Part shown: in pieces, positions 1 to 64,000 of the stretch
Numbering within the stretch: the stretch's first letter is position 1
Layout: the number at the start of each line of letters is the position of its first letter
Source: Kribbibacterium absianum
Lineage (GTDB): Bacteria > Actinomycetota > Coriobacteriia > Coriobacteriales > Atopobiaceae
DNA: 64,000 nucleotides
Reading direction: 5' to 3'
Assembly: GCF_030067705.1 (NCBI RefSeq)
Contig: NZ_JASJEX010000001.1
Coordinates: forward strand, 558,001 to 622,000
Notes under the pieces: model-generated
Told to the model about the DNA's origin: nothing
The model's input: the letters and a program-made list of their open reading frames with translations, nothing else
Database searches by the model: none
Translations under genes and position numbers: made by a program

Positions 1-192
1 TCCTTCGAGCAGGTGACGCCGGTGGGCTCCTCGGCCGTCTGGGGCCAGATCGAAGAGCAGGCACGGGGCCTGGGCGCCCTCCTCGACGACCCGGACTCGG
101 CGCCCTTGCCCCAGGAGTGCGGCGCCGCAGGCCTGCTCCGTGCCGACGGTGGCTTCATCGGCGCACGCGCGCTCGCTGAACTACACTCGTAG
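1..192 (+). CDS. C-terminal end of an unidentified protein (truncated by window edge)
   Basis: An open frame runs from the first base of the window to a TAG at 190-192 and gives the last 63 residues of a protein whose start lies outside. The residues are acidic and soluble-looking, with no membrane segment and no motif that I recognise; the segment ends in GFIGARALAELHS. It is followed by an 84-base gap and then the malY-like gene on the same strand. Codon use (GC-rich third positions) supports a real coding end. The function cannot be assigned from this fragment. Confidence 0.6.
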   Translation, partial: SFEQVTPVGSSAVWGQIEEQARGLGALLDDPDSAPLPQECGAAGLLRADGGFIGARALAELHS

Positions 193-276
193 CCGGACAA
201 GCACCTACATCAAACGCACAATGCGTCGCCCCCCCCCGTCGGGCTCTGACTCGTTGCGCGGTATATGGGAGGCCTC

Positions 277-1476
277 ATGACGCGCTACGACTTCACGACG
301 CTCCGCGACCGCAGCACCGAGGGCTCTGCCAAATGGGACCTCATGAAGGCAGCGCGGCCTGACGTGCCTTCGGGAACCGTGCCGTTCTCGATCGCCGACA
401 TGGAGTTCGTGACGGCGCCCCCCATCGTCGACGCGCTCGCCAACGCCGCCCAGAACCAGAACCTCGGCTACGCGTGCAGCACGCCCCCGTACCGGGACGC
501 GGTCGTCTCGTGGCAGGAGCGCCGGCACCACTGGCGACCGCAGCCCGAGTGGATTGTCGACAGCCCGGGCATCGTCCCGGCGCTCTCCTTCGCTGTCAGG
601 GCCTACACGGAGCCCGGCGACCGCGTCGTGATCCAGAGCCCGGTCTACCCGCCCTTCCGCGCGGCCATCGAGGACAACGGTCGCATCGTGGCGGACGCGC
701 CGCTCATCCTCCGTCCGGATGGCAGCTACCACATGGACTTCGAGGCCCTAGCGGCCCAACTGTCTCGGCCCGACGTCGGCCTCATGATCCTCTGCAACCC
801 GCACAACCCGGTCGGCCGCGTATGGACGCGCGCGGAGCTGGAGCGTCTCGGCGAGCTGTGCGCCCAGAACGCCGTGTCCCTCGTCTCGGACGAGATACAC
901 GGCGACCTCGCGCAGCCCGGCCACGAGCACGTGCCCATGGCCACCGCGATGCCCAAAGGCCACGAGTCCGACTGCCTCGTGTGCGTGGCCCCCTCCAAGA
1001 CGTTCAACCTCGCGGGCCTGCAGTGCTCGTCGATCCTGATCGAGGACCCCGAGCGTCGCGCGGCGTTCCAGAGACAGCTCTCTTTGGCCGGCATCCATTC
1101 GCTCGGATGCCTCGCGTACGTGGGCGCCCAGGCGGCCTACACCCAGTGCGAGCCGTGGCTCGACGAGCTGATCGGCGTCATCGGCGAGAACTACGCGCTG
1201 GTTCGTGCGCACGTGGCGAAGCGGTGGCCAGAGGCTCGGCTCGCCCCGCTCGAGGGAACTTACATCGCGTGGCTCGACCTTCGTTTCACCGGCGCGACGC
1301 CCGCAGAGATCCAGGGCGCCTGCGAGGCCAACGCCCTCTTCTTCGACTTCGGCCCCAAGTTCGGCCCGGGAGGGGACGGGTTCGTGCGGTGGAACCTGGC
1401 CTGCCCCTCGTGGGTCATCGCCGAAGCGCTGCCGCGCTTGGACTCCGCCCTGGAATCGATCGTCGAGCACCGCTGA
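277..1476 (+). CDS. MalY/PatB-type PLP-dependent C-S lyase / aminotransferase
   Basis: Predicted pyridoxal-phosphate enzyme of fold type I, about 399 residues, cytosolic. It begins with the MalY/PatB family opening (TRYDFTTLRDRSTEGSAKWD) and carries CNPHNPVGRVW, SDEIHGDL and the Schiff-base lysine in APSKTFNLAGLQ. These match cystathionine beta-lyases of the MalY/PatB group, which cleave cystathionine or cysteine conjugates to pyruvate, ammonia and a thiol. An in-frame ATG at 265 exists, but the GGGAGG ribosome site at 267-272 precedes the ATG at 277, so the latter is preferred. A RidA gene follows 9 bases downstream, fitting removal of the reactive enamine released by such enzymes. Exact substrate is not shown; a general class I/II aminotransferase is the alternative. 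Confidence 0.85.
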   Translation: MTRYDFTTLRDRSTEGSAKWDLMKAARPDVPSGTVPFSIADMEFVTAPPIVDALANAAQNQNLGYACSTPPYRDAVVSWQERRHHWRPQPEWIVDSPGIVPALSFAVRAYTEPGDRVVIQSPVYPPFRAAIEDNGRIVADAPLILRPDGSYHMDFEALAAQLSRPDVGLMILCNPHNPVGRVWTRAELERLGELCAQNAVSLVSDEIHGDLAQPGHEHVPMATAMPKGHESDCLVCVAPSKTFNLAGLQCSSILIEDPERRAAFQRQLSLAGIHSLGCLAYVGAQAAYTQCEPWLDELIGVIGENYALVRAHVAKRWPEARLAPLEGTYIAWLDLRFTGATPAEIQGACEANALFFDFGPKFGPGGDGFVRWNLACPSWVIAEALPRLDSALESIVEHR

Positions 1477-1485
1477 GGAGGCGCC

Positions 1486-1860
1486 ATGTACTCGATCTCC
1501 ACCCCGCACGCGCCGCGCCCGGACGGGCCCTACAGCCAAGGGTCCAGCGCGGCCCGCTATCTCTTCGTCAGCGCACAGGGGCCCGAGGACCCCGTGACCG
1601 GCGGGGTCGTCGACGGCTCCATCGGCGTGCAGACCGTGCGCGCGCTCGGCAACATGGAGGCCGTGCTGGAGGAGGTGGGGCTCGGTATCGAGGCCGTGTG
1701 CAAGCTCACCCTGTGGCTGACGGACCTCGACGACCTTCCCAGCGTGGACGAGGTGCTCACCGAGCGGCTCGAGAAGCCCTATCCGGCGCGCTCCGTGTGC
1801 GAGGTGTCGCGCCTGCCAAAGGGCGCGCGCATCCAAATCGAGTGCGTCGCCTGCCGCTAG
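1486..1860 (+). CDS. ridA: RidA family enamine/imine deaminase
   Basis: 124-residue protein of the YjgF/YER057c/UK114 (Rid) family, which hydrolyses 2-aminoacrylate and similar enamines/imines made by PLP enzymes. Family landmarks are visible: GPYSQG near residue 19, LFVSAQGP, and the C-terminal PARSVCEVSRLPKGARIQIE block that contains the conserved active-site arginine and glutamate. Length is normal for the family. The start ATG follows GAGGAG closely. It is almost certainly co-transcribed with the PLP lyase upstream, and the pairing gives a clear job: detoxifying that enzyme's intermediate. Confidence 0.88.
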   Translation: MYSISTPHAPRPDGPYSQGSSAARYLFVSAQGPEDPVTGGVVDGSIGVQTVRALGNMEAVLEEVGLGIEAVCKLTLWLTDLDDLPSVDEVLTERLEKPYPARSVCEVSRLPKGARIQIECVACR

Positions 1861-1870
1861 ACCGGCGAGA

Positions 1871-1892
1871 GGGGAGAGGCCGACCTCTCCCC
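1871..1892. terminator. Hairpin after the malY-ridA pair
   Basis: A perfect 9-bp stem (GGGGAGAGG / CCTCTCCCC) with a 4-base loop lies just after the ridA stop codon, but no T-run follows, so an intrinsic terminator is only suggested. The rest of the 173-base gap before the FHA gene holds a possible -10 element (TAGAAT at 1989-1994) without a convincing -35. Confidence 0.4.
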
Positions 1893-2033
1893 GGTCGGGG
1901 CGGGCCCCGCGTGGCCGGCTGTGCGCTTCCTCTCTCGCGCTGGCTGAAAAGGCGCACCCGAGGATGCCGCCGGCCGATACGGGTAGGTTAGAATGTCCAT
2001 TCGGAGAGACACGACACGGAGGAGCCATTCAGC

Positions 2034-2453
2034 ATGGAGAACACCCAGCCCGGAGCGGCGGACTCCACCACCATTTTCCGCATGCCATCCATCGACGCCA
2101 CCGTCCCCGACCTCATGGGCTCGCAGCGCCTCGCCAATCCCACGCTGAGCATCGTCAAGGGCCCCCACACGGGAACCACGTTCGTGCTCGACACCCCGGA
2201 GGTCACGATCGGGCGCGACCCGTCCAACAGCGTGTTCCTCAACGACATGACCGTCTCGCGCCACCATGCGAAGATGCACCTCTCACCCGGCGCGGACACC
2301 GTCGAGGACCTCGGGTCGCTCAACGGCACGTGGGTCGACGGCGCCATCGTCAACCGGGCCATGCTCGAGGACGGCACCACGATCCAGATCGGCACGTTCC
2401 GCATGATCTTCCACACCACCCAGAACACGAGCCGCATCCCCACGGGCGTGTAG
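2034..2453 (+). CDS. FHA-domain protein, GarA/OdhI-like
   Basis: 139-residue protein with an N-terminal Ser/Thr-rich stretch and one forkhead-associated domain (about residues 45-130). FHA landmarks are TIGRDPSNSVFL, VSRHHAK and DLGSLNGTWVDG, the phosphothreonine-binding loops. The N-terminal STTIFR resembles the TT phosphorylation motif of mycobacterial GarA and corynebacterial OdhI, which are kinase-controlled regulators of 2-oxoglutarate metabolism. It is followed 4 bases later by an FtsR-type MerR gene, as garA is followed by Rv1828 in mycobacteria. The kinase and the target enzymes are not in the window, so the metabolic role is inferred. Confidence 0.85.
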   Translation: MENTQPGAADSTTIFRMPSIDATVPDLMGSQRLANPTLSIVKGPHTGTTFVLDTPEVTIGRDPSNSVFLNDMTVSRHHAKMHLSPGADTVEDLGSLNGTWVDGAIVNRAMLEDGTTIQIGTFRMIFHTTQNTSRIPTGV

Positions 2454-2457
2454 TCCC

Positions 2458-3153
2458 ATGGCGGACGCCGGCTATCTCACCATTGGGAAGGTCGTCAAAC
2501 GACTCCAGTCGCAGTACCCGGACCTCTCGGTCTCCAAGGTGCGTTACTTGGAGGACGAGGGGCTTCTTACGCCGTCGCGCACGCCGGGCGGCTACCGCCT
2601 GTACTCCTCCCGGGACGTGAAGCGGCTCGAGACGATCCTCTACCTGCAGAAGAACCGCTTCCTGCCGCTCTCGGTGATCAAAGAGGAGCTGGACGGCGCC
2701 GGCGGGGGGTCCGCGTCCCTTGACGCGTTCCCGCAGGCGGCGGTCGACGACGAGGAGACCCTCGAGAAGATGCACCCGCTCGAGGACATGCCCGAGCTGC
2801 TCGGCGTGTCCGTGGGCTTCGTGCGCGACCTCGCGAACATCGGCGTCGTCAAGCTGCACCGGAGCCCGCGCGGCCACGAGATGGTGGACGGCCACGAGTT
2901 CCGTCTGATCCGAACCTGCGACGCGCTCAGCCGCTACGGCATCGAGCCCCGCAACCTGCGCCAGTACGTCAACGCCGCGAACCGCGAGAGCTCGATGTTC
3001 CAGCAGGCGCTCTCGACGATGGGCCCGAGGCGCGGCGAGTTCACCGACGAGCAGCGCGCGCAGTACGACGCCGCCTTCGAGCAGCTCCTGGCCCTCACGG
3101 ACGACGTTCGCAACCATCTGATAAAACGGGCATTCCGCGAGGGCGGATCCTAG
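2458..3153 (+). CDS. ftsR: MerR-family regulator, FtsR-like
   Basis: 231-residue transcription factor. The N-terminal MerR winged helix (about residues 5-75) reads [12 protein letters not shown]...[31 protein letters not shown], and its family-typical continuation [11 protein letters not shown] resembles mycobacterial Rv1828 and corynebacterial FtsR, an activator of ftsZ. A second, more divergent helix-turn-helix-like block follows at about residues 105-160. No metal-binding cysteine pattern is apparent. Starts 4 bases after the FHA gene stop, so the two are coupled. The cell-division role is known for the corynebacterial homologue and inferred here. Confidence 0.8.
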
Positions 3154-3229
3154 GCCGCAAGCGGCACAGTGGTACCCGTCGTGTCAGGAAGCAGGCGCCG
3201 GCCGACCCGGCCATGAGCAAGGAGAGACC

Positions 3230-3763
3230 ATGTCCAAGTTCGATTACGCGAGCCTCATCGTCGACATCCCCGACTACCCCGAGCCGGGCGTCGTCTTCAA
3301 GGACATCACCCCGATGATGGCCGACCCGCAGGGCTTCTCCGCCGTGATCGACGAGCTCGCCGAACACTTCCTCGGCCGGGGCATCAACAAGGTCGTCGGC
3401 GCCGAGGCCCGCGGCTTCCTCGTCGGCGCACCGGTGGCCTACCGTCTGGGCGCCGGTTTCGTGCCGGCCCGCAAGCCCGGTAAGCTGCCGCGAGAGGTCC
3501 TCTCGCAGTCCTACGCCCTCGAGTACGGCACCGACGAGATCCAGATCCACAAGGACGCGATCAACCCCGGCGACAAGGTGCTCATCGTCGACGACCTCGT
3601 GGCGACGGGCGGCACCTCGGTGGCCTGTGCCCAGCTGGTGGAGCGCGCCGGGGGCACGATCGAGGGCTTCGCATTCGCACTCGAGCTCGCGTTCCTCGAT
3701 CCCCGCACGGTGATCGGCGACCACTTCGACCAAGAGATCTTCTCCCTGGTCACGGTGGAGTAG
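3230..3763 (+). CDS. apt: Adenine phosphoribosyltransferase
   Basis: 177-residue purine-salvage enzyme converting adenine and PRPP to AMP and pyrophosphate. Visible landmarks are FKDITPMM near residue 24, [21 protein letters not shown], and the PRPP-binding loop [14 protein letters not shown] at about 120-133. Length is typical of bacterial Apt. An AGGAG ribosome site lies just before the ATG. The next gene, a tyrosine recombinase with a GTG start, begins 2 bases after the stop, so the two are likely co-transcribed although functionally unrelated. Confidence 0.93.
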
Positions 3764-3765
3764 GG

Positions 3766-4785
3766 GTGAGCGGCACGCGTCGTCGCACCCCCGACGAGCC
3801 CGTCTATGAGGTTCCTGGCGCTCCGGCCCCGAGCGCGGAGATCACCCGCGCGTCGGGGCCGTTCTCGTCGTCTCCCACCGACGAGGAGCTCTTCGAGGCC
3901 TGGGAGGCCGAACTCAACGTGCGGTCCGAGAACACCCTCAGGACCTACAAGTCGCGCGTGCGCCGCTGGCAGGCCTGGGTGAACGAGCAGGGTCTCGGGT
4001 TGCTCGAGCCCAGGCGCTCCGAGGTCATCGTGTACCGCGACAAGCTGCACGAGGAGGGCATGGAGGCCGCGTCGGTCAACCAGAACCTCGTCTCGATCCG
4101 CTCGTTCTACCGCTGGGCACTCTCGTACGGGCTCGCGCCGGACATCACGGCCGGCGTGCCACGTCTCAAGACGTCGAACCTCTCAAGTCGCGGCTCCCTC
4201 ACCAAGGAGCAGGTGCTCGGGCTCCTCGACTTCGAGACCCTCACCGAGAAGGACCGCCGCGACTACGCGATCCTCAACCTGATGGTGCGCCGCGGCCTCC
4301 GCGACGTGGAGATCAGCCGCGCGAAGGTCCGCGACCTGCGCCAGACCCACAAGGGCCCGGTCCTCATGGTCTGGGGCAAGGGCCGTGACGCCGCGGACCA
4401 GCCGGTGCCGCTCTCCGAGGAGGTCGTGAGGCCCATTCGCGACTACCTCTGGAGCCGCGGCAACCCCGGACCCAAGGAGCCGCTTTTCGCGAGCGTCTCC
4501 AACAACAACAGGGGCGGCGCGATGACGACGCGGGCGGTGAGCGCGATGGTGTCCCAGCGCATGCGCGACGCCGGCATCGACACGAACTACGCGAGCGCCC
4601 ACTGGCTGCGCCACACCGCCGTGACGTTCGGGTTGCTCGAGGGTGGCCCGGACTCGATCCGTCACATGCAGCAGATGGCGCGCCACGCGAACGTGGAGAC
4701 CACCGCGCGCTACGCACACGACCTCCAGCTCCTGGACGGCACCGGCGGCAACCTCGTGGACAGCTACCTGGACGACGAGGACTGA
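3766..4785 (+). CDS. Tyrosine recombinase (XerC/XerD-like)
   Basis: 339-residue site-specific recombinase with GTG start. An unusually long, low-complexity N-terminus (about 40 residues) precedes the SAM-like core-binding domain (about 40-130) and the catalytic domain (about 145-325). The catalytic set is complete: R179 (GLRDVEI), K205 (GKGRD), H279xxR282 (HWLRH), H307 (ARHANV) and nucleophile Y316 (ARYAH). A Xer role in resolving chromosome dimers is most likely, because no phage or transposon genes surround it. An integrase of a small element is the alternative. The gap after it (4786-5189) holds inverted repeats. Confidence 0.82.
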   Translation: MSGTRRRTPDEPVYEVPGAPAPSAEITRASGPFSSSPTDEELFEAWEAELNVRSENTLRTYKSRVRRWQAWVNEQGLGLLEPRRSEVIVYRDKLHEEGMEAASVNQNLVSIRSFYRWALSYGLAPDITAGVPRLKTSNLSSRGSLTKEQVLGLLDFETLTEKDRRDYAILNLMVRRGLRDVEISRAKVRDLRQTHKGPVLMVWGKGRDAADQPVPLSEEVVRPIRDYLWSRGNPGPKEPLFASVSNNNRGGAMTTRAVSAMVSQRMRDAGIDTNYASAHWLRHTAVTFGLLEGGPDSIRHMQQMARHANVETTARYAHDLQLLDGTGGNLVDSYLDDED

Positions 4786-4846
4786 TTTCTTGTGCCGTCA
4801 CGTCGGCACAAGAAATGTGCAAAAAGGGACAGTCCCTTTTTGCACA
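4785..4846. repeat. Two abutting perfect inverted repeats after the recombinase gene
   Basis: The first pair is ATTTCTTGTGCCG (4785-4797) with its exact complement at 4804-4816, six bases between. The second is TGTGCAAAAAGGGAC (4816-4830) with its exact complement at 4832-4846, one base between. The recombinase stop codon overlaps the start of the first arm. They could form back-to-back hairpins and end transcription (the second ends in a TTTTT stretch inside the stem), or be copies of a dispersed palindromic element. GGGAC-centred palindromes recur at 13199-13237 and 15081-15174. Confidence 0.75.
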
Positions 4847-4925
4847 TCTACGCTGGTCTATGAGATGTGGCTCGGCTGGGCATCGCGGCTTTCGAGTATT
4901 CAAAACGCATTCCTAAGGCCGCCTG

Positions 4926-5100
4926 AGATTGCGAATCTGAGCCCGCGAACGAGGAAATCTGCCATCTTGACGATGCGAATGGCGGGTTTGGAACGCCGCG
5001 GGGATCAGATTGCGTTTCTCGGCAAGATTGCAGTTCTGAGGACAGTCTCCGGCGCGAAGCTGCTGGTTCAACTTCCGATTTCGTCCAGAATCGGAAGTTG
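4926..5100. repeat. Intergenic cluster: three copies of a 16-bp motif plus a 12-bp hairpin
   Basis: This non-coding stretch holds three direct near-copies of AGATTGCGNTTCTSRG at 4926-4941, 5007-5022 and 5025-5040, and then a perfect 12-bp inverted repeat CAACTTCCGATT (5069-5080) / AATCGGAAGTTG (5089-5100). Its lower GC content than the flanking genes stands out. Related copies of the 16-bp motif are found at 40531-40665 between pnp and rnj. No open frame here looks coding. It lies between the recombinase gene and the convergent AI-2E permease gene. Confidence 0.65.
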
Positions 5101-5189
5101 ACAGGGGAGCGGCCCTTCCCTCTCGGCGCCCGAGGCCGGTGAGACAGATCAAAGAGACGAGATCGTCCCACCGGCGGGGGCCATCTCGC

Positions 5190-6368
5190 CTAGCGGGCCA
5201 TGTCGTGCGGCTCGGGCAGCGAGTCAGCCGCGACCGGCGTCTCGGCGCCAGCCCCTCCGCCGTGCGTTCCCGACACGATCTGCTCGCGCACGAGCTTGTA
5301 GATGGTGGCCACCAGAGGCACCGCCAGCACCATCCCGACGACACCCGAGATTCCCGCGCCGAGAATGACCGCCCCGAGGACCCAGATCCCCGGAAGGCCG
5401 ATGGTGGTGCCCACGACGCGCGGATAGATGAGGTTGCCCTCGACCTGCTGGAGCACCACGAGGAACACCACGAACAGGTACGCCTGCAGCGGCGAGACGG
5501 TCATCACCATGAGGAAGCCCACGAGGCCCCCGATGTAGGCGCCGGCAACGGGAATGAGGGCCGTGCAGCCCACGACGGCGCCCGTCATCACGGCGTAGGG
5601 CATGCCGAGGATCGTCATGCCGAGAGCGCACAGACTGCCGAGAATGCAGGCCTCGATGGACTGGCCCACGATGTAGCCGTGGAAGCTCTCGTCGGCGACG
5701 TTGATTCCGTGGAACAGTCGGGTCCAGACCGCCTCGGGCAGATAGCGCTGGCAAAGGGCCTTGACCTGCCCGCGCAGGCGGTCTTTCGACGCGAGGACGT
5801 ACAGCGCGAACACGAACGCGATGAGCGCATTGGCCGCGCCCGAGACGAGCCCACTCACGATGGTGGCCGTCGCGCCGAGGACCTGGTTCAAGTTCGCGGG
5901 GTCGGCCATCTTGACGATGGTCTCTTGAAGGGATCCCTCGACGTCGATGACGACCTGACCGATCGCGCTGTCGGAGGTCAGCCCCCACGACTGCAGCCGG
6001 TCGAGGACGTCGCTGATGCCGTTCGGGGCGTTGGCCACGAGGAGCTTCACCGCGTCGATGACCTCCGGCGCGACCACCATGCAGAGGCCGACAAAGATGG
6101 CCGCGATGACCGCCACCGCCAGCAGCAGGCTGATGGGCCGGGCGCCCTTCCTGCGCGTGCCGTCTGCGCGCACGGGGAACAGCTTGCGCTCGAAGAACGC
6201 CATCGGGAGGTTGACCACATAGGCGATCGCGCCGCCGAGCAGGAGCGGCCCCGCAGCGCCCAGGAGCACGCCGAGCGCGCCCGAGACGGCCGGCCAGTAG
6301 AACACGCACAGGTACAGTCCGAAAACGGTGAGCGCCACACGCAGGCAGGTCTTTGAGTCAAACGTCAC
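5190..6368 (-). CDS. AI-2E family transporter (PF01594-type membrane protein)
   Basis: About 392-residue polytopic membrane protein. Two N-terminal hydrophobic segments are followed by a soluble stretch, then four or five further transmembrane segments. Family-typical stretches include YIVGQSIEACILG, GALIPVAGAYIGG-like CTALIPVAGAYIGG, and LQQVEGNLIYPRVVGTTIGLP. Members include TqsA and YdiK-type permeases and Na+/H+ antiporter-like proteins, so the substrate is open. I chose the GTG at 6368 because GGAAGG lies 7 bases upstream; a TTG at 6383 would add five residues. A LexA-type box and a TATGAT -10 lie upstream (6435-6456), suggesting SOS control. Confidence 0.85.
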   Translation of the reverse strand: MTFDSKTCLRVALTVFGLYLCVFYWPAVSGALGVLLGAAGPLLLGGAIAYVVNLPMAFFERKLFPVRADGTRRKGARPISLLLAVAVIAAIFVGLCMVVAPEVIDAVKLLVANAPNGISDVLDRLQSWGLTSDSAIGQVVIDVEGSLQETIVKMADPANLNQVLGATATIVSGLVSGAANALIAFVFALYVLASKDRLRGQVKALCQRYLPEAVWTRLFHGINVADESFHGYIVGQSIEACILGSLCALGMTILGMPYAVMTGAVVGCTALIPVAGAYIGGLVGFLMVMTVSPLQAYLFVVFLVVLQQVEGNLIYPRVVGTTIGLPGIWVLGAVILGAGISGVVGMVLAVPLVATIYKLVREQIVSGTHGGGAGAETPVAADSLPEPHDMAR

Positions 6369-6434
6369 AGGGCGGCCTTCCAAAGTCGAGGCGCCGGGCT
6401 CCCCCGACGTCTGAAAGCATGATGTAGGACGGAA

Positions 6435-6456
6435 ATCATACCGGAACGCACGTTCC
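6435..6456 (-). promoter_or_regulatory. Putative SOS (LexA) box and -10 for the AI-2E permease gene
   Basis: On the minus strand GGAACGTGCGTTCC (6456-6443) matches the Gram-positive LexA consensus CGAACRNRYGTTYC at 13 of 14 positions. A TATGAT -10 element (6440-6435) follows after 2 bases. The recA box and its -10 have the same 2-base spacing. The -35 position is poor (TAAAAA). The site is in the divergent gap shared with the ClC gene, so it could affect either gene, but the -10 faces the permease. Confidence 0.6.
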
Positions 6457-6623
6457 CTTTTTAGAGGACTCCCCTAGCGTGCCACGCTCTTCATAGGAGG
6501 CTCACACGCGCCCCCCGGCCATCCCTTCCACTCGCTGACTGTCCTCTGTCCTCCCTTGGATTATGTTTGGAGGTGTTCTGCCGCGACGAGCGACCAGTGC
6601 CGAGGAAAGAAGGGCAGTCCTGC

Positions 6624-8195
6624 ATGGACCAGGTCTCCAAGAGGCTCTCGCGCCGGTTCCAAGCCGGCCTCGTGTGGAAGGGCTTCCTCACCGGCCTTGG
6701 CGCCGGGGTCGTCGTCGCGGCGTACCGCGTGGCCCTCGGGGCCTGCGATCGCACCGTGCGCGCGGTGACCCCGCTGCTCTACCAGAGCCCAGGGGGCGTC
6801 GCACTCTGGGTCGCCGTGCTCGCGCTGCTCGTCATGGCGGTCGGATCGCTCATGCGCTGGGCCCCGGACACGTCCGGTTCCGGCATCCCGCAGGTCGAGG
6901 CGGAGATCATGGGCCGGCTCCGTATCCCGTGGCTCAAGGCCGCGTGCGTCAAGTTCGCAGAGGGCGTCCTATGCGCCTTCGGCGGTCTGTCCCTCGGCCG
7001 CGAGGGCCCGAGCGTGATGATGGGCGGCCTTCTGGGAAAGGGCGTGTCGCGCGCCACGAAGAGCGCGGAGGGCGAGGAACGGCTCCTCATGACCTGCGGA
7101 GCCGGCGCTGGCATGGCGGCCGCCTTCCAGGCGCCCCTCACGGGCGTGATGTTCGCCATCGAAGAGGTCCAGAAGACCGTCTCGGCGCCGCTCGTCATCG
7201 CGACGCTGTCGAGCACGGTGACCTCGGTCTTCGTGGTGAACCAGGTGTTTGACGTGCAGCCGGTGCTCGGGCTCTCGTTCGCGCAGGAGCTGCCCCATAT
7301 CACGTACGGCGTCGTGGCGCTCATGGGCGTCGCGATGGGGCTGCTCGGGGCCCTCGGCAACCTCGGCATGTTCCTCGGTCAGCGGCTGTACGCACGGGTG
7401 AACCGCGCCGCCCCGTACTCGCGGCTCGCCGTCCCGTTCGCGGCGGCTGGGCTCGCCGCGGCATTCGCTCCGGCCCTCATGGGCGGCGGCGACGCGGTCC
7501 TCGAGCTGCTCGCGAGGCCCGAGGGCCTCACGGTGGGGCTCCTTTTGGGGCTGCTCGTGGGCAAGTACCTCTTCACCAACCTCTGCGCCGGCTCGCGGGC
7601 GCCCGGAGGCACGCTGTACCCCTTGGTGGTCATGGGCGCACTGGCCGGCGCCCTCTTTGGCAAGGCCGCCGTGGCGCTTCTGGGCCTCCCCTCCTCCTAC
7701 CTCGTGAACTTCATGCTCCTCGGCATCGCGGGGGTCTTCGCGAGCGTCGTCCAGGCCCCCGTGACCGGCTGCGTGCTCGTGTTCGAGCTCACCGGCTCCT
7801 TCACCGCCCTTTTGAGCCTCGGCCTCGTGTCCCTCGTGAGCTACGTGGTGGCGAAGCTCGTGGCGGTGGACGGCTACTACGAGCACCTGCTCGCGAACCT
7901 CCTGAAGGTCTCCGAGCCTCCGCATGCCTGGGCCCCGCACCGCCACGTGCTGATTCGGACCCTGGTGGTAGGCTGCGGCTCCGAGGCCGACGGTGCCCTG
8001 CTCGAGGAGCTCACCCTGCCGGAAGGTGTCGCCGTGGCGCTTGTCGAGCGAAGCGGTGCGAGCCTCGTCCCGGAACCGGGCCTCCAGCTGGCCTGTGCGG
8101 ACCACGTGGTCGTCGTCATCGACTCACGGCTGGAGGCCGGCGTGGAGCCCGTGCTCGAAGAGATGGTGGCCCCAGCCTTCGAGGAGCCCGCATGA
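6624..8195 (+). CDS. clcA: ClC-family chloride/proton antiporter with C-terminal TrkA_C-like domain
   Basis: 523-residue membrane protein. Signature elements are GSGIPQVEAEIMG, GREGPSVMMGG (gating glutamate) and FAIEEVQ, whose glutamate matches the internal proton glutamate of exchangers, so a Cl-/H+ antiporter is favoured over a channel. GGTLYPLVVMG takes the place of the usual GGIFAPxLxxG. The last 80 residues (from about 445) look like a regulatory RCK/TrkA_C domain. The ATG at 6624 follows AGAAGGG by 9 bases; an in-frame ATG at 6567 has a poorer ribosome site. Likely roles are acid resistance or anion homeostasis. Confidence 0.9.
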   Translation: MDQVSKRLSRRFQAGLVWKGFLTGLGAGVVVAAYRVALGACDRTVRAVTPLLYQSPGGVALWVAVLALLVMAVGSLMRWAPDTSGSGIPQVEAEIMGRLRIPWLKAACVKFAEGVLCAFGGLSLGREGPSVMMGGLLGKGVSRATKSAEGEERLLMTCGAGAGMAAAFQAPLTGVMFAIEEVQKTVSAPLVIATLSSTVTSVFVVNQVFDVQPVLGLSFAQELPHITYGVVALMGVAMGLLGALGNLGMFLGQRLYARVNRAAPYSRLAVPFAAAGLAAAFAPALMGGGDAVLELLARPEGLTVGLLLGLLVGKYLFTNLCAGSRAPGGTLYPLVVMGALAGALFGKAAVALLGLPSSYLVNFMLLGIAGVFASVVQAPVTGCVLVFELTGSFTALLSLGLVSLVSYVVAKLVAVDGYYEHLLANLLKVSEPPHAWAPHRHVLIRTLVVGCGSEADGALLEELTLPEGVAVALVERSGASLVPEPGLQLACADHVVVVIDSRLEAGVEPVLEEMVAPAFEEPA

Positions 8196-8430
8196 GCGCG
8201 GGGCCCCTTTGCTGCGAGACCTTCGCCGTCAAAAAAGGAGGGCGACCGTGGCCGCCCTCCTCGCGAAGGATCCTCCGCAGCTCCGCGTCCGCCTTCCGAC
8301 GGTTGTAGCGCGTGTCGCCCTGTGCGCCGTGGCCGCAGGCGTACCCGTTGAACTGCGGTTTCCGAGCCCGTGTCGCGTCCAGCACGCTGATCGTCCCCAC
8401 GTGCAGGCGCTGCCTCCGCTTCCTCGTCAT
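8116..8430 (-). CDS. Small basic hypothetical protein with an intrinsic terminator inside the frame
   Basis: A minus-strand frame starts at an ATG preceded by an excellent ribosome site (GGGAGG, 9 bases away). The first 60 residues are very basic and include the compact block RKPQFNGYACGHGAQGDTRYNRRK; the tail after about residue 62 is Arg/Pro-rich and looks non-native. A strong intrinsic terminator (8231-8261) lies inside the frame, so the transcript may end before a stop codon, or an ancestral stop has been lost by frameshift. The 3' part overlaps the end of the ClC gene on the other strand. I do not recognise the family. Confidence 0.45.
   Translation of the reverse strand: MTRKRRQRLHVGTISVLDATRARKPQFNGYACGHGAQGDTRYNRRKADAELRRILREEGGHGRPPFLTAKVSQQRGPALMRAPRRLGPPSLRARAPRRPPAVSR
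8231..8261 (-). terminator. Strong intrinsic terminator (minus strand)
   Basis: A perfect 9-bp stem AGGAGGGCG / CGCCCTCCT with an 8-base loop is followed on the minus strand by TTTTTTG. It is a textbook Rho-independent terminator and lies within the small frame that starts at 8430. Confidence 0.8.
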
Positions 8431-8514
8431 GAGTGACCACCTCCCTTCCGCATCGCCGGTGTCAGGCTCCCCTATCCTAGACCCTCAATGAGACACCGAC
8501 CCCGGGAGGGTGCC

Positions 8515-10068
8515 ATGGAACGGATCAGAGCGGACGTGTGCGTGGTGGGTGCCGGCCTGGCAGGCATCAGCGCCGCATTGGCCGGAGCCGAGCAGGGCGC
8601 CTCGGTGGTGCTCCTCACCGATGGCCGGCCTTGCGGGGGCTCGTCCTTCCAAGGAGGCACCTGGGGCCTCGGCATGGTGCTTCCCGCCGACCGTACGCCG
8701 GAGGCGTCCGTGTCCCTTGCCGAGAAGGTCATCGAGGTGGGCCTCGGCTGCTCCAACGACGCGGTCGTCCGCTCCCTGTGCGACCAGGCCTGGGACTGCG
8801 TGGACTGGCTTCAAGGGCTCGGGGTCGCGCTCCAGAGCCCCGGTGCCGGCCACGAGCGCGACACCGCCTACGTCCCGTGCTTCGACACGGAGGTCCGCGG
8901 CTGGCGCCTGTTCCCGCCCCGGCAGGCGGAGGGCCCGATGCTGTCGGCCCTCGACAGAGCCGGGGTGCGGGTGCTCGACGCCCACGCGGTGAGCCTGCTC
9001 GGAGAGCCGGGGCGCGTCTCGGGCGTCCTCGGGGCGGGGGCCGACGGCCTCGTGTCCGTGAGGTCTCGGGCGACGGTGCTGGCGACCGGCGGCACGGCGG
9101 GCGTCTGCTCCTCGTGCCTGACGCTGCCGTCCCTTGAGGGGGACGGGGCGGCGCTCGCCATCGACGCCGGCGCCGAGGTGCGCGGGCTCGAGTTCATCCA
9201 GGTGATGGCAGGTGTCGAGCGAAACGGCGCCCGCCCGCTCGTGTGCAACGAGAAGGTCTGGCGAGCGACGACGCTCACCGGCGCGGACGGACGCGACGCC
9301 TTCGAGGCCGCCGGCATTCCCGCCGCCGAGGCGCGGGCGGCCCTCGAGGCCCACAGCGTGCACGGCCCCTTCACCGTGGAGCGCGTCTCCCGGCTCGTGG
9401 AGCAGGCCATCGCGCACGCGACCGCGACGGGCGGCTGCTGGGCCAGCACGGACCTGAGGCAGCTCGAGGGGCAGGAGCTGGTGGAGGACTTCGCCTCGTG
9501 GCTCCGCGACATGGGTGTCGACCCGGCCGCGCCCCTGCCGGTGCGCCTGTACGCGCAGGCGGCCAACGGCGGAATCGTCGTCGACACCCAAGGCCGGACC
9601 ACCGTGCGCGGCCTCTATGCGGCAGGCGAGTGCGCCCAGGTGTACGGCGCCGACCGGCTCGGCGGCATGGCGAGCGTCATGGCGCTGACGCTCGGGCGCG
9701 CTGCGGGCACGAACGCCGCCAACGAACGCGCCGTCGAGCCGCTCGACGGCGGGCCGCTCTCGCCCTTGTCCGCGGCGCTCGTCGAACCGAACGCCAGGGA
9801 GGGGCTCAAACGCACAGCGGACCGCGCGCTCCTCGGCCCCAGGACCACGCGCGGCCTCGAGGAGCTCCTCGCACAGGCTCGCTCGCTCCAGGCCCGAGCG
9901 GAGAAACAAGCGGTGGACCCGCACGACCTCGATGACCTCGGTGCTGGCGCCGTTGGCGCCCTGCGCAAGAACGCGACGGCCCGACAGCAGGCGGCCGCGA
10001 CCGCAGCCATCGCGAAGGCGTGCCTCGGCCGTCGGGAGTCCCTCGGACCCCACTGGCGCCAAGGGTAG
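8515..10068 (+). CDS. FAD-dependent oxidoreductase of the fumarate reductase / NadB flavoprotein family
   Basis: About 517-residue soluble flavoprotein. The N-terminal Rossmann motif is DVCVVGAGLAGISAALAGAEQG. Further FAD-binding elements are VLATGGTAGV and ANGGIVVDTQGRTTVRGLYAAGECAQVYGADRLGGMA. It ends in RRESLGPHWR, the C-terminal signature shared by SdhA/FrdA/NadB. No heme, signal peptide or FMN-binding domain is fused. Coriobacteria carry many paralogues of this family acting on different substrates, so neither aspartate nor fumarate can be assumed. The ATG at 8515 follows GGGAGGG; an upstream ATG at 8488 lacks a site. It stands alone, convergent with the capA-like gene. Confidence 0.78.
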   Translation: MERIRADVCVVGAGLAGISAALAGAEQGASVVLLTDGRPCGGSSFQGGTWGLGMVLPADRTPEASVSLAEKVIEVGLGCSNDAVVRSLCDQAWDCVDWLQGLGVALQSPGAGHERDTAYVPCFDTEVRGWRLFPPRQAEGPMLSALDRAGVRVLDAHAVSLLGEPGRVSGVLGAGADGLVSVRSRATVLATGGTAGVCSSCLTLPSLEGDGAALAIDAGAEVRGLEFIQVMAGVERNGARPLVCNEKVWRATTLTGADGRDAFEAAGIPAAEARAALEAHSVHGPFTVERVSRLVEQAIAHATATGGCWASTDLRQLEGQELVEDFASWLRDMGVDPAAPLPVRLYAQAANGGIVVDTQGRTTVRGLYAAGECAQVYGADRLGGMASVMALTLGRAAGTNAANERAVEPLDGGPLSPLSAALVEPNAREGLKRTADRALLGPRTTRGLEELLAQARSLQARAEKQAVDPHDLDDLGAGAVGALRKNATARQQAAATAAIAKACLGRRESLGPHWRQG

Positions 10069-10078
10069 TCGCCAACGG

Positions 10079-10115
10079 CCCCCCTGTGCGCCGGTCGTCC
10101 GCCCGCACAGGGGGG
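10079..10115. terminator. Bidirectional hairpin between convergent genes
   Basis: A perfect 12-bp stem CCCCCCTGTGCG / CGCACAGGGGGG with a 13-base loop fills the gap between the FAD oxidoreductase (plus) and the CapA-like gene (minus). It has no clear T-run but is positioned to end both transcripts. Confidence 0.6.
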
Positions 10116-10132
10116 ACAACGCCGGGCATCCG

Positions 10133-11446
10133 CTAGACGACGGTCACGCCCGAGCCCTCCATCACACGAGCGGTCTCTGACGTCACCCACTCCCAGCGCT
10201 GCCCGGGCTCCAGGTTCGCGAGCAGCTCGTTTCGTTCTGCGAGCTCCTGGCTGTACTCCGAGACGAACCACGCCGCCTGCGTCACTGCGCCGTCCTTCGC
10301 CGTCTCACGGTGCTCGATGACGGGACGCCACGTCGCGTCGCGCACCGAGACCGCCCCGCCCTCCCCGAGCTCGAACGTGCAGCAGAAGGCGCCGCTCAGG
10401 ACGCACATGGCCTTGGTGTAGCCGGAGAGATAGTCGCCGAGCCCGTAGGCGCACCACACCGGGCGCCCGTCGGCCGACGTCAACAGCCTCACGGGTTGGA
10501 TCGCATGGGCGTGGCTCCCCACCACGAGCGTGGCGCCGGCGTCGGCGCAGGCCTGCGCCGCGGCCAGCTGCTCCTCGTTGGGCTCGTTGGTGTACTCCGT
10601 TCCCATGTGAAGGTACACGACGACGGCGTCCGCAGCCTTCCGGGCCCGTTCGACGTCCTGCGCCATGGCCTCCCTGTCCCAGGGGACGGCGTAGTAGTCG
10701 TTGGGCAGGTCGCTCTGCTCGTAGCCGTTCTGGCCATAGCAATAGGCCACAAACGCGATACGAAGGCCGTTGCACTCGACCACGCGCGGCGTCTCGCGGT
10801 CCGCCTCGCTCGCAAAGCTGCCAACGGTGACAAGACCGGGCTTGCCGGACCACACCTCCTGGGCGTACCCGATCGAGTCGGTCCAGGTGTCGTAGGTGTG
10901 GTTCGAGTCGGTGACGACCACCCGGAAGCCCGCCCCCGCGATCGCGTCGGCCATCGCCTCCGGCGTGTTGAAACTCGGGTACCCGGTGATGCCGAAGCCG
11001 TTGTCGCCGCCGATGGTCGTCTCCATGTTCACGAGGCTCACGTCACACTGGTTCTGAACCCACGGTGCGGTGCGAGCGAACAGCGGTGAGAAGTCGTAGG
11101 CCCCGCCGTCGCCCCAGGCGAGCGCGGTCTCCAGCATCGCGTCCGTCGCAATGACGTCGCCCCAGGCGCTGAACGAGACCCGACCGGGGCCGGTGGCCGT
11201 GGTGCGCCCTTGGTCCAGCAGCCGCGACTCGGCGAAATCGCGGGCCGGAAGCGTCGCGGCGTCATCGGCCGCCTCCGCCACCGGGGGCTCTGCCGGCGCG
11301 CCGAGACAACTGGCCAGGCCGACGCCAAGGCCCACGACGGCAACCGCCCCGACGCCCACGGCGGTGCGACGCGTCGTCAATGCCCTGTCCGGGTGCCTGG
11401 GCGCGTCGCTCCGGGGCGTCCCTGCGCGCCGAGTCTCCTGTGCCAT
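10133..11446 (-). CDS. CapA-family protein, predicted Tat-exported lipoprotein
   Basis: About 437 residues. The N-terminus has twin arginines (R26-R27 in TTRRTAV), a hydrophobic segment, and a lipobox LASC with Cys47, so export by Tat with lipid anchoring is predicted. The rest is a PGA_cap/CapA metallophosphatase-like domain: FSAWGDVIATDAM, LVNMETTIGGDN, TDSNHTYD, VVYLHMGTEY and VVGSHAHAIQPV with the conserved histidines. CapA takes part in poly-gamma-glutamate capsule export in bacilli, but lone CapA-like proteins such as this one, with no capBC nearby, have unclear roles. The start at 11446 has AAGGGG close upstream. Confidence 0.83.
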   Translation of the reverse strand: MAQETRRAGTPRSDAPRHPDRALTTRRTAVGVGAVAVVGLGVGLASCLGAPAEPPVAEAADDAATLPARDFAESRLLDQGRTTATGPGRVSFSAWGDVIATDAMLETALAWGDGGAYDFSPLFARTAPWVQNQCDVSLVNMETTIGGDNGFGITGYPSFNTPEAMADAIAGAGFRVVVTDSNHTYDTWTDSIGYAQEVWSGKPGLVTVGSFASEADRETPRVVECNGLRIAFVAYCYGQNGYEQSDLPNDYYAVPWDREAMAQDVERARKAADAVVVYLHMGTEYTNEPNEEQLAAAQACADAGATLVVGSHAHAIQPVRLLTSADGRPVWCAYGLGDYLSGYTKAMCVLSGAFCCTFELGEGGAVSVRDATWRPVIEHRETAKDGAVTQAAWFVSEYSQELAERNELLANLEPGQRWEWVTSETARVMEGSGVTVV

Positions 11447-11661
11447 GCCGTCCCCTTCGAATCGCACGGGCTTTGGCGTTTGTTCAGCTCAAGAGTAGCC
11501 CACAGAAGCGGCGCCGCAGGAGTCATTGAGAAAGTTTTGAGCTTGGCCCCCATCCTGTGGGGACGGCCGCCCGACAGCGCGCCGGTCGCTCCCAACAGCT
11601 ATTTTTGATGGTTGGGCCTTTGCGCCCGCTTTGTTTCCAATCTATCCCCTGAGGAATTCCC

Positions 11662-13194
11662 GTGACCAAGAACCCCACTGTCCCGGCCTTTGACGAGCTC
11701 GGGCTTTCTGACAAGGCGCTCGCCGCCGTCCGCGACCTCGGCTACCAGCGCCCCTCCCCCGTCCAGGCAGAGGCCATCCCCCAGGTGCTCGCCGGCCGCG
11801 ACGTTCTCGCGGCCGCCCAGACCGGCACCGGCAAGACCGCCGCCTTCGTGCTCCCCACCCTCAGCCGCCTTCGGCACCACCGCAAGCACGAGGGGCCCTT
11901 CTGCCTCGTGGTGACGCCCACACGCGAGCTCGCCCAGCAGATCGTCGATGTGTGCGACACCGTCGGCAAGCGCACAGGACACCGTACGGTCTCGGTCGTG
12001 GGCGGCGTGAGCTACAACCCCCAGCGCGCCGCACTGTCCCGCGGCGTGGACGTCCTCGTCGCCACCCCGGGGCGCCTTGAGGACCTCATCGGGAGCGGCG
12101 ACGCCAGGCTCGATCAGGTGCAGGTGCTCGTCCTCGACGAGGCGGACCGCATGCTCGACATGGGCTTCCTGCAGGCCGTCCGCCGCATCGTCGCTGCCTG
12201 CCCCCATGAGCGCCAGACGCTGCTGTTCTCGGCCACTCTCGACGAGGGCGCGATCGAGGGCGTCGCCGACCTCGTGCACGACCCGGCGCGGGTCGAGATC
12301 GCCCGTCGCGGCACGGCCGCCGAGACCATCGACCAGTTCCTGCTCCCTGTGTCCCCCGAGGTCAAGAACGGCCTGCTCGCCACGGTGCTCAACGGGGAGG
12401 GCCACGACCGCGTCATCGTGTTCTGCCGCACCAAGCATCGCGCCGACGCCGTCTGCAAGCGTCTGACCAAGGCCGGGATCGCCGCGGCCCCCATTCACGG
12501 CAACCGCAGCCAGGCCCAGCGCGAGAAGGCGCTCAAAGGGTTCAAGGACGGCCGGATCCAGGTGCTCGTCGCCACCGACGTGCTCGCCCGCGGCATCGAC
12601 GTGCCGGACGTGGACTACGTCGTTAACTTCGACGTCCCGGCAGACCCCGAGGACTACGTGCACCGCATCGGCCGCACCGGGCGTGCCGGGGAGGCCGGCT
12701 GGGCCATCACGTTCGTGACGCCCGACGACGTGCCCGACCTGTTGGCCACCGAGGCCCTCATGGGCCGCACGGTTCCGACGTTCCCCCGCGCGAACGACTA
12801 CGACCGCGGCCAGAACCCGCCGACCTTGGACGAGAGCCGCACCCCCGCGACGGCGAAGGACGTCCCGACCTCGGGCTCCCATCGCAAGAGCCGCACCAAG
12901 GCGGCGGCGGCCAAGGCGGTTCGCCAGCAGGCGAAGGGCACCGGTCAGAAGAAGGGGGCAAAGGCCAAGCCGTCCAAGCCCAAGGCGAAGGATGCCAAGG
13001 CGAGGCAGTCTGCGCCCAAGAGCGCGCCGAAAGACGCCGTGGCCAAGAACGGGTCCAAGCCGGCACGGAAGTCCCGTCGCCGCAAGAGCCCGTCGGCAGC
13101 CTCTGCCGCTGAGTGGCAGAGCTACAGCGGGCCGCGCAAGCAGCGACCGCATAACGGCGGTCGCCGGCGCCCCGGCGACAAAGGCGCGCGCTAA
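11662..13194 (+). CDS. DEAD-box RNA helicase (RhlE/CshA type)
   Basis: 510 residues with GTG start after GAGGAA. Motifs in order: Q motif (YQRPSPVQAEAIP), I AQTGTGKT, Ia PTRELAQQ, II DEADRMLDMGF, III SAT, IV VIVFCRTK, V ATDVLARGID, VI HRIGRTGRAG. The helicase core ends near residue 375. The remaining ~130 residues are a Lys/Arg/Ala-rich basic tail, probably an RNA-binding extension. Such enzymes unwind mRNA and assist ribosome assembly or decay; the RNA-decay nucleases RNase J, RNase Y and PNPase are also in this window. The 215-base leader region holds no gene that I can see. Confidence 0.92.
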   Translation: MTKNPTVPAFDELGLSDKALAAVRDLGYQRPSPVQAEAIPQVLAGRDVLAAAQTGTGKTAAFVLPTLSRLRHHRKHEGPFCLVVTPTRELAQQIVDVCDTVGKRTGHRTVSVVGGVSYNPQRAALSRGVDVLVATPGRLEDLIGSGDARLDQVQVLVLDEADRMLDMGFLQAVRRIVAACPHERQTLLFSATLDEGAIEGVADLVHDPARVEIARRGTAAETIDQFLLPVSPEVKNGLLATVLNGEGHDRVIVFCRTKHRADAVCKRLTKAGIAAAPIHGNRSQAQREKALKGFKDGRIQVLVATDVLARGIDVPDVDYVVNFDVPADPEDYVHRIGRTGRAGEAGWAITFVTPDDVPDLLATEALMGRTVPTFPRANDYDRGQNPPTLDESRTPATAKDVPTSGSHRKSRTKAAAAKAVRQQAKGTGQKKGAKAKPSKPKAKDAKARQSAPKSAPKDAVAKNGSKPARKSRRRKSPSAASAAEWQSYSGPRKQRPHNGGRRRPGDKGAR

Positions 13195-13198
13195 CGGC

Positions 13199-13237
13199 GA
13201 CGGGGGACAAACGTGCCAGGCACGTCTGTCCCCCGTC
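13199..13237. terminator. Long hairpin between helicase and manA (convergent)
   Basis: Arms at 13199-13217 and 13219-13237 pair over 19 bp with one C/T difference and a single central base. The core is GGGGGACAAACGTGCC and its complement. It sits between two convergent genes, so it may end both transcripts. It also resembles the other GGGGAC palindromes in the window (4816-4846, 15081-15174), so it may be a dispersed repeat. Confidence 0.65.
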
Positions 13238-13258
13238 CCGTCTCAGTCGCGAGCGGAC

Positions 13259-14194
13259 TCACACGTGGCTGACGACAAGGCGCATCGGCCCCTCCAGCTC
13301 CACGGTCTCCACCGTCGCCGGCACCAGGAAGTTGCTGCCCTTTTTGACGGCGTGGCCGTTCGCGCTGCCCTCGCCCTCGATCACGGACACGCACAGGAAC
13401 GGCGCGCTGTTGGCCAGCGAGAGCTTCTCGGGCACGTCCACGACCTCGACCGTGTAGTCGGCGTTCTTCTCGAGCAGGCAGAGGCCGTCGTCATCGAAGA
13501 CAAGGTCCACATGACCGGACTCCGGGGCGGACACCGAGAAGTCCACCACGTCGCAGGACTGGTCGATGTGCAACGGCCGCTTGGTGCCGTCGTCCTGCAC
13601 GCGGTCGTAGTCATAGAGGCGGTACGTGACGTCGCTCGACTGCTGGGTCTCGAGCACCACGGTGCCGTGCTTGATCGCGTGCACGGTGCCGGGGTCGATC
13701 TGGAAGAAGTCCCCCCTGTGGATCGGCACCTCGTTGAGGAGCTCGTCCCACTCGCCTGCCTCGATCATGGCACGGAACTCGTCCTTGTCCTTGGCGTTCT
13801 GGCCCACGATGATCGTCGCGTCGTCGTCGCACTCCAACACGTACCAGCACTCGCGTTTGCCAAGGCTCCCGTTCTCGTGCTCCGCGGCGTACGCGTCGTC
13901 CGGGTGCACCTGGATCGACAGGTCGTCGGCGGCGTCGAGGATCTTGATCAGCAGCGGGAAGCGGTCGCCCACCAGATTGCCGAACAGCTCCGGATGGCTG
14001 TCCCAGAGGGTGGAGAGGTGTTCACCCTGGAACTCGCCCTCCGCCACCACACAGTCACCGTTGGGGTGCGCCGAGATCGCCCAGCACTCCCCGATCGGCC
14101 CGTCAGGGATCTCGTAGCCGAATTCCGTCTCAAGCTTGCGGCCGCCCCAGATCTTCTCGTGGAAGACGGGGTCGAGGAAGATGAGGTCTGCCAT
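13259..14194 (-). CDS. manA: Mannose-6-phosphate isomerase (class I)
   Basis: 311-residue cupin-type zinc enzyme interconverting mannose 6-phosphate and fructose 6-phosphate. Landmarks are FHEKIWGGRKL at the start, the zinc site QVHPDD (H97), a second-shell KRECWYVL, and GDFFQIDPGTVHAI with a metal histidine. Its length fits the short Firmicute-type ManA. The ATG at 14194 follows AGAAGGG. It is divergent from a GntR/UTRA regulator across a 171-base gap, which makes that regulator a candidate controller. Confidence 0.92.
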   Translation of the reverse strand: MADLIFLDPVFHEKIWGGRKLETEFGYEIPDGPIGECWAISAHPNGDCVVAEGEFQGEHLSTLWDSHPELFGNLVGDRFPLLIKILDAADDLSIQVHPDDAYAAEHENGSLGKRECWYVLECDDDATIIVGQNAKDKDEFRAMIEAGEWDELLNEVPIHRGDFFQIDPGTVHAIKHGTVVLETQQSSDVTYRLYDYDRVQDDGTKRPLHIDQSCDVVDFSVSAPESGHVDLVFDDDGLCLLEKNADYTVEVVDVPEKLSLANSAPFLCVSVIEGEGSANGHAVKKGSNFLVPATVETVELEGPMRLVVSHV

Positions 14195-14365
14195 GCTGTT
14201 CCCTTCTCTGCGTTCAACGCCGGCGACTTCATAGTAAAGCGCGACAACCAGGTTTGTGGAGCGGGTTATTCGACTCCGACCCGTAAACCATCGGCGCATA
14301 CAGCAAGCGGCCGCTGCCCTTCGCTACCATGGAACGGTGTCCGTTATCAATGAAAGGGAGGACCG

Positions 14366-15076
14366 GTGCCTCTCAAGTACCTCACCGTGGCCGAAGACAT
14401 CGAGCGCAAGATCCGGGAGGGCGTCTGTCCCCCGCAGTCTAAGCTCCCCACCACGGACGAGCTCTGCGAGCAGTACGGCGTGAGCCGCATCACCGTGCGC
14501 AAGGCGATGGACGTGCTCTCGGAACGGGGCTTCGTTATCAAGCGGCGCGGCAGCGGCACCTACGTCAAGGACATCGACCCCTCGAGCGACGACTCGGAGA
14601 GCCAGGTGGTCGAGAGCTACTCCGCGACGGCCCGCCACGAGGGCCACGTCGCCGACACCCAAGTGCTCGAGTTCTCGGTGATCGGGGCCACAGGGCGCGT
14701 GGCCGAGCGGTTGCGCGTCGGCGAGGGCACACCGGTGTACTCCATCGTGCGCCTACGGTCGGTGAACGACTCGCAAGGACTCGTGAGCTACACCTGGATA
14801 CCCGTGGCCATCGTGCCGAACCTCACGAAGCGCAACGCGGCGGACTCGCTCTACCGCCACGTGGAGGTGGGACTGGGGCTCACCGTGTCCTCGACGCACC
14901 GCTCGATCCGCGCCGTCATGCCGACGCTCGAGGAACAGGTCTGGCTCCGGTTGCCCGAGGACGTCCCCGTGCTCGAGATCGACCAGGTGACGTTCCTCTC
15001 GGACGGCCGCCTCTTTGAGTACAGCGTGTTGCACCGCGACACACGCGATTGGTCCTTCAAGTGCGTCAACACCTGA
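14366..15076 (+). CDS. GntR-family (HutC/UTRA) transcriptional regulator
   Basis: 236 residues, GTG start after GGGAGG. The N-terminal winged helix (about 1-70) contains KIREGVCPPQSKLPTTDELCEQYGVSRITVRKAMDVLSERGFV. The C-terminal UTRA ligand domain (about 90-235) contains EGTPVYSIVRLRSV and ends with the YSVLHRDTRDW-type strand usual in this family. UTRA regulators often sense sugar phosphates or related metabolites. Divergent to manA, so a role in mannose/hexosamine use is plausible but unproven. No clear operator palindrome was seen in the gap 14195-14365. Confidence 0.85.
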   Translation: MPLKYLTVAEDIERKIREGVCPPQSKLPTTDELCEQYGVSRITVRKAMDVLSERGFVIKRRGSGTYVKDIDPSSDDSESQVVESYSATARHEGHVADTQVLEFSVIGATGRVAERLRVGEGTPVYSIVRLRSVNDSQGLVSYTWIPVAIVPNLTKRNAADSLYRHVEVGLGLTVSSTHRSIRAVMPTLEEQVWLRLPEDVPVLEIDQVTFLSDGRLFEYSVLHRDTRDWSFKCVNT

Positions 15077-15174
15077 CCGGCAAATGGGGACGGAGCACTT
15101 TTGCCGGTCGTTGCGCTGTTGATGCCACGGCATCAAACACGTGACCACCTGAGAGAATGCTCCGCCCCCATTTG
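15075..15174. repeat. Nested inverted repeats between GntR and trxB
   Basis: Three palindromes are nested in this convergent gap. GACCGGCAAA (15075-15084) pairs with TTTGCCGGTC (15100-15109). CAAATGGGGACGGAGCA (15081-15097) pairs with 15158-15174 with one mismatch. TGTTGATGCC (15117-15126) pairs with GGCATCAAACA (15130-15140) with a one-base bulge. The first overlaps the GntR stop codon. Alternative folds are mutually exclusive because the first two share bases 15081-15084. The gap probably acts as a terminator region or is a copy of a dispersed element. Confidence 0.65.
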
Positions 15175-15187
15175 CACATTTGCAGGG

Positions 15188-16126
15188 CTAGATGACCATG
15201 TTGCCGAGATAGAGCGCGGCCGACGTCGCCGCTTGCGCACCGTCCGCGCAGGCCGTGACGATCTGCCGCAGCGGCTTCTTCCGCACGTCACCAGCTGCAT
15301 AGAGGCCCTTGGTGGAGGTCTCCATGCGCTCGTTGGTCACGATCTCACCGGCGTCCGTGCACTCGCAGAGGCCCTTGGCCAGCTCGCTCGTCGGGATGGT
15401 GCCGATGAACACGAACACGCCAAAAGAGCCCGGCTCGTACTCCTCGGCCCAGGTCTCGCCGGTCTTTGTGTTCCGGAAGACCACCTTCGACGGCAGGTCC
15501 TCGCCCTCCAGGGCGTCGATGGCCGTCTCGTACCTGATGGTGACCTTGGGGTTGTCCTCCACCTTCTTGATGAGCTGGGCCTGCGCGCGCATGTGATCCT
15601 TCCGGACCACCATGATCACCTCGGAGGCGAAGCGCGTAAGGAAGTCCGCCTCCTCGCAGGCCGTGTTGCCGCCGCCCACCACGAAGCACGTCTTGTCCCT
15701 GTAGAACATGCCGTCGCAGGTGGCGCAGTAGGACACACCGTGGCCGGCGAATAGGGACTCATTGACAAAGCCGGCCGGCCGCGGCGTCGCGCCGGTTGCC
15801 AGGATGACCGTCTTCGCCCGGTAGGTCTCGCCCATCGCAGACACGATGAACCGCTCGCCGTCCTTGTCCCGCTCAAGCTTCTCGACCACATCGAACGCGA
15901 ACTCAGCTCCCAGGTCCTCCGCGTGCTGGTGCATCTTCTGCGCCAATTCAAAGCCCGAGACATTCTCGATGCCCGGGTAGTTGTCCACCAGGTCCGTCTG
16001 GCTCAGCTGCCCCCCGAAGTTGCCCTGCTCGATGGTCACCGCATCGACCGCGGCGCGGTCCGCATAGATGGCGGCAGTGAGACCCGCCGGGCCGCCGCCA
16101 ATGATGACAAGGTCCTTCTCCTGCAT
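15188..16126 (-). CDS. trxB: Thioredoxin reductase
   Basis: 312-residue FAD/NADPH flavoenzyme that reduces thioredoxin. Visible are the FAD motif IIGGGPAGLTAAIYADRA near the start, LVDNYPGIENVSG, the redox-active CATC in HGVSYCATCDGMFYRDK, the NADPH motif VVGGGNTACEEADFL, and the C-terminal STKGLYAAGDVRKKPLRQIVTACADGA. The ATG at 16126 is preceded by GGGAGG. Length is typical. Monocistronic as far as can be seen; no thioredoxin gene is adjacent. Confidence 0.92.
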   Translation of the reverse strand: MQEKDLVIIGGGPAGLTAAIYADRAAVDAVTIEQGNFGGQLSQTDLVDNYPGIENVSGFELAQKMHQHAEDLGAEFAFDVVEKLERDKDGERFIVSAMGETYRAKTVILATGATPRPAGFVNESLFAGHGVSYCATCDGMFYRDKTCFVVGGGNTACEEADFLTRFASEVIMVVRKDHMRAQAQLIKKVEDNPKVTIRYETAIDALEGEDLPSKVVFRNTKTGETWAEEYEPGSFGVFVFIGTIPTSELAKGLCECTDAGEIVTNERMETSTKGLYAAGDVRKKPLRQIVTACADGAQAATSAALYLGNMVI

Positions 16127-16189
16127 AAGGAGGCCTCCCTTCGTTGTTCGTCTGTTGCTGGAGGAAGGGTACCCCTCTTCGACAGCATC

Positions 16190-16236
16190 AAAAACGGCCG
16201 GGCGCTCCCCCGCGCGCAGCGGAGAAACGCCCGGCC
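16190..16236 (-). terminator. Intrinsic terminator of the uracil permease gene
   Basis: On the minus strand, downstream of the permease stop, GGCCGGGCG pairs with CGCCCGGCC and is followed by GTTTTTGATG. The loop is 23 bases. Confidence 0.75.
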
Positions 16237-16259
16237 ACATCAGGACGGCTCAGCGGGAC

Positions 16260-17543
16260 CTAGGGCTCCTCGATGTAGTCCGGAGCCGCGTCGTCCTCGG
16301 ACGACACGCGCGGGAGCAGCAGATTCATCACGATGCCCACGAGCGCCGACGCCGCCATGCCGGGCAGCGTGAAGTCGCCGAGGGGGATCGCGTAGCCGCC
16401 GCACTCCATGCCGACGCCCAGGATGATAACGACTGCGGCGATCATGAGGTTGCGGTTCTCGCCGAAGTCGATGTTGTTCGTCACGAGCATGCGCAGGCCG
16501 TTGGAGGCGATGAGACCGAACAGCAGAAGGCTCACGCCGCCCATCACGGGCGTGGGGATGCTCATGATGAGCGCCTCGAGCTTGGGGCAGAAGCCACCAA
16601 CGATGAAGGCGAAGCCCGCCGCGTACCAGAACACCTGGGTCGAGTACACACGGGTGACGGACATCACACCGATGTTCTCCGCATAGGTGGTCGCAGGAGG
16701 GCTGCCGAGGAAGCCGGCGATGCACGTCGCGATACCGTCGCCCGCCAGGGACCGCGGCAGCATCGGCACGTAGTCCTCGCCGACGACCTCCGACACCACG
16801 AGCAGGTGGCCGATGTGCTCGATGACCACAACGAACGCCACGGGCGCGATCAGCAGGATCGCGCTGAGGTCGAACTGCGGGAACATCAGCTTCGGGAGGC
16901 CGACCCACGATGCGTCGAGCACGGGCTGGAAGTCCACCATGCCCATGAAGGCGGACACCACGTAGCCCACGATGATGGCGAGCAGCACGGGGATCGTGCC
17001 GATGAGCCCGTTCATCGACGAGAACACGACGGCGGCGGCCAGTGTGACGGCAGCGACCGCGCAGCTCGCACCGTCGAAGGTGCCGGTCGAGTTGCAGAGC
17101 GCCATGTTCACGGCCGTCGCGGAGAGCCCGACACCGATCACGACGATGATGGAGGCGATGAGAACCGGCGGGAGGATACGGTCGATCCAGCCCGTGCCGA
17201 TCAGTTTGATGATGCCGGCGACGGCGAGGAACACCAAGCCAGCGACCACAACGCCTGAAAGCGCCGCATTGAGCCCCTGGGTTGCGCCTACCGCGATGAT
17301 CGGGCTGATGAACGCGAACGAGCTGCCCAGATAGCTGGGGATCTTGTTCTTCGTGACGAGCAGGTAGCAGACGGTGCCAATGCCCGAGCACATGATCGCC
17401 GCGCTCGGGTGCAGGCCCGTCAGCATCGGCACGAGCACCGTCGAGCCGAACATCGACATCATGTGCTGGATGCCGAGCGGGATGGCACGACCGACCGAGA
17501 CGCGGTCGGAAACGCCGATCACCTCGCGCTTCGCATGAGCCAT
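16260..17543 (-). CDS. uraA: Uracil/xanthine permease, NCS2 family (UraA-like)
   Basis: 427-residue permease with about 14 hydrophobic segments. UraA landmarks: GIQHMMSMFGSTVLVPMLTGL at the first helix, IPSYLGSSFAFISP, VFVVVIEHIGHLLV, and PPATTYAENIGVMSVTRVYSTQV. The conserved glutamates of the last two correspond to the substrate and proton sites of E. coli UraA. Proton-coupled uptake of uracil is most likely; xanthine or uric acid is possible. The ATG at 17543 follows GGAGAG. A terminator separates it from the purine permease gene upstream, so each has its own unit. Confidence 0.85.
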   Translation of the reverse strand: MAHAKREVIGVSDRVSVGRAIPLGIQHMMSMFGSTVLVPMLTGLHPSAAIMCSGIGTVCYLLVTKNKIPSYLGSSFAFISPIIAVGATQGLNAALSGVVVAGLVFLAVAGIIKLIGTGWIDRILPPVLIASIIVVIGVGLSATAVNMALCNSTGTFDGASCAVAAVTLAAAVVFSSMNGLIGTIPVLLAIIVGYVVSAFMGMVDFQPVLDASWVGLPKLMFPQFDLSAILLIAPVAFVVVIEHIGHLLVVSEVVGEDYVPMLPRSLAGDGIATCIAGFLGSPPATTYAENIGVMSVTRVYSTQVFWYAAGFAFIVGGFCPKLEALIMSIPTPVMGGVSLLLFGLIASNGLRMLVTNNIDFGENRNLMIAAVVIILGVGMECGGYAIPLGDFTLPGMAASALVGIVMNLLLPRVSSEDDAAPDYIEEP

Positions 17544-17591
17544 AGGCTCTCCTTCCTCTTCAAGTCGGGACTCACAGATCCCGCTTCCTTG

Positions 17592-17622
17592 AAAACGGGG
17601 CCCTTGGGCTCCAAGGACCCCG
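17592..17622 (-). terminator. Intrinsic terminator of the purine permease gene
   Basis: On the minus strand CGGGGTCCTTGG pairs with CCAAGGGCCCCG (12 bp, one G-U) around a 3-base loop and is followed by TTTTC. It lies between the two permease genes. Confidence 0.8.
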
Positions 17623-17660
17623 TGAAACACCGAATGGTCACCGCGCGAACGTGCGGTCGC

Positions 17661-19019
17661 CTAGATGAAGAACGAGATCGCGAACGCCACGGCCGCGACC
17701 CACATGAGCGGCTTGACGTCCTTGGCCTTGCCGGTGCAGAGGGCCACCACCACATACGTGATGAACCCAAGGCCGATACCGCTCGAGATGGAGTAGGTGA
17801 AGGGGATGCCCGCCACCGTCATGAACGCCGGGAGGCCCTCCAACCTGCTCGACCAGTCGATCTCCTGCACCTGGTCCATCATCAGGAAGCCGACGAGCAC
17901 AAGGGCGCCCGCAGTGGCCGCAGTGCTCACGATGGCGACGAGCGGAGCGAAGAACGCGGCGACCAGGAAAAGCACGCCCGTGGCAATGGACGTGAGCCCC
18001 GTGCGACCGCCGTCAGCGGCTCCGGAGGCGGACTCCACGAAGGTGGTGATCGACGAGGCGCCGACGAGTCCGCCCACAGCAGCGGCGGTGGAGTCGACGA
18101 TGAGGATCTGGCGGATGTCCTCGATGGTGCCGTCCTCGTTGAGGAAGTTGCCCTGCTTGGCCACCGCGAAGGCGGTGCCCATCGTGTCGAAGAAGTCGGA
18201 CATCATGAGCGAGAACACGAACATCAACAGCACCGGGCTCGCAACGACCTTCGCAATGCCCATGACGCCGTCCGCATCGAGCAAGAACGGCGCGCCGAAC
18301 GTCGAGAAGTCGAGACCGGAGACAATGCCGGCGGGCGCAGAAGTCACGCCGAGAGGCACGCCCACGATGACGGCAATGACGATGCCGATGAGGATCTCTC
18401 CCGGCACGCGCAGGCAATAGAGGACGAACGTGGAGAAGATCGCCACCAGCGCGACGATATAGCCGGGGTTGTCCATCGACCCGAGCGACACCATCGTGAT
18501 GAGCGTCGAGTCATCGTTGACGATGATGCCGCCGTTGATGAGGCCGATGAGCGCGATGAACAAGCCGAGACCCGCAGCGATCGCATGGCGCAGCGACGCC
18601 GGGATGGCGTCCATGATCGCCTCGCGCAGGCCACAGAGCACGCAGATGAGGATGATGATGCCCTCAAGGAACACGACCGCCATCGCCGCGTGCCAGTCGC
18701 CCCCCGCGATAGGCGTCAACGTGAACGCGACCACCGCGTTGATGCCCATGCCAGACGCACAGGCCAGCGGGCGGTTCGAGCAGACGCCCATCAGGATGGT
18801 CATGATGCCCGCGCCAATGCAGGTCGCGGTGACCGCCGCCTCAATCGGGATGCCGGCAGCCGCGAGGAGCGACGGGTTCACGGCGATGATGTACGCCATC
18901 GCCAGGAACGTGGTCAAGCCGGCCCTGAGCTCCTGGCCGGTGGAGGAGCCCCGCTCCTTCATGTGGAAAAACGATTCCAAACCGCCCTCCTTGTCCGTCG
19001 GGATTTCCGAGTTCTCCAA
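17661..19019 (-). CDS. Purine base permease, AzgA/PbuG type (NCS2)
   Basis: About 452 residues. Typical AzgA family sequence: RAGLTTFLAMAYIIAVNPSLL, CIGAGIMTILMGVCSNRPLACASGMGINAVVAFT, MMSDFFDTMGTAFAVAKQG, and GASSITTFVESASGAADGGRTGLTSI. These transport adenine, guanine or hypoxanthine with protons. The best start is the TTG at 19019, with AAGGAGG 9 bases upstream; no good ATG is available nearby. The next gene upstream is dut, 75 bases away. No purine riboswitch fits in that gap. Confidence 0.85.
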   Translation of the reverse strand: MENSEIPTDKEGGLESFFHMKERGSSTGQELRAGLTTFLAMAYIIAVNPSLLAAAGIPIEAAVTATCIGAGIMTILMGVCSNRPLACASGMGINAVVAFTLTPIAGGDWHAAMAVVFLEGIIILICVLCGLREAIMDAIPASLRHAIAAGLGLFIALIGLINGGIIVNDDSTLITMVSLGSMDNPGYIVALVAIFSTFVLYCLRVPGEILIGIVIAVIVGVPLGVTSAPAGIVSGLDFSTFGAPFLLDADGVMGIAKVVASPVLLMFVFSLMMSDFFDTMGTAFAVAKQGNFLNEDGTIEDIRQILIVDSTAAAVGGLVGASSITTFVESASGAADGGRTGLTSIATGVLFLVAAFFAPLVAIVSTAATAGALVLVGFLMMDQVQEIDWSSRLEGLPAFMTVAGIPFTYSISSGIGLGFITYVVVALCTGKAKDVKPLMWVAAVAFAISFFI

Positions 19020-19093
19020 TGGTCTGTCCCTCCTTGTGGGTCGATAGCCGAACCGACGCGCCTTCGGCACGCCGGAGAGAACCTGAGGATGGA

Positions 19094-19543
19094 TTACACG
19101 ACACCACTGGAACCGAACCCGGAGGCCCCGCGTTCCGTATCGTCGAGCTCGGGCATCTCCACAAGCTCGACCAGCGGCGTCGGAAGGATGACCAGCTGGG
19201 CGATGCGCTCGCCGCGCTCGATCGAGATGGGCATCTCGGCGTCAAGGTTCACGGCGCACACCTTGAGCTCGCCCCGGTAATGGGAGTCGACGAGCCCCGG
19301 CGTGTTCGCCATCGAGAGGCCCTTCTTGAGAGCCATGCCGCTCCGGGGTTGCACGAAGCCCGCGTACCCTTCGGGAATCGCGACAGCCAGACCCGTGCCT
19401 ATGAGCCGGCGCTCGAGCGGCCACAGCGTGACCGCCTCGTTCGCACGCAGGTCGAGCCCCGCGTCGCCCGGGTAGGCATAGGCCGGCAGCTCGACGGCAG
19501 GGTCAAGGCGCTTGATCGGGACACGCAGCCGCTCACTGGCCAT
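19094..19543 (-). CDS. dut: Deoxyuridine 5'-triphosphate nucleotidohydrolase
   Basis: 149-residue trimeric-type dUTPase that converts dUTP to dUMP. All five motifs are visible: DAGLDL, PRSGMALKKG, GLVDSHYRGELKV (catalytic Asp), GERIAQLVIL, and RGASGFGSSG with the C-terminal arginine/phenylalanine lid. The ATG at 19543 follows GGGGAGG and overlaps the end of nrdR by 11 bases, so the two are translated as a unit concerned with deoxynucleotide supply. Confidence 0.93.
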   Translation of the reverse strand: MASERLRVPIKRLDPAVELPAYAYPGDAGLDLRANEAVTLWPLERRLIGTGLAVAIPEGYAGFVQPRSGMALKKGLSMANTPGLVDSHYRGELKVCAVNLDAEMPISIERGERIAQLVILPTPLVELVEMPELDDTERGASGFGSSGVV

Positions 19544-19988
19544 TCTCGAGCCTCCCCAGCTCCTCGCGGAACTCGTCGACGTCCTTGAAGTCGCGGTAGA
19601 CACTGGCGAATCGCACATAGGCCACGCCATCGACGTCTTTCAGCGCCAGTAGCACCATCTCGCCCAACTGTTTCGAGGGAACCTCGAGCACGCCGCCATC
19701 CCGGAGCTTCTGCTCCACATCGTCAATCAGACGGTCGAGCTGTGCGACGTCGAGGTCGCGCTTGACCGTTGCGGCCACGAGCCCGTGCATGATCTTCTGG
19801 CGATCGAACGGCTCGCGCCGCCCGTCCCGCTTGACCACGACGAGCGGCAGCTCCTCACGTCGCTCGTACGTCGTGAAGCGGGCGCCACACTGCATGCACT
19901 GGCGCCTCCGACGGATGGCCTCATTGCTCTCGGACGGACGGGAGTCCACCACTTTTGACTCGGGCCAGCCACACCGGGGACAGCGCAT
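19533..19988 (-). CDS. nrdR: Transcriptional repressor NrdR
   Basis: 151-residue regulator of ribonucleotide reductase genes. N-terminal zinc ribbon with C3, C6, C31 and C34 (MRCPRCG ... QCMQCGARF), then an ATP-cone (about 49-139) beginning VVKRDGRREPFDRQKI, which senses ATP/dATP. An in-frame ATG at 20051 would add 21 residues ahead of the zinc ribbon and is rejected because the family starts at MRCPxC. Paired with dut. No NrdR target gene lies in the window. Confidence 0.93.
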   Translation of the reverse strand: MRCPRCGWPESKVVDSRPSESNEAIRRRRQCMQCGARFTTYERREELPLVVVKRDGRREPFDRQKIMHGLVAATVKRDLDVAQLDRLIDDVEQKLRDGGVLEVPSKQLGEMVLLALKDVDGVAYVRFASVYRDFKDVDEFREELGRLENGQ

Positions 19989-20162
19989 CGATGAGTTCCC
20001 CCCACAGGTCGTTCTCGAAGATTGTGCCGTGAAGCAGGCACAACATAGCACAGGAGCCTCGGCGTCTCTTCACAGCGCCTACATGGAAACGGGCGCGTTA
20101 CCCGCGTCCAGGCCGCGCCAACGATCGCTCGCCGACGTGCCCCTGCTCTCACGCTTGGCCCG

Positions 20163-20480
20163 TCACGATGTCAGGACCGGCAGCACGATGCGGTCCCCCG
20201 GCTGAATCACGCAGGAGTCGAGGCCGTTCTCCTCCATCACCCACCGAACCACCTCCGGGACGGCGACATCGTCTCCCGTGTGCCTCTCCGCAATGGCCCA
20301 GAGGCTCTCCCCGGCAGTGACGAGCACCTCCTCTTGCGGGGCACCGCTCAGCACGGCCGAGACGCGCAGGTCATGGGCGACCCCCGTGCCCAGAACGAAC
20401 ACAATGCCGACAATCGCCGCCACGAACCAGAAATGGACAGGTGTTTCGATGGTTTGTTCCCTCAGAGACTGCGCCGTCAT
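20163..20480 (-). CDS. LysM-domain membrane protein divergent from lexA (YneA-like)
   Basis: 105 residues: a short N-terminus, one transmembrane segment (about 17-37, FWFVAAIVGIVFVLGTGV), then a LysM domain (about 50-103, beginning VLVTAGESLWAIAERHTG). This build, and its position divergent from lexA, match YneA of bacilli, the SOS-induced inhibitor of cell division. Two tandem LexA-type boxes and a TTGACA promoter lie immediately upstream, which supports damage induction. GGGAGGGG precedes the ATG. That it blocks division is inferred from synteny and architecture. Confidence 0.8.
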   Translation of the reverse strand: MTAQSLREQTIETPVHFWFVAAIVGIVFVLGTGVAHDLRVSAVLSGAPQEEVLVTAGESLWAIAERHTGDDVAVPEVVRWVMEENGLDSCVIQPGDRIVLPVLTS

Positions 20481-20499
20481 GGCAAACCCCTCCCTGTGC

Positions 20500-20562
20500 G
20501 ATACGTTTGTCCGGATACGTCTGTTCGGTGTTCGGTTTACCCCTGTCCACTAGATTTGTCAA
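20500..20562 (-). promoter_or_regulatory. Promoter and two tandem SOS boxes of the LysM gene
   Basis: Reading on the minus strand: -35 TTGACA (20562-20557), 17-base spacer, weak -10 TAAACC (20539-20534), then CGAACAGACGTATC (20527-20514, 13/14 to CGAACRNRYGTTYC) directly abutted by CGGACAAACGTATC (20513-20500, 12/14). The boxes overlap and follow the expected start of transcription, a position suited to repression. Confidence 0.65.
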
Positions 20563-20570
20563 GAATTACG

Positions 20571-20607
20571 GGAACATCCGTTTTTTGGAACAATCGTTTG
20601 TTATAGT
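20571..20607 (+). promoter_or_regulatory. Two SOS boxes and -10 of lexA
   Basis: GGAACATCCGTTTT (20571-20584) and GGAACAATCGTTTG (20587-20600) each match the LexA consensus at about 11 of 14 positions, including the GAAC and GTT half-sites. A TATAGT -10 (20602-20607) follows directly. This is the expected autoregulatory arrangement. Confidence 0.6.
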
Positions 20608-20639
20608 GGTGGTGCGAGGACACCGAAGAAGGAGAGGCC

Positions 20640-21305
20640 ATGTCGCAGCCCAAGCTCAGCCAGCGCGTCCAGCAGATCTACGACTTCCTGTTGTCGTACT
20701 CCGACGAACACGGGTATCCCCCGTCGGTCCGTGAGATCGGCTCCGCCGTGGGCCTCAAGTCACCGAGCACCGTGCACATGCACCTCCGCACCCTTGAGGA
20801 GGTCGGGCTGATCAAACGCACGGCCAACAAGTCCCGGACCATCGAGATCTGCGGCCCCGGCTCCCACAAGCGCGGCTCCTCGCAGCCGCAGGACGGGCTG
20901 GCCCAGGTGCTGCAGGACCTCGACGGCAACGTGATCGGGCTGCCGCTCGTCGGCCGCGTCGCTGCGGGCGTCCCGATCCTTGCCGAGCAGAACATCGAGG
21001 AGACCATCCCGCTGCCCACGAGCATCGTGGGCGACGGCAGCTCGTTCGTCCTCCGCGTCAAGGGCAGCTCGATGATCAACGCCGGCATCATGGACGGCGA
21101 CTACCTGGTGGTGGCTGAGACCAACCAGGCGCACAACGGCGAGATCGTCGTCGCGTTGGTGGGCGACGGCGCCACGGTGAAGACGTTCTACCGCGAGGCG
21201 AACCGCGTGCGCCTGCAGCCCGAGAACGACATGATGGAGCCCATCTACGTCGACAACCCACTGATCCTCGGCCGCGCGACCGCCCTCATCCGCCACATCT
21301 CCTAA
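20640..21305 (+). CDS. lexA: LexA repressor
   Basis: 221-residue SOS repressor and self-cleaving protease. The N-terminal winged helix (about 1-70) holds GYPPSVREIGSAVGLKSPSTVHMHLRTLEE. The C-terminal S24 peptidase domain has the cleavage site A109-G110 (GRVAAGVP), the catalytic Ser144 (KGSSMINAGI) and Lys181 (ATVKTF). An AAGGAGAGG site precedes the ATG. RecA, its co-protease, is encoded at 29.8-30.9 kb. SOS boxes upstream indicate autoregulation, and the divergent LysM gene is likely in its regulon. Confidence 0.95.
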   Translation: MSQPKLSQRVQQIYDFLLSYSDEHGYPPSVREIGSAVGLKSPSTVHMHLRTLEEVGLIKRTANKSRTIEICGPGSHKRGSSQPQDGLAQVLQDLDGNVIGLPLVGRVAAGVPILAEQNIEETIPLPTSIVGDGSSFVLRVKGSSMINAGIMDGDYLVVAETNQAHNGEIVVALVGDGATVKTFYREANRVRLQPENDMMEPIYVDNPLILGRATALIRHIS

Positions 21306-22090
21306 TGGTCTCGCCCGCCTCCGCGACGGATTCGACGAGGCGCGCCCCGTGGACGCATCCCACGGGGCGCGTCCGCCTCTTTGACGCCGCGCGCGGCTTC
21401 TCGGTCGTCTCTATGGTGCTCTTCCACGCCTGTTACGACGCGGCCTTCATCTACGGGCTGCCGCTCCCGTTCTTTTCGGGCGCCCTCGTCGCTGTCTGGC
21501 GCGCCACCATCGCCTGGACGTTCCTCGCCGTCTCGGGATGGATGTGCAGCTTCTCGAGGAACAACCTGGCCCGGGCCGGCCGTTACCTGGCAGTGGCGGC
21601 GCTCATCTTCGTTGCCACGACCCTTGCCGCCGTCGACGACCCGATCAGCTTCGGCATCGTGTTCTGCATCGGTGCCGCGACCCTCGTGGACGCGCTGCTG
21701 GAACGAATACACCGCGAGCCCCAAGGCGTGATCCTTGCCGCGGCCCTCGTCGCCGTCTTCTTGCTCTGCCTCAATGTCCCGCGCAGCAGCCTCGGAGGGC
21801 CATTCTTCTCCCTGGCGATCCCGGAGGCCTGCTACTCCACCCCGTGGTTCGCATGGCTCGGGTTCCCAGGCCCCGGCTTTGTGTCCGGCGACTACTATCC
21901 CCTCGTGCCGTTCGCGCTGATGTACGGAGCCGGCATCGCCATTGGTCGCTGGTTCAAGCGAGTGGGCTACCCCGGTTGGATGCTGCGCGCCCACTGCCGA
22001 CCTCTCGAGTGGGTCGGGCGCCATGCGTTGCCTGTCTATGTGGTTCACCAGCCCGCGCTCATCGCACTCTTCGGACTCCTCGGGGTCTAG
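21305..22090 (+). CDS. DUF1624/HGSNAT-like membrane protein
   Basis: 261 residues with about six to seven hydrophobic segments. The opening RVRLFDAARGFSVVSMVLFHACYDAAFIYG, with its Arg-Phe-Asp and central His, is typical of the heparan-alpha-glucosaminide N-acetyltransferase-like (DUF1624) membrane acyltransferase family. The segment PVYVVHQPALIALFGLL at the end is also usual. Its ATG overlaps the lexA stop codon by one base (TAATG), so it is translated with lexA and may be SOS-influenced. The substrate is unknown. Confidence 0.78.
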   Translation: MVSPASATDSTRRAPWTHPTGRVRLFDAARGFSVVSMVLFHACYDAAFIYGLPLPFFSGALVAVWRATIAWTFLAVSGWMCSFSRNNLARAGRYLAVAALIFVATTLAAVDDPISFGIVFCIGAATLVDALLERIHREPQGVILAAALVAVFLLCLNVPRSSLGGPFFSLAIPEACYSTPWFAWLGFPGPGFVSGDYYPLVPFALMYGAGIAIGRWFKRVGYPGWMLRAHCRPLEWVGRHALPVYVVHQPALIALFGLLGV

Positions 22091-22091
22091 C

Positions 22092-23387
22092 TCACTCCTC
22101 GACGCGATAGGGCGCCAAGTGACCGGCCAGACGCTCGGGCACGCGGGCCGTGACGAGCAGCCCGTCCTCGCCGTAGGACTCGCGCACGATTTGACCCTGC
22201 TCGTGCACCGCCTTCGTCAGGAGCCCCTTGGAGTACGGGATCAGCGCGGTGAGCAGGACGTCGCCCTTCGCGGCTTCGAGGGCCACCCGGTGCAGGAGGC
22301 CATCGAGCCCCGTGCCCTCGGTGGCGGAGACCAGGACCGCCTCCGGGTGCTCGAGCCGCAGGCGTTCGCGATCCTCGGAGGAGAGCAGGTCAACCTTGTT
22401 CAGCACCAGGACGCGGTCGATGTCCCCAGCGTCGATGGAGGCAAGGGTCTCCTCGACCGCCCTCACCTGCGCCGGCCATTGCGGGTCGCTTGCGTCCACC
22501 ACGTCGAGCACGAGGTCGGCGCCCCGCACCTCGGCCAGCGTGGACTTGAACGACTGCACGAGCCTCGTTGGGATCTTCTGGATGAAGCCCACCGTGTCGG
22601 TCAGGGTGACCTTGCGCCCCTCGGCCAGGTCGAGCGCTCGAGTGGTCGGGTCCAGCGTGGCGAAGAGCTCGTCCTTGGCGTAGACGTCGGCCCCGGTCAG
22701 CGCGTTGAGCAGGGTGGACTTCCCTGCGTTCGTGTAGCCGGCGAACGCCACACGATAGACGCCGCTGTCCCATCGCGCCTTGCTCTGGGTCTCCCGTTGC
22801 GTCTCGACCTTCGCGAGGTCCTTCCGAAGCGCCGACAGACGGTTCCTCACGAGCCTGCGGTCCACCTCGAGCTGCGACTCGCCCTGTCCGAAGCGACTGC
22901 CGATGCCGCCGCGCGTTTGCTCGCCCATCAAGTGGCTCCACATGCCGCGGAGACGTGGAAGGACATACGCGAGCTGTGCCTCTTGAACCTGCAGACGCCC
23001 CTCTTTCGTGGCCGCATGGCGGCCGAAGATGTCGAGGATGAGGGCGGTCCGGTCGATCACCTTCACGTCCCTGCCGAGGATCCGCTCGAGGTTCGCCTGC
23101 TGCGTGGGCTTGAGCTCGTCGTCGAACACGACCACGTCCGCATCCAGCGCCTGCACGAGCTCCTTGAGCTCCGCAGCCTTGCCCGAGCCAATGAAGGTCT
23201 TCGGAACCGGCTGGTCCAGCCGCTGGGTCAGCTCGCCCACAACGATCGCGCCATCCGTCTCGACGAGCCGTTCGAGCTCGGCCAAGGACTCCGCAAGGGG
23301 CCAGTCGCACGACCCTCCCCGATCGACGCCGACCAGGATCGCGCGCTCATGGGGTGCTGCAGTGGGAAGCGGGTGCCTTGTGGCCAC
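22092..23387 (-). CDS. hflX: GTPase HflX
   Basis: 431 residues. The N-terminal HflX domain (about 1-190) contains TFIGSGKAAEL, VVFDDELKPTQQANLE and the glycine-rich GEQTRGGIGSRFGQGESQLEVDRR. The G domain has GYTNAGKSTLLN (G1), DTVGFI (G3) and NKVDLL (G4). HflX splits stalled or hibernating 70S ribosomes. The GTG start at 23387 with GAGG upstream is chosen because the frame continues far into miaA without family sequence. Last gene of the rny-to-hflX run; it converges with the DUF1624 gene, the two stops being 1 base apart. Confidence 0.92.
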   Translation of the reverse strand: MATRHPLPTAAPHERAILVGVDRGGSCDWPLAESLAELERLVETDGAIVVGELTQRLDQPVPKTFIGSGKAAELKELVQALDADVVVFDDELKPTQQANLERILGRDVKVIDRTALILDIFGRHAATKEGRLQVQEAQLAYVLPRLRGMWSHLMGEQTRGGIGSRFGQGESQLEVDRRLVRNRLSALRKDLAKVETQRETQSKARWDSGVYRVAFAGYTNAGKSTLLNALTGADVYAKDELFATLDPTTRALDLAEGRKVTLTDTVGFIQKIPTRLVQSFKSTLAEVRGADLVLDVVDASDPQWPAQVRAVEETLASIDAGDIDRVLVLNKVDLLSSEDRERLRLEHPEAVLVSATEGTGLDGLLHRVALEAAKGDVLLTALIPYSKGLLTKAVHEQGQIVRESYGEDGLLVTARVPERLAGHLAPYRVEE

Positions 23388-23401
23388 GTGACCGTCCTCT
23401 C

Positions 23402-24355
23402 TCAGCCGGTGACACCGGAGTCGTCGATGATGCGCCGCGCCGCCTGCTCCGGCGACAGGCCGTCCGGCCCCATCGTGAGCACGTGCGCGCGACCGTCCCT
23501 CCGGATCCACGAGAGCTGTCGCTTGGCATAGCGACGGGTGTTGCGCTTCACCTGCTCCCGGGCCTCGTCGAGGGAGATCTCCCCACGGAGCGCCGCCGAG
23601 ACCTCTTTGTACCCGATGGCGGCGGAGGCCGTGGGGCTCTCGTCGAGGCCGCGTGCGCGCAGGGAGCGGACCTCGTCCACCAAGCCCGCGGCGAACATCG
23701 TGTCCACGCGTCGCTCGATCCGCGCGTACAGCTCGTCCCGGTCCCACGCGAGCGCCCAGATCCGAGCGTCGTACCACGGCGCGCGCCGCTTGAGGCCCTC
23801 GTGCTGAACCGCGTAGGACCGGCCTTCGTCTGCCAGCTCCAGCGCGCGTGCCACGCGCTTCGCGTTGTTCGGATGGATGAGCGCGGCGCTCTCCGGGTCG
23901 CGCGCGCTCAGCATCCGCCAGAGGGCCTCGGGACCCTTCTCGCGCCCCAGCTCCTCGTACCGCGTCCGAGAGGGGCTCGTGAGGGTACCGGAGGGGAACG
24001 CCATGTCGTCTATCACCGCGTCGAGGTACAGACCGGTGCCACCGCACAGCACCGGCACCCGGTGGCCCCGGAGAAGACCGTCGATCACCGCGCGGGCCTC
24101 GCATTGGAACCGAGCAGCCGAGAAGTCCTCGCGCATGTCGGCCACATCCACCAGGCGGAGCGGGACACGTCGCTCGGCCAGGGGCGTCTTGGCGGTGCCG
24201 ATGTCCATGCCCCGGTACACCTGCATGGCGTCGACCGAAATCACCTCGGAGCCCAGGCGCTCCGCCACAAGCTCGGCCACCTCGGACTTCCCGGAGGCCG
24301 TGGGACCCACCACGCAGAGCACCGGCCCAGGCAGCACGCGTCCCTCGGACGTCAC
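23402..24355 (-). CDS. miaA: tRNA dimethylallyltransferase
   Basis: 317 residues. P-loop VVGPTASGKSEVAELVAERL, then ISVDAMQVYRGMDIGTAKT and the tRNA-binding core including CGGTGLYLDAVIDDM. It adds the isopentenyl group to A37 of tRNAs reading UNN codons. The GTG start overlaps the miaB stop codon by four bases (GTGA). MiaB, which methylthiolates the product i6A37, is encoded immediately upstream, so the two steps of ms2i6A synthesis are translationally coupled. Confidence 0.93.
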   Translation of the reverse strand: MTSEGRVLPGPVLCVVGPTASGKSEVAELVAERLGSEVISVDAMQVYRGMDIGTAKTPLAERRVPLRLVDVADMREDFSAARFQCEARAVIDGLLRGHRVPVLCGGTGLYLDAVIDDMAFPSGTLTSPSRTRYEELGREKGPEALWRMLSARDPESAALIHPNNAKRVARALELADEGRSYAVQHEGLKRRAPWYDARIWALAWDRDELYARIERRVDTMFAAGLVDEVRSLRARGLDESPTASAAIGYKEVSAALRGEISLDEAREQVKRNTRRYAKRQLSWIRRDGRAHVLTMGPDGLSPEQAARRIIDDSGVTG

Positions 24356-25731
24356 CGAGGCTCCCCCACCATCGAGCCCGCCAGGTACCAGGTGCGCGCC
24401 TGCTCCACGTGGACGTCCACGAGCGTGCCGACGAGGTCGGCTGGCTCGACGCCCTCTGGGGCCGGGAAGTGCACGGTGACGCTCTCGCGGCTGTGGCCGG
24501 TCATGCGGCGAGGGTCCTTCTTCGACGGCCCTTCCACGAGCACCTCCACCCGCTCGCCCTCGAAGCGCTGGTTGGCCTGCCAGCTTTGCTCCTCGATCAG
24601 CTTCGCGAGCCGGTCGAAGCGCCCCTGAATCACGTCGCGGGGCGTCGGATCGTCGACTGCGGCTGCCGGCGTGCCCTCGCGCTTCGAGTAGATGAACGTG
24701 AAGGCACCCGAGAACCCGGCCTCACGCACGAGCGACAGCGTGTCCTCGAAATCCTGCTCCGTCTCGAGCGGGAACCCGACGATGAGGTCGGTCGTGAGCA
24801 TGATGTCCGGCATCGCTTCTTTGATGCGGCCGACAAGGGCAAGATAGTCGTCTCGTGTGTACTTGCGGTTCATGCGTCGCAACACGTCCGTCGAGCCGCT
24901 CTGCACGGCCAGATGGAGCTGCGGCATCACCGCCGGCGTCTCGGCCATCGCCCGGATCGTGTCGTCCGAGAGGTCCTTGGGGTGCGAGCTCGTGAAGCGG
25001 ATCCGCTCGATTCCCGTGTCACCGACAGCCCGCAGCAGCTCGGCGAACCGCGGCTCCCCGTAGAGGTCGCGCCCATAGGAGTTCACGTTCTGTCCGAGCA
25101 GGGTGACCTCGCGGGCGCCGTCCGCGACGAGGCGTCGCACCTCGTCGACGACGTCCTCGAAGGCACGGCTCCGCTCGCGCCCTCGGACGTAGGGCACCAC
25201 GCAGTAGCTGCAGAAGTTGTTGCAGCCGTACATGATCGGCACCCAGGCCTGGGCCTTCGAGGCCCGGTGGCTCGGCAGGTCCGTCGAGAAGCCGTCGTAG
25301 CGCTCTTCCGTGTCCACGGCCAGCCCGGCCTCGCCGGTACGGGCCTCGCATATCAGGTGCGGCAGCCGGGCGATCGCCTGGGTGCCGAACACCACGTCCA
25401 CCACCGGCACCTGCTGGCGCAGGCGCTCGCCGTCGCGTTGCGCGATGCAGCCACCCACGCACACGGTGCGCAGACCAGAGGGCGGCTCCGGAGCGCTCGC
25501 CATCGCGGACGCCTGTCCGTACAGGTGGGTGTCCGCCTTCTCGCGGACGCAGCACGTCATGAACACGACGATGTCCGCCTCCTCGGCGGACCCCACCGGC
25601 ACGGCGCCCTCCGACTCGAGCAGGCCGCTCACGCGTTCCGCGTCGTGGAGGTTCATCTGGCACCCGAAGGTGCGCACGAAATAGCCCAGTCCCTCACAGG
25701 ACCGGGCGCCGCTCGCCGTCTTGGCCTCCAT
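24352..25731 (-). CDS. miaB: tRNA-2-methylthio-N6-dimethylallyladenosine synthase
   Basis: 459-residue radical SAM methylthiotransferase. N-terminal MTTase domain with FVRTFGCQMNLHDAERV and the cluster cysteines in MTCCVREKA. The radical SAM motif CNNFCSYC lies in YGCNNFCSYCVVPYVRGRERSR; the TRAM domain is at the C-terminus. The ATG at 25731 overlaps the spoVS stop by one base (TAATG) and has G-rich sequence 6 bases upstream. An ATG two codons earlier (25737) is possible but sits directly on that G-run. Confidence 0.93.
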   Translation of the reverse strand: MEAKTASGARSCEGLGYFVRTFGCQMNLHDAERVSGLLESEGAVPVGSAEEADIVVFMTCCVREKADTHLYGQASAMASAPEPPSGLRTVCVGGCIAQRDGERLRQQVPVVDVVFGTQAIARLPHLICEARTGEAGLAVDTEERYDGFSTDLPSHRASKAQAWVPIMYGCNNFCSYCVVPYVRGRERSRAFEDVVDEVRRLVADGAREVTLLGQNVNSYGRDLYGEPRFAELLRAVGDTGIERIRFTSSHPKDLSDDTIRAMAETPAVMPQLHLAVQSGSTDVLRRMNRKYTRDDYLALVGRIKEAMPDIMLTTDLIVGFPLETEQDFEDTLSLVREAGFSGAFTFIYSKREGTPAAAVDDPTPRDVIQGRFDRLAKLIEEQSWQANQRFEGERVEVLVEGPSKKDPRRMTGHSRESVTVHFPAPEGVEPADLVGTLVDVHVEQARTWYLAGSMVGEPR

Positions 25732-26051
25732 TAGCATCCCCCTGCGCCCATGCGAGCCGGTCCGGCGGCCTGGGACCCCTGCGGATTCAACTGATGGACG
25801 TACACGGCGATGCGAATCGCCGTCCGTGAGTCCCCGTCGATCTGAATGTCCGAGAAGGTGGGCGCGATGGATATGTCGTAGCCCACGGGGATCAGAAACC
25901 CGCGGGCGATCGCCACCGCCTTGACGGCCTGGTTCACTGCGCCGGCGCCCACGGCCTGCAGGTTCACCGGCACGCCGTCCTTGACCATGCCCGCTATGGC
26001 GCCGGCCACCGAGGCGGGCGACGACTTGCTTGAGACTTTGAGGAAATCCAT
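25731..26051 (-). CDS. spoVS: Stage V sporulation protein S homologue
   Basis: 106 residues. The core MDFLKVSSKSSPASVAGAIAGMVKDG...NLQAVGAGAVNQAVKAVAIARGFLIPVG...FSDIQIDGDSRTAIRIAVYVHQ is nearly the whole of SpoVS, a small Alba-like fold protein; about 18 extra residues follow. In bacilli it affects sporulation and septation. Its presence beside rny and miaB is known synteny outside spore formers. A frame upstream to 26099 is rejected because SpoVS begins at MxFLKVSxKS. Role in this organism is unknown. Confidence 0.92.
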   Translation of the reverse strand: MDFLKVSSKSSPASVAGAIAGMVKDGVPVNLQAVGAGAVNQAVKAVAIARGFLIPVGYDISIAPTFSDIQIDGDSRTAIRIAVYVHQLNPQGSQAAGPARMGAGGC

Positions 26052-26144
26052 CGATGTGTGCTCCAGTGCTGCATGTGTGACGCTGAAGAGTTCGTTCACA
26101 GAATCCTACCCTGCAGGAGAGGCGATGGGCCGCAAGCCAGTGCC

Positions 26145-27239
26145 TTAGCCCTCATCCCCCTTATCAAGCTCAAAAACCACGCGGACCTGGTCTCCGGTGA
26201 CCGTGATCCGGGGAGGCTCGCACAGGCTCACATAGTAGCGGTCCTCCAAGAAGGCGAAGTCCCGCTCGAGGGCCCGCGAGAACTCCTCGAGGTCCTGAGG
26301 CGCGACCTTGAGCCCCCGGCGGTCACGAAGGAGGTCCGGAGCCCCGGGGTGTTGGGACTTCCGATGGGAGAGGCGGGCGAGCACCGGCCGCACCGGCCTG
26401 ACGGCCCCCGCCAGCACGCGATGCGCCGTTCGCTCGGACACCGGAAGGCCGAGCCCATCCCCTACACGCGCCAGCGACCGGGCATCGGCCGCCCAGAGCG
26501 GCCGCTCCACCACGGGCAGCGTCCCCGGGTCGTCCACGAACAGAAGCGCCGACTCGTCGGACGCGTCCCGCGCCCGCGCGATCATCGTGGCGAGCATCTC
26601 GGCCGGCGAGCCGATGAAGACGTCGACGGAGCCCCGCTCGTCCAAAGCGAACTCGCAGCAGGCACGGACGATGTTGTGAGGGCCGCGCACAATGGCCGGC
26701 CGCCCGTCCTCGTCGCGGCCCACGCTCGGCCACGCCGACTGCTCGGTCCGCTCCGGGAGCACGGAGCAGTCGAACGTCACCCCGATGGAGCTTCCTTGCC
26801 CAGGCGCCGAGGCCATGACCCGTGCGGACTCGGCGTTCTCCTTGATCGAGAAGAGCGCCATGCCGCGCCCGTGCACGCCCCAGCGGTCCATCCGCATCGA
26901 GTCCAGCTTCGATGTCACGCGGGCGTCGAAGACACGCCCCTGCATCGAGAGGGGGATCCCCTCCCCGTCGTCCACGACCACGACGGTCCGGATGTCCCCC
27001 GAGCGCCAGCTCGCCACGTACACGGACGACGCCCCGGCGTCGCGCGCGTTCCGCAGGAGCTCGACGACGGCGTCTTCCACGCACCGGATGTCGTGCCGCG
27101 CCTGACGGCGCTCGGCCTCGTCCACCATAAGGCGGACGAAGCCGTCACCGAACGACTCCTCGACCCGAATGGCCTGGGACCCGACGACCTCGGAGACGAA
27201 TCCCGCAAGGTCCCGGGTCACGCCAGCCTGTTCGCCCAT
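26145..27239 (-). CDS. GHKL-type ATPase (HATPase_c) of unknown function
   Basis: 364 residues. The N-terminal third is a GHKL ATP-binding fold: N box ELLRNARDAGA (about 60-70), G1 VVDDGEGIP (about 89-96), and G2 RWGVHGRGMALFSIKENA (about 119-136). These resemble the ATP sites of MutL/Hsp90-type proteins more than histidine kinases; no H-box or kinase dimerisation domain is present. The C-terminal two-thirds is not recognised. It starts 8 bases after the rny stop with no clear ribosome site, implying coupling to RNase Y, and precedes spoVS. Confidence 0.8.
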   Translation of the reverse strand: MGEQAGVTRDLAGFVSEVVGSQAIRVEESFGDGFVRLMVDEAERRQARHDIRCVEDAVVELLRNARDAGASSVYVASWRSGDIRTVVVVDDGEGIPLSMQGRVFDARVTSKLDSMRMDRWGVHGRGMALFSIKENAESARVMASAPGQGSSIGVTFDCSVLPERTEQSAWPSVGRDEDGRPAIVRGPHNIVRACCEFALDERGSVDVFIGSPAEMLATMIARARDASDESALLFVDDPGTLPVVERPLWAADARSLARVGDGLGLPVSERTAHRVLAGAVRPVRPVLARLSHRKSQHPGAPDLLRDRRGLKVAPQDLEEFSRALERDFAFLEDRYYVSLCEPPRITVTGDQVRVVFELDKGDEG

Positions 27240-27246
27240 GCTCGCG

Positions 27247-28806
27247 CTACTTGGCGACGTCGACGGCGCGGGACTCGCGGATGACGACCACGCGGACCTG
27301 TCCGGGGTACTCCATCTCGTCCTCGATCTGCGCGGCGATGTCGTGCGCGAGGACCACGGCCTCGCTGTCGGAGATCTTCTCCGGCTCCACCATAACGTGC
27401 AGCTCGCGGCCCGCCTGCATCGCGTAGGTGCGCTCCACGCCCTCGTGCGCGTTGGAGATGGCCTCGAGCTTTTCCAGGCGCTTGATGTAGGCCTCGGCCG
27501 ACTCGCGACGGGCGCCGGGGCGGGCCGCGCTGATCGCATCGGCCGCCTGCACGAGCACGTCGAGAACGGTGACGGGCTCCACGTCGGCATGGTGCGCCTC
27601 GATCGCGTGGACGATGTCGGGCTTCTCGCCGTACCGGCGCGCGAGGTCGGCTCCGATCACCGCGTGCGGTCCCTCCACCTCGTGGTCAATGGCCTTGCCG
27701 AGGTCGTGGAGCAGTCCCGCGCGCTTGGCGGCCGCAGCGTCGGCACCGAGCTCGGAGGCCATGATCGCGCAGAGCTCGGCCACCTGTTTGGAGTGCTGGA
27801 GCACGTTCTGACCGTAGGACATGCGGTACCGGAGGGCGCCCAAGGTCTTGACCACCTCGGGATGGAGGTCGTGGATGCCCATGTCGAACGCGGCGGTCTC
27901 GCCGGCCTCGATCACGCGCTGGGCCACGAGCTTCTCCGCCTTCGCGTACATCTCCTCGATCCGAGCCGGATGGATGCGGCCGTCCGCGATGAGGTTCTCG
28001 AGGGCCACGCGCGCCGTCTCGCGGCGCACCGGGTCAAAGCTCGACAGAACGACCGTCTCGGGCGTGTCGTCGATCACGAGCGAGACGCCCGAGACCTGCT
28101 CGAAGGTGCGGATGTTGCGGCCCTCACGACCGATGATGCGGCCCTTGAGGTCGTCGGAGGGGATGTGGACCGTCGTGACGGTCACCTCGCCGGCCTGGTC
28201 CGCGGCGCAGCGCTGGATGGCCACCGAGACGATTTCGCGGGCGCTCTTCTCCGCCGTAGCGCGGGTGCGGGCTTCGGACTCGCGGATGATGCGCGCCTCC
28301 TCGGCCACCGTGTCCTTGCGGACGCGGTCGATGAGCTCGTCATGGGCCTGCTCCTGCGTCAGCGCGGCGATGCGCTCCAGCTCCGCCGTCTGCTTGGCCT
28401 CGAGCTTGTCCACCTCGTTGCGCTTCTTGTCCAACTGGCTCTGGGTGGAGGAGAGCTGGCGCTCGCGACGGTCCAGCTGGTCGTTCCGGCGGTCGAGCGA
28501 CTCCTCGCGCTGCATGATGCGGGACTCCATCTCCCGCAGCTCGCCCTTGCGCTGGCGGTCCTCCGCCTCGTGCGCCTGTTTGAGCTTGAGCGCCTCCTCC
28601 TTGGCGGCGAGCAGCGCCTCTTTGCGCTTGTTCTCAGCGTCCCGGGTCGCGTCCGAGGTGATCTGGCTGGCCTGTTGCTCGGCCGTGCGCACCTTCTCGT
28701 CGGCCTCGGCCACCCGGGCGTTGGTCTTCGCGTTGGCGTAGGACCAGGCCACGAGGGCGCCGAGTGCGAGCCCGACGACGCAGGCGATCAAAAGGTAGAT
28801 CCACAT
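27247..28806 (-). CDS. rny: Ribonuclease Y
   Basis: 519-residue membrane-anchored endoribonuclease that starts mRNA decay. One N-terminal transmembrane segment (MWIYLLIACVVGLALGALVAW), a long charged coiled coil (about 25-200), a KH domain (IPSDDLKGRIIGREGRNIRTFEQVSGV), and the HD domain (LLHDLGKAIDHEVEG) with metal ligands. The ATG at 28806 follows GGAG. It heads the run rny-ATPase-spoVS-miaB-miaA-hflX. The 227-base gap to recX should hold its promoter, but no convincing elements were seen. Confidence 0.95.
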   Translation of the reverse strand: MWIYLLIACVVGLALGALVAWSYANAKTNARVAEADEKVRTAEQQASQITSDATRDAENKRKEALLAAKEEALKLKQAHEAEDRQRKGELREMESRIMQREESLDRRNDQLDRRERQLSSTQSQLDKKRNEVDKLEAKQTAELERIAALTQEQAHDELIDRVRKDTVAEEARIIRESEARTRATAEKSAREIVSVAIQRCAADQAGEVTVTTVHIPSDDLKGRIIGREGRNIRTFEQVSGVSLVIDDTPETVVLSSFDPVRRETARVALENLIADGRIHPARIEEMYAKAEKLVAQRVIEAGETAAFDMGIHDLHPEVVKTLGALRYRMSYGQNVLQHSKQVAELCAIMASELGADAAAAKRAGLLHDLGKAIDHEVEGPHAVIGADLARRYGEKPDIVHAIEAHHADVEPVTVLDVLVQAADAISAARPGARRESAEAYIKRLEKLEAISNAHEGVERTYAMQAGRELHVMVEPEKISDSEAVVLAHDIAAQIEDEMEYPGQVRVVVIRESRAVDVAK

Positions 28807-29033
28807 GGTGTCTCCTAGCGTCATTCAAGCGAGTGAGGGACCGGCCCGAAGGCCGGGGACCGTCCGAGCACAGCTCGATTCGGCACGACAACGCCGGAAC
28901 CCAGAAGGCCTCCCTACAGGAAGGCCCATGTCATAAGGACATCCCGGACGAGCCAGGAGCGACACCCAAACGGTGGATACCAGCATACCTCAGTATTTCA
29001 GTAAGGGATCCCCGAAAGGCGCTGGCAACGGGT

Positions 29034-29803
29034 CTATCGCTCCTCCCCCTCCTCGCGGAGCCGGTCCATGAGCCGCGCCGCGCAGCGCTTCGCCACGTCG
29101 TACCCGAAGCCGCGCGACACAAGGAACCGAACCGTCTTCTCGTAGGGGTTTTTGGCCGGGACCGTCCGGCGCTCCACGAGCGCCCATGCCCGGTCCCCGT
29201 CGTCCTCCTCTACGAACTCCTCCGGCCACCCCGGAACCTCCGAGAGCTCGATGCCGCGACGCGCGAGCTCGCGCCCGATGCGCACAGGCCCCCAGCCGGC
29301 GCTCACCTTGGACCTGATGAAGGTGTCGGCGAACCGCCGGTCGTCCAGAAGACGACCGGCGCACGCGCGGGAGAGGACGTCCTCAATCACGGGCGGCCAG
29401 TAGCCGTCGTCCTTGAGCTTGCGCTCAGCCTCGAGCCGCGAGTAGTCGCGGCGGTCCACGAGGCCGCGCAGGCGGGCCGCGGCACACGCGGTCGCGACCC
29501 GGTCCTGGAACTCGAGGTAGCCGGACACCGAGGATGGCGCAGGAGCCGGGACCCCCTCTTTGATGAGCTGGCGCGCCACCGCGAGCGGGCATGAGAGCGA
29601 CTGCTCGTGGCCGCCTGCTCGCACGACCACCTGCGCCCGAGGCTTCCGGGTCCCGAGCCCCGCGCGCTCGCGGTCGGGCAGCGTGACGGTCCAGGTCACG
29701 CCGTCACCTTCGAACGTGCGGGGCTCGACGGACCGGGCGGCGCCCCGGCGCGGCCGCTGGCCCTCCATCGGATCGAACTGCGGCAGCTTGGTAGGTCGGG
29801 ACG

Positions 29804-29807
<4 letters not shown>
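29034..29807 (-). CDS. recX: Regulatory protein RecX
   Basis: 257 residues, modulator of RecA filaments. RecX three-helix repeats are visible in the C-terminal two-thirds: [62 protein letters not shown], and ARALVERR...[17 protein letters not shown]-like sequence near the end. It is longer than many RecX proteins because of a 100-residue N-terminal part. The GTG start overlaps the recA stop by four bases (GTGA), so it is translationally coupled to recA and shares its SOS promoter. Confidence 0.9.
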
Positions 29808-30910
<1,103 letters not shown>

Positions 30911-30942
30911 GGTTCTCCTTCCACAGGTTGTCGTCCGTCACC

Positions 30943-30971
30943 ATGATAAAGGAACACGCGTTCGCGTTCAA
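30943..30971 (-). promoter_or_regulatory. recA promoter with consensus SOS box in the spacer
   Basis: On the minus strand: -35 TTGAAC (30971-30966), a 17-base spacer, -10 TATCAT (30948-30943). Within the spacer CGAACGCGTGTTCC (30964-30951) matches CGAACRNRYGTTYC at all 14 positions. LexA binding here would occlude RNA polymerase. The remaining gap up to cinA (30972-31147) shows nothing further. Confidence 0.85.
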
Positions 30972-31147
30972 ACGCCTGCCCTCAGAACATCACATCGGGG
31001 CCCACCGTGTCTGTCCCGCCCGTCACAAATCCTCACCAGAACCTGTCAGGCCGTCGCACAATCTGTCAACCCGCAGCTACCGGCGCCGTTATGACACCCT
31101 TGGCCAAACAGCGGCGCAGGAGCCCTCCGGCGCGCTCCACAAAACGT

Positions 31148-31633
31148 TCAGGATTGGATTGCCCGGACCGCAGACATCACAAGCTCGAGCGCGGCGACAA
31201 CGGCCTGGCGCCGCACCTCGTCGCGACCGCCCGGGAACCAGTGACGCTCCGCGCGAACCAGGCCGGGGGCATCGACCGCGAGCCACACGGTGCCCACGGG
31301 CTTTCCCGGCTCCTCGCCCCCGGGACCGGCGATGCCGGTGACAGAGATGGCCACGTCGCAGCCAATGGCCTCCTTCGCCCCTGCCGCCATGAGCCGGGCG
31401 CAGGTCTCCGTGACCGCGCCATGGGCGTCAAGCTCCTCGGCCGGCACCCCGAGGAGCCGCTCCTTCACCGAGAAGGCGTAGCTGACCACGCCCCCGAGCA
31501 CGACATCGGACGAGCCGGGAACAGAAGTCAGCTCCCCGGCGACGAGGCCGCCGGTGCAAGACTCCGCCGTTCCCGCGGTGAGGCCACGGTCTCGGAGCGC
31601 TTGCAGCACGTCGGCCGCAGTGACCCCGCTCAT
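31148..31633 (-). CDS. pncC: CinA C-terminal domain protein (nicotinamide-nucleotide amidohydrolase, PncC type)
   Basis: 161 residues corresponding to the amidase domain of CinA only: TAGTAESCTGGLVAGELTSVPGSSDVVLGGVVSYA, GAVTETCARLMAAGA, ISVTGIAGPGGEEPGKPVGTVW. Such proteins deamidate NMN to nicotinate mononucleotide. The ATG overlaps the pgsA stop (ATGA). Position directly before recA matches the cinA-recA synteny of many bacteria, although here the N-terminal COG1058 domain is absent. Confidence 0.9.
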   Translation of the reverse strand: MSGVTAADVLQALRDRGLTAGTAESCTGGLVAGELTSVPGSSDVVLGGVVSYAFSVKERLLGVPAEELDAHGAVTETCARLMAAGAKEAIGCDVAISVTGIAGPGGEEPGKPVGTVWLAVDAPGLVRAERHWFPGGRDEVRRQAVVAALELVMSAVRAIQS

Positions 31634-32229
31634 CCGCGCACGTCCGGCCAACAAGACTTGAGGTAGTCCCAGCCGGACCACACGGTGAGGATCACGGCGA
31701 CCGCCATCGCCACAGAGGACGCCCAGAAGAGCAGGGCGCCGAACCAGCCCATCGGGAATGCCGTGCAGGCCAGATACCCTCCGATCGCGCCCATCGTGGT
31801 GGCGGTCTTCCATTTGCCCAGCATCGAGGCGGCCACGACGGTGCCCTTCCCGGCCACGACCATGCGGAGCCCGGAGACCAGGAACTCGCGCGCGACGATG
31901 ATCACGATCACCCACAGCGACACGAGGCCCCAATCCATGAGCACGAGCAGCGCGCACACCACGACGAGCTTGTCGGCAATAGGGTCAAGGAACTTCCCGA
32001 AGGTGGTCACCTCGTTGCGAGAGCGGGCCAAGTGACCGTCGAGCGAGTCGGTTCCCGCGATGAGGCCGAAAAAGACGCCGCACCACAGGTGCGGCCACGA
32101 CACGGGCACGCCCGCCACGGGCGCGCCCGCGAGCTGCGCCGCCAGCACCCACAGGAAGACGCACCCGACGCGCACCAACGTCACGATGTTGGCGGGCGTC
32201 CACAGACGCTCGGACCCCTCCTGGCCCAT
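31630..32229 (-). CDS. pgsA: CDP-diacylglycerol--glycerol-3-phosphate 3-phosphatidyltransferase
   Basis: 199-residue membrane enzyme making phosphatidylglycerol phosphate. The CDP-alcohol phosphotransferase signature is complete (DSLDGHLAR, then GKFLDPIADK), i.e. D-x2-DG-x2-AR-x8-G-x3-D-x3-D. N-terminal TPANIVTLVRV is typical of PgsA. Four to five further hydrophobic segments follow. Its ATG overlaps the rimO stop by one base (TGATG). Confidence 0.92.
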   Translation of the reverse strand: MGQEGSERLWTPANIVTLVRVGCVFLWVLAAQLAGAPVAGVPVSWPHLWCGVFFGLIAGTDSLDGHLARSRNEVTTFGKFLDPIADKLVVVCALLVLMDWGLVSLWVIVIIVAREFLVSGLRMVVAGKGTVVAASMLGKWKTATTMGAIGGYLACTAFPMGWFGALLFWASSVAMAVAVILTVWSGWDYLKSCWPDVRG

Positions 32230-33593
32230 CAACCCTCCTCGGTCTCGGGGGACGGCGAGACGGTCGGCTCCCCCACCAGCTCGTAGCAGAACGAGTCGAC
32301 GAGGTCCACCGTCAGGCGCTCGCCCACGGTGGCCTCTCCCTCGGCGATGTGCACGACACCGTCGCTGTCCGGCGCCTGGAACCACGCGTGGGCGATCAGC
32401 TCGGGGGGCTCGACGTCGGGGTCCACGCCATCCACGATGACGTCCACCCGCTCGCCCACGTGGGCGGCCGTGGCGGCGAAGCCCAGGCTCTCGGCCACGT
32501 CGACGAGCCGTTGCGTGCGCCGGAGCTTCTCGTCCTCGGGCACTTGGTCGGGCAGCTCGGCCGCCCGCGTGCCCTCTTCCGGCGAGAACGCGAACACGGT
32601 CACGTAGTCGAATCCAACGTCGGCCAGGAACTCCTCGAGCTCGGCCGCCTCCTCGACGGTCTCCCCGGGGAAGCCGGCCATGGCCGTGGTGCGCAGGACC
32701 ATGCCCGGGACCTCGCGCCTCAGGCGCTCGAACAGAGCCTTGAGCGACTCCGGGTCCCCGGAGCGGTTCATGGCCTTGAGCACCCGCTCGCTGCAGTGCT
32801 GGATCGGGATGTCGATGTAGGGCAAGAGGCTCGGCAGCTCGCGGAACGCCGCGATCAGCTCGTCGGTCATGCCCTCCGGCTGCAAATAGAGAACGCGGAG
32901 CCAGGCCCCATAGGGCGCAGCGATGGCGTCCAGGCGCCGCAGCAGCGCCGCGAGCGTCGGCACGTCCGCAAGGTCCTGGCCGTAGATGCCGGTGTCCTGG
33001 CCGATCAGCACGATCTCGCGGACGCCCTGGTCGAGCAGCCCGCGCACCTCGGCCTCGATCTCCTCGGGGCGCCGCGAGGCATAGCGCCCGCGGATGTACG
33101 GGATGGCGCAAAAGGAGCAGAACCGGTCGCACCCGTCGCTGATCTTCACATAGGCGCTCGTGCCCTCCACGGTGCGCAGGACCCCGCTGGCGCCTCGGGC
33201 CTCGCCCCCCTCGCGCCCGAGCACCCCGTCCACGACCCCCACGATGCCGTCCTCCTCGTCGGTGCGCACGAAGGCGGCCACCTCGGGAAGCTCGCCGGGG
33301 AGCTCGTCGCCGTAACGGGACGGCACGCACCCGCACATCACGATGGGCAGGTCACGGACACCGTCCTCCACGGCCTGTGCCAGCTCGAGCGTGGCCTCGA
33401 TGGACTCGGACGTGGCGCTCGCAAGGAACGAGCAGGTGTTGATCAGAGCCACGTCGGCGTCCTCGACGCCCTCGGCCTCCCGGTACCCGGCCTCGAGCAA
33501 CAGCGCGCGCATGCGGTCGCTGTCCACCTCGTTCTTGGCACACCCGAGCGTCACGATCAAAAACGACGGGGCCTCGCTCGCAGCGCCGCTCAT
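32229..33593 (-). CDS. rimO: Ribosomal protein S12 methylthiotransferase
   Basis: 454-residue radical SAM enzyme that adds a methylthio group to an aspartate of ribosomal protein S12. MTTase domain with IVTLGCAKNEVDSDRM and INTCSFLASA; radical SAM CDRFCSFC in SDGCDRFCSFCAIPYIRGRYASR; TRAM domain at the C-terminus. Distinguished from MiaB by the GCAKN start and the context beside pgsA. The ATG at 33593 overlaps the yajQ stop (ATGA). Confidence 0.92.
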   Translation of the reverse strand: MSGAASEAPSFLIVTLGCAKNEVDSDRMRALLLEAGYREAEGVEDADVALINTCSFLASATSESIEATLELAQAVEDGVRDLPIVMCGCVPSRYGDELPGELPEVAAFVRTDEEDGIVGVVDGVLGREGGEARGASGVLRTVEGTSAYVKISDGCDRFCSFCAIPYIRGRYASRRPEEIEAEVRGLLDQGVREIVLIGQDTGIYGQDLADVPTLAALLRRLDAIAAPYGAWLRVLYLQPEGMTDELIAAFRELPSLLPYIDIPIQHCSERVLKAMNRSGDPESLKALFERLRREVPGMVLRTTAMAGFPGETVEEAAELEEFLADVGFDYVTVFAFSPEEGTRAAELPDQVPEDEKLRRTQRLVDVAESLGFAATAAHVGERVDVIVDGVDPDVEPPELIAHAWFQAPDSDGVVHIAEGEATVGERLTVDLVDSFCYELVGEPTVSPSPETEEG

Positions 33594-34087
33594 CGGTAGT
33601 TCACAAACTGCAGGGGGATGCCGAAGTCCTGATCGCGGAGGAACGCGATCACCTGCTGGAGGGTGTCCTTGGACGGGCTCGAGACGCGCACCTTCTCGTC
33701 CTCCACCGTCACTTTGCACTTGAGCTTCTTGTCGCGCACGGCCTTCGAGATGGCCTTTGCCGTCGGCTGGTCGATCCCCATCACGACGGTGCCCACGAGG
33801 CGCACCTTGCCGCCGCCGATGGTCTGCGGGTCGGACCAGGCCACCGCCTTGAGGTCGACGCCACGGCGGTGCAGGCGTCCGTTGAGCAGGTCGATGACCT
33901 GGCGCGCGACGAAGTCGGCCGGCGCCGTCACGGTGATGGTCTTGTCGGGCTTCGAGAGCTCGAGCGTGGCGCCGGACCCCTTGAGGTCGTAGCGCTGGGT
34001 GAGCTCACGGGCCGCCTGTTGGACGGCGTTGTCCACCTCTTGAAGGTCGACGGTCGAGACGACGTCGAAGGATGAGTCCTTGGCCAT
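33590..34087 (-). CDS. yajQ: YajQ family nucleotide/c-di-GMP-binding protein
   Basis: 165 residues starting AKDSSFDVVSTVDLQEVDNAVQQAARELTQRYDLKGS, the family hallmark, and ending DFGIPLQFVNYR. YajQ proteins bind nucleotides, and some act as cyclic-di-GMP receptors; no c-di-GMP enzymes are visible in this window. The ATG at 34087 follows GAGAGGAAA. Stop overlaps the rimO start. Confidence 0.92.
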   Translation of the reverse strand: MAKDSSFDVVSTVDLQEVDNAVQQAARELTQRYDLKGSGATLELSKPDKTITVTAPADFVARQVIDLLNGRLHRRGVDLKAVAWSDPQTIGGGKVRLVGTVVMGIDQPTAKAISKAVRDKKLKCKVTVEDEKVRVSSPSKDTLQQVIAFLRDQDFGIPLQFVNYR

Positions 34088-34118
34088 GGTTTCCTCTCTC
34101 GGGTCAGGGGCACCCGGC

Positions 34119-35636
34119 CTAGGAGGTCGTGGTGCTGGAAGTGCCGGAATCGGAGCCGGACGCGCTCGACGCATCCGAGCCCGAGCCGCTCGCTTGGTCG
34201 GCGCCGGACGTGTCGGCGCCGTCGCTCGTCGCGCCCGCGTCATCGGCCGACGGCCCCTCGACCGTCGCCGTGCCGATGCCCGAGACCATTGTCTCGAACT
34301 TCACGGGGTCGCCGTTTGCCGTCACGGTGACGTCGGTGGGGTCGTCGGTGCGGACCGTGAGCGAGCCGTCCACCGTGTAGCTCTCCTCCCAGGGGCCGGT
34401 CTGCGTGCCGGCCACGAGCGACTTGCCCCCGTTGAGCACCTCGATCCAGGCGACGGCACCGTCGGCCACCTTGACGTCGGCGGTCACGGGCTTCTTGGCG
34501 TCGGCCGCTTGCTTGTCGGCCGAGGCGGCGTCGGTGTCCTTCGAGGCCGAGGAGCCCTCGGTGCCGGTCTCTGTGGAGGTGCCGTTCGACGAGGTGGTCG
34601 TCGTTGTCGTGGTGACGGCGGTGGTGGTGTCCGCCTTGGCCGTCGACGTGTCCTGGGCCACGCAGCTGCGCACCGAGAACGTGATGATGACGATCAGGAC
34701 GACCGCGACGAGCACGAACACCGTGAGCATGGTGCGCCGCTGGTCCGAGAACCACGCCTCGATGACGCCGGCGACGCCGCTCTTGGGCGGCTTCGACGAC
34801 GCCGCCCAGGCCCGCTGTTGGGCGGAGGGGCGCCGCCGGACGTTCGGGCGGTCGGGACGAGCGATGTTGTGCGAGGCGGAACGCCCCTGGGAGCTCGAGG
34901 CGGACTCGTAGCCGCTCGCTTGGTCGTAGCGCAGGTCGTCGTCAAAGGACGATGCCCGGCGCGTCTGGATCTCGCTCGAGGGGAGGCGCCGCGCGTTGTC
35001 CTGGGCGCGGCGACCCCGCTGCGGCTGTTGTCGCTGGCCCGTGCGCTGCGAACCGTTCCGCGACGTTGTGCGGGCGGAGCGGGACGTGTACCGGCGCGTC
35101 TCGCCCTGCTCGCCGGGGATGCCGCCGTTCTCGGCGAGGTACCGCTCGGAGTACCCGGCCGCGCGACCGCTCACCAGCGGCGTGCCGTTGTTGAGGTAGG
35201 TGCCGCTCACCGAGTTCCCGGAGACGATCGAGCCCGCCGGCCCAGCGGAACCGTACAGATCCTTGTCGGTTCCGGGCCCCGGCGTGTGGGCACGCGGAGA
35301 CGAGGCGGTGGTGTTGGGCAGCTCATAGAGGGGGTCGTCGCCGTACGCGTCGGACCGCGACGACGAGCGCCTCCTCGACTGGCTGCCCGCGTTGTAGGCG
35401 TGCAGGTCCTCCTGGAACAGGTCGATGACCTCGCGCGGGTTGAGACCCAGGTAGCGGGCATAGCTGGACAGCATGCCCTGGGCGTACCCGGCTCGCGGGA
35501 TACGGTCCCAGTCGCCCTCCTCGAAGGCGACGAGCACCTGGTCCTTCAGCTTGAGGACGCGGGCCGCCTGTGCGATGGAGAGGCCAAGCTGCCGACGCCG
35601 GTTCGAGAGGAACTCGCTGAACCTCGGACGAGACAT
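34119..35636 (-). CDS. RodZ-like helix-turn-helix membrane protein
   Basis: 505 residues. N-terminal HTH_25 domain (about 5-70: RRQLGLSIAQAARVLKLKDQVLVAFEEGDWDRIPRAGYAQGMLSSYARYLGL) as in RodZ, then a long Ser/Arg-rich low-complexity linker (about 80-290), one transmembrane segment (about 305-327), a Thr/Ser-rich spacer, and a C-terminal DUF4115-like beta domain (about 385-455). RodZ links MreB to the envelope; no mreB is in the window, so a shape role is inferred. The location between ftsK and the rimO-pgsA-recA run matches the ymfM/rodZ position in Firmicutes. Confidence 0.85.
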   Translation of the reverse strand: MSRPRFSEFLSNRRRQLGLSIAQAARVLKLKDQVLVAFEEGDWDRIPRAGYAQGMLSSYARYLGLNPREVIDLFQEDLHAYNAGSQSRRRSSSRSDAYGDDPLYELPNTTASSPRAHTPGPGTDKDLYGSAGPAGSIVSGNSVSGTYLNNGTPLVSGRAAGYSERYLAENGGIPGEQGETRRYTSRSARTTSRNGSQRTGQRQQPQRGRRAQDNARRLPSSEIQTRRASSFDDDLRYDQASGYESASSSQGRSASHNIARPDRPNVRRRPSAQQRAWAASSKPPKSGVAGVIEAWFSDQRRTMLTVFVLVAVVLIVIITFSVRSCVAQDTSTAKADTTTAVTTTTTTTSSNGTSTETGTEGSSASKDTDAASADKQAADAKKPVTADVKVADGAVAWIEVLNGGKSLVAGTQTGPWEESYTVDGSLTVRTDDPTDVTVTANGDPVKFETMVSGIGTATVEGPSADDAGATSDGADTSGADQASGSGSDASSASGSDSGTSSTTTS

Positions 35637-35642
35637 CGGTGG

Positions 35643-38387
35643 CTACACCTCCCTGTACAGAGCGTCTGCGCTTTTGAGCTCCTCGAGGCCTGCGGCGTCC
35701 AAGAGGACGTCGCGGGGCTTGGAGCCATCCGGCGGCCCCACCACGCCCTTGTGCTCGAGCATGTCCATGATGCGGCCCGCCCTAGCGTAGCCCACTTTGA
35801 GACGGCGCTGGAGACCCGAGGTGGAACCCAGTTGAGAGTCCACAACGATCTGCGCAGCCTCCCAGAGCAGCGGGTCGTCGTCCTCGTCCAGCTCCTGTGC
35901 CCCCGTGGAGACTGGGCTCGGGGACACCGCCGAGAGGATCTCGTCGTGGTACTCGGGCTCGCCCTGGTCGCGGATGAAGGAGACGGCCTCCTCGATCTCC
36001 GGGTCGCTCACGTAGCAGCCCTGGACGCGCTTGGGCTTCTTGCCCCGCAGCTTGACGAGCATGTCGCCGTTGCCGAGCAGCTTCTCGGCTCCCATCTGGT
36101 CGAGGATGATGCGGCTGTTCATGCCGTTGTCCACCGAGAGCGCCACGCGGTTGTCGATGTTGGCCTTGATCAGGCCGGTGACCACGTCGGCCGAGGGGCG
36201 CTGCGTGGCAACGATCAAGTGGATGCCGGCCGCGCGGCCGAGCTGCGCGATGCGGACGATCGAGGCCTCCACGTCCTTGCCCGCCACCATCATGAGGTCG
36301 GCGAGCTCGTCGATCACGATGACGAAGTACGGCATGTGGTCGGGGGGCGCGGCCGCGTCGGCGAACTTCCCGTCCGCCACCATCTTGTTGTAGGACTTGA
36401 TGTCGCGGGCACCGGCGCGCTCGAAGATCTTGAGGCGCCGCTCCATCTCGCTCACCGCCCACTGAAGGGCGCTCGCGGCCTTCTGGGGCTCGTTCACCAC
36501 CGGCACATAGAGGTGCGGCAGGCCCGAGTATCCCGTGAACTCGACCCGTTTGGGGTCCACCATGATGAGGCGCACCTGGTCGGGGGTCGCGCGCATGAGG
36601 ATTGACATGATGCACCCGTTGAGCATCACGGACTTGCCGGAGCCCGTGGTGCCTGCGACGAGCAGGTGCGGGAGCCCGGCGAGGTCGATGACCGTTGGGC
36701 GACCCTCGGAGTCGCGCCCCACGGCCACCTGCAAGGGGCCACCGTCAGCGAAGGGCAGGACGTCGCCCAGGCACACGTTGTTGCGCTTGGAGTTGGGGAT
36801 CTCGATGCCCACAAGGGAGGTGCCAGGGATCGGCGCGAAGATGCGCACCGACGTGGCCGCGAGCGACAGCGCGATGTCGTCCTCGAGGTTCGTGATCTTG
36901 TTGACGCGCTCCCCCTCCCCCATCTCGATTTTGAACGTGGTGACGAGGGGGCCGGAGACCCAGCCCTTCACACGGCTCTTGAGGCCGAACTCCTCGAGGG
37001 TCGACTGCAGACGCTCCGCCGTCTGGCGCAGCTCGGCCTCGCTCGAGCTCGATGCCGCCGACGTGGGGTTCGAGTGGAGGATCGACATCGGGGGCAGCTC
37101 GATGGCCGCGCTGGCGTCGCCAGGGCGCTTGAGGTCCTTGGGCGCCTTGAGTTTTGCGCCCCCGCCCTCCTCGGCAACGGCGGCGGCCGCAATGTCGGCA
37201 GCGGACTCCGCTGCGGCCTCCTCGGTTCCAGCAGGGTCCGCAACGGGCATCCACGGGGGCGTGGCACCCGCCTTCTTCGTGTTGCCCCGACGGCGCTCGC
37301 GGGGCTTGTCAGCCGAGCCCACCGCGGCCACGGGCAGCGGCGCGGCGACGTCCTCGTCCACGTCGTCCTCCACTTCTGCGTAGTCGGCCACGTGCTCCGG
37401 CATGTCGTTGGAACGCCCCTCGGCCGTTCCTTCAGCCTCCGCCTGCCAGTCGTCATCGTTCAACAGGTCGAGGTTCACCTCCGGCGTCGCGAGCTCGTCG
37501 GTCGCCTCGGTCGGCAGGTCCTCGAGGGGCGGGTGCACCTTGGCGCCGGGCGCCGGAGCGTCCTCGCGCTTGAGCACGGTCGTCTTCCGGGCGCCGAGGT
37601 AGGTGGTCTTGTCCTTGTCCTTCCCGGCGCGGCCGCGGGAGCCCGCCGCCTTACGGCCCTGCAACACCTGGGTGGGCGCGGCAGGCGCCGGCTCCGCCGC
37701 CTGTGCGGCGAGTCGCTCGCTCCGTCGCTGCTGGAAGCTCTCGGCCGCCTCGTGCCGGGCGTCGCGCAGGCGGGCGACGATGCCCGAAATGGAGAGCCCG
37801 CACACCACGAGCCCGGCCACGATCAGGCCGACGAGGACGACGGTCGTGATGACCGGCCCGAAGAGGGACAGGAACAGCCATGCCAAGGCACCGCCCCAGT
37901 AGCCGCCGTGCGCGGTGAGCCAGGCGTCGGAGAACACCGCGCTGGCGACGCCCGAGAAGTCCTGGGTGACAGGAGCGGCCCCGGACGCGGACAGGAGCCC
38001 GAGGATCGCGGTCACCACCAAGGTCAGGCCGAGGGCCGCTCGGGCGGAGACCGGCGCGCCCTCCTCGTCGGGAACGAAGAACGTGACCGCATACAGCAGC
38101 AGGGCGCAGGGAACGAGCATGGCCCCCACACCGAATCCGTAGGTGAGGAACGTGCGCGCAGCGTCGGCGAGCACGGCCTCCGAGGGGCTCACCAGAGAGA
38201 GCCCGAGCGCGACCGCCACCACCACGAGGGCCACGCCGGCGATGTCGTGCCACGCAGAGGCGGAGACGACGCCCGGGCGCTCAGCCGCCCGAGAAGAATG
38301 GGCAGCCCCGCGAGGCTGCTTCGAGCGGTTCGGCTGCTTCTTGTTGGGTGCCTTGGAAGATGCGTTTGAGGTGCGTTGACGGGGCAT
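35643..38387 (-). CDS. ftsK: DNA translocase FtsK/SpoIIIE
   Basis: 914 residues. A basic N-terminus, four transmembrane segments (about 50-210), an acidic/proline-rich linker (about 215-420), then the motor. Walker A VAGTTGSGKSVMLNG and Walker B VIVIDELADLMMV are visible, with RIAQLGRAAGIHLIVATQRPS. The C-terminal winged-helix gamma domain (SLLWEAAQIVVDSQLGSTSGLQRRLKVGYARAGRIMDMLE-type) reads the orienting sequences on the chromosome. It moves DNA through the closing septum. The ATG at 38387 follows GGGAGG. It precedes the rodZ-like gene by 6 bases. Confidence 0.94.
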   Translation of the reverse strand: MPRQRTSNASSKAPNKKQPNRSKQPRGAAHSSRAAERPGVVSASAWHDIAGVALVVVAVALGLSLVSPSEAVLADAARTFLTYGFGVGAMLVPCALLLYAVTFFVPDEEGAPVSARAALGLTLVVTAILGLLSASGAAPVTQDFSGVASAVFSDAWLTAHGGYWGGALAWLFLSLFGPVITTVVLVGLIVAGLVVCGLSISGIVARLRDARHEAAESFQQRRSERLAAQAAEPAPAAPTQVLQGRKAAGSRGRAGKDKDKTTYLGARKTTVLKREDAPAPGAKVHPPLEDLPTEATDELATPEVNLDLLNDDDWQAEAEGTAEGRSNDMPEHVADYAEVEDDVDEDVAAPLPVAAVGSADKPRERRRGNTKKAGATPPWMPVADPAGTEEAAAESAADIAAAAVAEEGGGAKLKAPKDLKRPGDASAAIELPPMSILHSNPTSAASSSSEAELRQTAERLQSTLEEFGLKSRVKGWVSGPLVTTFKIEMGEGERVNKITNLEDDIALSLAATSVRIFAPIPGTSLVGIEIPNSKRNNVCLGDVLPFADGGPLQVAVGRDSEGRPTVIDLAGLPHLLVAGTTGSGKSVMLNGCIMSILMRATPDQVRLIMVDPKRVEFTGYSGLPHLYVPVVNEPQKAASALQWAVSEMERRLKIFERAGARDIKSYNKMVADGKFADAAAPPDHMPYFVIVIDELADLMMVAGKDVEASIVRIAQLGRAAGIHLIVATQRPSADVVTGLIKANIDNRVALSVDNGMNSRIILDQMGAEKLLGNGDMLVKLRGKKPKRVQGCYVSDPEIEEAVSFIRDQGEPEYHDEILSAVSPSPVSTGAQELDEDDDPLLWEAAQIVVDSQLGSTSGLQRRLKVGYARAGRIMDMLEHKGVVGPPDGSKPRDVLLDAAGLEELKSADALYREV

Positions 38388-38697
38388 CCGGTGAGAACCT
38401 CCCTCTCTGCCAAACAGTGTGCGGCGCCAGCCGTCCCGTGGGAGCCGCAGTGACGACCCTCCAAGCGCGCCCGTTTGACGCGGCGACGCAGCGGCGCGGA
38501 GCAAAGCGGCCCAATAGGGACGAGCCGCCGCTCGGGCACTTCATTGTGCCACGAGGGCAGCGGCAGGGGCGGACGGTGCCCAAGGCAGTCCGCCCCGCCG
38601 CAAACAGCGAGTGCCGCTCCGAGCCCTCACGTCGAAGCGGCGCCGGCCCGCATCCGAGGTCGCAGGCCGTGACCCACGCCCGCTCTGCGCGGTCGCC
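38388..38697. other. 310-base gap between ftsK and rnj with one hairpin
   Basis: No coding frame here is convincing. The only clear element is a hairpin, GGGGCGGAC (38566-38574) with GTCCGCCCC (38588-38596), 13 bases between, which could end the rnj transcript though no T-run follows. The ftsK promoter should lie here, but I see no good -35/-10 pair. Confidence 0.5.
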
Positions 38698-40362
38698 CTA
38701 GACCTCCATCACGACGGGCACGATCATCGGCTTCGTGTGCGTGGCCTGCCACAGGTAGTTGCTCAGCGAGTTGCGGACGGCGCGGCGGGACGCGTCCACG
38801 GTCCAGCCGGCCTTCTCGCTCGCGCGGTCCACCGTCGCGCGAACCGCGTCCTGGGCGCCGTTGATGACGTCCCCGTCGTCCGCGAACGACACGCCGCGGG
38901 CCGAGACGTCAACCTCGAGCGCCTTGTGGGTGCGGGCGTTGACGGTGACGACACAGGTCACGATGCCGTCGTTCGACAGCTTCTGACGGTCGCGGAGGAC
39001 CACCGGGTCGGCGTCGGACACGCGCATGCCGTCGACGTACACCACGCCCGACTCCACCGGCTGGCCGATCTTGACCTTGTGGTCGCGCATCTCGAGCGTG
39101 TCGCCATTGTCGAGGACGAAGATGTGGTCGGGCTCGATGCCCATGGAGATTGCGAGCTTGGCATGGGCGCGGAGGTGCACCGCCTCGCCGTGGACCGGCG
39201 CGAAGAACTTCGGGCGCACCATGGCCAGCATGAGCTTGAGCTCTTCCTGAGAGCCATGGCCCGACACGTGCACGAGGGCGTTGGACTTGTCGAACACGGT
39301 GCAGCCAATGCGCGCGAGGGCGTTGACGATGTTCTGCACGGACTTCTCGTTGCCGGGCACCGGGGTCGCGGAGATGATCACCGTGTCGTCCGGGCCGATG
39401 GAGAGCGAACGGTGCTCCCCATTGGCCATGCGGGCCAGCGCCGAGAGCGGCTCGCCCTGGGAGCCGGTGCAGAGCACCACGATCTTGTCGTCGGGCACGT
39501 CGTCCACATCGAAGGCGTCGATGATGTCGTCGGCCGGGATGTTGAGGTACCCGAGCTCGCGGGCCACCTTCGTGTTGGTCACCATCGAGCGGCCGGTCAC
39601 GACCACCTTGCGGCCCACGGCCACAGCGGCGTCGCACACCTGCTGGAGGCGGTGGATGTGGCTCGAGAAGCACGCCACGAAGACGCGGCCCGGGGCGTTC
39701 TTGATGATGTGGCGGAGGCTCGCCCCGACGCTCGCCTCAGAACCGGTGAAGCCCGGCCGTGTCGCGTTCGTGGAGTCCGAGAGGAGCAGGTCCACGCCTT
39801 CGGCGCCGAAGCGGTTGAGCGCGTGGTAGTCCGGCACGACGCCGTCGATGGGCGTCTGATCCAGCTTGAAGTCGCCCGTGTGGAGCAACGTGCCCTGCGG
39901 CGACTGGATGTAGAGGCCGAGCGCGCCGGGGATCGAGTGGGTCATCGCGAAGAAGTCCACGCCGAGCGCGCCGAGGTCGATGTGCTCGCCGCCCTGGACC
40001 TCGACCACGGGCTGCTCGGTCAGGTGGTGCTCCTCGAGCTTGCCCTTGATCATGCCGAGCGTCATGCGGCTCGCGTAGATGGGCACGCGGTTGCGCAGGT
40101 CCTGCAGCAGGTACGGCAGAGCGCCCGTGTGGTCCTCGTGCCCGTGGGTGATGAGAATGCCCTTGAGCTTGTGCTCGTTCTCGAGCACGTAGGTGTAGTC
40201 GGGCAGCACGAGGTCGATGCCGGGCTGGTCGTCGTCCGGGAACATCAGGCCCGCGTCGATGAGCAGCATGTCGTTGCCGTACTCGACCGCCGTCATGTTC
40301 TTGCCGATGCCGTCGAGGCCACCCAGCGGGATGACCTTGAGGGCGGGTTTCTTCTTTGCCAT
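38698..40362 (-). CDS. rnj: Ribonuclease J
   Basis: 554-residue metallo-beta-lactamase/beta-CASP nuclease with 5'-3' exo- and endonuclease activity on RNA. The zinc site ITHGHEDHTGALPYLL, LLHTGDFKLDQTPIDG and the beta-CASP segments (ATGSQGEP-like CTGSQGEPLSAL, SGHGSQEELKLML, HGEAVHLRAHA) are visible. The ATG at 40362 (MAKKKPALK) gives a family-length protein; its ribosome site is weak. A terminator-like hairpin sits about 50 bases upstream in its leader. PNPase is encoded upstream and RNase Y further along. Confidence 0.93.
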   Translation of the reverse strand: MAKKKPALKVIPLGGLDGIGKNMTAVEYGNDMLLIDAGLMFPDDDQPGIDLVLPDYTYVLENEHKLKGILITHGHEDHTGALPYLLQDLRNRVPIYASRMTLGMIKGKLEEHHLTEQPVVEVQGGEHIDLGALGVDFFAMTHSIPGALGLYIQSPQGTLLHTGDFKLDQTPIDGVVPDYHALNRFGAEGVDLLLSDSTNATRPGFTGSEASVGASLRHIIKNAPGRVFVACFSSHIHRLQQVCDAAVAVGRKVVVTGRSMVTNTKVARELGYLNIPADDIIDAFDVDDVPDDKIVVLCTGSQGEPLSALARMANGEHRSLSIGPDDTVIISATPVPGNEKSVQNIVNALARIGCTVFDKSNALVHVSGHGSQEELKLMLAMVRPKFFAPVHGEAVHLRAHAKLAISMGIEPDHIFVLDNGDTLEMRDHKVKIGQPVESGVVYVDGMRVSDADPVVLRDRQKLSNDGIVTCVVTVNARTHKALEVDVSARGVSFADDGDVINGAQDAVRATVDRASEKAGWTVDASRRAVRNSLSNYLWQATHTKPMIVPVVMEV

Positions 40363-40413
40363 GGGTGTGCTGGTACTCCGTTCGTCTGTGCCGCGCGCGG
40401 CCACCGTCAGTTC

Positions 40414-40440
40414 AAATAAAAAGACAGGTCGAGCCTGTCT
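40414..40440 (-). terminator. Intrinsic terminator in the pnp-rnj gap
   Basis: On the minus strand AGACAGG pairs with CCTGTCT around a 5-base loop and is followed by TTTTATTTG. It lies about 50 bases upstream of the rnj start codon. It either ends the pnp transcript or is an attenuator in the rnj leader. Confidence 0.6.
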
Positions 40441-40530
40441 CCACAAGCAAAAGAAAAAGCGCAGCGTTGGCGCCGAAGTCTGAGTGTACCGAACACATGT
40501 GCAGACTCCATGCACCGGCGCGACCGCTTC

Positions 40531-40665
40531 AGATCGCAGTTGTGGGTCACATTGCGCTTCTCAACGGAACAGGGCCCCGAACCGCCACCTCAACACTCAG
40601 ATGGCAAGTTCGGGGCCCCGCTGGGCTCAGAGTTGCAATGTCCGCGTCTCCGAGAAGCGCAATCT
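40531..40665. repeat. Nested inverted repeats sharing a motif with 4926-5040
   Basis: The outer arms are ATTGCGCTTCTC (40551-40562) and GAGAAGCGCAAT (40652-40663). The inner arms are GGGCCCCGAAC (40572-40582) and GTTCGGGGCCC (40608-40618). Four relatives of AGATTGCGNTTCTSRG occur: 40531-40546 and 40550-40565 on the plus strand, 40650-40665 and 40626-40640 on the minus strand. The element lies between the pnp stop (40679) and the rnj leader, so it is transcribed with pnp. Confidence 0.65.
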
Positions 40666-40678
40666 CAGCGTCGCGCCT

Positions 40679-42922
<2,244 letters not shown>

Positions 42923-43051
42923 GGTGCCTCTTATCTCGGCCGCCCCTTTGCGGCCGTTCGCAAACTAACGAGCAGACCGGACCCTCCGGGCCGCCCGGCG
43001 GCGCCGCGTTCCGTCAGGCGCCTCAACGGCTGCTTTTCAGCCGCCGCTATG

Positions 43052-43075
43052 AAAAGGGGCGCCCGCAGGCGCCCC
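43052..43075 (-). terminator. Intrinsic terminator after rpsO
   Basis: On the minus strand GGGGCGCC pairs with GGCGCCCC around a 4-base loop and runs into TTTTC. It probably attenuates read-through from rpsO into pnp. Confidence 0.8.
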
Positions 43076-43089
43076 GTTCCGTGCGATGC

Positions 43090-43368
43090 TTACTGGATGT
43101 TGTCGCGGATGCCGAGCCTGGCGATCAGCTGGCGGTAGTTCTCGACGTCGTTGTGCTTGATGTAGGACAGCAGGCGGCGGCGCTTGCCGACGAGCATCAG
43201 CAGGCCACGACGGGTGTGGAAGTCCTTCTTGTGGGTCTTCATGTGCTCGGTGAGCTCCTTGATGCGGTCGGTGAGGATCGCGACCTGGACCTCAGGGGAC
43301 CCGGTGTCCTGCTCGTTCTTGCCGAACTCGCGGACGAGCTCCGCCTTGCGCTCCTTGGAAACGGTCAT
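43090..43368 (-). CDS. rpsO: 30S ribosomal protein S15
   Basis: 92 residues: [70 protein letters not shown] is canonical S15, which binds 16S rRNA and the S6/S18 neighbourhood. The ATG at 43368 follows AAAGG. The 221-base gap upstream to recO contains a TATGCT -10 candidate near 43472 but no clear -35. Confidence 0.96.
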
Positions 43369-43589
43369 GCTTCGCACCTTTCTTTCGATGCATTCGCCCC
43401 GCTCCGGGTGCGCCGCCGGTGCAGCGAGCGTCCAGGGACGGGGTACGGACTGACAACTGGTGCAGCATAGCACGCTGGCATCCCCGATGAGCCGAGAAGC
43501 CCGGCCGGCGCGTCGCGTCCACATCAGAGCGAGGCCCTCGGCCCCCCCTCTCTCGCGCACCGGCCCTCCCAGCCGCAGGACCGGCCGTC

Positions 43590-44339
43590 TCACAAAGAGA
43601 GCAGGAACTCCCAGGCCTTGAGCCGAGCCTCCAGATGGGTCGTGCCCCAGAGGTGGGCCTGCGTCGCCAGCCAGCTGGCCGTGCCCACGTCGCAGGCCGA
43701 CCCCGCCAGAACGTCGAGCCTCGCGCCGACGAGCGCGTCGACCCACGCCAGCTGGTTCTCGGTCGCAGGAGTCGCACCCTCCACGTCGCGGGCGCAGGAC
43801 TCGCAGAGCGCGCCGCCCGCGATGGCCGAGAAGCGCGTCGGATGCTCGTCGCCGCACGCCACGCAGCTGCGGGTCTCGGGGCGCCAGCCCTGGTGGGAGA
43901 GCACCTTGAACAGGTGCGCCGAGGCCAACACCGCGAGGGACTGCGGGTCGTCGGTGCCGGCCATCACATCGAGCGTCCGCGCCGTCACTGGGTACAGGAA
44001 CGGGTCCGGGGCGTCCTCGTAGCAGGTGAGCCGAGCGCATTCGAGCACCGCAGCCCCGGCGGACAACTTGTCGAGGTCGCCGGTCAGCCGCGGCCGGGCG
44101 TCCTCGAGCGCCGCCTCGGCCACCACGTCGAGGGACCGACCGCGGGCCAGCAGGACGTCGATGGTCGAGAACAGCTGCACCCGGCTCGCCAGGCGACCGC
44201 CCGGCTTACGCGCGCCCTTCGCGACCGCGCGGGCCTGCTCGCCGTTCTCGCGCAGCAGCGTGAGGATCAGGTCCGTCTCGGACAGGCGCGTGTGCTGGAG
44301 CACGAGCGCCCTCGTGCGGTACGTGTTCCGGCCGGCCAT
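43590..44339 (-). CDS. recO: DNA repair protein RecO
   Basis: 249 residues. N-terminal OB fold ([41 protein letters not shown]), helical middle, and a zinc-binding pair CVACGDEHP ... CESC. RecO loads RecA with RecR on gapped DNA. It starts 3 bases after the era stop codon, the usual era-recO order, so the two are coupled. Confidence 0.92.
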
Positions 44340-44342
44340 GGC

Positions 44343-45359
44343 TCACTCGTCGGCGCTGTAGCCAAAGCGCCGCACCTGGTTGGCATCCCGGCGCCAGGCG
44401 GCACGCACCTTCACCTGCAGGTCGAGGAACACGCGGGCGCCCCAGAGGCGCTCGAGGTCCTGCCGGGCCTCGGTCCCGATGCGCTTGATCATCGAGCCGC
44501 CCTTGCCCACGAGGATCCCCTTCTGGCTCTCGCGCTCCACGAAGATGGTGGCGGTCACCGAGCACCGGCCCTGGCTGCGCCACACGAGGTCCTCCACGAG
44601 CACCCCCACCGAATGGGGCACCTCGTCGCGGCAGTTGAGCAGCACCTTCTCGCGCACGAACTCGGCCGCGAGCTCCTCGTCCGTGGCGTCGCAGGGCATG
44701 TCCTCGGGGAACCAGCGAGGACCGAACGGCAGGTAGCCGGCCACGAGGTCGAGGAACGCGTCGACGTTGTAGCCCTCCACGGCCGAGGTGACCACCACGT
44801 CGTCGAAGGCGCACTGCTCGGATGCCGCCGCCACCTGCGCGTCCACCTGCTCTTGGCTGGCCTTGTCGGCCTTCGTCACCACGAGCAAGCGCGCGCAGCG
44901 GCTCTTGGCCACATGGCTCGCGACCCACGCGTCGCCGGTGCCGAACCGTTTGGTGGCGTCGAGCAGCATCGCGACCACGTCCACGTCGGAGAGCTCCGCC
45001 AGCGCCTGCTTGTTGAGCTCCTTGCCGAGGGCGTCCTTGGGCTTGTGCAGCCCCGGCGTGTCCACGATCACGATCTGGCAGTCCGGGCGGTTCACCACGG
45101 CGCGGAGCCGCTTGCGCGTGGTCTGCGCCACCGGGCTCGTGATGGCCACATGGTTGCCGAGGCACGCGTTGAGCAAGGTGGACTTCCCCGCGTTCGGACG
45201 GCCGACGAGCGCCACGAACCCGCTCCGGAAGTCGTCCGGCACGTGCGCGACAGGCGCGACCGGGGCGTAGGCCTCCATCATCGCGCGCTCCTCCTCGTCG
45301 AGGTCCAAGCCCTCCCCGTCGAGGCCCAAGCCCTCAAGGGGCTGCTCCTTCTCGTCCAT
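44343..45359 (-). CDS. era: GTPase Era
   Basis: 338 residues, about 40 longer than most Era proteins because of an acidic N-terminal extension (residues 1-45, rich in Glu/Asp/Leu). G domain: GRPNAGKSTLLNACLG (G1), TT switch, DTPGLHKP (G3), TKAD (G4). The C-terminal KH domain includes IFVERESQKGILVGKGGSMIKRIG. Era assists 30S maturation by binding the 16S 3' end. The ATG at 45359 has AAAGGAG 5-6 bases upstream. Confidence 0.94.
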   Translation of the reverse strand: MDEKEQPLEGLGLDGEGLDLDEEERAMMEAYAPVAPVAHVPDDFRSGFVALVGRPNAGKSTLLNACLGNHVAITSPVAQTTRKRLRAVVNRPDCQIVIVDTPGLHKPKDALGKELNKQALAELSDVDVVAMLLDATKRFGTGDAWVASHVAKSRCARLLVVTKADKASQEQVDAQVAAASEQCAFDDVVVTSAVEGYNVDAFLDLVAGYLPFGPRWFPEDMPCDATDEELAAEFVREKVLLNCRDEVPHSVGVLVEDLVWRSQGRCSVTATIFVERESQKGILVGKGGSMIKRIGTEARQDLERLWGARVFLDLQVKVRAAWRRDANQVRRFGYSADE

Positions 45360-45382
45360 GGCGCTCCTTTCCTGTTGCGGCC

Positions 45383-45694
45383 CTACCCAGATTCGCCGAG
45401 CAGTCGAAGGACCGACCGGCGAAAGTCGCCCGGGCTCGCCTGGTACCGGGTCACGAGAGCCTCTTTGGCGCCCTTGGTGAGGCGCTTGATGCGCCACTCG
45501 GCTGACAGGGCACGATGCCGGTCCTCGAGGTCGGCCCATGCAGCAAGCGCGACCGGACGCCGCGACCTCGTGTACTTGGCACCGGAGCCGGCGTTGTGGG
45601 CCGCCACGCGCGCGTTCACGTCGCGAGCATACCCCGTGTAGAGGGAGCCGTCGCGGCAGCGGACCATATAGACGCAATGACCGAGCTCCCCCAC
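45383..45694 (-). CDS. GIY-YIG nuclease superfamily protein (UPF0213-like)
   Basis: 103-residue single-domain protein with VYMVRCRDGSLYTGYARDVNARVAAHNAGSGAKYTRSRRPVAL, the compact GIY-YIG nuclease core, with catalytic Tyr/Arg and a later Glu in ALSAEWRIKRL. Small proteins of this kind (YhbQ/YazA) are common and their biological targets are poorly known. The GTG at 45694 gives family length; longer frames upstream read into an intergenic repeat and are rejected. Lies 23 bases upstream of era. Confidence 0.8.
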   Translation of the reverse strand: MGELGHCVYMVRCRDGSLYTGYARDVNARVAAHNAGSGAKYTRSRRPVALAAWADLEDRHRALSAEWRIKRLTKGAKEALVTRYQASPGDFRRSVLRLLGESG

Positions 45695-45715
45695 CGGTAA
45701 GACCCCCAGACCACG

Positions 45716-45949
45716 TGCCCGGAACCGCCTGTCTCGCGAGCAGCCCTCGCTGCCTGCCCCGAATCGCCTGCCTCGCGCGAACCGCCCTCGACGGGGCAAG
45801 GCTTCAAACGGTTTGCCCCGTATCGGCCCGGTGCCGGCAGCCGGCCGCCGTTTTGGGAGGTTTCAACCGGAACCGGGACGATACGGGGCACAGCATGCAA
45901 CAGTTGACCCCGAATCGGCGCATGCGCGCGACGAGGCCAATCCGGGGCA
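45716..45949. repeat. Three successive palindromic modules built on TGCCCCGWATCG
   Basis: The gap upstream of the GIY-YIG gene is filled with related sequence. Module A: TGCCCCG at 45755 with CGGGGCA ending at 45798. Module B: a 19-bp inverted repeat with one mismatch, 45814-45832 and 45872-45890. Module C: TGACCCCGAATCGG at 45905 with AATCCGGGGCA ending at 45949. A direct partial copy of the module A start (28 bases, about six differences) lies at 45716-45743. No frame here looks coding. Confidence 0.65.
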
Positions 45950-45954
45950 GACGT

Positions 45955-46680
45955 CTATCGCATCATCACGGCCGTGGCCTGACCGAGGACCAGGTACTCC
46001 CCGGCATGGAGGTCAACCTCCACGGACCCCGTCAGCGTGCCGTCCGAGACAACCTCAGGAGTCGACCCCAAGATCCGCTGCCCCGTCACGGTGTAGGAGC
46101 GGTAGCCGTCCCCGTCCACCGGGGTCAGCGTCCAGGTGCCCGCCGGGCAGTCCACGCCCACTTTGTACACGGACCCGGCGGAGAGCTCCGTCCTGTCCTG
46201 CACTGACACGTCGTCGGCCTTCACAAAGGAGCCGTTCGTGACGCGCACCGCCTGGCCGTCCTCAAGGGTGAGCCAGTCCTGCTCGCTCACCACCTGCTCC
46301 CAGTACGGCTCGCCGTTGCGATAGAGCGACACCGCGCAGGCACCGCCCGCGGCGAGGAACTTGTACTCCCCTGCCGGCAGGTTCGTCCCCACCTGGTAGT
46401 CACCGGGCTTGTAGACCATCGTCGTGCCCTCGGCGTTGATAGCCATGCCGTCGGTGGTCTGTGCCGTGGGCATGGTGGCCGCGCGAATCGCGCCCGGCCC
46501 CAGGCGCCAGAGGACGGACAGGATGAAGAGCGCCCCCATGACCGAGCACAGGACGATGGCCCCGGTGCGCGACACCTTGGGGAAGAGCGGCTTTTGGCCG
46601 GCCACGCGCTGCTGGCGCGCCCGCTCCTCCCCCTCGGCCTTCTTGTGCGCGCGGCGCTCGCGCCACGTCGGCCTCGCCAT
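45955..46680 (-). CDS. Hypothetical single-pass membrane protein with two beta-rich repeats
   Basis: 241 residues: a basic cytoplasmic N-terminus (about 1-38), one transmembrane segment (about 41-62), and an extracytoplasmic part containing two related units. The first is YQVGTNLPAGEYKF (about 94-107); the second is YKVGVDCPAGTWTL (about 170-183). Each is followed by beta-strand-like sequence. I do not recognise a named family. It starts immediately after the proS stop codon, so it is likely expressed with proS. The two units suggest an internal duplication for ligand or surface binding. Confidence 0.75.
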   Translation of the reverse strand: MARPTWRERRAHKKAEGEERARQQRVAGQKPLFPKVSRTGAIVLCSVMGALFILSVLWRLGPGAIRAATMPTAQTTDGMAINAEGTTMVYKPGDYQVGTNLPAGEYKFLAAGGACAVSLYRNGEPYWEQVVSEQDWLTLEDGQAVRVTNGSFVKADDVSVQDRTELSAGSVYKVGVDCPAGTWTLTPVDGDGYRSYTVTGQRILGSTPEVVSDGTLTGSVEVDLHAGEYLVLGQATAVMMR

Positions 46681-48405
46681 CTACATCCTCCGAGCATCGA
46701 CGAGGCCCGCCACCTGCGATGCCACGTCCTCGAGCGGCACGTCCGTGCGCTCGCCGTCGGCGCGGTCCTTGAGCTCGACGGTGCCGTTCTTCACGCCGCG
46801 CTTGCCGAGCACCACCTGGTACGGCAGACCGAGCAGGTCGGCGTCGTTGAACTTGACGCCGGCCCGCTCCTTGCGGTCGTCGAGCAGCGTCTGCACGCCG
46901 AGGGCCGCAAGCTCGTCAGCCAGTCGCTGGGCCGCCGGCCACACGAGGTCGTCGGACACGTCCAAGGGGAGGACCTCCACCTCGAAGGGCGCGACGGGCA
47001 CCGGCCACACGATGCCGGCCTCGTCGTGGGACTGCTCGACCACGGCGGCCAGGGTGCGCGTCACGCCGATGCCGTAGCAGCCCATCTGGAAGAACCGCTC
47101 CTTGCCGTCCTGGTCGAGGAACGTCGCGTGCAGCGCGCGAGAGTACTTGTCGCCCAGCTGGAAGATCTGGCCCACCTCGATGCCGCGGGCCTCCTTGAGC
47201 GGTGCCCCGCACTCGGGGCACCGGTCGCCGGCCTTCGCGCTCGCGAGGTCGAGCCACTCGTCCGGCGTGAAGTCGCGGCCCGGGCACGCGCCGGCCAGGT
47301 GCTTCTCGGGCAGGTTCGCGCCCACGAGCCACGAGAGGGACTGCTGGAGCGAGATGTCGCACACGCAGAGGACGCCCTCCGGGAGCCCGACGGGGCCGAT
47401 GCAGCCCTTGACGAGGCCGAGGGACTCGAGCTCCTCGTCCGTCATGAGCCGGTAGTCGCCGAACGCGTGGCTCGCCTTGACGTCGTTGAGCTCGTGGTCG
47501 CCCGGCACGATCGCGACGACCGGCTCGCCCACGCCGTTGACGAGCGCGATGGACTTGCGGGTCGCCGACCGGTCGACGCCGAGCAGGGCGGCGACCTCCT
47601 CGATGGTGTGCGCGCCCGGGGTGTCGAGCTCGACCATCTCGCCGTCGGGCGTCGCGGGGCCGTCGGCCACGGCGATCACCGCGGTTGCCGCCTCCTCGTC
47701 CGCGGCGTAGCCGCATTGGTCGCAGTGCACGATGGCGGCCTCGCCGTACTCGGCGAGCGCCATGAACTCGATGGAGGAGGAGCCGCCGATCTGGCCGGAG
47801 TCCGCCGCCACCGGCACGCAGTGTAGGCCGCAGCGCTTGAAGATCCGGTCGTAGGCGTCGTACATCTGGTCATAGGTCGCCTTGAGCCCCGCCTCGTCGG
47901 CGTCGAAGGAGTAGGCGTCCTTCATGATGAACTCGCGGCCGCGCATGAGGCCGAATCGGGGGCGCAGCTCGTCGCGGAACTTCTGCTGGATCTGGTAGAG
48001 GTTCTGGGGCAGCTGCTTGTAGCTCTTGAGCTCGTGGTTCACGAGGTCCGTCATCGTCTCCTCGTGCGTGGGGCCGAGCGCGAACTCGCGCTCGTGGCGG
48101 TCCTGGACGCGCATGAGCTCCGGGCCGTACACGTCCCAACGTCCGGACTCGCGCCACAGCTCGGCGGGCGTCAGGACCGGCAGGAGCACCTCCTGGCCTC
48201 CGTGGGAGTCCATCTCCTCGCGGACGATCGTCTCGATCTTCTCAAGGGACCGCCAGGCCAGCGGCAGGTAGGAGTAGAGGCCGCTCGCCGTCTTGCGGAT
48301 CATGCCGGCGCGCAGCAGCAGCTTGTGGCTCGCCAGGTCCGCCTCGGTCGGGTCCTCCTTGAGCGTGGGGGCGTAGAGTCGGCTCATCTTCTCGAGCATC
48401 TTCAC
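46681..48405 (-). CDS. proS: Prolyl-tRNA synthetase (bacterial type)
   Basis: 574 residues of class II synthetase. Motif 2 region RDELRPRFGLMRGREFIMKDAYSFD, the inserted editing (INS) domain (about 230-390, including TRKSIALVNG and VPGDHELNDVKASHAF), motif 3 near MGCYGIGVTRTLAAVVEQSHDEAGIVWP, and the C-terminal anticodon-binding domain. The GTG at 48405 has AAGGTGA 6 bases upstream; ATGs two and six codons later are less well placed. proS is often last in the ispG/dxr cluster. Confidence 0.95.
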   Translation of the reverse strand: MKMLEKMSRLYAPTLKEDPTEADLASHKLLLRAGMIRKTASGLYSYLPLAWRSLEKIETIVREEMDSHGGQEVLLPVLTPAELWRESGRWDVYGPELMRVQDRHEREFALGPTHEETMTDLVNHELKSYKQLPQNLYQIQQKFRDELRPRFGLMRGREFIMKDAYSFDADEAGLKATYDQMYDAYDRIFKRCGLHCVPVAADSGQIGGSSSIEFMALAEYGEAAIVHCDQCGYAADEEAATAVIAVADGPATPDGEMVELDTPGAHTIEEVAALLGVDRSATRKSIALVNGVGEPVVAIVPGDHELNDVKASHAFGDYRLMTDEELESLGLVKGCIGPVGLPEGVLCVCDISLQQSLSWLVGANLPEKHLAGACPGRDFTPDEWLDLASAKAGDRCPECGAPLKEARGIEVGQIFQLGDKYSRALHATFLDQDGKERFFQMGCYGIGVTRTLAAVVEQSHDEAGIVWPVPVAPFEVEVLPLDVSDDLVWPAAQRLADELAALGVQTLLDDRKERAGVKFNDADLLGLPYQVVLGKRGVKNGTVELKDRADGERTDVPLEDVASQVAGLVDARRM

Positions 48406-48429
48406 GAACGATCACCTTCGTCGCTTGTC

Positions 48430-48464
48430 GACGCCCGACGGGCCTCGAGGGCCGGTCGGGCGTC
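48430..48464. terminator. Hairpin between dxr and proS
   Basis: GACGCCCGAC (48430-48439) pairs with GTCGGGCGTC (48455-48464) around a self-complementary GGGCC/GGGCC-flanked loop. No T-run follows on the minus strand, so partial termination or a leader structure for proS are both possible. Confidence 0.4.
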
Positions 48465-48493
48465 ACGGTCTGTCTGTCTCTGTCACCGGGTCA

Positions 48494-49693
48494 TTATCGC
48501 TGAATGCCGTCGATGACCTTGCCGGCGCGCTCGCGGGCCCGCGCGTCCACGTCCGCCAGCTGCTCGAGCGACTGCACCGGCTCCACCTCGGTCTGCTCCA
48601 TGACCCGCTCGATGGTGCGGTCGATGTCGCAGAAGCCGATGCGCCCCCGTCGGAACGCCAGGTTCGCCACCTCGTTGGCGGCGTTCATCGCGCACGGCAT
48701 CGTGCCGCCGGTGCGCCCCGCCGTGAGCGCCAGGTCGAAGCAGCGGAACGTCTTGAGGTCCGGCTTGGCGAACGTGAACTCGTGCATCCTGCGGTAGTCG
48801 ATACGGTCCGCCGGCGTGTCCCAGCGGTCCGGGTACGACAGCGCGTACTGGATCGGGATGCGCATGTCGCTGGCACCGAGCTGCGCCATCGTCGAACCGT
48901 CGCAGAACTCGACCATCGAGTGGATCTTGGACTGACGGTGGATCAGCACGTAGACGTCGTCGATGCCCACCTGGAACAGGTGGTGGGCCTCGATGACCTC
49001 GAGGCCCTTGTTCATGAGCGTCGCCGAGTCGATGGAGATCTTGGGCCCCATGTGCCAGGTGGGGTGCGAGAGGGCCATGCGCGGCGTGACGGTCTCGAGC
49101 TCCTCGCGGGTCCAGCCGTAGAACGGGCCTCCCGAGCACGTGAGCCAGATGCGGTAGATCTCGTTGCTCCGCTGGCCCGTGAGGCACTGGTAGATGGCCG
49201 CGTGCTCGGAGTCGATGGGCAGAAGCCGGCCCGGCTTCGCCATGGGCATGAGGAGGTCGCCACCGGAGACGAAGGCCTCTTTGTTGGCGCAGGCGAGGAT
49301 CTTGTCCTCCTCGAGCGCGGTGTACGCGGCCCAGATGCCCTCCTCGCCCACGACGGCGTCGAGGACGCAGTCCACCTCGGGCAGGCGGCAGAGCTCGGTG
49401 ACGCCGCGCTCGCCCTTGTGAACCTGGCAGCCCTTGGGCAGGTCATCGAGGACCGGGTCCGCCGCACGGGCCGACTCGGCCACGGCCACCTGCTTGACGT
49501 CGAACTCTCGGGCGGCCTTGACGAGCGCGCCCAGGCTCGAGTTCACCGACAGGGCGACCACGTCCAGTTCGTCGGGATGCTGGCGGCACACGTCGAGCGC
49601 CTGGGTGCCGATGGAGCCGGAGCAGCCGAGAATCGCCACTCGCAACGGACGGTGACGGTCCCCTTGCGGGGCCGTGTCCTCGAAGATGGTCAC
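48494..49693 (-). CDS. dxr: 1-deoxy-D-xylulose 5-phosphate reductoisomerase
   Basis: 399 residues, second step of the MEP isoprenoid pathway. The NADPH motif is RVAILGCSGSIGTQALDVCRQHP; ACANKEAFVSGG, LPIDSEHAAIYQCL, GGPFYGW, PTWHMGPKISIDSATLMNKGLEVIEAHHLF and the C-terminal AMNAANEVANLAF are all canonical. The GTG at 49693 follows GGAGG by 7-8 bases; an upstream GTG/ATG frame adds eight residues. It is separated from ispG and cdsA by the carbohydrate locus. Confidence 0.94.
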   Translation of the reverse strand: MTIFEDTAPQGDRHRPLRVAILGCSGSIGTQALDVCRQHPDELDVVALSVNSSLGALVKAAREFDVKQVAVAESARAADPVLDDLPKGCQVHKGERGVTELCRLPEVDCVLDAVVGEEGIWAAYTALEEDKILACANKEAFVSGGDLLMPMAKPGRLLPIDSEHAAIYQCLTGQRSNEIYRIWLTCSGGPFYGWTREELETVTPRMALSHPTWHMGPKISIDSATLMNKGLEVIEAHHLFQVGIDDVYVLIHRQSKIHSMVEFCDGSTMAQLGASDMRIPIQYALSYPDRWDTPADRIDYRRMHEFTFAKPDLKTFRCFDLALTAGRTGGTMPCAMNAANEVANLAFRRGRIGFCDIDRTIERVMEQTEVEPVQSLEQLADVDARARERAGKVIDGIQR

Positions 49694-49816
49694 TGGAGAG
49701 CCTCCAACCTGACCCACATTCCTGCGGCCTTACGCTGGCGTAACCATCCGAGCATACTCCGGGGGCTCCTGTCCCTCGGTTCCTTCAGAGAAAACGCCGC
49801 AACCATCACGCGAACC

Positions 49817-49855
49817 AAAGCGGCGCGGTCGGGACGGAAGCCCGGCTGCGCCGCC
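49817..49855 (-). terminator. Possible terminator of the PTS catabolic operon
   Basis: On the minus strand after the IIA stop, GCGGCGC pairs with GCGCCGC (plus coordinates 49848-49854 and 49820-49826), with a partly self-pairing 21-base middle, followed by TTTGG. The rest of the 192-base gap to dxr also has a 14-base palindrome TTACGCTGGCGTAA near 49731-49744 in the dxr leader. Confidence 0.45.
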
Positions 49856-49885
49856 TTCTCAACCGCGCATCGATGCGCTTGGCGC

Positions 49886-50371
49886 CTATTCCGCCGCCTC
49901 GACGCAAAGGCGCGCCAGCGTCTCCGCCATGCCCTCCTCGGTGGTCTGGCGCCGGAGCTCCTCCACCTTGGCGTCGTCCATGAAGATGTTCATGAGAGCC
50001 TGGAGCACGGCCACCTGGTCCTCGGCGTGCGCGAGCAGCCCGAGGTTGATCACCAGCTCCGCGTTCACCGGGACGTCGAGCCCGGCCATGTGCGTGAAGG
50101 GCACCGGCTTTGCCGGCCGCACCACCGCGATGTAGGGCCGCCCGATGTGCTCCGGGTCCACGTGCGGGATGGCGACCTGGATGGACTCGCACGCGAGCCC
50201 CGTGGGATACGCGGCCTCGCGCTCCCTCACGGCGTCGTACCAGGTGTCCTTGATGTAGCCCCTCTCGTCCAGCCGTGCGCCCAGCTGGGCGAAGAGGTCG
50301 TCCGCGTCCTCGGCGTCGATGTCGAAGAACACAAGCTCAGGCTTGATGAGGCTCACGTCGACCGTGCCCAT
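49886..50371 (-). CDS. PTS sugar transporter EIIA (galactitol/fructose type)
   Basis: 161 residues of the PTS_EIIA_2 fold. The phosphorylated histidine is H70 in SIQVAIPHVDPEHI; other family strands are FAQLGARLDERGYIKDTWYDAVREREAAYPTGLA and LGLLAHAEDQVAVLQALMNIF. It would receive phosphate from HPr (not in the window) and pass it to the separate IIB at 54155-54442. Last gene of the minus-strand run TIM-YjbQ-aldolase-IIA. Confidence 0.88.
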   Translation of the reverse strand: MGTVDVSLIKPELVFFDIDAEDADDLFAQLGARLDERGYIKDTWYDAVREREAAYPTGLACESIQVAIPHVDPEHIGRPYIAVVRPAKPVPFTHMAGLDVPVNAELVINLGLLAHAEDQVAVLQALMNIFMDDAKVEELRRQTTEEGMAETLARLCVEAAE

Positions 50372-50386
50372 CGCTCGCTCCTCTCG

Positions 50387-51271
50387 TTAGCCGCGCGGCC
50401 TCATGACCGGCTTGGCGTCGTTGGCGAAGGTCGTTATCACGCGCGAGGCCTCGGCCAGCAGGCGGTCGTAGGCGGCGGCGCAGAGGTCGTCCCAGAAGAC
50501 CGGGCGTCCCTCGTCACGGGCGGCGTCTATCACGGCCGTTGCCGCTTCGCCAGCGTACTTCGATCCGTAGGTGTAGTAGTTGATCTTTCGGATGCCCGCG
50601 TCAATGGCCGCATGGTAGTCGGCGTCCGAGACGCCGGAGCCTCCGTGCATCACAAGCGGGAGGCCCGAGAGCTCGCGAATCTCGCGGAGCACGTCGAAGG
50701 AGAGGTGCGGCTCGCCCTTGTACAGGCCGTGGACGGTGCCGAACGAGCACGCGAGCGCGTCGCACTGGGTGTCGGCGATGAAGCGGGCGGCCTCGGCCGG
50801 GTCGGTGTACACGGCGGCCGTCTCGTGCGCCAGCTGGCCCGCGCCTCCCTCGCTCGCGCCCATGGAGCCGATCTCGCACTCCAGCCCGGCGTCGAACTCG
50901 TCGCACATGGCACGGGCGCGCAGGGAGTTGGCCACGTTCTGCTCGTAGGGCAGCGTGGAGCCGTCGTACATCGCGCCGGTGAACCCGAGGTCGAGGGCAC
51001 GGCGCACGAGGCCGAGGTCCTCGCCGTGGTCCAGGTGCACGCAGACCATCGCGCTCGAGGCGTCGGCCAGCTCGAGCATCGCCGGGCCGATCTGCTCGAT
51101 GGGGACGAAGGCCTCATGGGACTGCGCGTGGGCGACGATCACGGGGAACCCGGTGCCCTCGGCGGCGTCGACGGCCGCCCGGAGCATCTCGAAGTTCGGG
51201 CAGTTGAAGGCCGCGACGGCCATGTTCCGCTGGCTTGCGACGGCCAGGATGTCGGTGAGGTTGACGAGCAT
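50387..51271 (-). CDS. Class II aldolase, GatY/KbaY/Fba type
   Basis: 294-residue zinc-dependent ketose-bisphosphate aldolase. VHLDHGED (D81, H82) has the catalytic aspartate and a metal histidine; FGTVHGLYKGEPHLSFDVLREI and LPLVMHGGSGVSDADY supply the other ligands and the phosphate loop; INYYTYGSKYA follows where INxxT is usual. The family includes fructose-1,6- and tagatose-1,6-bisphosphate aldolases. Placement with a Gat-type PTS suggests that it cleaves the phosphorylated product of the imported sugar or polyol. Fifteen bases upstream of IIA. Confidence 0.85.
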   Translation of the reverse strand: MLVNLTDILAVASQRNMAVAAFNCPNFEMLRAAVDAAEGTGFPVIVAHAQSHEAFVPIEQIGPAMLELADASSAMVCVHLDHGEDLGLVRRALDLGFTGAMYDGSTLPYEQNVANSLRARAMCDEFDAGLECEIGSMGASEGGAGQLAHETAAVYTDPAEAARFIADTQCDALACSFGTVHGLYKGEPHLSFDVLREIRELSGLPLVMHGGSGVSDADYHAAIDAGIRKINYYTYGSKYAGEAATAVIDAARDEGRPVFWDDLCAAAYDRLLAEASRVITTFANDAKPVMRPRG

Positions 51272-51298
51272 GGGACGTCCTTTCCAGGGGCTTGGGGG

Positions 51299-51820
51299 TT
51301 ACTCGCCGATCACGACCACGCGGGCGCGGCGCGTGCGCTCGCGACAGCGGTCGAAGTCCACAAGGTAGATGCTCGCGAGGCCGTTCATGTTGAGCGCGCC
51401 GTTCGAGACCTCGAAGGTCTGGCTAGACCCCACGACGACGGAGCGGAGGTGAGCGTCGCCGTTCCAGAGCTGGGTGCGGTCGCCGCCGGGCAGCCACTTC
51501 TCAAGCTCCGGCCAGGTCTCCACCTCCTCGAAGTGCTGAAGGCCGGGATACCGGTAGGTGCTCCAGTCGTGCTGCTCGGGAAAGATGCGCCCGAGGCCGT
51601 CGGAGAGGTCCGCCTGGAGGAACGTGTCCCCCGCCGGCGTGTGGTCGTGGTCGTACTCCTGTGAGAAGACCGCGCAGGTGGTGTGGCAGGAGATGACCAC
51701 GGCGATGCCCTCGACGATGCCGCTCTCGGCCACGATGCCCCGCACGCCGTCGGTGATGTCGACGTAGGTGGGCTTGCCCGCCACGGTCTCGCAGGTGACC
51801 GTCCCTTTGTGCACCGTCAT
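51299..51820 (-). CDS. YjbQ family protein (UPF0047)
   Basis: 173 residues. Conserved elements: VVISCHTTCAVFSQEYD (His46), DAHLRSVVVGSSQTFEVSNGAL, IYLVDFDRCRERTRRARVVVIGE, and a metal-site-like mix of histidines (HDHTPAGD, QHDW). The family is named for weak thiamine-phosphate synthase activity and its true role is unsettled. It starts 2 bases after the stop of the TIM-like gene, in the middle of a sugar operon, which argues for a role in handling sugar phosphates. Slightly longer than the ~140-residue core family. Confidence 0.85.
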   Translation of the reverse strand: MTVHKGTVTCETVAGKPTYVDITDGVRGIVAESGIVEGIAVVISCHTTCAVFSQEYDHDHTPAGDTFLQADLSDGLGRIFPEQHDWSTYRYPGLQHFEEVETWPELEKWLPGGDRTQLWNGDAHLRSVVVGSSQTFEVSNGALNMNGLASIYLVDFDRCRERTRRARVVVIGE

Positions 51821-51822
51821 GG

Positions 51823-52539
51823 TCAGCCCTCCGCTTCGATCGTTGCGGCGATCTCTGCGCGAGCGCGGTCGAGCGCGGCGAACATGTCGTCGAGCACCGC
51901 GTGCGGGTCCTCGGCGGCGACGATGCCCGACGTGCCCCCCGACGCGTCGGCGCCGCACATGATCGCGTCGTAGACGTTCTGGCCGCTGTGGATGCCCGCC
52001 GCCTGGAGGACGAGGGTCTCGGGCGAGATCGCCTTCACGGCCTCGGTGGAGCCGCGCATGTAGTCCTCCCCCGCCACCTGACCGGTGCCGATGAGGCTGT
52101 TGAGCTCGCACACCATGACGTCGGGGTGCAGCTGCGCGATGGCCCTTCCCTCCTCGACGGAGTCGGCGCAGACCACCGTGACGATGCCCACCTCGCGGGC
52201 GCGCTGGATCGTGAGCGCCAGCTCGTGGACCGTGAGCGGCAGCTCCGCATGGTTGAGGAACGTGGCCTTGACGCCAGCCGCAGCGAGGGCCTCGGGGAGC
52301 ACGTGCCCCATCCCTCGCCCGGGGGTGAGGGACTCCATGTACTGCGCGCAGGGGATCAGGTGCGGGCATTCCGCGATGACCGCCGGCAGGTCGATGAGCT
52401 GGGCCGTGAAGAGCACCTGCACGTCGTACCTTTCGGCGAGCGCGTCGGTGTAACGGGCCAACTCCAGGAGATCCTCGCCGTAGAGGTAGGACTTGGGATT
52501 GACCACAAAGAACGGTCTTTCGAGCTTCACAGGTTCCAT
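51823..52539 (-). CDS. Triosephosphate isomerase-like TIM-barrel protein
   Basis: 238 residues. All catalytic positions of TIM are present: N14 and K16 (VVNPKSY), H97 (FLNHAELP) and E145 (VCELNSLIGTG), with the phosphate-loop IGTGQ and the C-terminal GADASGGTSGIVAA. The sequence is otherwise far from housekeeping TpiA, and genes of this kind occur in sugar/polyol loci where they isomerise other phosphorylated ketoses or aldoses. First gene of the minus-strand catabolic operon; the ATG follows GAGAGGG. Confidence 0.82.
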   Translation of the reverse strand: MEPVKLERPFFVVNPKSYLYGEDLLELARYTDALAERYDVQVLFTAQLIDLPAVIAECPHLIPCAQYMESLTPGRGMGHVLPEALAAAGVKATFLNHAELPLTVHELALTIQRAREVGIVTVVCADSVEEGRAIAQLHPDVMVCELNSLIGTGQVAGEDYMRGSTEAVKAISPETLVLQAAGIHSGQNVYDAIMCGADASGGTSGIVAAEDPHAVLDDMFAALDRARAEIAATIEAEG

Positions 52540-52587
52540 GGGCGCCCTCTCGTCAAGCTGAATGCGGGGACAAGTCGCGGCCATCCT

Positions 52588-52613
52588 ACTTGTTCCGCAG
52601 GGACGGTACAAGT
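52588..52613. promoter_or_regulatory. Putative operator of the GntR/UTRA regulator (divergent gap)
   Basis: Half-sites ACTTGTT (52588-52594) and TACAAGT (52607-52613) are separated by 12 bases. An additional ACAAGT lies at 52570-52575. The same ACTTGTW-N12-TACAAGT arrangement recurs upstream of the IIC gene (54971-54996). The site lies between the divergent TIM-like operon and the GntR gene. Confidence 0.65.
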
Positions 52614-52734
52614 CGCTTTTGGGCGAGCGTCCTTTTCGGGTCCCGTGGTTTTCAACCCGCCACGAAAAGACGGGCACCTCTCAGCGCTAAGCTTGGCGCC
52701 ATCCGCGAGGCCGTCCAGAAAGACCGAGGAGCCT

Positions 52735-53469
52735 GTGGCCAACGACCGTTCGTCCGAGCCCCTGAGCTCCCAGGTGGCCGAGCACATCCGCAGCAAGATC
52801 TACGCGAAGGAGTGGGGCCCGGGCGACCGGCTGCCCTCCGAGCACGCCCTGATGGAGCAGTTCGGCGTCAGCCGCGGCACCGTGCGAAGGGCGCTCCAGT
52901 CGCTGATCCAGGAAGGGCTGCTCACGAGCGAGCACGGCCGGGGCACCTTCGTCCGCGTGCCCCGCGTGCTGCACCCCACCGGCAACCGCCCGCTCTCCTT
53001 TGCCGCGGCGCTCGAGGACCAGGGCATCCGGTTCGAGACCACGGTGCTCGAGCGCGAGGCGGTGACGCCTCCCTCCCACGTCGCGACGCGCCTCGACCTG
53101 GACGGGGCCGACCTCGTGCTCCATTCCCACCGCCTCCGCTGCGACTCCGCCGGCACGCCGCTCATGGCCCTCGACAGCTGGATCCCGCTCAAGCGGTGCC
53201 CGGGCATCGAGCGTCTCGACCTCACCCAGGTGTCCCTGTTCGACGCCGTCCAGCAGACGTCGGGCCTGCTCATCGCTTGGTCCGAGATGTCCTACACGGC
53301 GGTCCTCGCGGGGTCAGACATCGGGGCGGTGCTCGGGGTCCCGGAGACGGCGCCGGCCCTTCGGCTCGACCAGCTCATCTATCTGGAGAGCGGCGACCCC
53401 GTGGAGTGGAGCTCCGTGTTTCTGCCCGGCGGTCACGCGATCACGGGCGTGGGCGTCCAGACGCGCTAG
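52735..53469 (+). CDS. GntR-family (HutC/UTRA) regulator of the PTS locus
   Basis: 244 residues with a GTG start after GAGGA. Winged helix (about 10-80): SKIYAKEWGPGDRLPSEHALMEQFGVSRGTVRRALQSLIQEGLLTSEHGRGTFV. UTRA ligand-binding domain (about 95-240): ALRLDQLIYLESGDPVEWSSVFLPG. Divergent from the catabolic operon, with a matching inverted half-site in both the shared gap and the IIC upstream region, so it is the likely local regulator. Its stop overlaps that of the convergent PH-like gene by two bases. Confidence 0.88.
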   Translation: MANDRSSEPLSSQVAEHIRSKIYAKEWGPGDRLPSEHALMEQFGVSRGTVRRALQSLIQEGLLTSEHGRGTFVRVPRVLHPTGNRPLSFAAALEDQGIRFETTVLEREAVTPPSHVATRLDLDGADLVLHSHRLRCDSAGTPLMALDSWIPLKRCPGIERLDLTQVSLFDAVQQTSGLLIAWSEMSYTAVLAGSDIGAVLGVPETAPALRLDQLIYLESGDPVEWSSVFLPGGHAITGVGVQTR

Positions 53470-54065
53470 TTGGGCTCCCCGGCGTTCGTGGCACCTGGGC
53501 GCGCCGCACGTCTGGCCCGCTTCTGCGCCTTCTCCGCCTCTTTGTCAGCCTTGATCCGCGCCTTGATCTGATCCTCGTGCTCGGCGTACACTCGGTTAGA
53601 GCGGCGCGCCCGTGCCTTGAGCGAGTCCGGGTGCACGCGCTCCTCCAGAGCCTCGAGGGCCTCGGCCAGCTCGAGGCCGCCGGCCATGTGGCCGGCCTGG
53701 ACCCAGTAGCGCCCCTTGACCGGGCCGCCCCCGTTCACGCGCACGTAGAGCTTCTCCTTGCCGCCCACCTCACGGACGCTCAGCTCCCGGATCCCCGAGA
53801 GCGGGAACCGGTCCGTGCGGCCGAAGCCCTGGAAGACCAGCTCGTCGTCGGTCAGTGTGACCTTCTCCGGGTTCGCGATCGCCACGAACGTGTTCCAGAC
53901 CTGGTAGCCGCACACGAGCAGGACCGCCCAGAGGATGCCGACAGGGAACGCGGAGCCGCCGATGAGCCCCCAGGCCGCCCAGAGCGCGAGCGCAGCGCAG
54001 AAGACTCCCACCGCGATGACGTCGACGACGTAGTAGCGGCGCTCGAAGGTGTAGGTCCCGCGCAT
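53466..54065 (-). CDS. Hypothetical membrane protein with PH-like domain
   Basis: 199 residues: two N-terminal transmembrane segments (about 14-34 and 38-60), then a bacterial PH-like stretch (about 65-120: VTLTDDELVFQGFGRTDRFPLSGIRELSVREVGGKEKLYVRVNGGG) and a charged helical tail rich in Lys/Arg/Glu (about 145-199). No enzymatic motif. It lies downstream of the IIB gene on the same strand (89-base gap), within the sugar locus; the link to transport is unclear. Confidence 0.72.
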   Translation of the reverse strand: MRGTYTFERRYYVVDVIAVGVFCAALALWAAWGLIGGSAFPVGILWAVLLVCGYQVWNTFVAIANPEKVTLTDDELVFQGFGRTDRFPLSGIRELSVREVGGKEKLYVRVNGGGPVKGRYWVQAGHMAGGLELAEALEALEERVHPDSLKARARRSNRVYAEHEDQIKARIKADKEAEKAQKRARRAARPGATNAGEPN

Positions 54066-54154
54066 CGCGCTCCCCTCTCATCGGGCTCGGTCACACGAAC
54101 GGGGCCCTCAGCGGAGCCCCGTGCGCCCTCGTCCAGCCTCAGCTTCGTCGCTCG

Positions 54155-54442
54155 TTAACGGTTCGCCATGAAGTCAAGGATCTGCTGCTCGACGGCCTGG
54201 CGCCCGATGCCGGTGAGGAACGGGATCCCGTTGATGAACTCGCACTCGATGCCGTCCGGCTTCACCGTCGTGGCGATCACCAGGTCGGCGCTCGCGGAGG
54301 ACGGCACGGCGTCGGCGATCGAGGTGGTCTTGATCGTGTAGTCGCCGGCGTGCCCGTTGGTGTCCAGGAGGTCCTTGATCTTGTTGCAGACCGCGGTGGA
54401 GGTGGCGATGCCGGAGCCGCAGGCGACGAGGATGGAGGTCAT
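54155..54442 (-). CDS. PTS sugar transporter EIIB (galactitol type)
   Basis: 95 residues. The phosphorylated cysteine C8 lies in SILVACGSGIATSTAVCNKIKDLL, the GatB/SgcB P-loop-like signature. ASADLVIATTVK and GIPFLTGIGRQAVEQQIL complete the fold. It takes phosphate from IIA (49886-50371) and gives it to the sugar at IIC (55183-56619). It is unusual that IIB and IIC are on opposite strands. GAAAGGGAC precedes the ATG. Confidence 0.9.
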   Translation of the reverse strand: MTSILVACGSGIATSTAVCNKIKDLLDTNGHAGDYTIKTTSIADAVPSSASADLVIATTVKPDGIECEFINGIPFLTGIGRQAVEQQILDFMANR

Positions 54443-54695
54443 GGCTGTCCCTTTCGCTGATGGGTGGTGGCGGGCTCTCGGGGCCCGCAGATTCTCGTAG
54501 GCATTCTGGGGCCCGGGGCACGGCGGCGCGCCCAGAATCCCGCGAACGGCTCCATCATCATGCCATGGAGGCCGCTCGGCGTCCCCCGATGTGGCGCGCC
54601 CCGCTTTTTTGCGATTCGTCGCGATTCATCTGCCAAAGGGAGGGACAGAGAGGATAGAAACACGGCAACGCCCGTCCGCCCACAAGGAGGCAACC
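54443..54695. promoter_or_regulatory. Divergent upstream region of IIB and the 61-residue protein gene
   Basis: 253 bases without a gene. It contains an 8-bp inverted repeat ATTCTGGG (54503-54510) / CCCAGAAT (54531-54538) and a TTTTTT tract near 54604. The ACTTGTA operator seen elsewhere in the locus is absent, so IIB may be controlled differently from the other PTS genes. Confidence 0.4.
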
Positions 54696-54881
54696 ATGGC
54701 CGACACCGAGAAGACCGCGCCCGAGAACACGCGCCCGAACGCCGCACAGATGCAGCAAATCGAGCGCGCCATCATCGACTCCGAGGAGGGGATCTACACC
54801 CTCGACGGCGGCTACGCGCAGGAACAGGAGCTCGAGGGCGCCGTCGACCGGATCCTCGACACCAAGGACCCCGAGGCCTGA
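54696..54881 (+). CDS. Small acidic hypothetical protein (61 residues)
   Basis: A short frame with an excellent ribosome site (AAGGAGG, 6 bases from the ATG) and its own intrinsic terminator shortly after the stop. The protein is acidic and predicted mostly helical (TRPNAAQMQQIERAIIDSEEGIYTLDGGYAQEQELEGAVDRILDTKD), with no membrane segment and no motif that I recognise. It lies between the IIB and IIC genes. It could be a regulator or partner of the PTS, or unrelated. Confidence 0.7.
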   Translation: MADTEKTAPENTRPNAAQMQQIERAIIDSEEGIYTLDGGYAQEQELEGAVDRILDTKDPEA

Positions 54882-54925
54882 CCCGGGTCTTCCGTCGATG
54901 AATCCGCACCGGCGCTGAGCCGCAG

Positions 54926-54952
54926 CGGGGCGTCTTCCAGCGCCCCGTTTTT
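54926..54952 (+). terminator. Intrinsic terminator after the small acidic protein gene
   Basis: CGGGGCG pairs with CGCCCCG around an 8-base loop, followed by TTTTTG. It isolates the small gene from the downstream IIC gene. Confidence 0.8.
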
Positions 54953-54970
54953 GCGTCCGAGCGCCCATCG

Positions 54971-54996
54971 ACTTGTACTCTGATTCCGATACAAGT
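54971..54996. promoter_or_regulatory. Putative GntR operator upstream of IIC
   Basis: ACTTGTA (54971-54977) and its exact complement TACAAGT (54990-54996) are separated by 12 bases. The arrangement equals the one in the TIM-GntR gap (52588-52613). It lies about 190 bases upstream of the IIC start. Confidence 0.65.
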
Positions 54997-55182
54997 AACG
55001 AGAGAAACGGCTACTTTAGCGCACTTTCCGCTGCCGCGCGCCACAACGCCCATTGACCTTTCCGTTGAGACCGCTGGACTTCCCGACTCCCTCCGTTGTG
55101 GGTTTTCAGCCAAACCCTGGCGTACGTTTGCAGGTGCAGAGCGCGTGTGCACGTCGCTGCCCCACGGGAAAGGAGCCCCTCT

Positions 55183-56619
55183 ATGGATGCACTCGTCGCC
55201 ATATTCGGAGGTATCTCGAGCCTCGGCGTCTCGGTGGTCATGCCCATCGTGCTGACCATCCTCGGCTGCTGCTTCGGCGCAGGCTTTGGCAAGAGCCTCA
55301 AGGCCGGCCTCACCGTGGGCATCGGCTTCATCGGCCTGAACCTTGTCATCAACCAGCTCATGGGCACGGACCTGGCGGGCGGTGTCGAGGCCATGGTCAA
55401 CCGCTTCAGCCTCTCCCTCTCCGTGATGGATGTGGGCTGGCCGGCCGCCTCCGCGATCGCCATGGGCTCCATCGTCGGCACCATCATCATTCCGCTGGCC
55501 TTGGCCGTGAACCTCGTCATGCTGCTGACCAACACCACCCAGACCGCCGACGTCGACATCTGGAACTACTGGCACTTCGCGTTCACCGGCGCCCTCGTCG
55601 CCATCGTGTGCGACAGCGTTTGGCTCGGCATCGCCGCCGCCGTGATCAACGAGGTCATCGTCCTCGTGATCGGCGACCTCACGGCCCCGCAGGTGGAGAA
55701 GTCGCTCGGACTTCCCGGCGTCTCCATCCCCCACGGCTTCTCCGGCGCCTACGCGCCGATCGCGTACGCGGTGAACTGGCTCATCGACAAGGTCCCCGGT
55801 CTGCGCGACGTCAACATCAACGTCCGTTCGATGCAGAAGCGCTTCGGCGTCTTCGGTGAGCCGGTGCTGCTCGGCGCGATCATCGGCCTGCTCATCGGCC
55901 TGCTCGCCGGCTACGGCTTCCTGCCCGAGACCCTCGAGGACGGCACCACCGTCCCGTCCTTCCTCGCGCTCGCCGTCTCGATGGCCGCCGTCATGGTGCT
56001 CATCCCGAAGATGGCTGCCCTCTTGATGGAGGGGTTGCTCCCCATCTCCGACGCCGCCTCCGAGATCATCCAGAAGCGTTTCTCCCACCGCGGCAAGATG
56101 TACATCGGCCTCGACTCCGCCGTGGGCACCGGCCACCCCGTCACGCTGACGCTGTCGCTCATCCTCGTGCCGGTCGCCGTGTTCCTCGCGTTCGTGCTCC
56201 CGGGGAACCAGGTCATCCCGCTGGCGGACCTCGCCTGCATCCCCTACATGTTTGTGCTCATCACCCCGATCGTCGAGGAGAACGGCTTCCGCGGCCTGCT
56301 CGTGGGCATCGTCGTCCTCGCGGTGGGCTTCTACATCGCGACCGACCTCTCGCCGCTCATCACGAGCGCCGCCGCCAACGTGAACTTCGACATGGGCGGC
56401 GCGGCCGCGATCTCCTCGATCTGCGACGGCGCCAACCCGCTCACCTGGGTGATCACCCGCGTCGGGGCCCTCGGCGCCGGCATCGGCCTGGTCGTCCTGG
56501 CCGTCGCCGCCATCGTGCTCGCCCTCTGGAACCGCAAGCGCATCGTGGCCGAGGCCAAGGCCATGCACGCCGTGACCGACGGTGACGCCGCAAGCGGCAC
56601 CGGCGTCACCGCCAAGTAG
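55183..56619 (+). CDS. PTS sugar transporter EIIC (galactitol type)
   Basis: 478-residue permease of the EIIC-Gat family with about 11 hydrophobic segments: starts FGGISSLGVSVVMPIVLTILGCCFGAGFGKSLKAGLTVGIGFIGLNLVINQL. The loop with SVMDVGWPAASAIAMG and the motif GDLTAPQVEKSLGLPGVSIPHGFSG are typical. It carries the sugar or polyol across the membrane while IIB phosphorylates it. AAAGGAG lies 8 bases before the ATG. Own promoter and operator upstream. Confidence 0.9.
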   Translation: MDALVAIFGGISSLGVSVVMPIVLTILGCCFGAGFGKSLKAGLTVGIGFIGLNLVINQLMGTDLAGGVEAMVNRFSLSLSVMDVGWPAASAIAMGSIVGTIIIPLALAVNLVMLLTNTTQTADVDIWNYWHFAFTGALVAIVCDSVWLGIAAAVINEVIVLVIGDLTAPQVEKSLGLPGVSIPHGFSGAYAPIAYAVNWLIDKVPGLRDVNINVRSMQKRFGVFGEPVLLGAIIGLLIGLLAGYGFLPETLEDGTTVPSFLALAVSMAAVMVLIPKMAALLMEGLLPISDAASEIIQKRFSHRGKMYIGLDSAVGTGHPVTLTLSLILVPVAVFLAFVLPGNQVIPLADLACIPYMFVLITPIVEENGFRGLLVGIVVLAVGFYIATDLSPLITSAAANVNFDMGGAAAISSICDGANPLTWVITRVGALGAGIGLVVLAVAAIVLALWNRKRIVAEAKAMHAVTDGDAASGTGVTAK

Positions 56620-56643
56620 CGGCACACGCGGCACCAACGCACA

Positions 56644-56678
56644 ACGGGCGCTCCTCTTCCGGGGGGCGCCCGTCCTTT
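56644..56678 (+). terminator. Probable terminator after IIC
   Basis: ACGGGCGC (56644-56651) pairs with GCGCCCGT (56666-56673), 14-base loop, followed by CCTTTG. The T-run is short. Confidence 0.5.
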
Positions 56679-56740
56679 GTGCCTCGCGAGTGGTGCCGGT
56701 GCCGAGCCGTCACCGACCGCCCCGTTGGGGCGCGGGCCTC

Positions 56741-57856
56741 TCACCGGTTCGGGAAGCGCTCCTCGATCTCGCGCATCAGGGCGTCAACGATCTGGTTCTC
56801 GGGCACGGACCCGAGCTTCTCGCCGTGCGCGAACAAGAGACCCTGGCCCCGGCCGCCGGCAACCCCGATGTCGGCTCCCCGCGCCTCGCCCGGGCCGTTG
56901 ACGACGCAGCCCATCACGGCGACGGAGATGGGCGCGCGCACGTCCTTCAGCCGCTCCTCCACCTCGGAGGCCAGGCCGATGAGGTCCACCTGGCAGCGCC
57001 CGCACGTGGGGCAGCTCACCAGCTCGGGCGTGCGGCGGCGCAGCCCGAGGGCCTGAAGAATCTGCCAGGCCACCGGAGGCTCCTCCACGGGAGGCGCCGT
57101 GAGCGACACGCGCACGGTGTCGCCGATGCCCTCCGAAAGCAGCACCGAGAGCGCGCACGCGTTCTTGATGGTGCCGGCGCGCAGACCGCCCGCCTCCGTC
57201 ACGCCGAGATGCAGCGGCACCGTGGGCAGCACGCGGGACAGCTCGCGGTTGGTGCGGATGGTGCTCGGCACCGAGTGCGTCTTGGCGGAGACGACGATGT
57301 CCTCGAAGCCGCGCTCCCGGAAATGCTCCACAAATGACACCGCGCTCTGCACGAGCTTCTCGGGCTGGGAAAGGTCCTCTCGCGCGTCGATGTCGGGGTC
57401 GAGCGAGCCTGCGTTCACGCCGATCCGGATGGGGATCCGAGCGGAGCCGGCCGCGTCGATGACGGCGTCGACCTTGTCGGTGGCGCCGATGTTGCCCGGG
57501 TTGATGCGCAGCGCCGAGGCGCCCCGCTCGGCCGCGCCGATGGCCAGGCGGTGGTCGAAGTGGATGTCGGCGACCACGGGCAGCGGGCTCTCCGCGCAGA
57601 CCTCCCCGAAGCCGTCGAGCGCGTCCTCATGTGGCACGGCCACGCGCACGATCTCGCAGCCGGCGTCCGCAAGCTCCGCGATCTGGGCCAGCGTGGCCCG
57701 GGCGTCCTGTGTGGGCGTGTTGGTCATCGACTGCACCGCGACGGGAGCCCCGCCGCCCATCGGCACGCCGCCCACCATCACTTGGCGCGTGAGCGTCCGC
57801 GGCACCGGCTCCTCACACGCGCCGTCAAGACCGGCCTGTAGTCGCAGGTCCTCCAT
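56741..57856 (-). CDS. ispG: 4-hydroxy-3-methylbut-2-en-1-yl diphosphate synthase
   Basis: 371-residue iron-sulfur enzyme of the MEP pathway. TIM-barrel half: GGGAPVAVQSMTNTPTQDARATLAQI, VVADIHFDHRLAIGAAERGASALRINPGNIG. Fe-S half: SCPTCGRCQVDLIGLASEVEERL and VMGCVVNGPGEARGADIGVAGG with the cluster cysteines. The ATG at 57856 follows GGGGAGG. Last gene of the pyrH-to-ispG run before the carbohydrate locus; dxr lies beyond it. Confidence 0.95.
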   Translation of the reverse strand: MEDLRLQAGLDGACEEPVPRTLTRQVMVGGVPMGGGAPVAVQSMTNTPTQDARATLAQIAELADAGCEIVRVAVPHEDALDGFGEVCAESPLPVVADIHFDHRLAIGAAERGASALRINPGNIGATDKVDAVIDAAGSARIPIRIGVNAGSLDPDIDAREDLSQPEKLVQSAVSFVEHFRERGFEDIVVSAKTHSVPSTIRTNRELSRVLPTVPLHLGVTEAGGLRAGTIKNACALSVLLSEGIGDTVRVSLTAPPVEEPPVAWQILQALGLRRRTPELVSCPTCGRCQVDLIGLASEVEERLKDVRAPISVAVMGCVVNGPGEARGADIGVAGGRGQGLLFAHGEKLGSVPENQIVDALMREIEERFPNR

Positions 57857-57882
57857 AGGGCACCTCCCCTCGGGCCGAGGCG

Positions 57883-59274
57883 CTACCCCCCGACGACAAA
57901 GCGGATCACGTCCTGCCGCAGCAGGACGAAGAACAGAAGCATGAAAAGGCATATGCCCACGTACGAGAGGGCCGTCTGCACCTTCATCGACACCGGGCGT
58001 CGGAGCGCCGCTTGGATCGCCTCGATCACAATCTTGCCGCCGTCGAGAGGGGGCACCGGCAGGAGGTTCATGAAGCCAAGGGACAGGGACACCGCCGCGG
58101 CCAGCAGCGCGAACGACGCGATCCCCTGGCTCGCCGCCTGACTCGCCATCACGGAGATGCCCACCACGGACGTGGAGTTCTCGATCACCTCCGCCGCATG
58201 GGACGGCTGGAAGAGCTGCGAGATGTACACGGCGGTCGCGCCCACGTACGAGGCCGCGTAGCCGAGCGCCTCTCCGACGGACAGGCGCACGCGCTCGGTG
58301 GGCGCCGAAATGCCGATTGTGGTCTCGCCGTCGGGCACTTGCACCGTGACCTCGCGCGTCGCCTCGGAACCCGAGCGATGGTAGGTGATCTGGAGCCTCG
58401 CGCCGTCACCGATGCCCGAGCGCACCGCAGAGACGAGCGACGTCCACGAGTCCACAGGCTCGCCGTTCACCGTCTCCACCACGTCGCCCGCCTCGAGACC
58501 GGCGGCCGCGGCCGGTGACCCCTCTTGGACGGCACCGATCTGGGGCTCGTCGACTGTCACCGAGACCCCGGCCAATGTGAGCACGAGCACCACGAGCAGC
58601 AGCCCGCACAGGATGTTGATCACCACGCCTGCCACGAGCACGAACGTCCTGCCCCAGAACCCGTGCGCCACGTACGTGTGCTCGCGCTCATGAGCCAGGA
58701 ACTCCTCGGGAGCCTCGGTGAGCGGGTGCGCCTGCCCGGCCTCGGTGGACCCGGGCAGCGCGAAGTCGTGGCCCTTGTCATACTTGGTCCGGAGGGAGCC
58801 GTCGCGGGCGACCGTCTGAAACTGCTGCGGGTAGGTGGACTGGTTGGGCTTCTCGCCGAGCGCTGGGTCGTAGAACGGCTCGATGGAGGCCCAGTCCGTG
58901 AGGCACACGAGCGCGGTCAGCGCGTCCTCCTCTGAGCAGCCGAGGTGTTCGGCCGTCTCGGCAATGGACGCGCGCCCGCGCTCCATCACAAAGGCAAGCG
59001 CCTCGGCCAGATGAGGGCTCTGGGTCGAGTCCATGCCGCAGACCATCGTGTAGCCACCGAGCAGCACTGGTGTCACGCCGTAATCGGTGCCGTAGCGCTT
59101 GGACTCCACGTGGAGGTTGAAGCGGCACGGCAGGCCGAGGTAGAAGTCCTTGACGCGAATCTTGAGCGCACGGGCGGCCATGAAGTGCCCGCCCTCGTGG
59201 ATGAACACAAGAACAGAGAGCAGCAAGAGGCCCCAGAAGACCGAGGCCAGCGCGCCGCCGATCCCCGCTAGCAC
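57883..59274 (-). CDS. rseP: RIP-family site-2 metalloprotease RseP
   Basis: 463-residue intramembrane zinc protease. HEGGH (HExxH) lies in the first transmembrane segment (about residue 26); a PDZ domain follows (about 235-310, with GLEAGDVVETVNGEPV); the second active-site segment is LLPVPPLDGGK near the C-terminus. Between the first helix and the second membrane segment there is a long insert (about 75-200) with winged-helix-like sequence (LAEALAFVMERGRASIAETAEHLGCSEEDALTALVCL). GTG start with AAGG upstream. It lies downstream of cdsA, where dxr is often found between them. Confidence 0.9.
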   Translation of the reverse strand: MLAGIGGALASVFWGLLLLSVLVFIHEGGHFMAARALKIRVKDFYLGLPCRFNLHVESKRYGTDYGVTPVLLGGYTMVCGMDSTQSPHLAEALAFVMERGRASIAETAEHLGCSEEDALTALVCLTDWASIEPFYDPALGEKPNQSTYPQQFQTVARDGSLRTKYDKGHDFALPGSTEAGQAHPLTEAPEEFLAHEREHTYVAHGFWGRTFVLVAGVVINILCGLLLVVLVLTLAGVSVTVDEPQIGAVQEGSPAAAAGLEAGDVVETVNGEPVDSWTSLVSAVRSGIGDGARLQITYHRSGSEATREVTVQVPDGETTIGISAPTERVRLSVGEALGYAASYVGATAVYISQLFQPSHAAEVIENSTSVVGISVMASQAASQGIASFALLAAAVSLSLGFMNLLPVPPLDGGKIVIEAIQAALRRPVSMKVQTALSYVGICLFMLLFFVLLRQDVIRFVVGG

Positions 59275-59314
59275 GTGCGGGCCTTGTCGACGCCGGGACG
59301 CAGCATGTGGAGCA

Positions 59315-60292
59315 TTAGGAGAACCCCCCGAGCTTCAGAATCAGGTACGCGGTCATGCACCCGAACAATATCGAGTCCGAGCGATCCAGCATACCACCGT
59401 GCCCAGGAATGAAGTTGCCCGAGTCCTTGACGCCGGCAGCACGCTTGAGGCGGCTCTCGAAGAGGTCGCCGATCACGCTCACGATGCCCACGCAGAGGCC
59501 GCCCACGATCGCGAGCCACAGATTGACCCCAGGGACCTGCAGGACCGCCATCAGGAGCCACACGAACACGGAGCCGACAAGGCCTCCCGCGAACCCCTCC
59601 CAGGTCTTGTTGGGGCTGATCTTGGGAACCATCTTGTGCCTGCCGAACCGGGAGCCCACGAAGTACGCCGCCGCATCGCTCATCCAGATCGACGCGATGA
59701 CGCCGAACACGAGCAAGAACGACCCGAGCGACGTGCCCGGCACCGGCGGCTCGAGCATGCGGATCATCACGACCGAGCTCATCAGGTAGCCGGTGTAGAC
59801 GGGGCCGAACACCGTGAGCGCGACGTCGCCGATCGAGGCCGGCAGCGTCCACACGTACCAGACGCCGGCGGCCAGCACGAGCAGGGAGAGCCAGAACGGC
59901 GTCCACGCGTCGGGCAACAACGGCAGGATCGGGAACACGACGGCGGCAGCGAGGCCGATCACCTCGTTCGGCATGCGGCCCATCATCCGCGCGATACGGA
60001 AGAACTCCGAGCAACAGAGCCACGCCATCGCAGCGAACAGAGCCGCCGTCGGAATCTTGCCAAACCACAGGCACGCAAGCACGATGACCGCGTAGAGCGC
60101 CCCGTAGAGCGTGCGGGTCATGAGCTTCTCGATGCCGGAGCGCGCCCTGCCGCTCTTGGACTCCCCGGCAAGGCGCGCGTCCTCGCGGGCCTCGCGCTTG
60201 TGCGCGTAGGAGTCGATGGCCGTCTCCAGGTTGCGCTCCCGCGTGCTCTCCGGGCCCGTGTGATTCGTCCCCCGGCGGTCCTCGTCAGCCAT
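59315..60292 (-). CDS. cdsA: Phosphatidate cytidylyltransferase
   Basis: 325 residues; makes CDP-diacylglycerol from phosphatidate and CTP. A charged N-terminal 55 residues precede about eight membrane segments. The CTP_transf_1 signature (LFESRLKRAAGVKDSGNFIPGHGGMLDRSDS) is intact. The ATG at 60292 overlaps the uppS end by eight bases. Its product feeds PgsA (31630-32229). Confidence 0.93.
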   Translation of the reverse strand: MADEDRRGTNHTGPESTRERNLETAIDSYAHKREAREDARLAGESKSGRARSGIEKLMTRTLYGALYAVIVLACLWFGKIPTAALFAAMAWLCCSEFFRIARMMGRMPNEVIGLAAAVVFPILPLLPDAWTPFWLSLLVLAAGVWYVWTLPASIGDVALTVFGPVYTGYLMSSVVMIRMLEPPVPGTSLGSFLLVFGVIASIWMSDAAAYFVGSRFGRHKMVPKISPNKTWEGFAGGLVGSVFVWLLMAVLQVPGVNLWLAIVGGLCVGIVSVIGDLFESRLKRAAGVKDSGNFIPGHGGMLDRSDSILFGCMTAYLILKLGGFS

Positions 60293-61094
60293 CGACCTTG
60301 ACGCCCCCAAAACGGCGGTCACGGCCCTGGTACGCGATAAGCGCCCGCAACAGCTCCCAGCGATCGAAGTCCGGCCACAGGGTGTCCGTGACGTAGAACT
60401 CCGCGTACGCGCACTGCCAGAGCAGATAGTTGGACAGGCGCATCTCGCCGGAGGTGCGCACGAGCAGGTCCACGTCCGGAAGGCCTCGGGTGTAGAGATG
60501 CTCGGCAACGAGCTCCTCGCTCACCTCGCCCGACCAGTCCTCGCAGGCGACCGCCTCTTGGGCGATCTCGCGCGCCGCGCGCGCGATCTCTGCCCGGGCG
60601 CCGTAGTTGACGGCGAGCGCGAGCACCATCCCCGTGTGGTCGGCCGTCTCGTCGAGCCCGCGCTGGAACACGGCGCGGGTCTCCTCGGGCAGGTCCTCAA
60701 GATCGCCGAGGAACTCGAGTCTGACGTTCTCTTGGTGGAAGAGCGGCAGCTCGTTCACGAGCGTCGTCGCGAACAGGTGCATGAGGAGGTTCACCTCGTG
60801 CTGAGGGCGCCTCCAGTTCTCCGTCGAGAAGGCGTAGGCCGAGAGTGTGGGGATGCCGAGGCGCACGCAAGCCGTGATGGTCTCGCGCAACGTGTCGACG
60901 CCGGCCGCATGCCCGGCGCCGCGCTCGAGTCCCCGAGCCTGAGCCCAGCGGCCGTTGCCGTCCATGATGATGGACAGGTGCTGCGGCAGCCGGTCCCGGT
61001 CGAGCAGGTCGAGCGACAGGCCCTCCGGCGGGTTCGCGAACATCTCTTGGAGCTTGGCCTCGTTCTCGGCGGCCTTCCCCTCATCCACCGTCAC
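60285..61094 (-). CDS. uppS: Isoprenyl (undecaprenyl) diphosphate synthase
   Basis: 269-residue cis-prenyltransferase. LSIIMDGNGRWAQARGLERGAGHAAG holds the catalytic aspartate; LSAYAFSTENWRRP and VDLLVRTSGEMRLSNYLLWQCAYAEFYVTDTLWPDF are canonical. It makes the lipid carrier for cell-wall synthesis. GTG start immediately after the frr stop. The first 35 residues are an acidic extension. Confidence 0.94.
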   Translation of the reverse strand: MTVDEGKAAENEAKLQEMFANPPEGLSLDLLDRDRLPQHLSIIMDGNGRWAQARGLERGAGHAAGVDTLRETITACVRLGIPTLSAYAFSTENWRRPQHEVNLLMHLFATTLVNELPLFHQENVRLEFLGDLEDLPEETRAVFQRGLDETADHTGMVLALAVNYGARAEIARAAREIAQEAVACEDWSGEVSEELVAEHLYTRGLPDVDLLVRTSGEMRLSNYLLWQCAYAEFYVTDTLWPDFDRWELLRALIAYQGRDRRFGGVKVDG

Positions 61095-61640
61095 CTAGAT
61101 CTCCATGACCTCGGCCTCTTTGGCCTTCAGGGTCTCGTCGATCTTCTTGATGTAGGAGTCGGTCAGCTTCTGGACCTTGGCCTGGTCACGGCGGACGTCG
61201 TCCTCGGACTCCTCCTCATCGCGCTCGATCTTCGCGTTGGCGTCACGACGCACGTTGCGAACGGCCACGCGGGCCTCTTCAGCGTAGGCCTTGCATTCCT
61301 TGACCAGCTCGCGGCGACGCTCCTCGGTGGGCGCCGGGAACGGCAGACGGATGGACACGCCATCGTTGGACGGGTTGATGCCCAGGTCCGAGTTGCGGAT
61401 AGCCTTCTCGATGGGATTGAGCATCGTCTTGTCCCACGGCTCGACCACGAGCATCGTGGCCTCGGGCACCTTCACGCCCGCCATCTGCGTGACCGGCGTC
61501 GGGACGCCGTAGTAGTCCACCTTGATGTCGTCGAGGACGTGCGGGTTCGCCCGGCCGGTCCGCACGCCGGCGAAGTTGTGCTTGAGGGCGTCCACGCACT
61601 TCTCCATGCGGGCCTCGGCGTCCTTGATGTAGTCGCTCAC
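61095..61640 (-). CDS. frr: Ribosome recycling factor
   Basis: 181 residues, canonical: [39 protein letters not shown] and [41 protein letters not shown]. With EF-G it splits post-termination ribosomes. GTG start overlapping the pyrH stop (GTGA). Confidence 0.95.
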
Positions 61641-62368
61641 TGCTCGTCCTCCTCCTCAATGACGGTGGTTCCCACCGGTTCTCCCGAAAGGGCATCACGG
61701 AACACGTGGGGCTGCTCGATGTCGAACACGATGATCGGCATGTGGTTCTCCTGGCACAGGGCCGTGGCCGTCGCGTCCATCACGCGCAGGCCCCGCATCA
61801 GCACCTCGCGATAGCTGATCTGGTCGAACCTGACGGCGTCCGGGTTTGTCACCGGGTCCTTGTCGTAGATGCCGTCCACCTTTGTGGCCTTCATCAGGCA
61901 GTCCGCGTTGATCTCGCAGGCGCGGAGCGCGGCTGCGGTGTCCGTTGTGAAGTACGGGTTGCCGGTGCCGGCCGCAAAGATCACGACCCGGCCCTTCTCC
62001 ATGTGGCGCACCGCGCGGCGCCGGATGTACGTCTCACAGATCGCTCGCATCTCGATCGCGCTCATCACGCGCGTGTCGATGCCGGCGTGCTCGAACGCGT
62101 CCTGCAGCGCCAGCGCGTTCTGGACGGTGGCGAGCATGCCCATGTAGTCCGCCTGCGCCCGGTCCATGCCGTTCGCGGCCTCGGACATCCCGCGGAAGAT
62201 GTTGCCGCCGCCGACGACGATGCCGAGCTCGATGCCGTCGTCGTGCACCTCGCGAATCTGCTCGGCCAGCCGCCCGAGCACCTCGCCGTCGATACCGAAG
62301 TCACCGGACCCCATCAGGGCCTCGCCCGAGAGCTTGAGAAGCACCCGGTTGTACTGGTAGTCCGCCAC
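61637..62368 (-). CDS. pyrH: UMP kinase
   Basis: 243-residue hexameric kinase making [71 protein letters not shown] and [13 protein letters not shown] are canonical. The GTG at 62368 follows AAAGGTG. The upstream gap has a possible -10 (CATAAT, minus strand 62426-62421) and the tsf terminator. Confidence 0.95.
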
Positions 62369-62465
62369 GGAGACACCTTTCTTCCCGTTCGAGGGCGCGG
62401 TCGCGCCGCACCTGCCTGCCATTATGGCATAGGGGCCGGCGACGAGACCAAAGCCCGTCGCCAGA

Positions 62466-62502
62466 TGAGAAGGCGGGCCTCAGGAACGCCCCGAGACCCG
62501 CC
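62466..62502 (-). terminator. Probable intrinsic terminator after tsf
   Basis: On the minus strand GGCGGGTCTC pairs with GAGGCCCGCC (one G-U), 11-base loop, followed by TTCTC. Confidence 0.55.
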
Positions 62503-62523
62503 ATCCTGCGTCGATGGTGTCCG

Positions 62524-63396
62524 TCACTCGCCGAACGCGAAGCGGTCGAACGCGACCACGGTGATCTGGTCGTCGCACTCGCGGCCCACCTTGTCGGCGT
62601 ACTCGCGGATGGAGATGTCGCCGTCCTTGATGAAGGCCTGCTCGGTGAGCACGTTCTCCTTGAAGAACTTCTGGAGGCGCCCCTCCGCCATCTTCTCCTG
62701 GATGAACTCCGGCTTGCCGGACGCGGCGGCCTGCTCCTTGTAGATGGCCTTCTCGTGCTCGACGGTCTCCGCCGGCACGTCGGCGACGGTGGCCGCGACA
62801 GGGTCGGCAGCCGCCACCTGCATGGCGACGTCGTGCGCGAAGGTCTTGAACGCCTCGTTCTCAGCGGTGGCCGGCTTCGAGAACGCGAACTCGACGAGCA
62901 CGCCGATCTTGCCGCCGTGCACGTAGCTGCCCAGCGCGCCGCTCTCGACGGAGCGCTCCACGATGCGGGCGACCTTCATGTTCTCGCCCATCGTGTGGAT
63001 CATCTCGGTGAGCGCGGCGTCGACGGTCTCGTCGCCGTCGAAGGGGGCGTCCTTGAGGGCCTCGGCGTCCGCCGGGTCGTTCTCGGTGACGACCTCGGCC
63101 AGCTTGGTGGCGAAGCCGGTGAACTTGGGGTTGGTGCCGACGAAGTCAGTCTCACAGGAGACCTCGACGAGCGCGCCCTTGTGGCCGTCCGGGGTGACGA
63201 ACGCGCCGACGGTGCCCTCGTTGGTGTCGCGGCCGGCCTTCTTGACGGCCTTGGCGATGCCCATCGTGCGGAGCACGTCGACGGCCTTGTCCAGGTCGCC
63301 CTCGGCCTCGACGAGGGCCTTCTTGCACTCCATCATCGGGGAGTCCGTCATCTCGCGGAGCTGCTTGACGAGCTGGGCGGAGATCTTCGTTGCCAT
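62524..63396 (-). CDS. tsf: Elongation factor Ts
   Basis: 290 residues: MATKISAQLVKQLREMTDSPMMECKKALVEAEGDLDKAVDVLRTMGIAKAVKKAGRDTNEG is the canonical UBA-like N-terminus and EF-Tu contact region; VEVSCETDFVGTNPKF and the dimerisation repeats follow. It recycles EF-Tu-GDP. GAGGAG precedes the ATG. Lies 55 bases after rpsB. Confidence 0.96.
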   Translation of the reverse strand: MATKISAQLVKQLREMTDSPMMECKKALVEAEGDLDKAVDVLRTMGIAKAVKKAGRDTNEGTVGAFVTPDGHKGALVEVSCETDFVGTNPKFTGFATKLAEVVTENDPADAEALKDAPFDGDETVDAALTEMIHTMGENMKVARIVERSVESGALGSYVHGGKIGVLVEFAFSKPATAENEAFKTFAHDVAMQVAAADPVAATVADVPAETVEHEKAIYKEQAAASGKPEFIQEKMAEGRLQKFFKENVLTEQAFIKDGDISIREYADKVGRECDDQITVVAFDRFAFGE

Positions 63397-63451
63397 GCTT
63401 CTCCTCTTTCTCAGGGTGGGTCAGGGTCAGTGCGGCCGAGCCGCACGGTCA

Positions 63452-64000
63452 TTACATGTTGTGGTCGACCTTCTCGGCCAGGTCCGGCGTGGCGACGGCC
63501 TCGACGGTCTCGCCCTCGACCACCGCGGCGCCCTTCTCGGCGGAGAGTTCCGGCTGCATGTCGAGCGCGTCGGCCACCTGGGCCTCGGTGAGGTCCTGGG
63601 GCTGGGCGGTGCCGGCCATCTCGGCCTCGGTGATCTGCTCCTGACCCTTGCCGGCGAGGATGGCGTCGGCGATCAGCTCGCACATGAGGGAGACGGAGCG
63701 GATGGCGTCGTCGTTCGCGGGGATGCCGTAGTCGACCTCGTCCGGGTCGGAGTTGGTGTCGAGCAGCGCGACCACCGGGATGTGCAGGCGCTGGGCCTCC
63801 TTGATCGCGATCTCCTCGCGCTTGGTGTCGACGACGAAGAGCGCCTGCGGCAGGGCCTTCATGTCACGGACGCCGCCGAGGTTCTTCTGGAGCTTCTCGA
63901 GCTCCTTGGTGAGCACGGCCTGCTCCTTCTTAGGCAGCAGCGCGAGGCGGCCGTCCTCCTGCATGGTCTCCAGCTCGAGCATGCGCTCGATGCGGGAGCG
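63452..64000 (-). CDS. rpsB: 30S ribosomal protein S2 (5' end beyond the window)
   Basis: The visible C-terminal part of S2 (about 180 residues) includes KELEKLQKNLGGVRDMKALPQALFVVDTKREEIAIKEAQRLHIPVVALLDTNSDPDEVDYGIPANDDAIRSV, followed by a long acidic tail (about 65 residues, Glu/Ala-rich) ending in DLAEKVDHNM. The frame continues to the window end, so the start is missing. rpsB-tsf order is standard. Confidence 0.95.
   Translation of the reverse strand, partial: RSRIERMLELETMQEDGRLALLPKKEQAVLTKELEKLQKNLGGVRDMKALPQALFVVDTKREEIAIKEAQRLHIPVVALLDTNSDPDEVDYGIPANDDAIRSVSLMCELIADAILAGKGQEQITEAEMAGTAQPQDLTEAQVADALDMQPELSAEKGAAVVEGETVEAVATPDLAEKVDHNM

Follow-up and report, generated by a model that had tools for sequence, protein, structure and literature searches.

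The described pathways closest to the locus analyzed here are the galactitol and tagatose Gat systems (GatABC, GatY/KbaY) and tetritol catabolism, which involves EryC, EryH and EryI in Brucella and LerI and DerI in Mycobacterium. Two further known routes, the DHAP shunt of 5-deoxyribose and the LsrG/LsrF breakdown of phospho-AI-2, would share its predicted logic, in that the carbonyl of a methyl-ended C5 phosphate is moved beside CH2OP to give DHAP and a C2 unit; the likeness is in chemistry only, and none of those enzymes was found in the locus. Structures of YjbQ (UPF0047) proteins have been solved since 2004, and we know of no accepted function for the family. Judged by titles and abstracts, none of 27 papers on the family appears to connect it with sugar catabolism.

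A PTS locus distinct from galactitol systems

The window is a 64,000-nucleotide stretch of Kribbibacterium absianum DNA in which an earlier note had described an uncharacterized PTS sugar locus. The three PTS subunits, YjbQ, the TIM-like protein and the aldolase named there are real genes by family match, and the observed gene content is as follows.

48494-49639, minus strand: dxr (DXP reductoisomerase I), immediately following IIA; a suggestive neighbor, probably not co-transcribed
49886-50371, minus strand: PTS subunit IIA (GatA/FruA-type); Pfam PTS_EIIA_2, 90.5 bits; same operon in relatives
50387-51271, minus strand: class II aldolase, FBA/TBP/YdjI fold; Pfam F_bP_aldolase, 246.8 bits; nearest solved structure YdjI 6ofu; motif tests
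51299-51820, minus strand: long-form YjbQ (UPF0047), 173 aa; UPF0047 match, AF2 model, separate clade
51823-52539, minus strand: TIM homologue (archaeal-type triosephosphate isomerase); NF003302, nearest solved structure 1hg3, alignment
52588-52613: operator ACTTGT-N14-ACAAGT, before the TIM operon and GntR; conserved in relatives
52735-53469, plus strand: GntR/UTRA (HutC-type) regulator, GTG start assumed; Pfam GntR 82.6 bits, UTRA 87.1 bits
53466-54065, minus strand: membrane protein, two helices and a PH-like beta domain; locus cluster c7, AF2 model
54155-54442, minus strand: PTS subunit IIB; Pfam PTS_IIB, 35.6 bits; adjoins YjbQ and IIC in relatives
54971-54996: second operator ACTTGT-N14-ACAAGT, upstream of IIC; sequence match
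55183-56619, plus strand: PTS subunit IIC, GatC-type permease; Pfam EIIC-GAT, 281 bits

TIM, YjbQ, the aldolase and IIA form a single minus-strand operon (52539-49886), and the 2-base spacing reported between TIM and YjbQ is exact: the TIM stop ends at 51823 and the YjbQ ATG starts at 51820. Like Gat systems, the locus has a GatC-type IIC, IIA, IIB and a class II aldolase fold, but it lacks GatD, tagatose kinase and GatZ and has TIM and YjbQ in their place. Galactitol 1-phosphate dehydrogenase and tagatose kinase were absent among the ORFs of 46000-60000, as the earlier note had held, and the window's scores fall under the galactitol equivalog cut-offs (IIC against TIGR00827, 424.5 bits, cut-off 542.2). 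Its doubt about galactitol is thereby upheld, and we rule out galactitol or tagatose as the substrate.

Regulation and recurrence of the gene set

The exact operator ACTTGT-N14-ACAAGT has just two copies in the whole 2.18-Mb genome. One precedes TIM and the other IIC, which lies apart, and because this site is common to both we tie IIC to the TIM operon. The earlier note had missed that IIB and IIC are outside the four-gene operon, on opposite strands and 1.6-2.6 kb away. The operator with a spacing of exactly 14 bp also precedes TIM in ~30 related loci; 35 of 38 operator matches in relatives have exactly this spacing, with none in the coding control. Elsewhere it stands before an unlinked aldolase copy and before a RhaD-type aldolase. 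A one-mismatch site at C1:276980 (L217) was taken as chance, its adjoining genes being unrelated, and a sigma-70 promoter scan gave no match.

The GntR regulator gene is divergent from the TIM operon, adjoins TIM in relatives too, and its product would repress through the operator, although repression is inferred. Together with the membrane protein it belongs to the same system as the operon. Cluster c7, which holds the membrane protein, was present in 19 loci in the neighborhood comparison, also in Bacillota, and the protein is a conserved partner of the Gat-type version. Its AF2 model is confident (pLDDT 95), and its PH-like structural matches are weak (Z about 6).

The TIM-YjbQ-aldolase triad is found again in many Actinomycetota and Bacillota, where the PTS beside it is of one of three types (Gat, Man or Srl), in answer to the earlier note's call to seek the gene set in other genomes. 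Among 80 named TIM loci from many genera we observed YjbQ in 73 and the aldolase in 69, with YjbQ directly after TIM in 55, and YjbQ-TIM co-occurrence in family genomes was 31/33 versus 3/88 (Fisher p 4e-23). The reading of YjbQ as integral to the locus is supported: YjbQ is not missing from orthologous loci, and such absence was one half of what the earlier note would have taken as refutation, the other being dispensability for growth; co-occurrence and synteny across phyla rule out a chance neighbor. With both exact operators here and the gene set conserved across phyla, the operon and its recurrence are more than chance.

A divergent YjbQ subfamily

The window YjbQ meets the Pfam UPF0047 cut-off (81 bits, cut-off 27) but not that of NCBIfam TIGR00149 (58.3 bits, cut-off 67.75), which marks it as a divergent subfamily of UPF0047, a family with matches in 10 of 14 control genomes. 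Long YjbQ forms a clade separate from ordinary YjbQ/UPF0047; the two have in common the fold and a set of core residues that includes H46, E55 and H124, whereas the long form has ~30 more residues, a dedicated gene context and further invariant residues (H58, D59, P92, G93, H96, R162, R164). Its AF2 model (pLDDT 95) has the YjbQ fold and matches nine YjbQ entries at Z 15.1-19.0, with an rmsd of 1.5-2.0 over 127-139 residues. Beyond YjbQ entries, no match in this comparison exceeded Z 4.1, so the fold yields no mechanism. What narrows the search is the tight context, which points to a single reaction step with a sugar phosphate as substrate. In some loci long YjbQ is found where TIM and the aldolase are missing, beside an Rpe-like epimerase and an SIS isomerase.

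Predicted enzymes and pathway

The TIM homologue passes the NF003302 cut-off (161.5 bits, cut-off 132), and the catalytic residues listed in the earlier note (N14, K16, H97, E145) are all preserved, with no variation among 12 aligned sequences. The genome has a separate bacterial-type TPI at C1:371069 (310.5 bits), which makes it likely, with activity inferred from sequence, that the homologue is a paralogue and not necessarily the cell's GAP/DHAP isomerase.

The aldolase keeps the catalytic Asp and metal-binding histidines (LDH, HG and HGxS motifs), but the second-phosphate Arg (DPR) motif was observed in 0 of 77 cluster aldolases. Motif columns were numbered by an approximate KbaY sequence, used for that purpose alone, with the genome's own aldolases as control: its glycolytic-type FBA (L253) has DPRKFL, and two other class II aldolases also lack the exact DPR motif. 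The second phosphate site is lost; without the bisphosphate-type Arg motif a neutral aldehyde product is expected, and synthesis of sedoheptulose bisphosphate from erythrose 4-phosphate is disfavored. The nearest solved structure, YdjI (6ofu, 140 bits), which we take to be of the ketose 1-phosphate type, is only moderately similar and differs on the acceptor side, where the window aldolase has an A[QE]xH motif and no Arg motif.

The locus serves the uptake of a small sugar, as yet unidentified, and probably its cleavage through three enzymatic steps; the earlier interpretation of uptake, isomerization and aldol cleavage is supported, with the reactions inferred. The GatABC-type PTS would import a sugar, for example 1-deoxy-D-xylulose, phosphorylating its far end; long-form YjbQ would make the first ketone shift, C2 to C3; a second shift, C3 to C4, by the TIM homologue would bring the ketone beside the phosphate-bearing carbon; and the aldolase would split the resulting 5-deoxypentulose 1-phosphate into DHAP and acetaldehyde. 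The native chemistry of TIM takes R-CO-CHOH-CH2OP to R-CHOH-CO-CH2OP. We give this assignment of two carbonyl shifts and a cleavage a little under an even chance; its reactions are predicted without any assay, and substrate and step order are likewise inferred in the absence of biochemical or growth data. It counts for the scheme that a methyl-ended C5 compound requires exactly two carbonyl shifts and one cleavage, with no dehydrogenase or kinase needed. With YjbQ as one of three predicted steps and its family's job unknown, the locus offers a concrete, testable guess.

DXP is a known intermediate of isoprenoid, thiamine and pyridoxal synthesis. The fuller reading, that long YjbQ, TIM and aldolase are dedicated to DXP catabolism to DHAP and acetaldehyde, and that DXR-II runs in reverse when many Bacillota, Rhizobiaceae and some Actinomycetota use 2-C-methyl-D-erythritol, is possible but tentative, and we lean against it. 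Counted for DXP are XylB-like kinases in versions of the locus from Clostridium and Shinella, the displaced dxr, and a DXR-II homologue in Srl-PTS versions (329 bits to 3upy). Five such homologues (L063, L139, L141, L145, L147) all have K191, K193, T229, H250 and R320. Four of them also match the published diagnostic sites almost throughout, while L147 differs at G121 and at several more positions. The known role of DXR-II (Brucella DRL) is isoprenoid synthesis, from DXP to MEP (PMC3847144), whereas the Srl-version member, with the same diagnostic residues, sits in a polyol PTS operon, which suggests by analogy that it may run in the reverse, catabolic direction, the DXP/MEP interconversion being inferred. 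In rhizobia, DXR-II comes first in an operon that also encodes a TPP acyl-dehydrogenase complex, an arrangement that would fit the breakdown of acyloins, DXP among them. DXR-II was found in 1 of 121 family genomes, there <1 kb from TIM, and not in Gat-type loci, the window included, so DXP as the window substrate is inferred by analogy. Weighing against DXP are Shinella, where TIM and YjbQ are present but the aldolase is not, and the genome's two other non-DPR aldolases; long YjbQ without TIM and aldolase remains unexplained by it.

Next to IIA, dxr is a displaced neighbor of the operon and a suggestive DXP clue. It lies beside cdsA and/or rseP in all 19 relatives with dxr, and the order IIA-dxr-proS occurs in this genome only. 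The shift did not take dxr out of its own gene cluster and, being so local, may be coincidental; a terminator-like hairpin separates IIA from dxr, and the two are probably not co-transcribed. The earlier note had seen neither this clue nor the GntR/UTRA regulator, the PH-like membrane protein, the YjbQ subfamily or the place of IIC in the regulon.

Alternative explanations and implications

The main rival, which we think unlikely, is a tetrulose or tetritol pathway: the PTS would import erythrulose, or a tetritol with Srl; the TIM homologue would do the EryH/LerI job (L-erythrulose 1-phosphate to D-erythrulose 4-phosphate); YjbQ would stand in for RpiB-type EryI/DerI, giving D-erythrose 4-phosphate; and the aldolase would condense this with DHAP or cleave erythrulose 1-phosphate to DHAP and formaldehyde. 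Characterized tetritol pathways do use the isomerases LerI and EryH, presumably TIM-like, followed by the partner DerI or EryI, and Brucella also uses Fba as an aldolase link; here, however, the partner is YjbQ. The window locus has no tetritol dehydrogenase, kinase or RpiB-type isomerase. In favor of the rival, Shinella, and Shinella only, groups TIM and YjbQ with an SDR, a DhaK-type kinase and an epimerase. FucA and RhaD form erythrulose 1-phosphate from DHAP and formaldehyde, and some versions have aldolases resembling FucA or RhaD, either within the operon or elsewhere in the regulon; Acidipropionibacterium has the triad, and Propionibacterium metabolizes erythritol via L-erythrulose 1-phosphate, to go by a reference title in PMC4437456. 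Yet the aldolase lacks the second phosphate site that erythrose 4-phosphate requires, cleavage of erythrulose 1-phosphate would make YjbQ unnecessary and release formaldehyde, and the Srl-version oxidoreductase is DXR-II-like and no polyol dehydrogenase.

Another C5 or C6 sugar, whose PTS product YjbQ would ring-open, epimerize or isomerize before TIM and aldolase gave DHAP and glycolaldehyde or glyceraldehyde, is also improbable. It would accommodate the long YjbQ found with a Gat-PTS and Rpe-like and KdsD/GutQ/HxlB-like enzymes, the AlsE-like epimerase of Man-PTS versions, and the UlaE-like epimerase and ribulokinase-like kinase of one version (L135), but the pentose phosphate pathway takes ordinary pentulose phosphates without such a route, hexulose 6-phosphate requires a third carbonyl shift, and DXR-II is left unexplained. 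That YjbQ is merely ancillary, for example a weak thiamine-phosphate synthase or detoxifying hydrolase, with TIM and aldolase alone carrying the pathway, seems very improbable given the dedicated subfamily, tight spacing after TIM and near-universal co-occurrence, even though NCBI names the family secondary thiamine-phosphate synthase and in E. coli a block at pdxB is relieved when yjbQ is overexpressed, by an unknown reaction (PMC7954711).

If the DXP reading is true, it adds a route for bacteria eating compounds of the isoprenoid pathway, assigns DXR-II to catabolism, and explains organisms that have DXR-II without isoprenoid need, such as Finegoldia and Anaerococcus, for which PMC3847144 lists DXR-II as the sole enzyme from the two isoprenoid pathways. 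The gene set, here from a gut-type bacterium, keeps its partner genes in a wide range of Gram-positive bacteria. Triad genes were also found on Enterococcus and Lacticaseibacillus conjugative plasmids.

Architecture and regulation of the operon

Operons for PTS sugars are familiar, but we found no described pathway in the literature searched for one that joins a TIM homologue, a long-form YjbQ (UPF0047) and a class II aldolase, hereafter the triad. The locus has a Gat-type PTS and comprises the following genes.

52539-51823, minus strand: TIM, first gene of the operon
51820-51299, minus strand: YjbQ, second gene
51271-50387, minus strand: class II aldolase, third gene
50371-49886, minus strand: PTS-IIA, last gene
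52735-53469, divergent from the TIM operon: GntR/UTRA regulator
54442-54155, apart from the operon, strand opposite to IIC: IIB
55183-56619, apart from the operon, strand opposite to IIB: IIC

Operon genes are separated by 2 (TIM/YjbQ), 27 (YjbQ/aldolase) and 15 (aldolase/IIA) bases. The genome encodes one UPF0047 protein, a separate bacterial-type TPI (contig position C1:371069) and three further class II aldolases. A membrane protein with a PH-like domain (53466-54065) accompanies Gat-type triad loci across phyla; Pfam comparison gave no family over cut-off. Between IIB and IIC lies a 61-aa ORF (54696-54881, plus strand) with coding-like codon usage and no relatives among the loci compared.

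Reading the intergenic sequence, we first spotted an exact palindrome, ACTTGT-N14-ACAAGT, upstream of TIM and of IIC. Allowing two mismatches, the 64-kb window contains three matches versus 0.3 expected; allowing one, the whole genome adds only a third, unrelated site. In relatives the palindrome again precedes TIM, with a spacing of exactly 14 in 35 of 38 matches, and was absent from a coding control. A stricter pattern matched in 22 of the 121 family genomes and its reversed control in none of them. Extra sites lie upstream of an unlinked aldolase gene (genome G040), between divergent aldolase and IIA genes (G013 and G041) and upstream of a RhaD-type aldolase (G118). These operator sites therefore make IIC and the aldolase part of the system, also where their genes are not adjacent to it.

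Conservation of the triad and of long-form YjbQ

TIM is present in 33 of the 121 family genomes, most commonly in the order GntR-TIM-YjbQ-IIB-IIC-membrane protein-(AraD/FucA-like aldolase)-aldolase-IIA. The earlier note had proposed looking for the same gene set elsewhere, and YjbQ did prove to accompany TIM: across 80 named TIM loci from Coriobacteriia, Erysipelotrichia, Lactobacillales, Clostridia, Halanaerobium and Acidipropionibacterium, 73 carry long YjbQ and 69 the aldolase, and in 55 YjbQ directly follows TIM (gap -4 to 45 bases). Three PTS types, Gat, Man and Srl, serve the triad; Man versions often include an AlsE-like epimerase, and Srl versions a SAF-domain oxidoreductase. The Gat version also occurs on Enterococcus faecium and Lacticaseibacillus paracasei plasmids, both typed conjugative.

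Several loci vary this content. Two genomes without any UPF0047 protein (G006, G037) have a lone TIM homologue at 56-60% identity. Three Erysipelotrichaceae triad loci (L108, L112, L115) carry long YjbQ in two tandem copies. Four clostridial triad loci (L118, L124, L128, L133) share a NifS-like and an MtaA/UroD-like methyltransferase gene, three with a XylB-like kinase. A Shinella plasmid locus (L218) combines SDR, epimerase, TIM, YjbQ, XylB-like and DhaK-type kinases and an ABC transporter, without aldolase.

The locus YjbQ has 173 aa, about 30 more than the ordinary form (~143 aa), which family genomes also encode, unlinked. Long YjbQ occurs in 31 of 33 TIM-containing versus 3 of 88 other family genomes (Fisher p 4e-23); co-occurrence of short YjbQ with TIM is barely detectable (p 0.04). 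The two forms are distinct, fully supported clades, and the predicted model of the long form (pLDDT 95) has the YjbQ fold (Z 15-19). We consider it very probable that YjbQ carries out a catabolic step integral to this pathway.

In the three genomes with long YjbQ but no TIM, it lies after Gat IIA-IIC-IIB and before an SIS isomerase; two of the three also have an Rpe-like epimerase there. E. faecium plasmids (L219) follow the same plan, with Gat-PTS, long YjbQ, Rpe-like epimerase and HxlB-type isomerase; 152 Enterococcus plasmid records match it, and in the single E. faecium record examined the reading frame of IIC is interrupted. Occurrence in both arrangements implies that YjbQ is the constant partner of a Gat-PTS, with two different downstream modules.

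Proposed substrate and pathway

TIM falls in the subfamily of archaeal-type TPIs (161.5 bits, cut-off 132; nearest solved structure 1hg3), with changed loops and intact catalytic residues. The aldolase, whose nearest solved relative is YdjI, keeps its metal and base motifs. In class II aldolases the second phosphate is bound by the DPR arginine. This motif occurs in 0 of 77 cluster sequences, 71 of which have A[QE]x[HN]; within the window genome, the glycolytic-type aldolase has DPRKFL and two further paralogues DPK or DPN. By inference, the enzyme should split a ketose 1-phosphate into DHAP and an aldehyde without charge, a reaction type that the FucA-like and RhaD-like aldolases also fit.

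A clue to the substrate comes from the Srl-version oxidoreductase, which matches PF21135 DRL_cat (190-211 bits, cut-off 27) and, over its full length, Brucella DXR-II 3upy (329 bits, ~40% identity). Using published diagnostic sites (PMC3847144), we found the five main ones kept in every Srl version and nearly all kept in four of five. DXR-II occurs in one of the 121 family genomes, <1 kb from TIM; there, aldolase and TIM lie in an Srl operon and YjbQ in a Gat operon of its own, which looks like two uptake systems supplying a single pathway. Rhizobial and Aminobacter DXR-II operons encode TPP-dependent E1 alpha/beta and E2 components, mostly with E3. They look catabolic, not isoprenoid-biosynthetic, and we infer that these neighbours suit the thiolytic splitting of an acyloin, for example DXP.

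The mechanism we propose starts from DXP, CH3-CO-CHOH-CHOH-CH2OP. YjbQ would move the ketone from C2 to C3, giving CH3-CHOH-CO-CHOH-CH2OP, whose last three carbons resemble the TIM substrate; TIM would then form CH3-CHOH-CHOH-CO-CH2OP, which the aldolase could split into DHAP and acetaldehyde. Three enzymes for three steps, without kinase or dehydrogenase, fit the gene content that had puzzled the earlier note. This route remains a tentative inference, somewhat short of an even chance, and the TIM-less YjbQ arrangement is outside what it explains. Of its rivals, a tetrulose would be an unlikely substrate in our estimate, and another C5/C6 sugar a shade more doubtful. The operon points to a specific task that YjbQ could have, and it may alter the reading of DXR-II.

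The position of dxr, the DXP reductoisomerase I gene, is a further observation. In each of the 19 relatives compared, it adjoins cdsA, rseP or both; the window genome, alone among 20, has it (48494-49639) directly after IIA, outside the conserved cdsA-dxr-rseP order. Because dxr was displaced only locally and is separated from IIA by a terminator-like hairpin, its position is suggestive only.

DXR-II also lies alongside an Srl PTS in Listeria and in Ligilactobacillus, where fructose-6-phosphate aldolase and transketolase genes accompany them in the latter. In loci from Rhizobium, Shinella and Aminobacter (L228, L229, L230) it is the first gene of the operon and 71-73% identical to the Brucella enzyme.

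Follow-up and report, generated by a model that had tools for sequence, protein, structure and literature searches.

Which protein reads two 26-bp inverted repeats that lie at two promoters of one PTS locus, and how would it do so with half-sites some two helical turns apart? The locus lies in a window of 64,000 nucleotides (G000:C1:558001-622000, the whole stretch of DNA that was analyzed). A preliminary description of the window had proposed that the repeats join transcription units on opposite strands into one regulon of a GntR/HutC regulator, a family whose operators are normally compact.

Two wide dyads in a galactitol-type PTS locus

The features of the locus, by position in the window, are as follows.

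49886 to 50371, minus strand: PTS EIIA, fructose/galactitol type (PF00359, 1.3e-25)
50387 to 51271, minus strand: FBA, class II fructose-bisphosphate-type aldolase, GatY-like (PF01116, 3.9e-73)
51299 to 51820, minus strand: YjbQ/UPF0047 protein (PF01894, 7.2e-23)
51823 to 52539, minus strand: TIM-family, PRK04302-type triose-phosphate isomerase (NF003302, 161.5 bits; cut-off, 132), first gene of the unit behind site 1
52570 to 52575, minus strand: extra lone half-site ACAAGT, exact, adjoining site 1
52588 to 52613, between TIM (minus) and gntR (plus): site 1, ACTTGTTCCGCAGGGACGGTACAAGT, exact match to ACTTGT-N14-ACAAGT
52735 to 53469, plus strand: gntR, GntR winged helix plus UTRA (HutC type; PF00392, PF07702), the proposed binder
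53466 to 54065, minus strand: protein with no Pfam or NCBIfam match, conserved in the locus among relatives
54155 to 54442, minus strand: PTS EIIB, galactitol type (PF02302, 1.5e-8)
54971 to 54996, upstream of IIC: site 2, ACTTGTACTCTGATTCCGATACAAGT, exact match to ACTTGT-N14-ACAAGT
55183 to 56619, plus strand: PTS EIIC, galactitol family, behind site 2 (PF03611, 1.5e-83)

Both domains that mark the HutC subfamily of the GntR family were found in the gntR product, namely, an N-terminal winged helix (PF00392, 1.6e-23, residues 10 to 73) and a C-terminal UTRA domain (PF07702, 1.3e-24, residues 96 to 231). Its wing reads HGRGT from residue 67, and its closest full-length solved relatives are YvoA/NagR and DasR (about 1e-19). 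The product scored below the NCBIfam cut-off for the known HutC equivalogs (HutC, PhnF, PhnR, and TreR types), the best being TIGR02018 with 112.8 bits against a cut-off of 220. EIIA, EIIB, and EIIC are all of the Gat type by Pfam, with NCBIfam scores under the curated cut-offs (for EIIB against NF007643, 1.4e-8). Since the cut-offs were missed for both the known HutC regulators and the Gat EII proteins, we leave the regulator and the substrate unnamed. The open-access literature searched for the pathway substrate offered nothing on this gene set; PMC10101011 concerns D-tagatose in E. coli. The protein at 53466 to 54065 gave tblastn matches in 25 of 27 related loci.

The two pairs had been placed at exactly these coordinates, and ACTTGT-N14-ACAAGT is present at both without mismatch. 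At each site the half-sites start 20 bp apart, or ~1.9 turns at 10.5 bp per turn, in agreement with the two turns first described. Site 1 starts 147 bp upstream of the gntR start, and its far end is 74 bp upstream of the TIM start; site 2 starts 212 bp upstream of the IIC start. The longer motif first proposed, ACTTGTW-N12-TACAAGT, fits site 2 on both strands and site 1 exactly on the plus strand, with one mismatch on the minus strand (AACAAGT for TACAAGT). The core of that motif was borne out; the base that flanks it, the W, is only weakly conserved among relatives.

When the entire genome (2,184,331 bases) was scanned for ACTTGT followed by ACAAGT with any spacer of 0 to 30 bp, sites 1 and 2 were the sole pairs, both with N14. 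This was the genome-wide search that the preliminary description had called for; it returned two copies, both at this locus, and no unrelated exact ones. Allowing one mismatch at N14 added one genomic place, G000:C1:276980 (L003), near which the sole match to a locus protein was a weak one, to GntR, several hundred bases off. Shuffled windows gave 0.01 matches (≤2 mismatches), against four strand-matches (two sites) observed, and the compact form, ACTTGT-N4-ACAAGT, was absent from the whole genome that bears the window. As first described, IIB lacks the site: no pair with ≤2 mismatches occurs at its promoter, and the stretch from IIB to site 2 has a single half-site with ≤1 mismatch, ACAAGG at 54682. 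In the window, IIC stands alone with site 2, and IIB is separate and without a site.

The spacing recurs at orthologous TIM promoters

Given that GntR homologs were found in 139 of 140 family genomes, a gene was taken as an ortholog only when linked to TIM. Of 396 genomes sampled across the class, 39 carry a PRK04302-type TIM, all from two families of one order. The usual gene order, in one direction, is gntR-TIM-YjbQ-IIB-IIC-(53466-type protein)-FBA-IIA; the window holds a rearranged version that is split over both strands.

We examined the 350 bp before TIM in 28 orthologous gntR-TIM-PTS loci, the window included, allowing at most one mismatch in all. An inverted ACTTGT/ACAAGT pair at offset 20 was present in 27 of the 28, with the runner-up offset found in 3, and the sole miss (L137) has a site with two mismatches. 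One hundred shuffles of the same 28 promoters yielded no positive region. For the 60-base flanks around the sites, pairwise identity had a median of 0.27, and the flanks fell into 23 clusters among the 28 loci; since they are unrelated, it is selection rather than recent descent that has kept the site. Fifteen additional TIM loci comprised seven positives (ACTTGT pair with ≤1 mismatch) and eight negatives. Three of the positives (L180, L181, and L184) duplicate L004, L006, and L007, which leaves L182, L183, L194, and L197 as new. Among the negatives, TIM is apparently not the first gene in L200, L202, L204, and L205, from a reading of the upstream sequence; L186, L189, and L195 have diverged half-sites, and L196 has two mismatches. 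Judging from these promoters, the spacing is kept across two families of Coriobacteriia.

Pooling the TIM, FBA, IIB, and IIC promoters (39 sites with ≤1 mismatch) gave the consensus ACTTGT-w-Y-A-N8-T-R-w-ACAAGT. Spacer positions 10 to 17 carry 0.10 to 0.60 bits, and the A at position 9 and the T at position 18 are conserved better than the base that flanks the ACTTGT core.

Inverted repeats can form RNA stems, and we considered whether the pairs might be stems of RNA elements or chance matches. The strict spacing around an unconserved 14-base interior, the location of the sites at divergent promoters, and the outcome of the promoter shuffles make this reading scarcely credible. A chance match was ruled out by the genome scan together with the conservation of the spacing. 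An RNA stem or terminator was also considered for site 1 and rejected, the terminator-like matches nearby being off the position of the dyad.

Beyond the TIM-linked loci, 15 loci of a sister GntR clade that lacks TIM showed no inverted pair shared by more than 4 of the 15, which says little, since many gntR genes there lie closely 3' of another coding region. Lists of inverted repeats around non-TIM GntR genes likewise had no motif in common.

The site accompanies split units of the gene set

Where FBA/IIA forms a divergent unit with its own promoter, the site was present at offset 20 in seven of seven loci, whereas it was present in none of the 15 loci, the window included, in which FBA/IIA is co-directional and internal (Fisher's exact test, P = 5.9e-6, kinship ignored). 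In L156, a site lies 126 bp before the IIB unit.

Across the 140 family genomes, 25 exact spacer-14 sites were found, 15 of them in this gene set. Three others lie beside other GntR genes (L133, L134, and L168); L135 has a site nearly identical to those of L133 and L134 with no gntR in view, and in L167 the site comes some 100 bp after another gntR. The remaining five (G031, G053, G061, G070, and G083) have no such gene link. A reversed control pattern returned 7 sites in 7 genomes, plus 25 in G074 and 5 in G078, which puts the unlinked exact sites at background level.

The half-site covaries with the wing of the regulator

The GntR wing reads RGS in L146, L186, L189, and L195 and HGR, HGK, HGS, QGS, or RGK in the other loci. 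Among the half-sites that accompany RGS, 6 of 8 have G at position 2, versus 3 of 58 otherwise (33 loci; Fisher's exact test, P = 2.4e-5), a comparison that ignores kinship and overstates independence, since three of the four RGS proteins come from one genus; the fourth, that of L146 (G036), belongs to another family. The gntR promoters, which are outside that count, had 9 G and 4 C with RGS versus 20 G and 50 C otherwise (P = 0.009, kinship again ignored). In L186 the replacement is symmetric, AGTTGT-N14-ACAACT, with the spacing unchanged; full AGTTGT symmetry is lacking in L189 and L195 (AGCTGT/ACAACT and AGTTGT/ATAACT). In NagR, the wing residue Gly69 contacts operator position -7 (PMC4333415), and in the register that we adopted, position 2 of the half-site would correspond to this position. 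The covariation of the C-to-G change with the wing points to the local GntR as the predicted binder.

These observations also bear on whether another, more global regulator owns the sites. The compact form, ACTTGT-N4-ACAAGT, occurs elsewhere in the family in 18 copies spread over 14 of the 140 genomes, and two genomes, G035 and G117, have both compact and wide sites. Of nine compact-site stretches examined, those in G038, G040, and G048:C134 encode glucanotransferase- or phosphorylase-like proteins, as judged from translations rather than a family search. With several N4-spaced arms near maltodextrin-type genes, a similar half-site is probably read by another regulator, and the compact-spaced arms may be its targets. 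However, the sole two pairs in the window's genome are both at this locus, the sites are linked to this gntR and the half-site covaries with its wing, and the site stays with the genes where the set is split up. Ownership by a global regulator is thus unlikely. Taken together, the genome-wide uniqueness, the spacing in 27 of 28 TIM promoters, the sites at split units, and the wing covariation support the earlier proposal that the opposite-strand units would form one regulon.

Direct repeats and a second GntR-PTS system

When the region upstream of gntR was scanned with the half-site form NSTTGT, 10 of 31 loci showed direct repeats at a distance of 11 bp (the runner-up distance was found in 3), so the repeat is missing from 21 of the 31 gntR promoters. 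Since the gntR of the window shares site 1, the window was left out of this count. A second GntR-PTS system showed inverted pairs with ≤1 mismatch at offset 31 in 9 of 11 loci, at 20 in 5 of 11, and at 42 in 4 of 11, as well as direct repeats at 11 in 5 of 11; this system comes from one genus, such that kinship may inflate the counts, and its PTS label was assigned from translations without a family search. The offsets of 31, 20, 42, and 11 bp approximate 3, 2, 4, and 1 turns.

These arrays raise the issue of how many dimers occupy a wide site. NagR on DNA holds its binding domains about 26 Å apart, and free NagR samples 22 to 55 Å in simulation (PMC4918961); with such distances, two-turn spacing needs either more widely separated domains or two dimers. 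In the two-dimer reading, a canonical 16-bp HutC site would extend from each half-site, its strong arm, into the spacer, where its weak arm would lie, and the two dimers would bind cooperatively. Canonical sites drawn inward from the outer arms would come together at positions 11 to 16, the 11-bp direct repeats (10 of 31) and the second-system arrays at 20, 31, and 42 suggest oligomer binding, and extra half-sites 7 to 12 nt from the center of GntR-family sites were described by Suvorova et al. (PMC4494728). On the other hand, positions 10 to 17 are information-poor, with no second ACAAGT or ACTTGT arm spelled out, and the six innermost bases would be contested by both dimers. We regard this arrangement as a real contender that falls somewhat short of an even chance; it varies the stoichiometry of the explanation that we prefer, and its likelihood is not exclusive of it.

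Proposed mode of action

Our preferred explanation, which comparative sequence evidence makes quite probable as a whole, is that both dyads are wide, helically phased operators of the HutC-type repressor encoded at 52735 to 53469. One winged-helix domain would read each half-site, ACTTGT-w-Y-A, and both half-sites would face the same side of the DNA at a distance of about two turns, the usual HutC operator being one turn (10 bp) shorter. GntR most likely represses the TIM-YjbQ-aldolase-IIA unit and its own gene through the shared site 1, and IIC through site 2, presumably by blocking the promoters. Release would come from a phosphorylated sugar or triose of the galactitol-family PTS pathway, the likely inducer. 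Two results count against this explanation: IIB has no site, and a scan of the window found no sigma-70-like promoter near either site, so that promoter occlusion is something that we infer.

Alternatively, GntR could activate from the wide site in an effector-bound form with its DNA-binding domains separated. Ligand shifts the DNA-binding domains of NagR and DasR out of the compact arrangement that they take on DNA (PMC4333415, PMC4918961), and two-turn spacing would suit separated domains. Yet promoter-like elements, as judged by eye, overlap the site in relatives richer in AT, the usual place for a repressor, and the upward-oriented DasR domains sample only 30 to 40 Å in simulation, which is less than two turns. 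We therefore consider activation improbable.

Returning to repression from phased half-sites, a broader suggestion can be made tentatively, and we would not expect it to hold in full. A Coriobacteriia branch of HutC regulators may read phased single half-sites rather than a compact palindrome, with inverted half-sites 20 bp apart at catabolic promoters, direct ones 11 bp apart at its own promoter, and spacings of 20, 31, and 42 bp in the second system of one genus. Its targets would be told from compact ACTTGT-N4-ACAAGT by spacing and not by half-site sequence, and binding would take place with the DNA-binding domains far apart. Such separation has so far been tied to ligand-bound, DNA-free NagR. 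The strictly kept extra turn, the direct-repeat form, and the covariation of wing and half-site make the regulon described here a testable case of HutC dimers reaching separated half-sites.

Comparison with known systems

The predicted regulator is of ordinary HutC domain make-up, and its putative operator layout is outside the published HutC norm. Most HutC operators follow GT-N4-AC, and the NagR/DasR dre consensus is NyGTMTAKACNy (PMC4494728). Measured against that published consensus, the GT-N14-AC found here is unusual, as the preliminary description had stated, and the canonical GT-N4-AC was found neither at the two window sites nor in the ortholog consensus. Apart from the exceptions given in PMC4494728, the open-access literature searched contained no HutC operator with this spacing; subscription papers may describe one. 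HutC regulators make up a large share of sugar regulators, and their operators are predicted from compact GT-N4-AC. A search for that pattern would miss this regulon, and the wide site offers a clean search pattern for Coriobacteriia regulons.

At its inner edge, GT-w-Y-A, the half-site is similar to canonical HutC sites, which have GT-M-TA there (PMC4494728); the distance from GT to AC, however, is 14 nt here rather than 4, which makes the site ten base pairs wider. The NagR/DasR dre sites share with it inverted GT...AC half-sites and a HutC-type regulator adjoining a sugar-uptake operon; they differ in that the spacer here is unconserved and many gntR promoters carry direct repeats. FarR, NagQ, and NanR, GntR-family regulators with direct-repeat operators (PMC4494728), likewise have repeated, non-compact half-sites, comparable to the 11-bp repeats of the gntR promoters, whereas the catabolic promoters here have a wide inverted repeat and not direct repeats. 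The operator of the HutC regulator SdhR, TCTTATGTCTTATATAAGACATAAGA (PMC4494728), is also a 26-bp dyad, longer than canonical; it is symmetric through its center, while the center here (positions 10 to 17, 0.10 to 0.60 bits) is unconserved.

At the level of gene content, the locus resembles the galactitol PTS loci (GatABC, GatY) in its galactitol-family EIIA, EIIB, and EIIC and its GatY-like class II aldolase. It departs from the usual Gat regulator and enzyme set in having TIM and YjbQ proteins and a HutC regulator.

Proteins encoded at the PTS locus

Two proteins of the galactitol-family PTS locus are encoded in the window as follows.
53466-54065, minus strand: protein without a Pfam or NCBIfam match, adjoining the PTS genes
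51299-51820, minus strand: YjbQ/UPF0047 protein, identified by profile match

The first of these is kept beside PTS genes in 25 of the 27 related loci and is an unnamed regular member of the PTS gene set. The YjbQ/UPF0047 protein takes 146 residues to cover 113 profile positions and thus appears to contain an insertion that is not typical of its family.

A small ORF lies between the EIIB gene and the wide operator candidate ahead of IIC (site 2).
54696-54881, plus strand: 61-residue ORF

This ORF has a good ribosome-binding site, and a GC-rich hairpin followed by a T run was seen by eye 3′ of it; no homolog was found among the 139 other family genomes.

Candidate regulatory elements in related genomes

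Upstream of a sister GntR gene, two genomes (L106 and L109) share a distinct conserved stretch around GGTCAACTGGTCAAGTTG. In relatives, compact sites (ACTTGT-N4-ACAAGT) lie close to genes judged maltodextrin-type from their translations.
L225, 5865; L226, 5790; L230, 5219 and 10466: compact ACTTGT-N4-ACAAGT sites

ACTTGT half-sites were also observed upstream of GntR in the second GntR-PTS system (L206 to L216, all from one genus), where the inverted offsets between half-site starts, 20, 31, and 42, approximate helical multiples.
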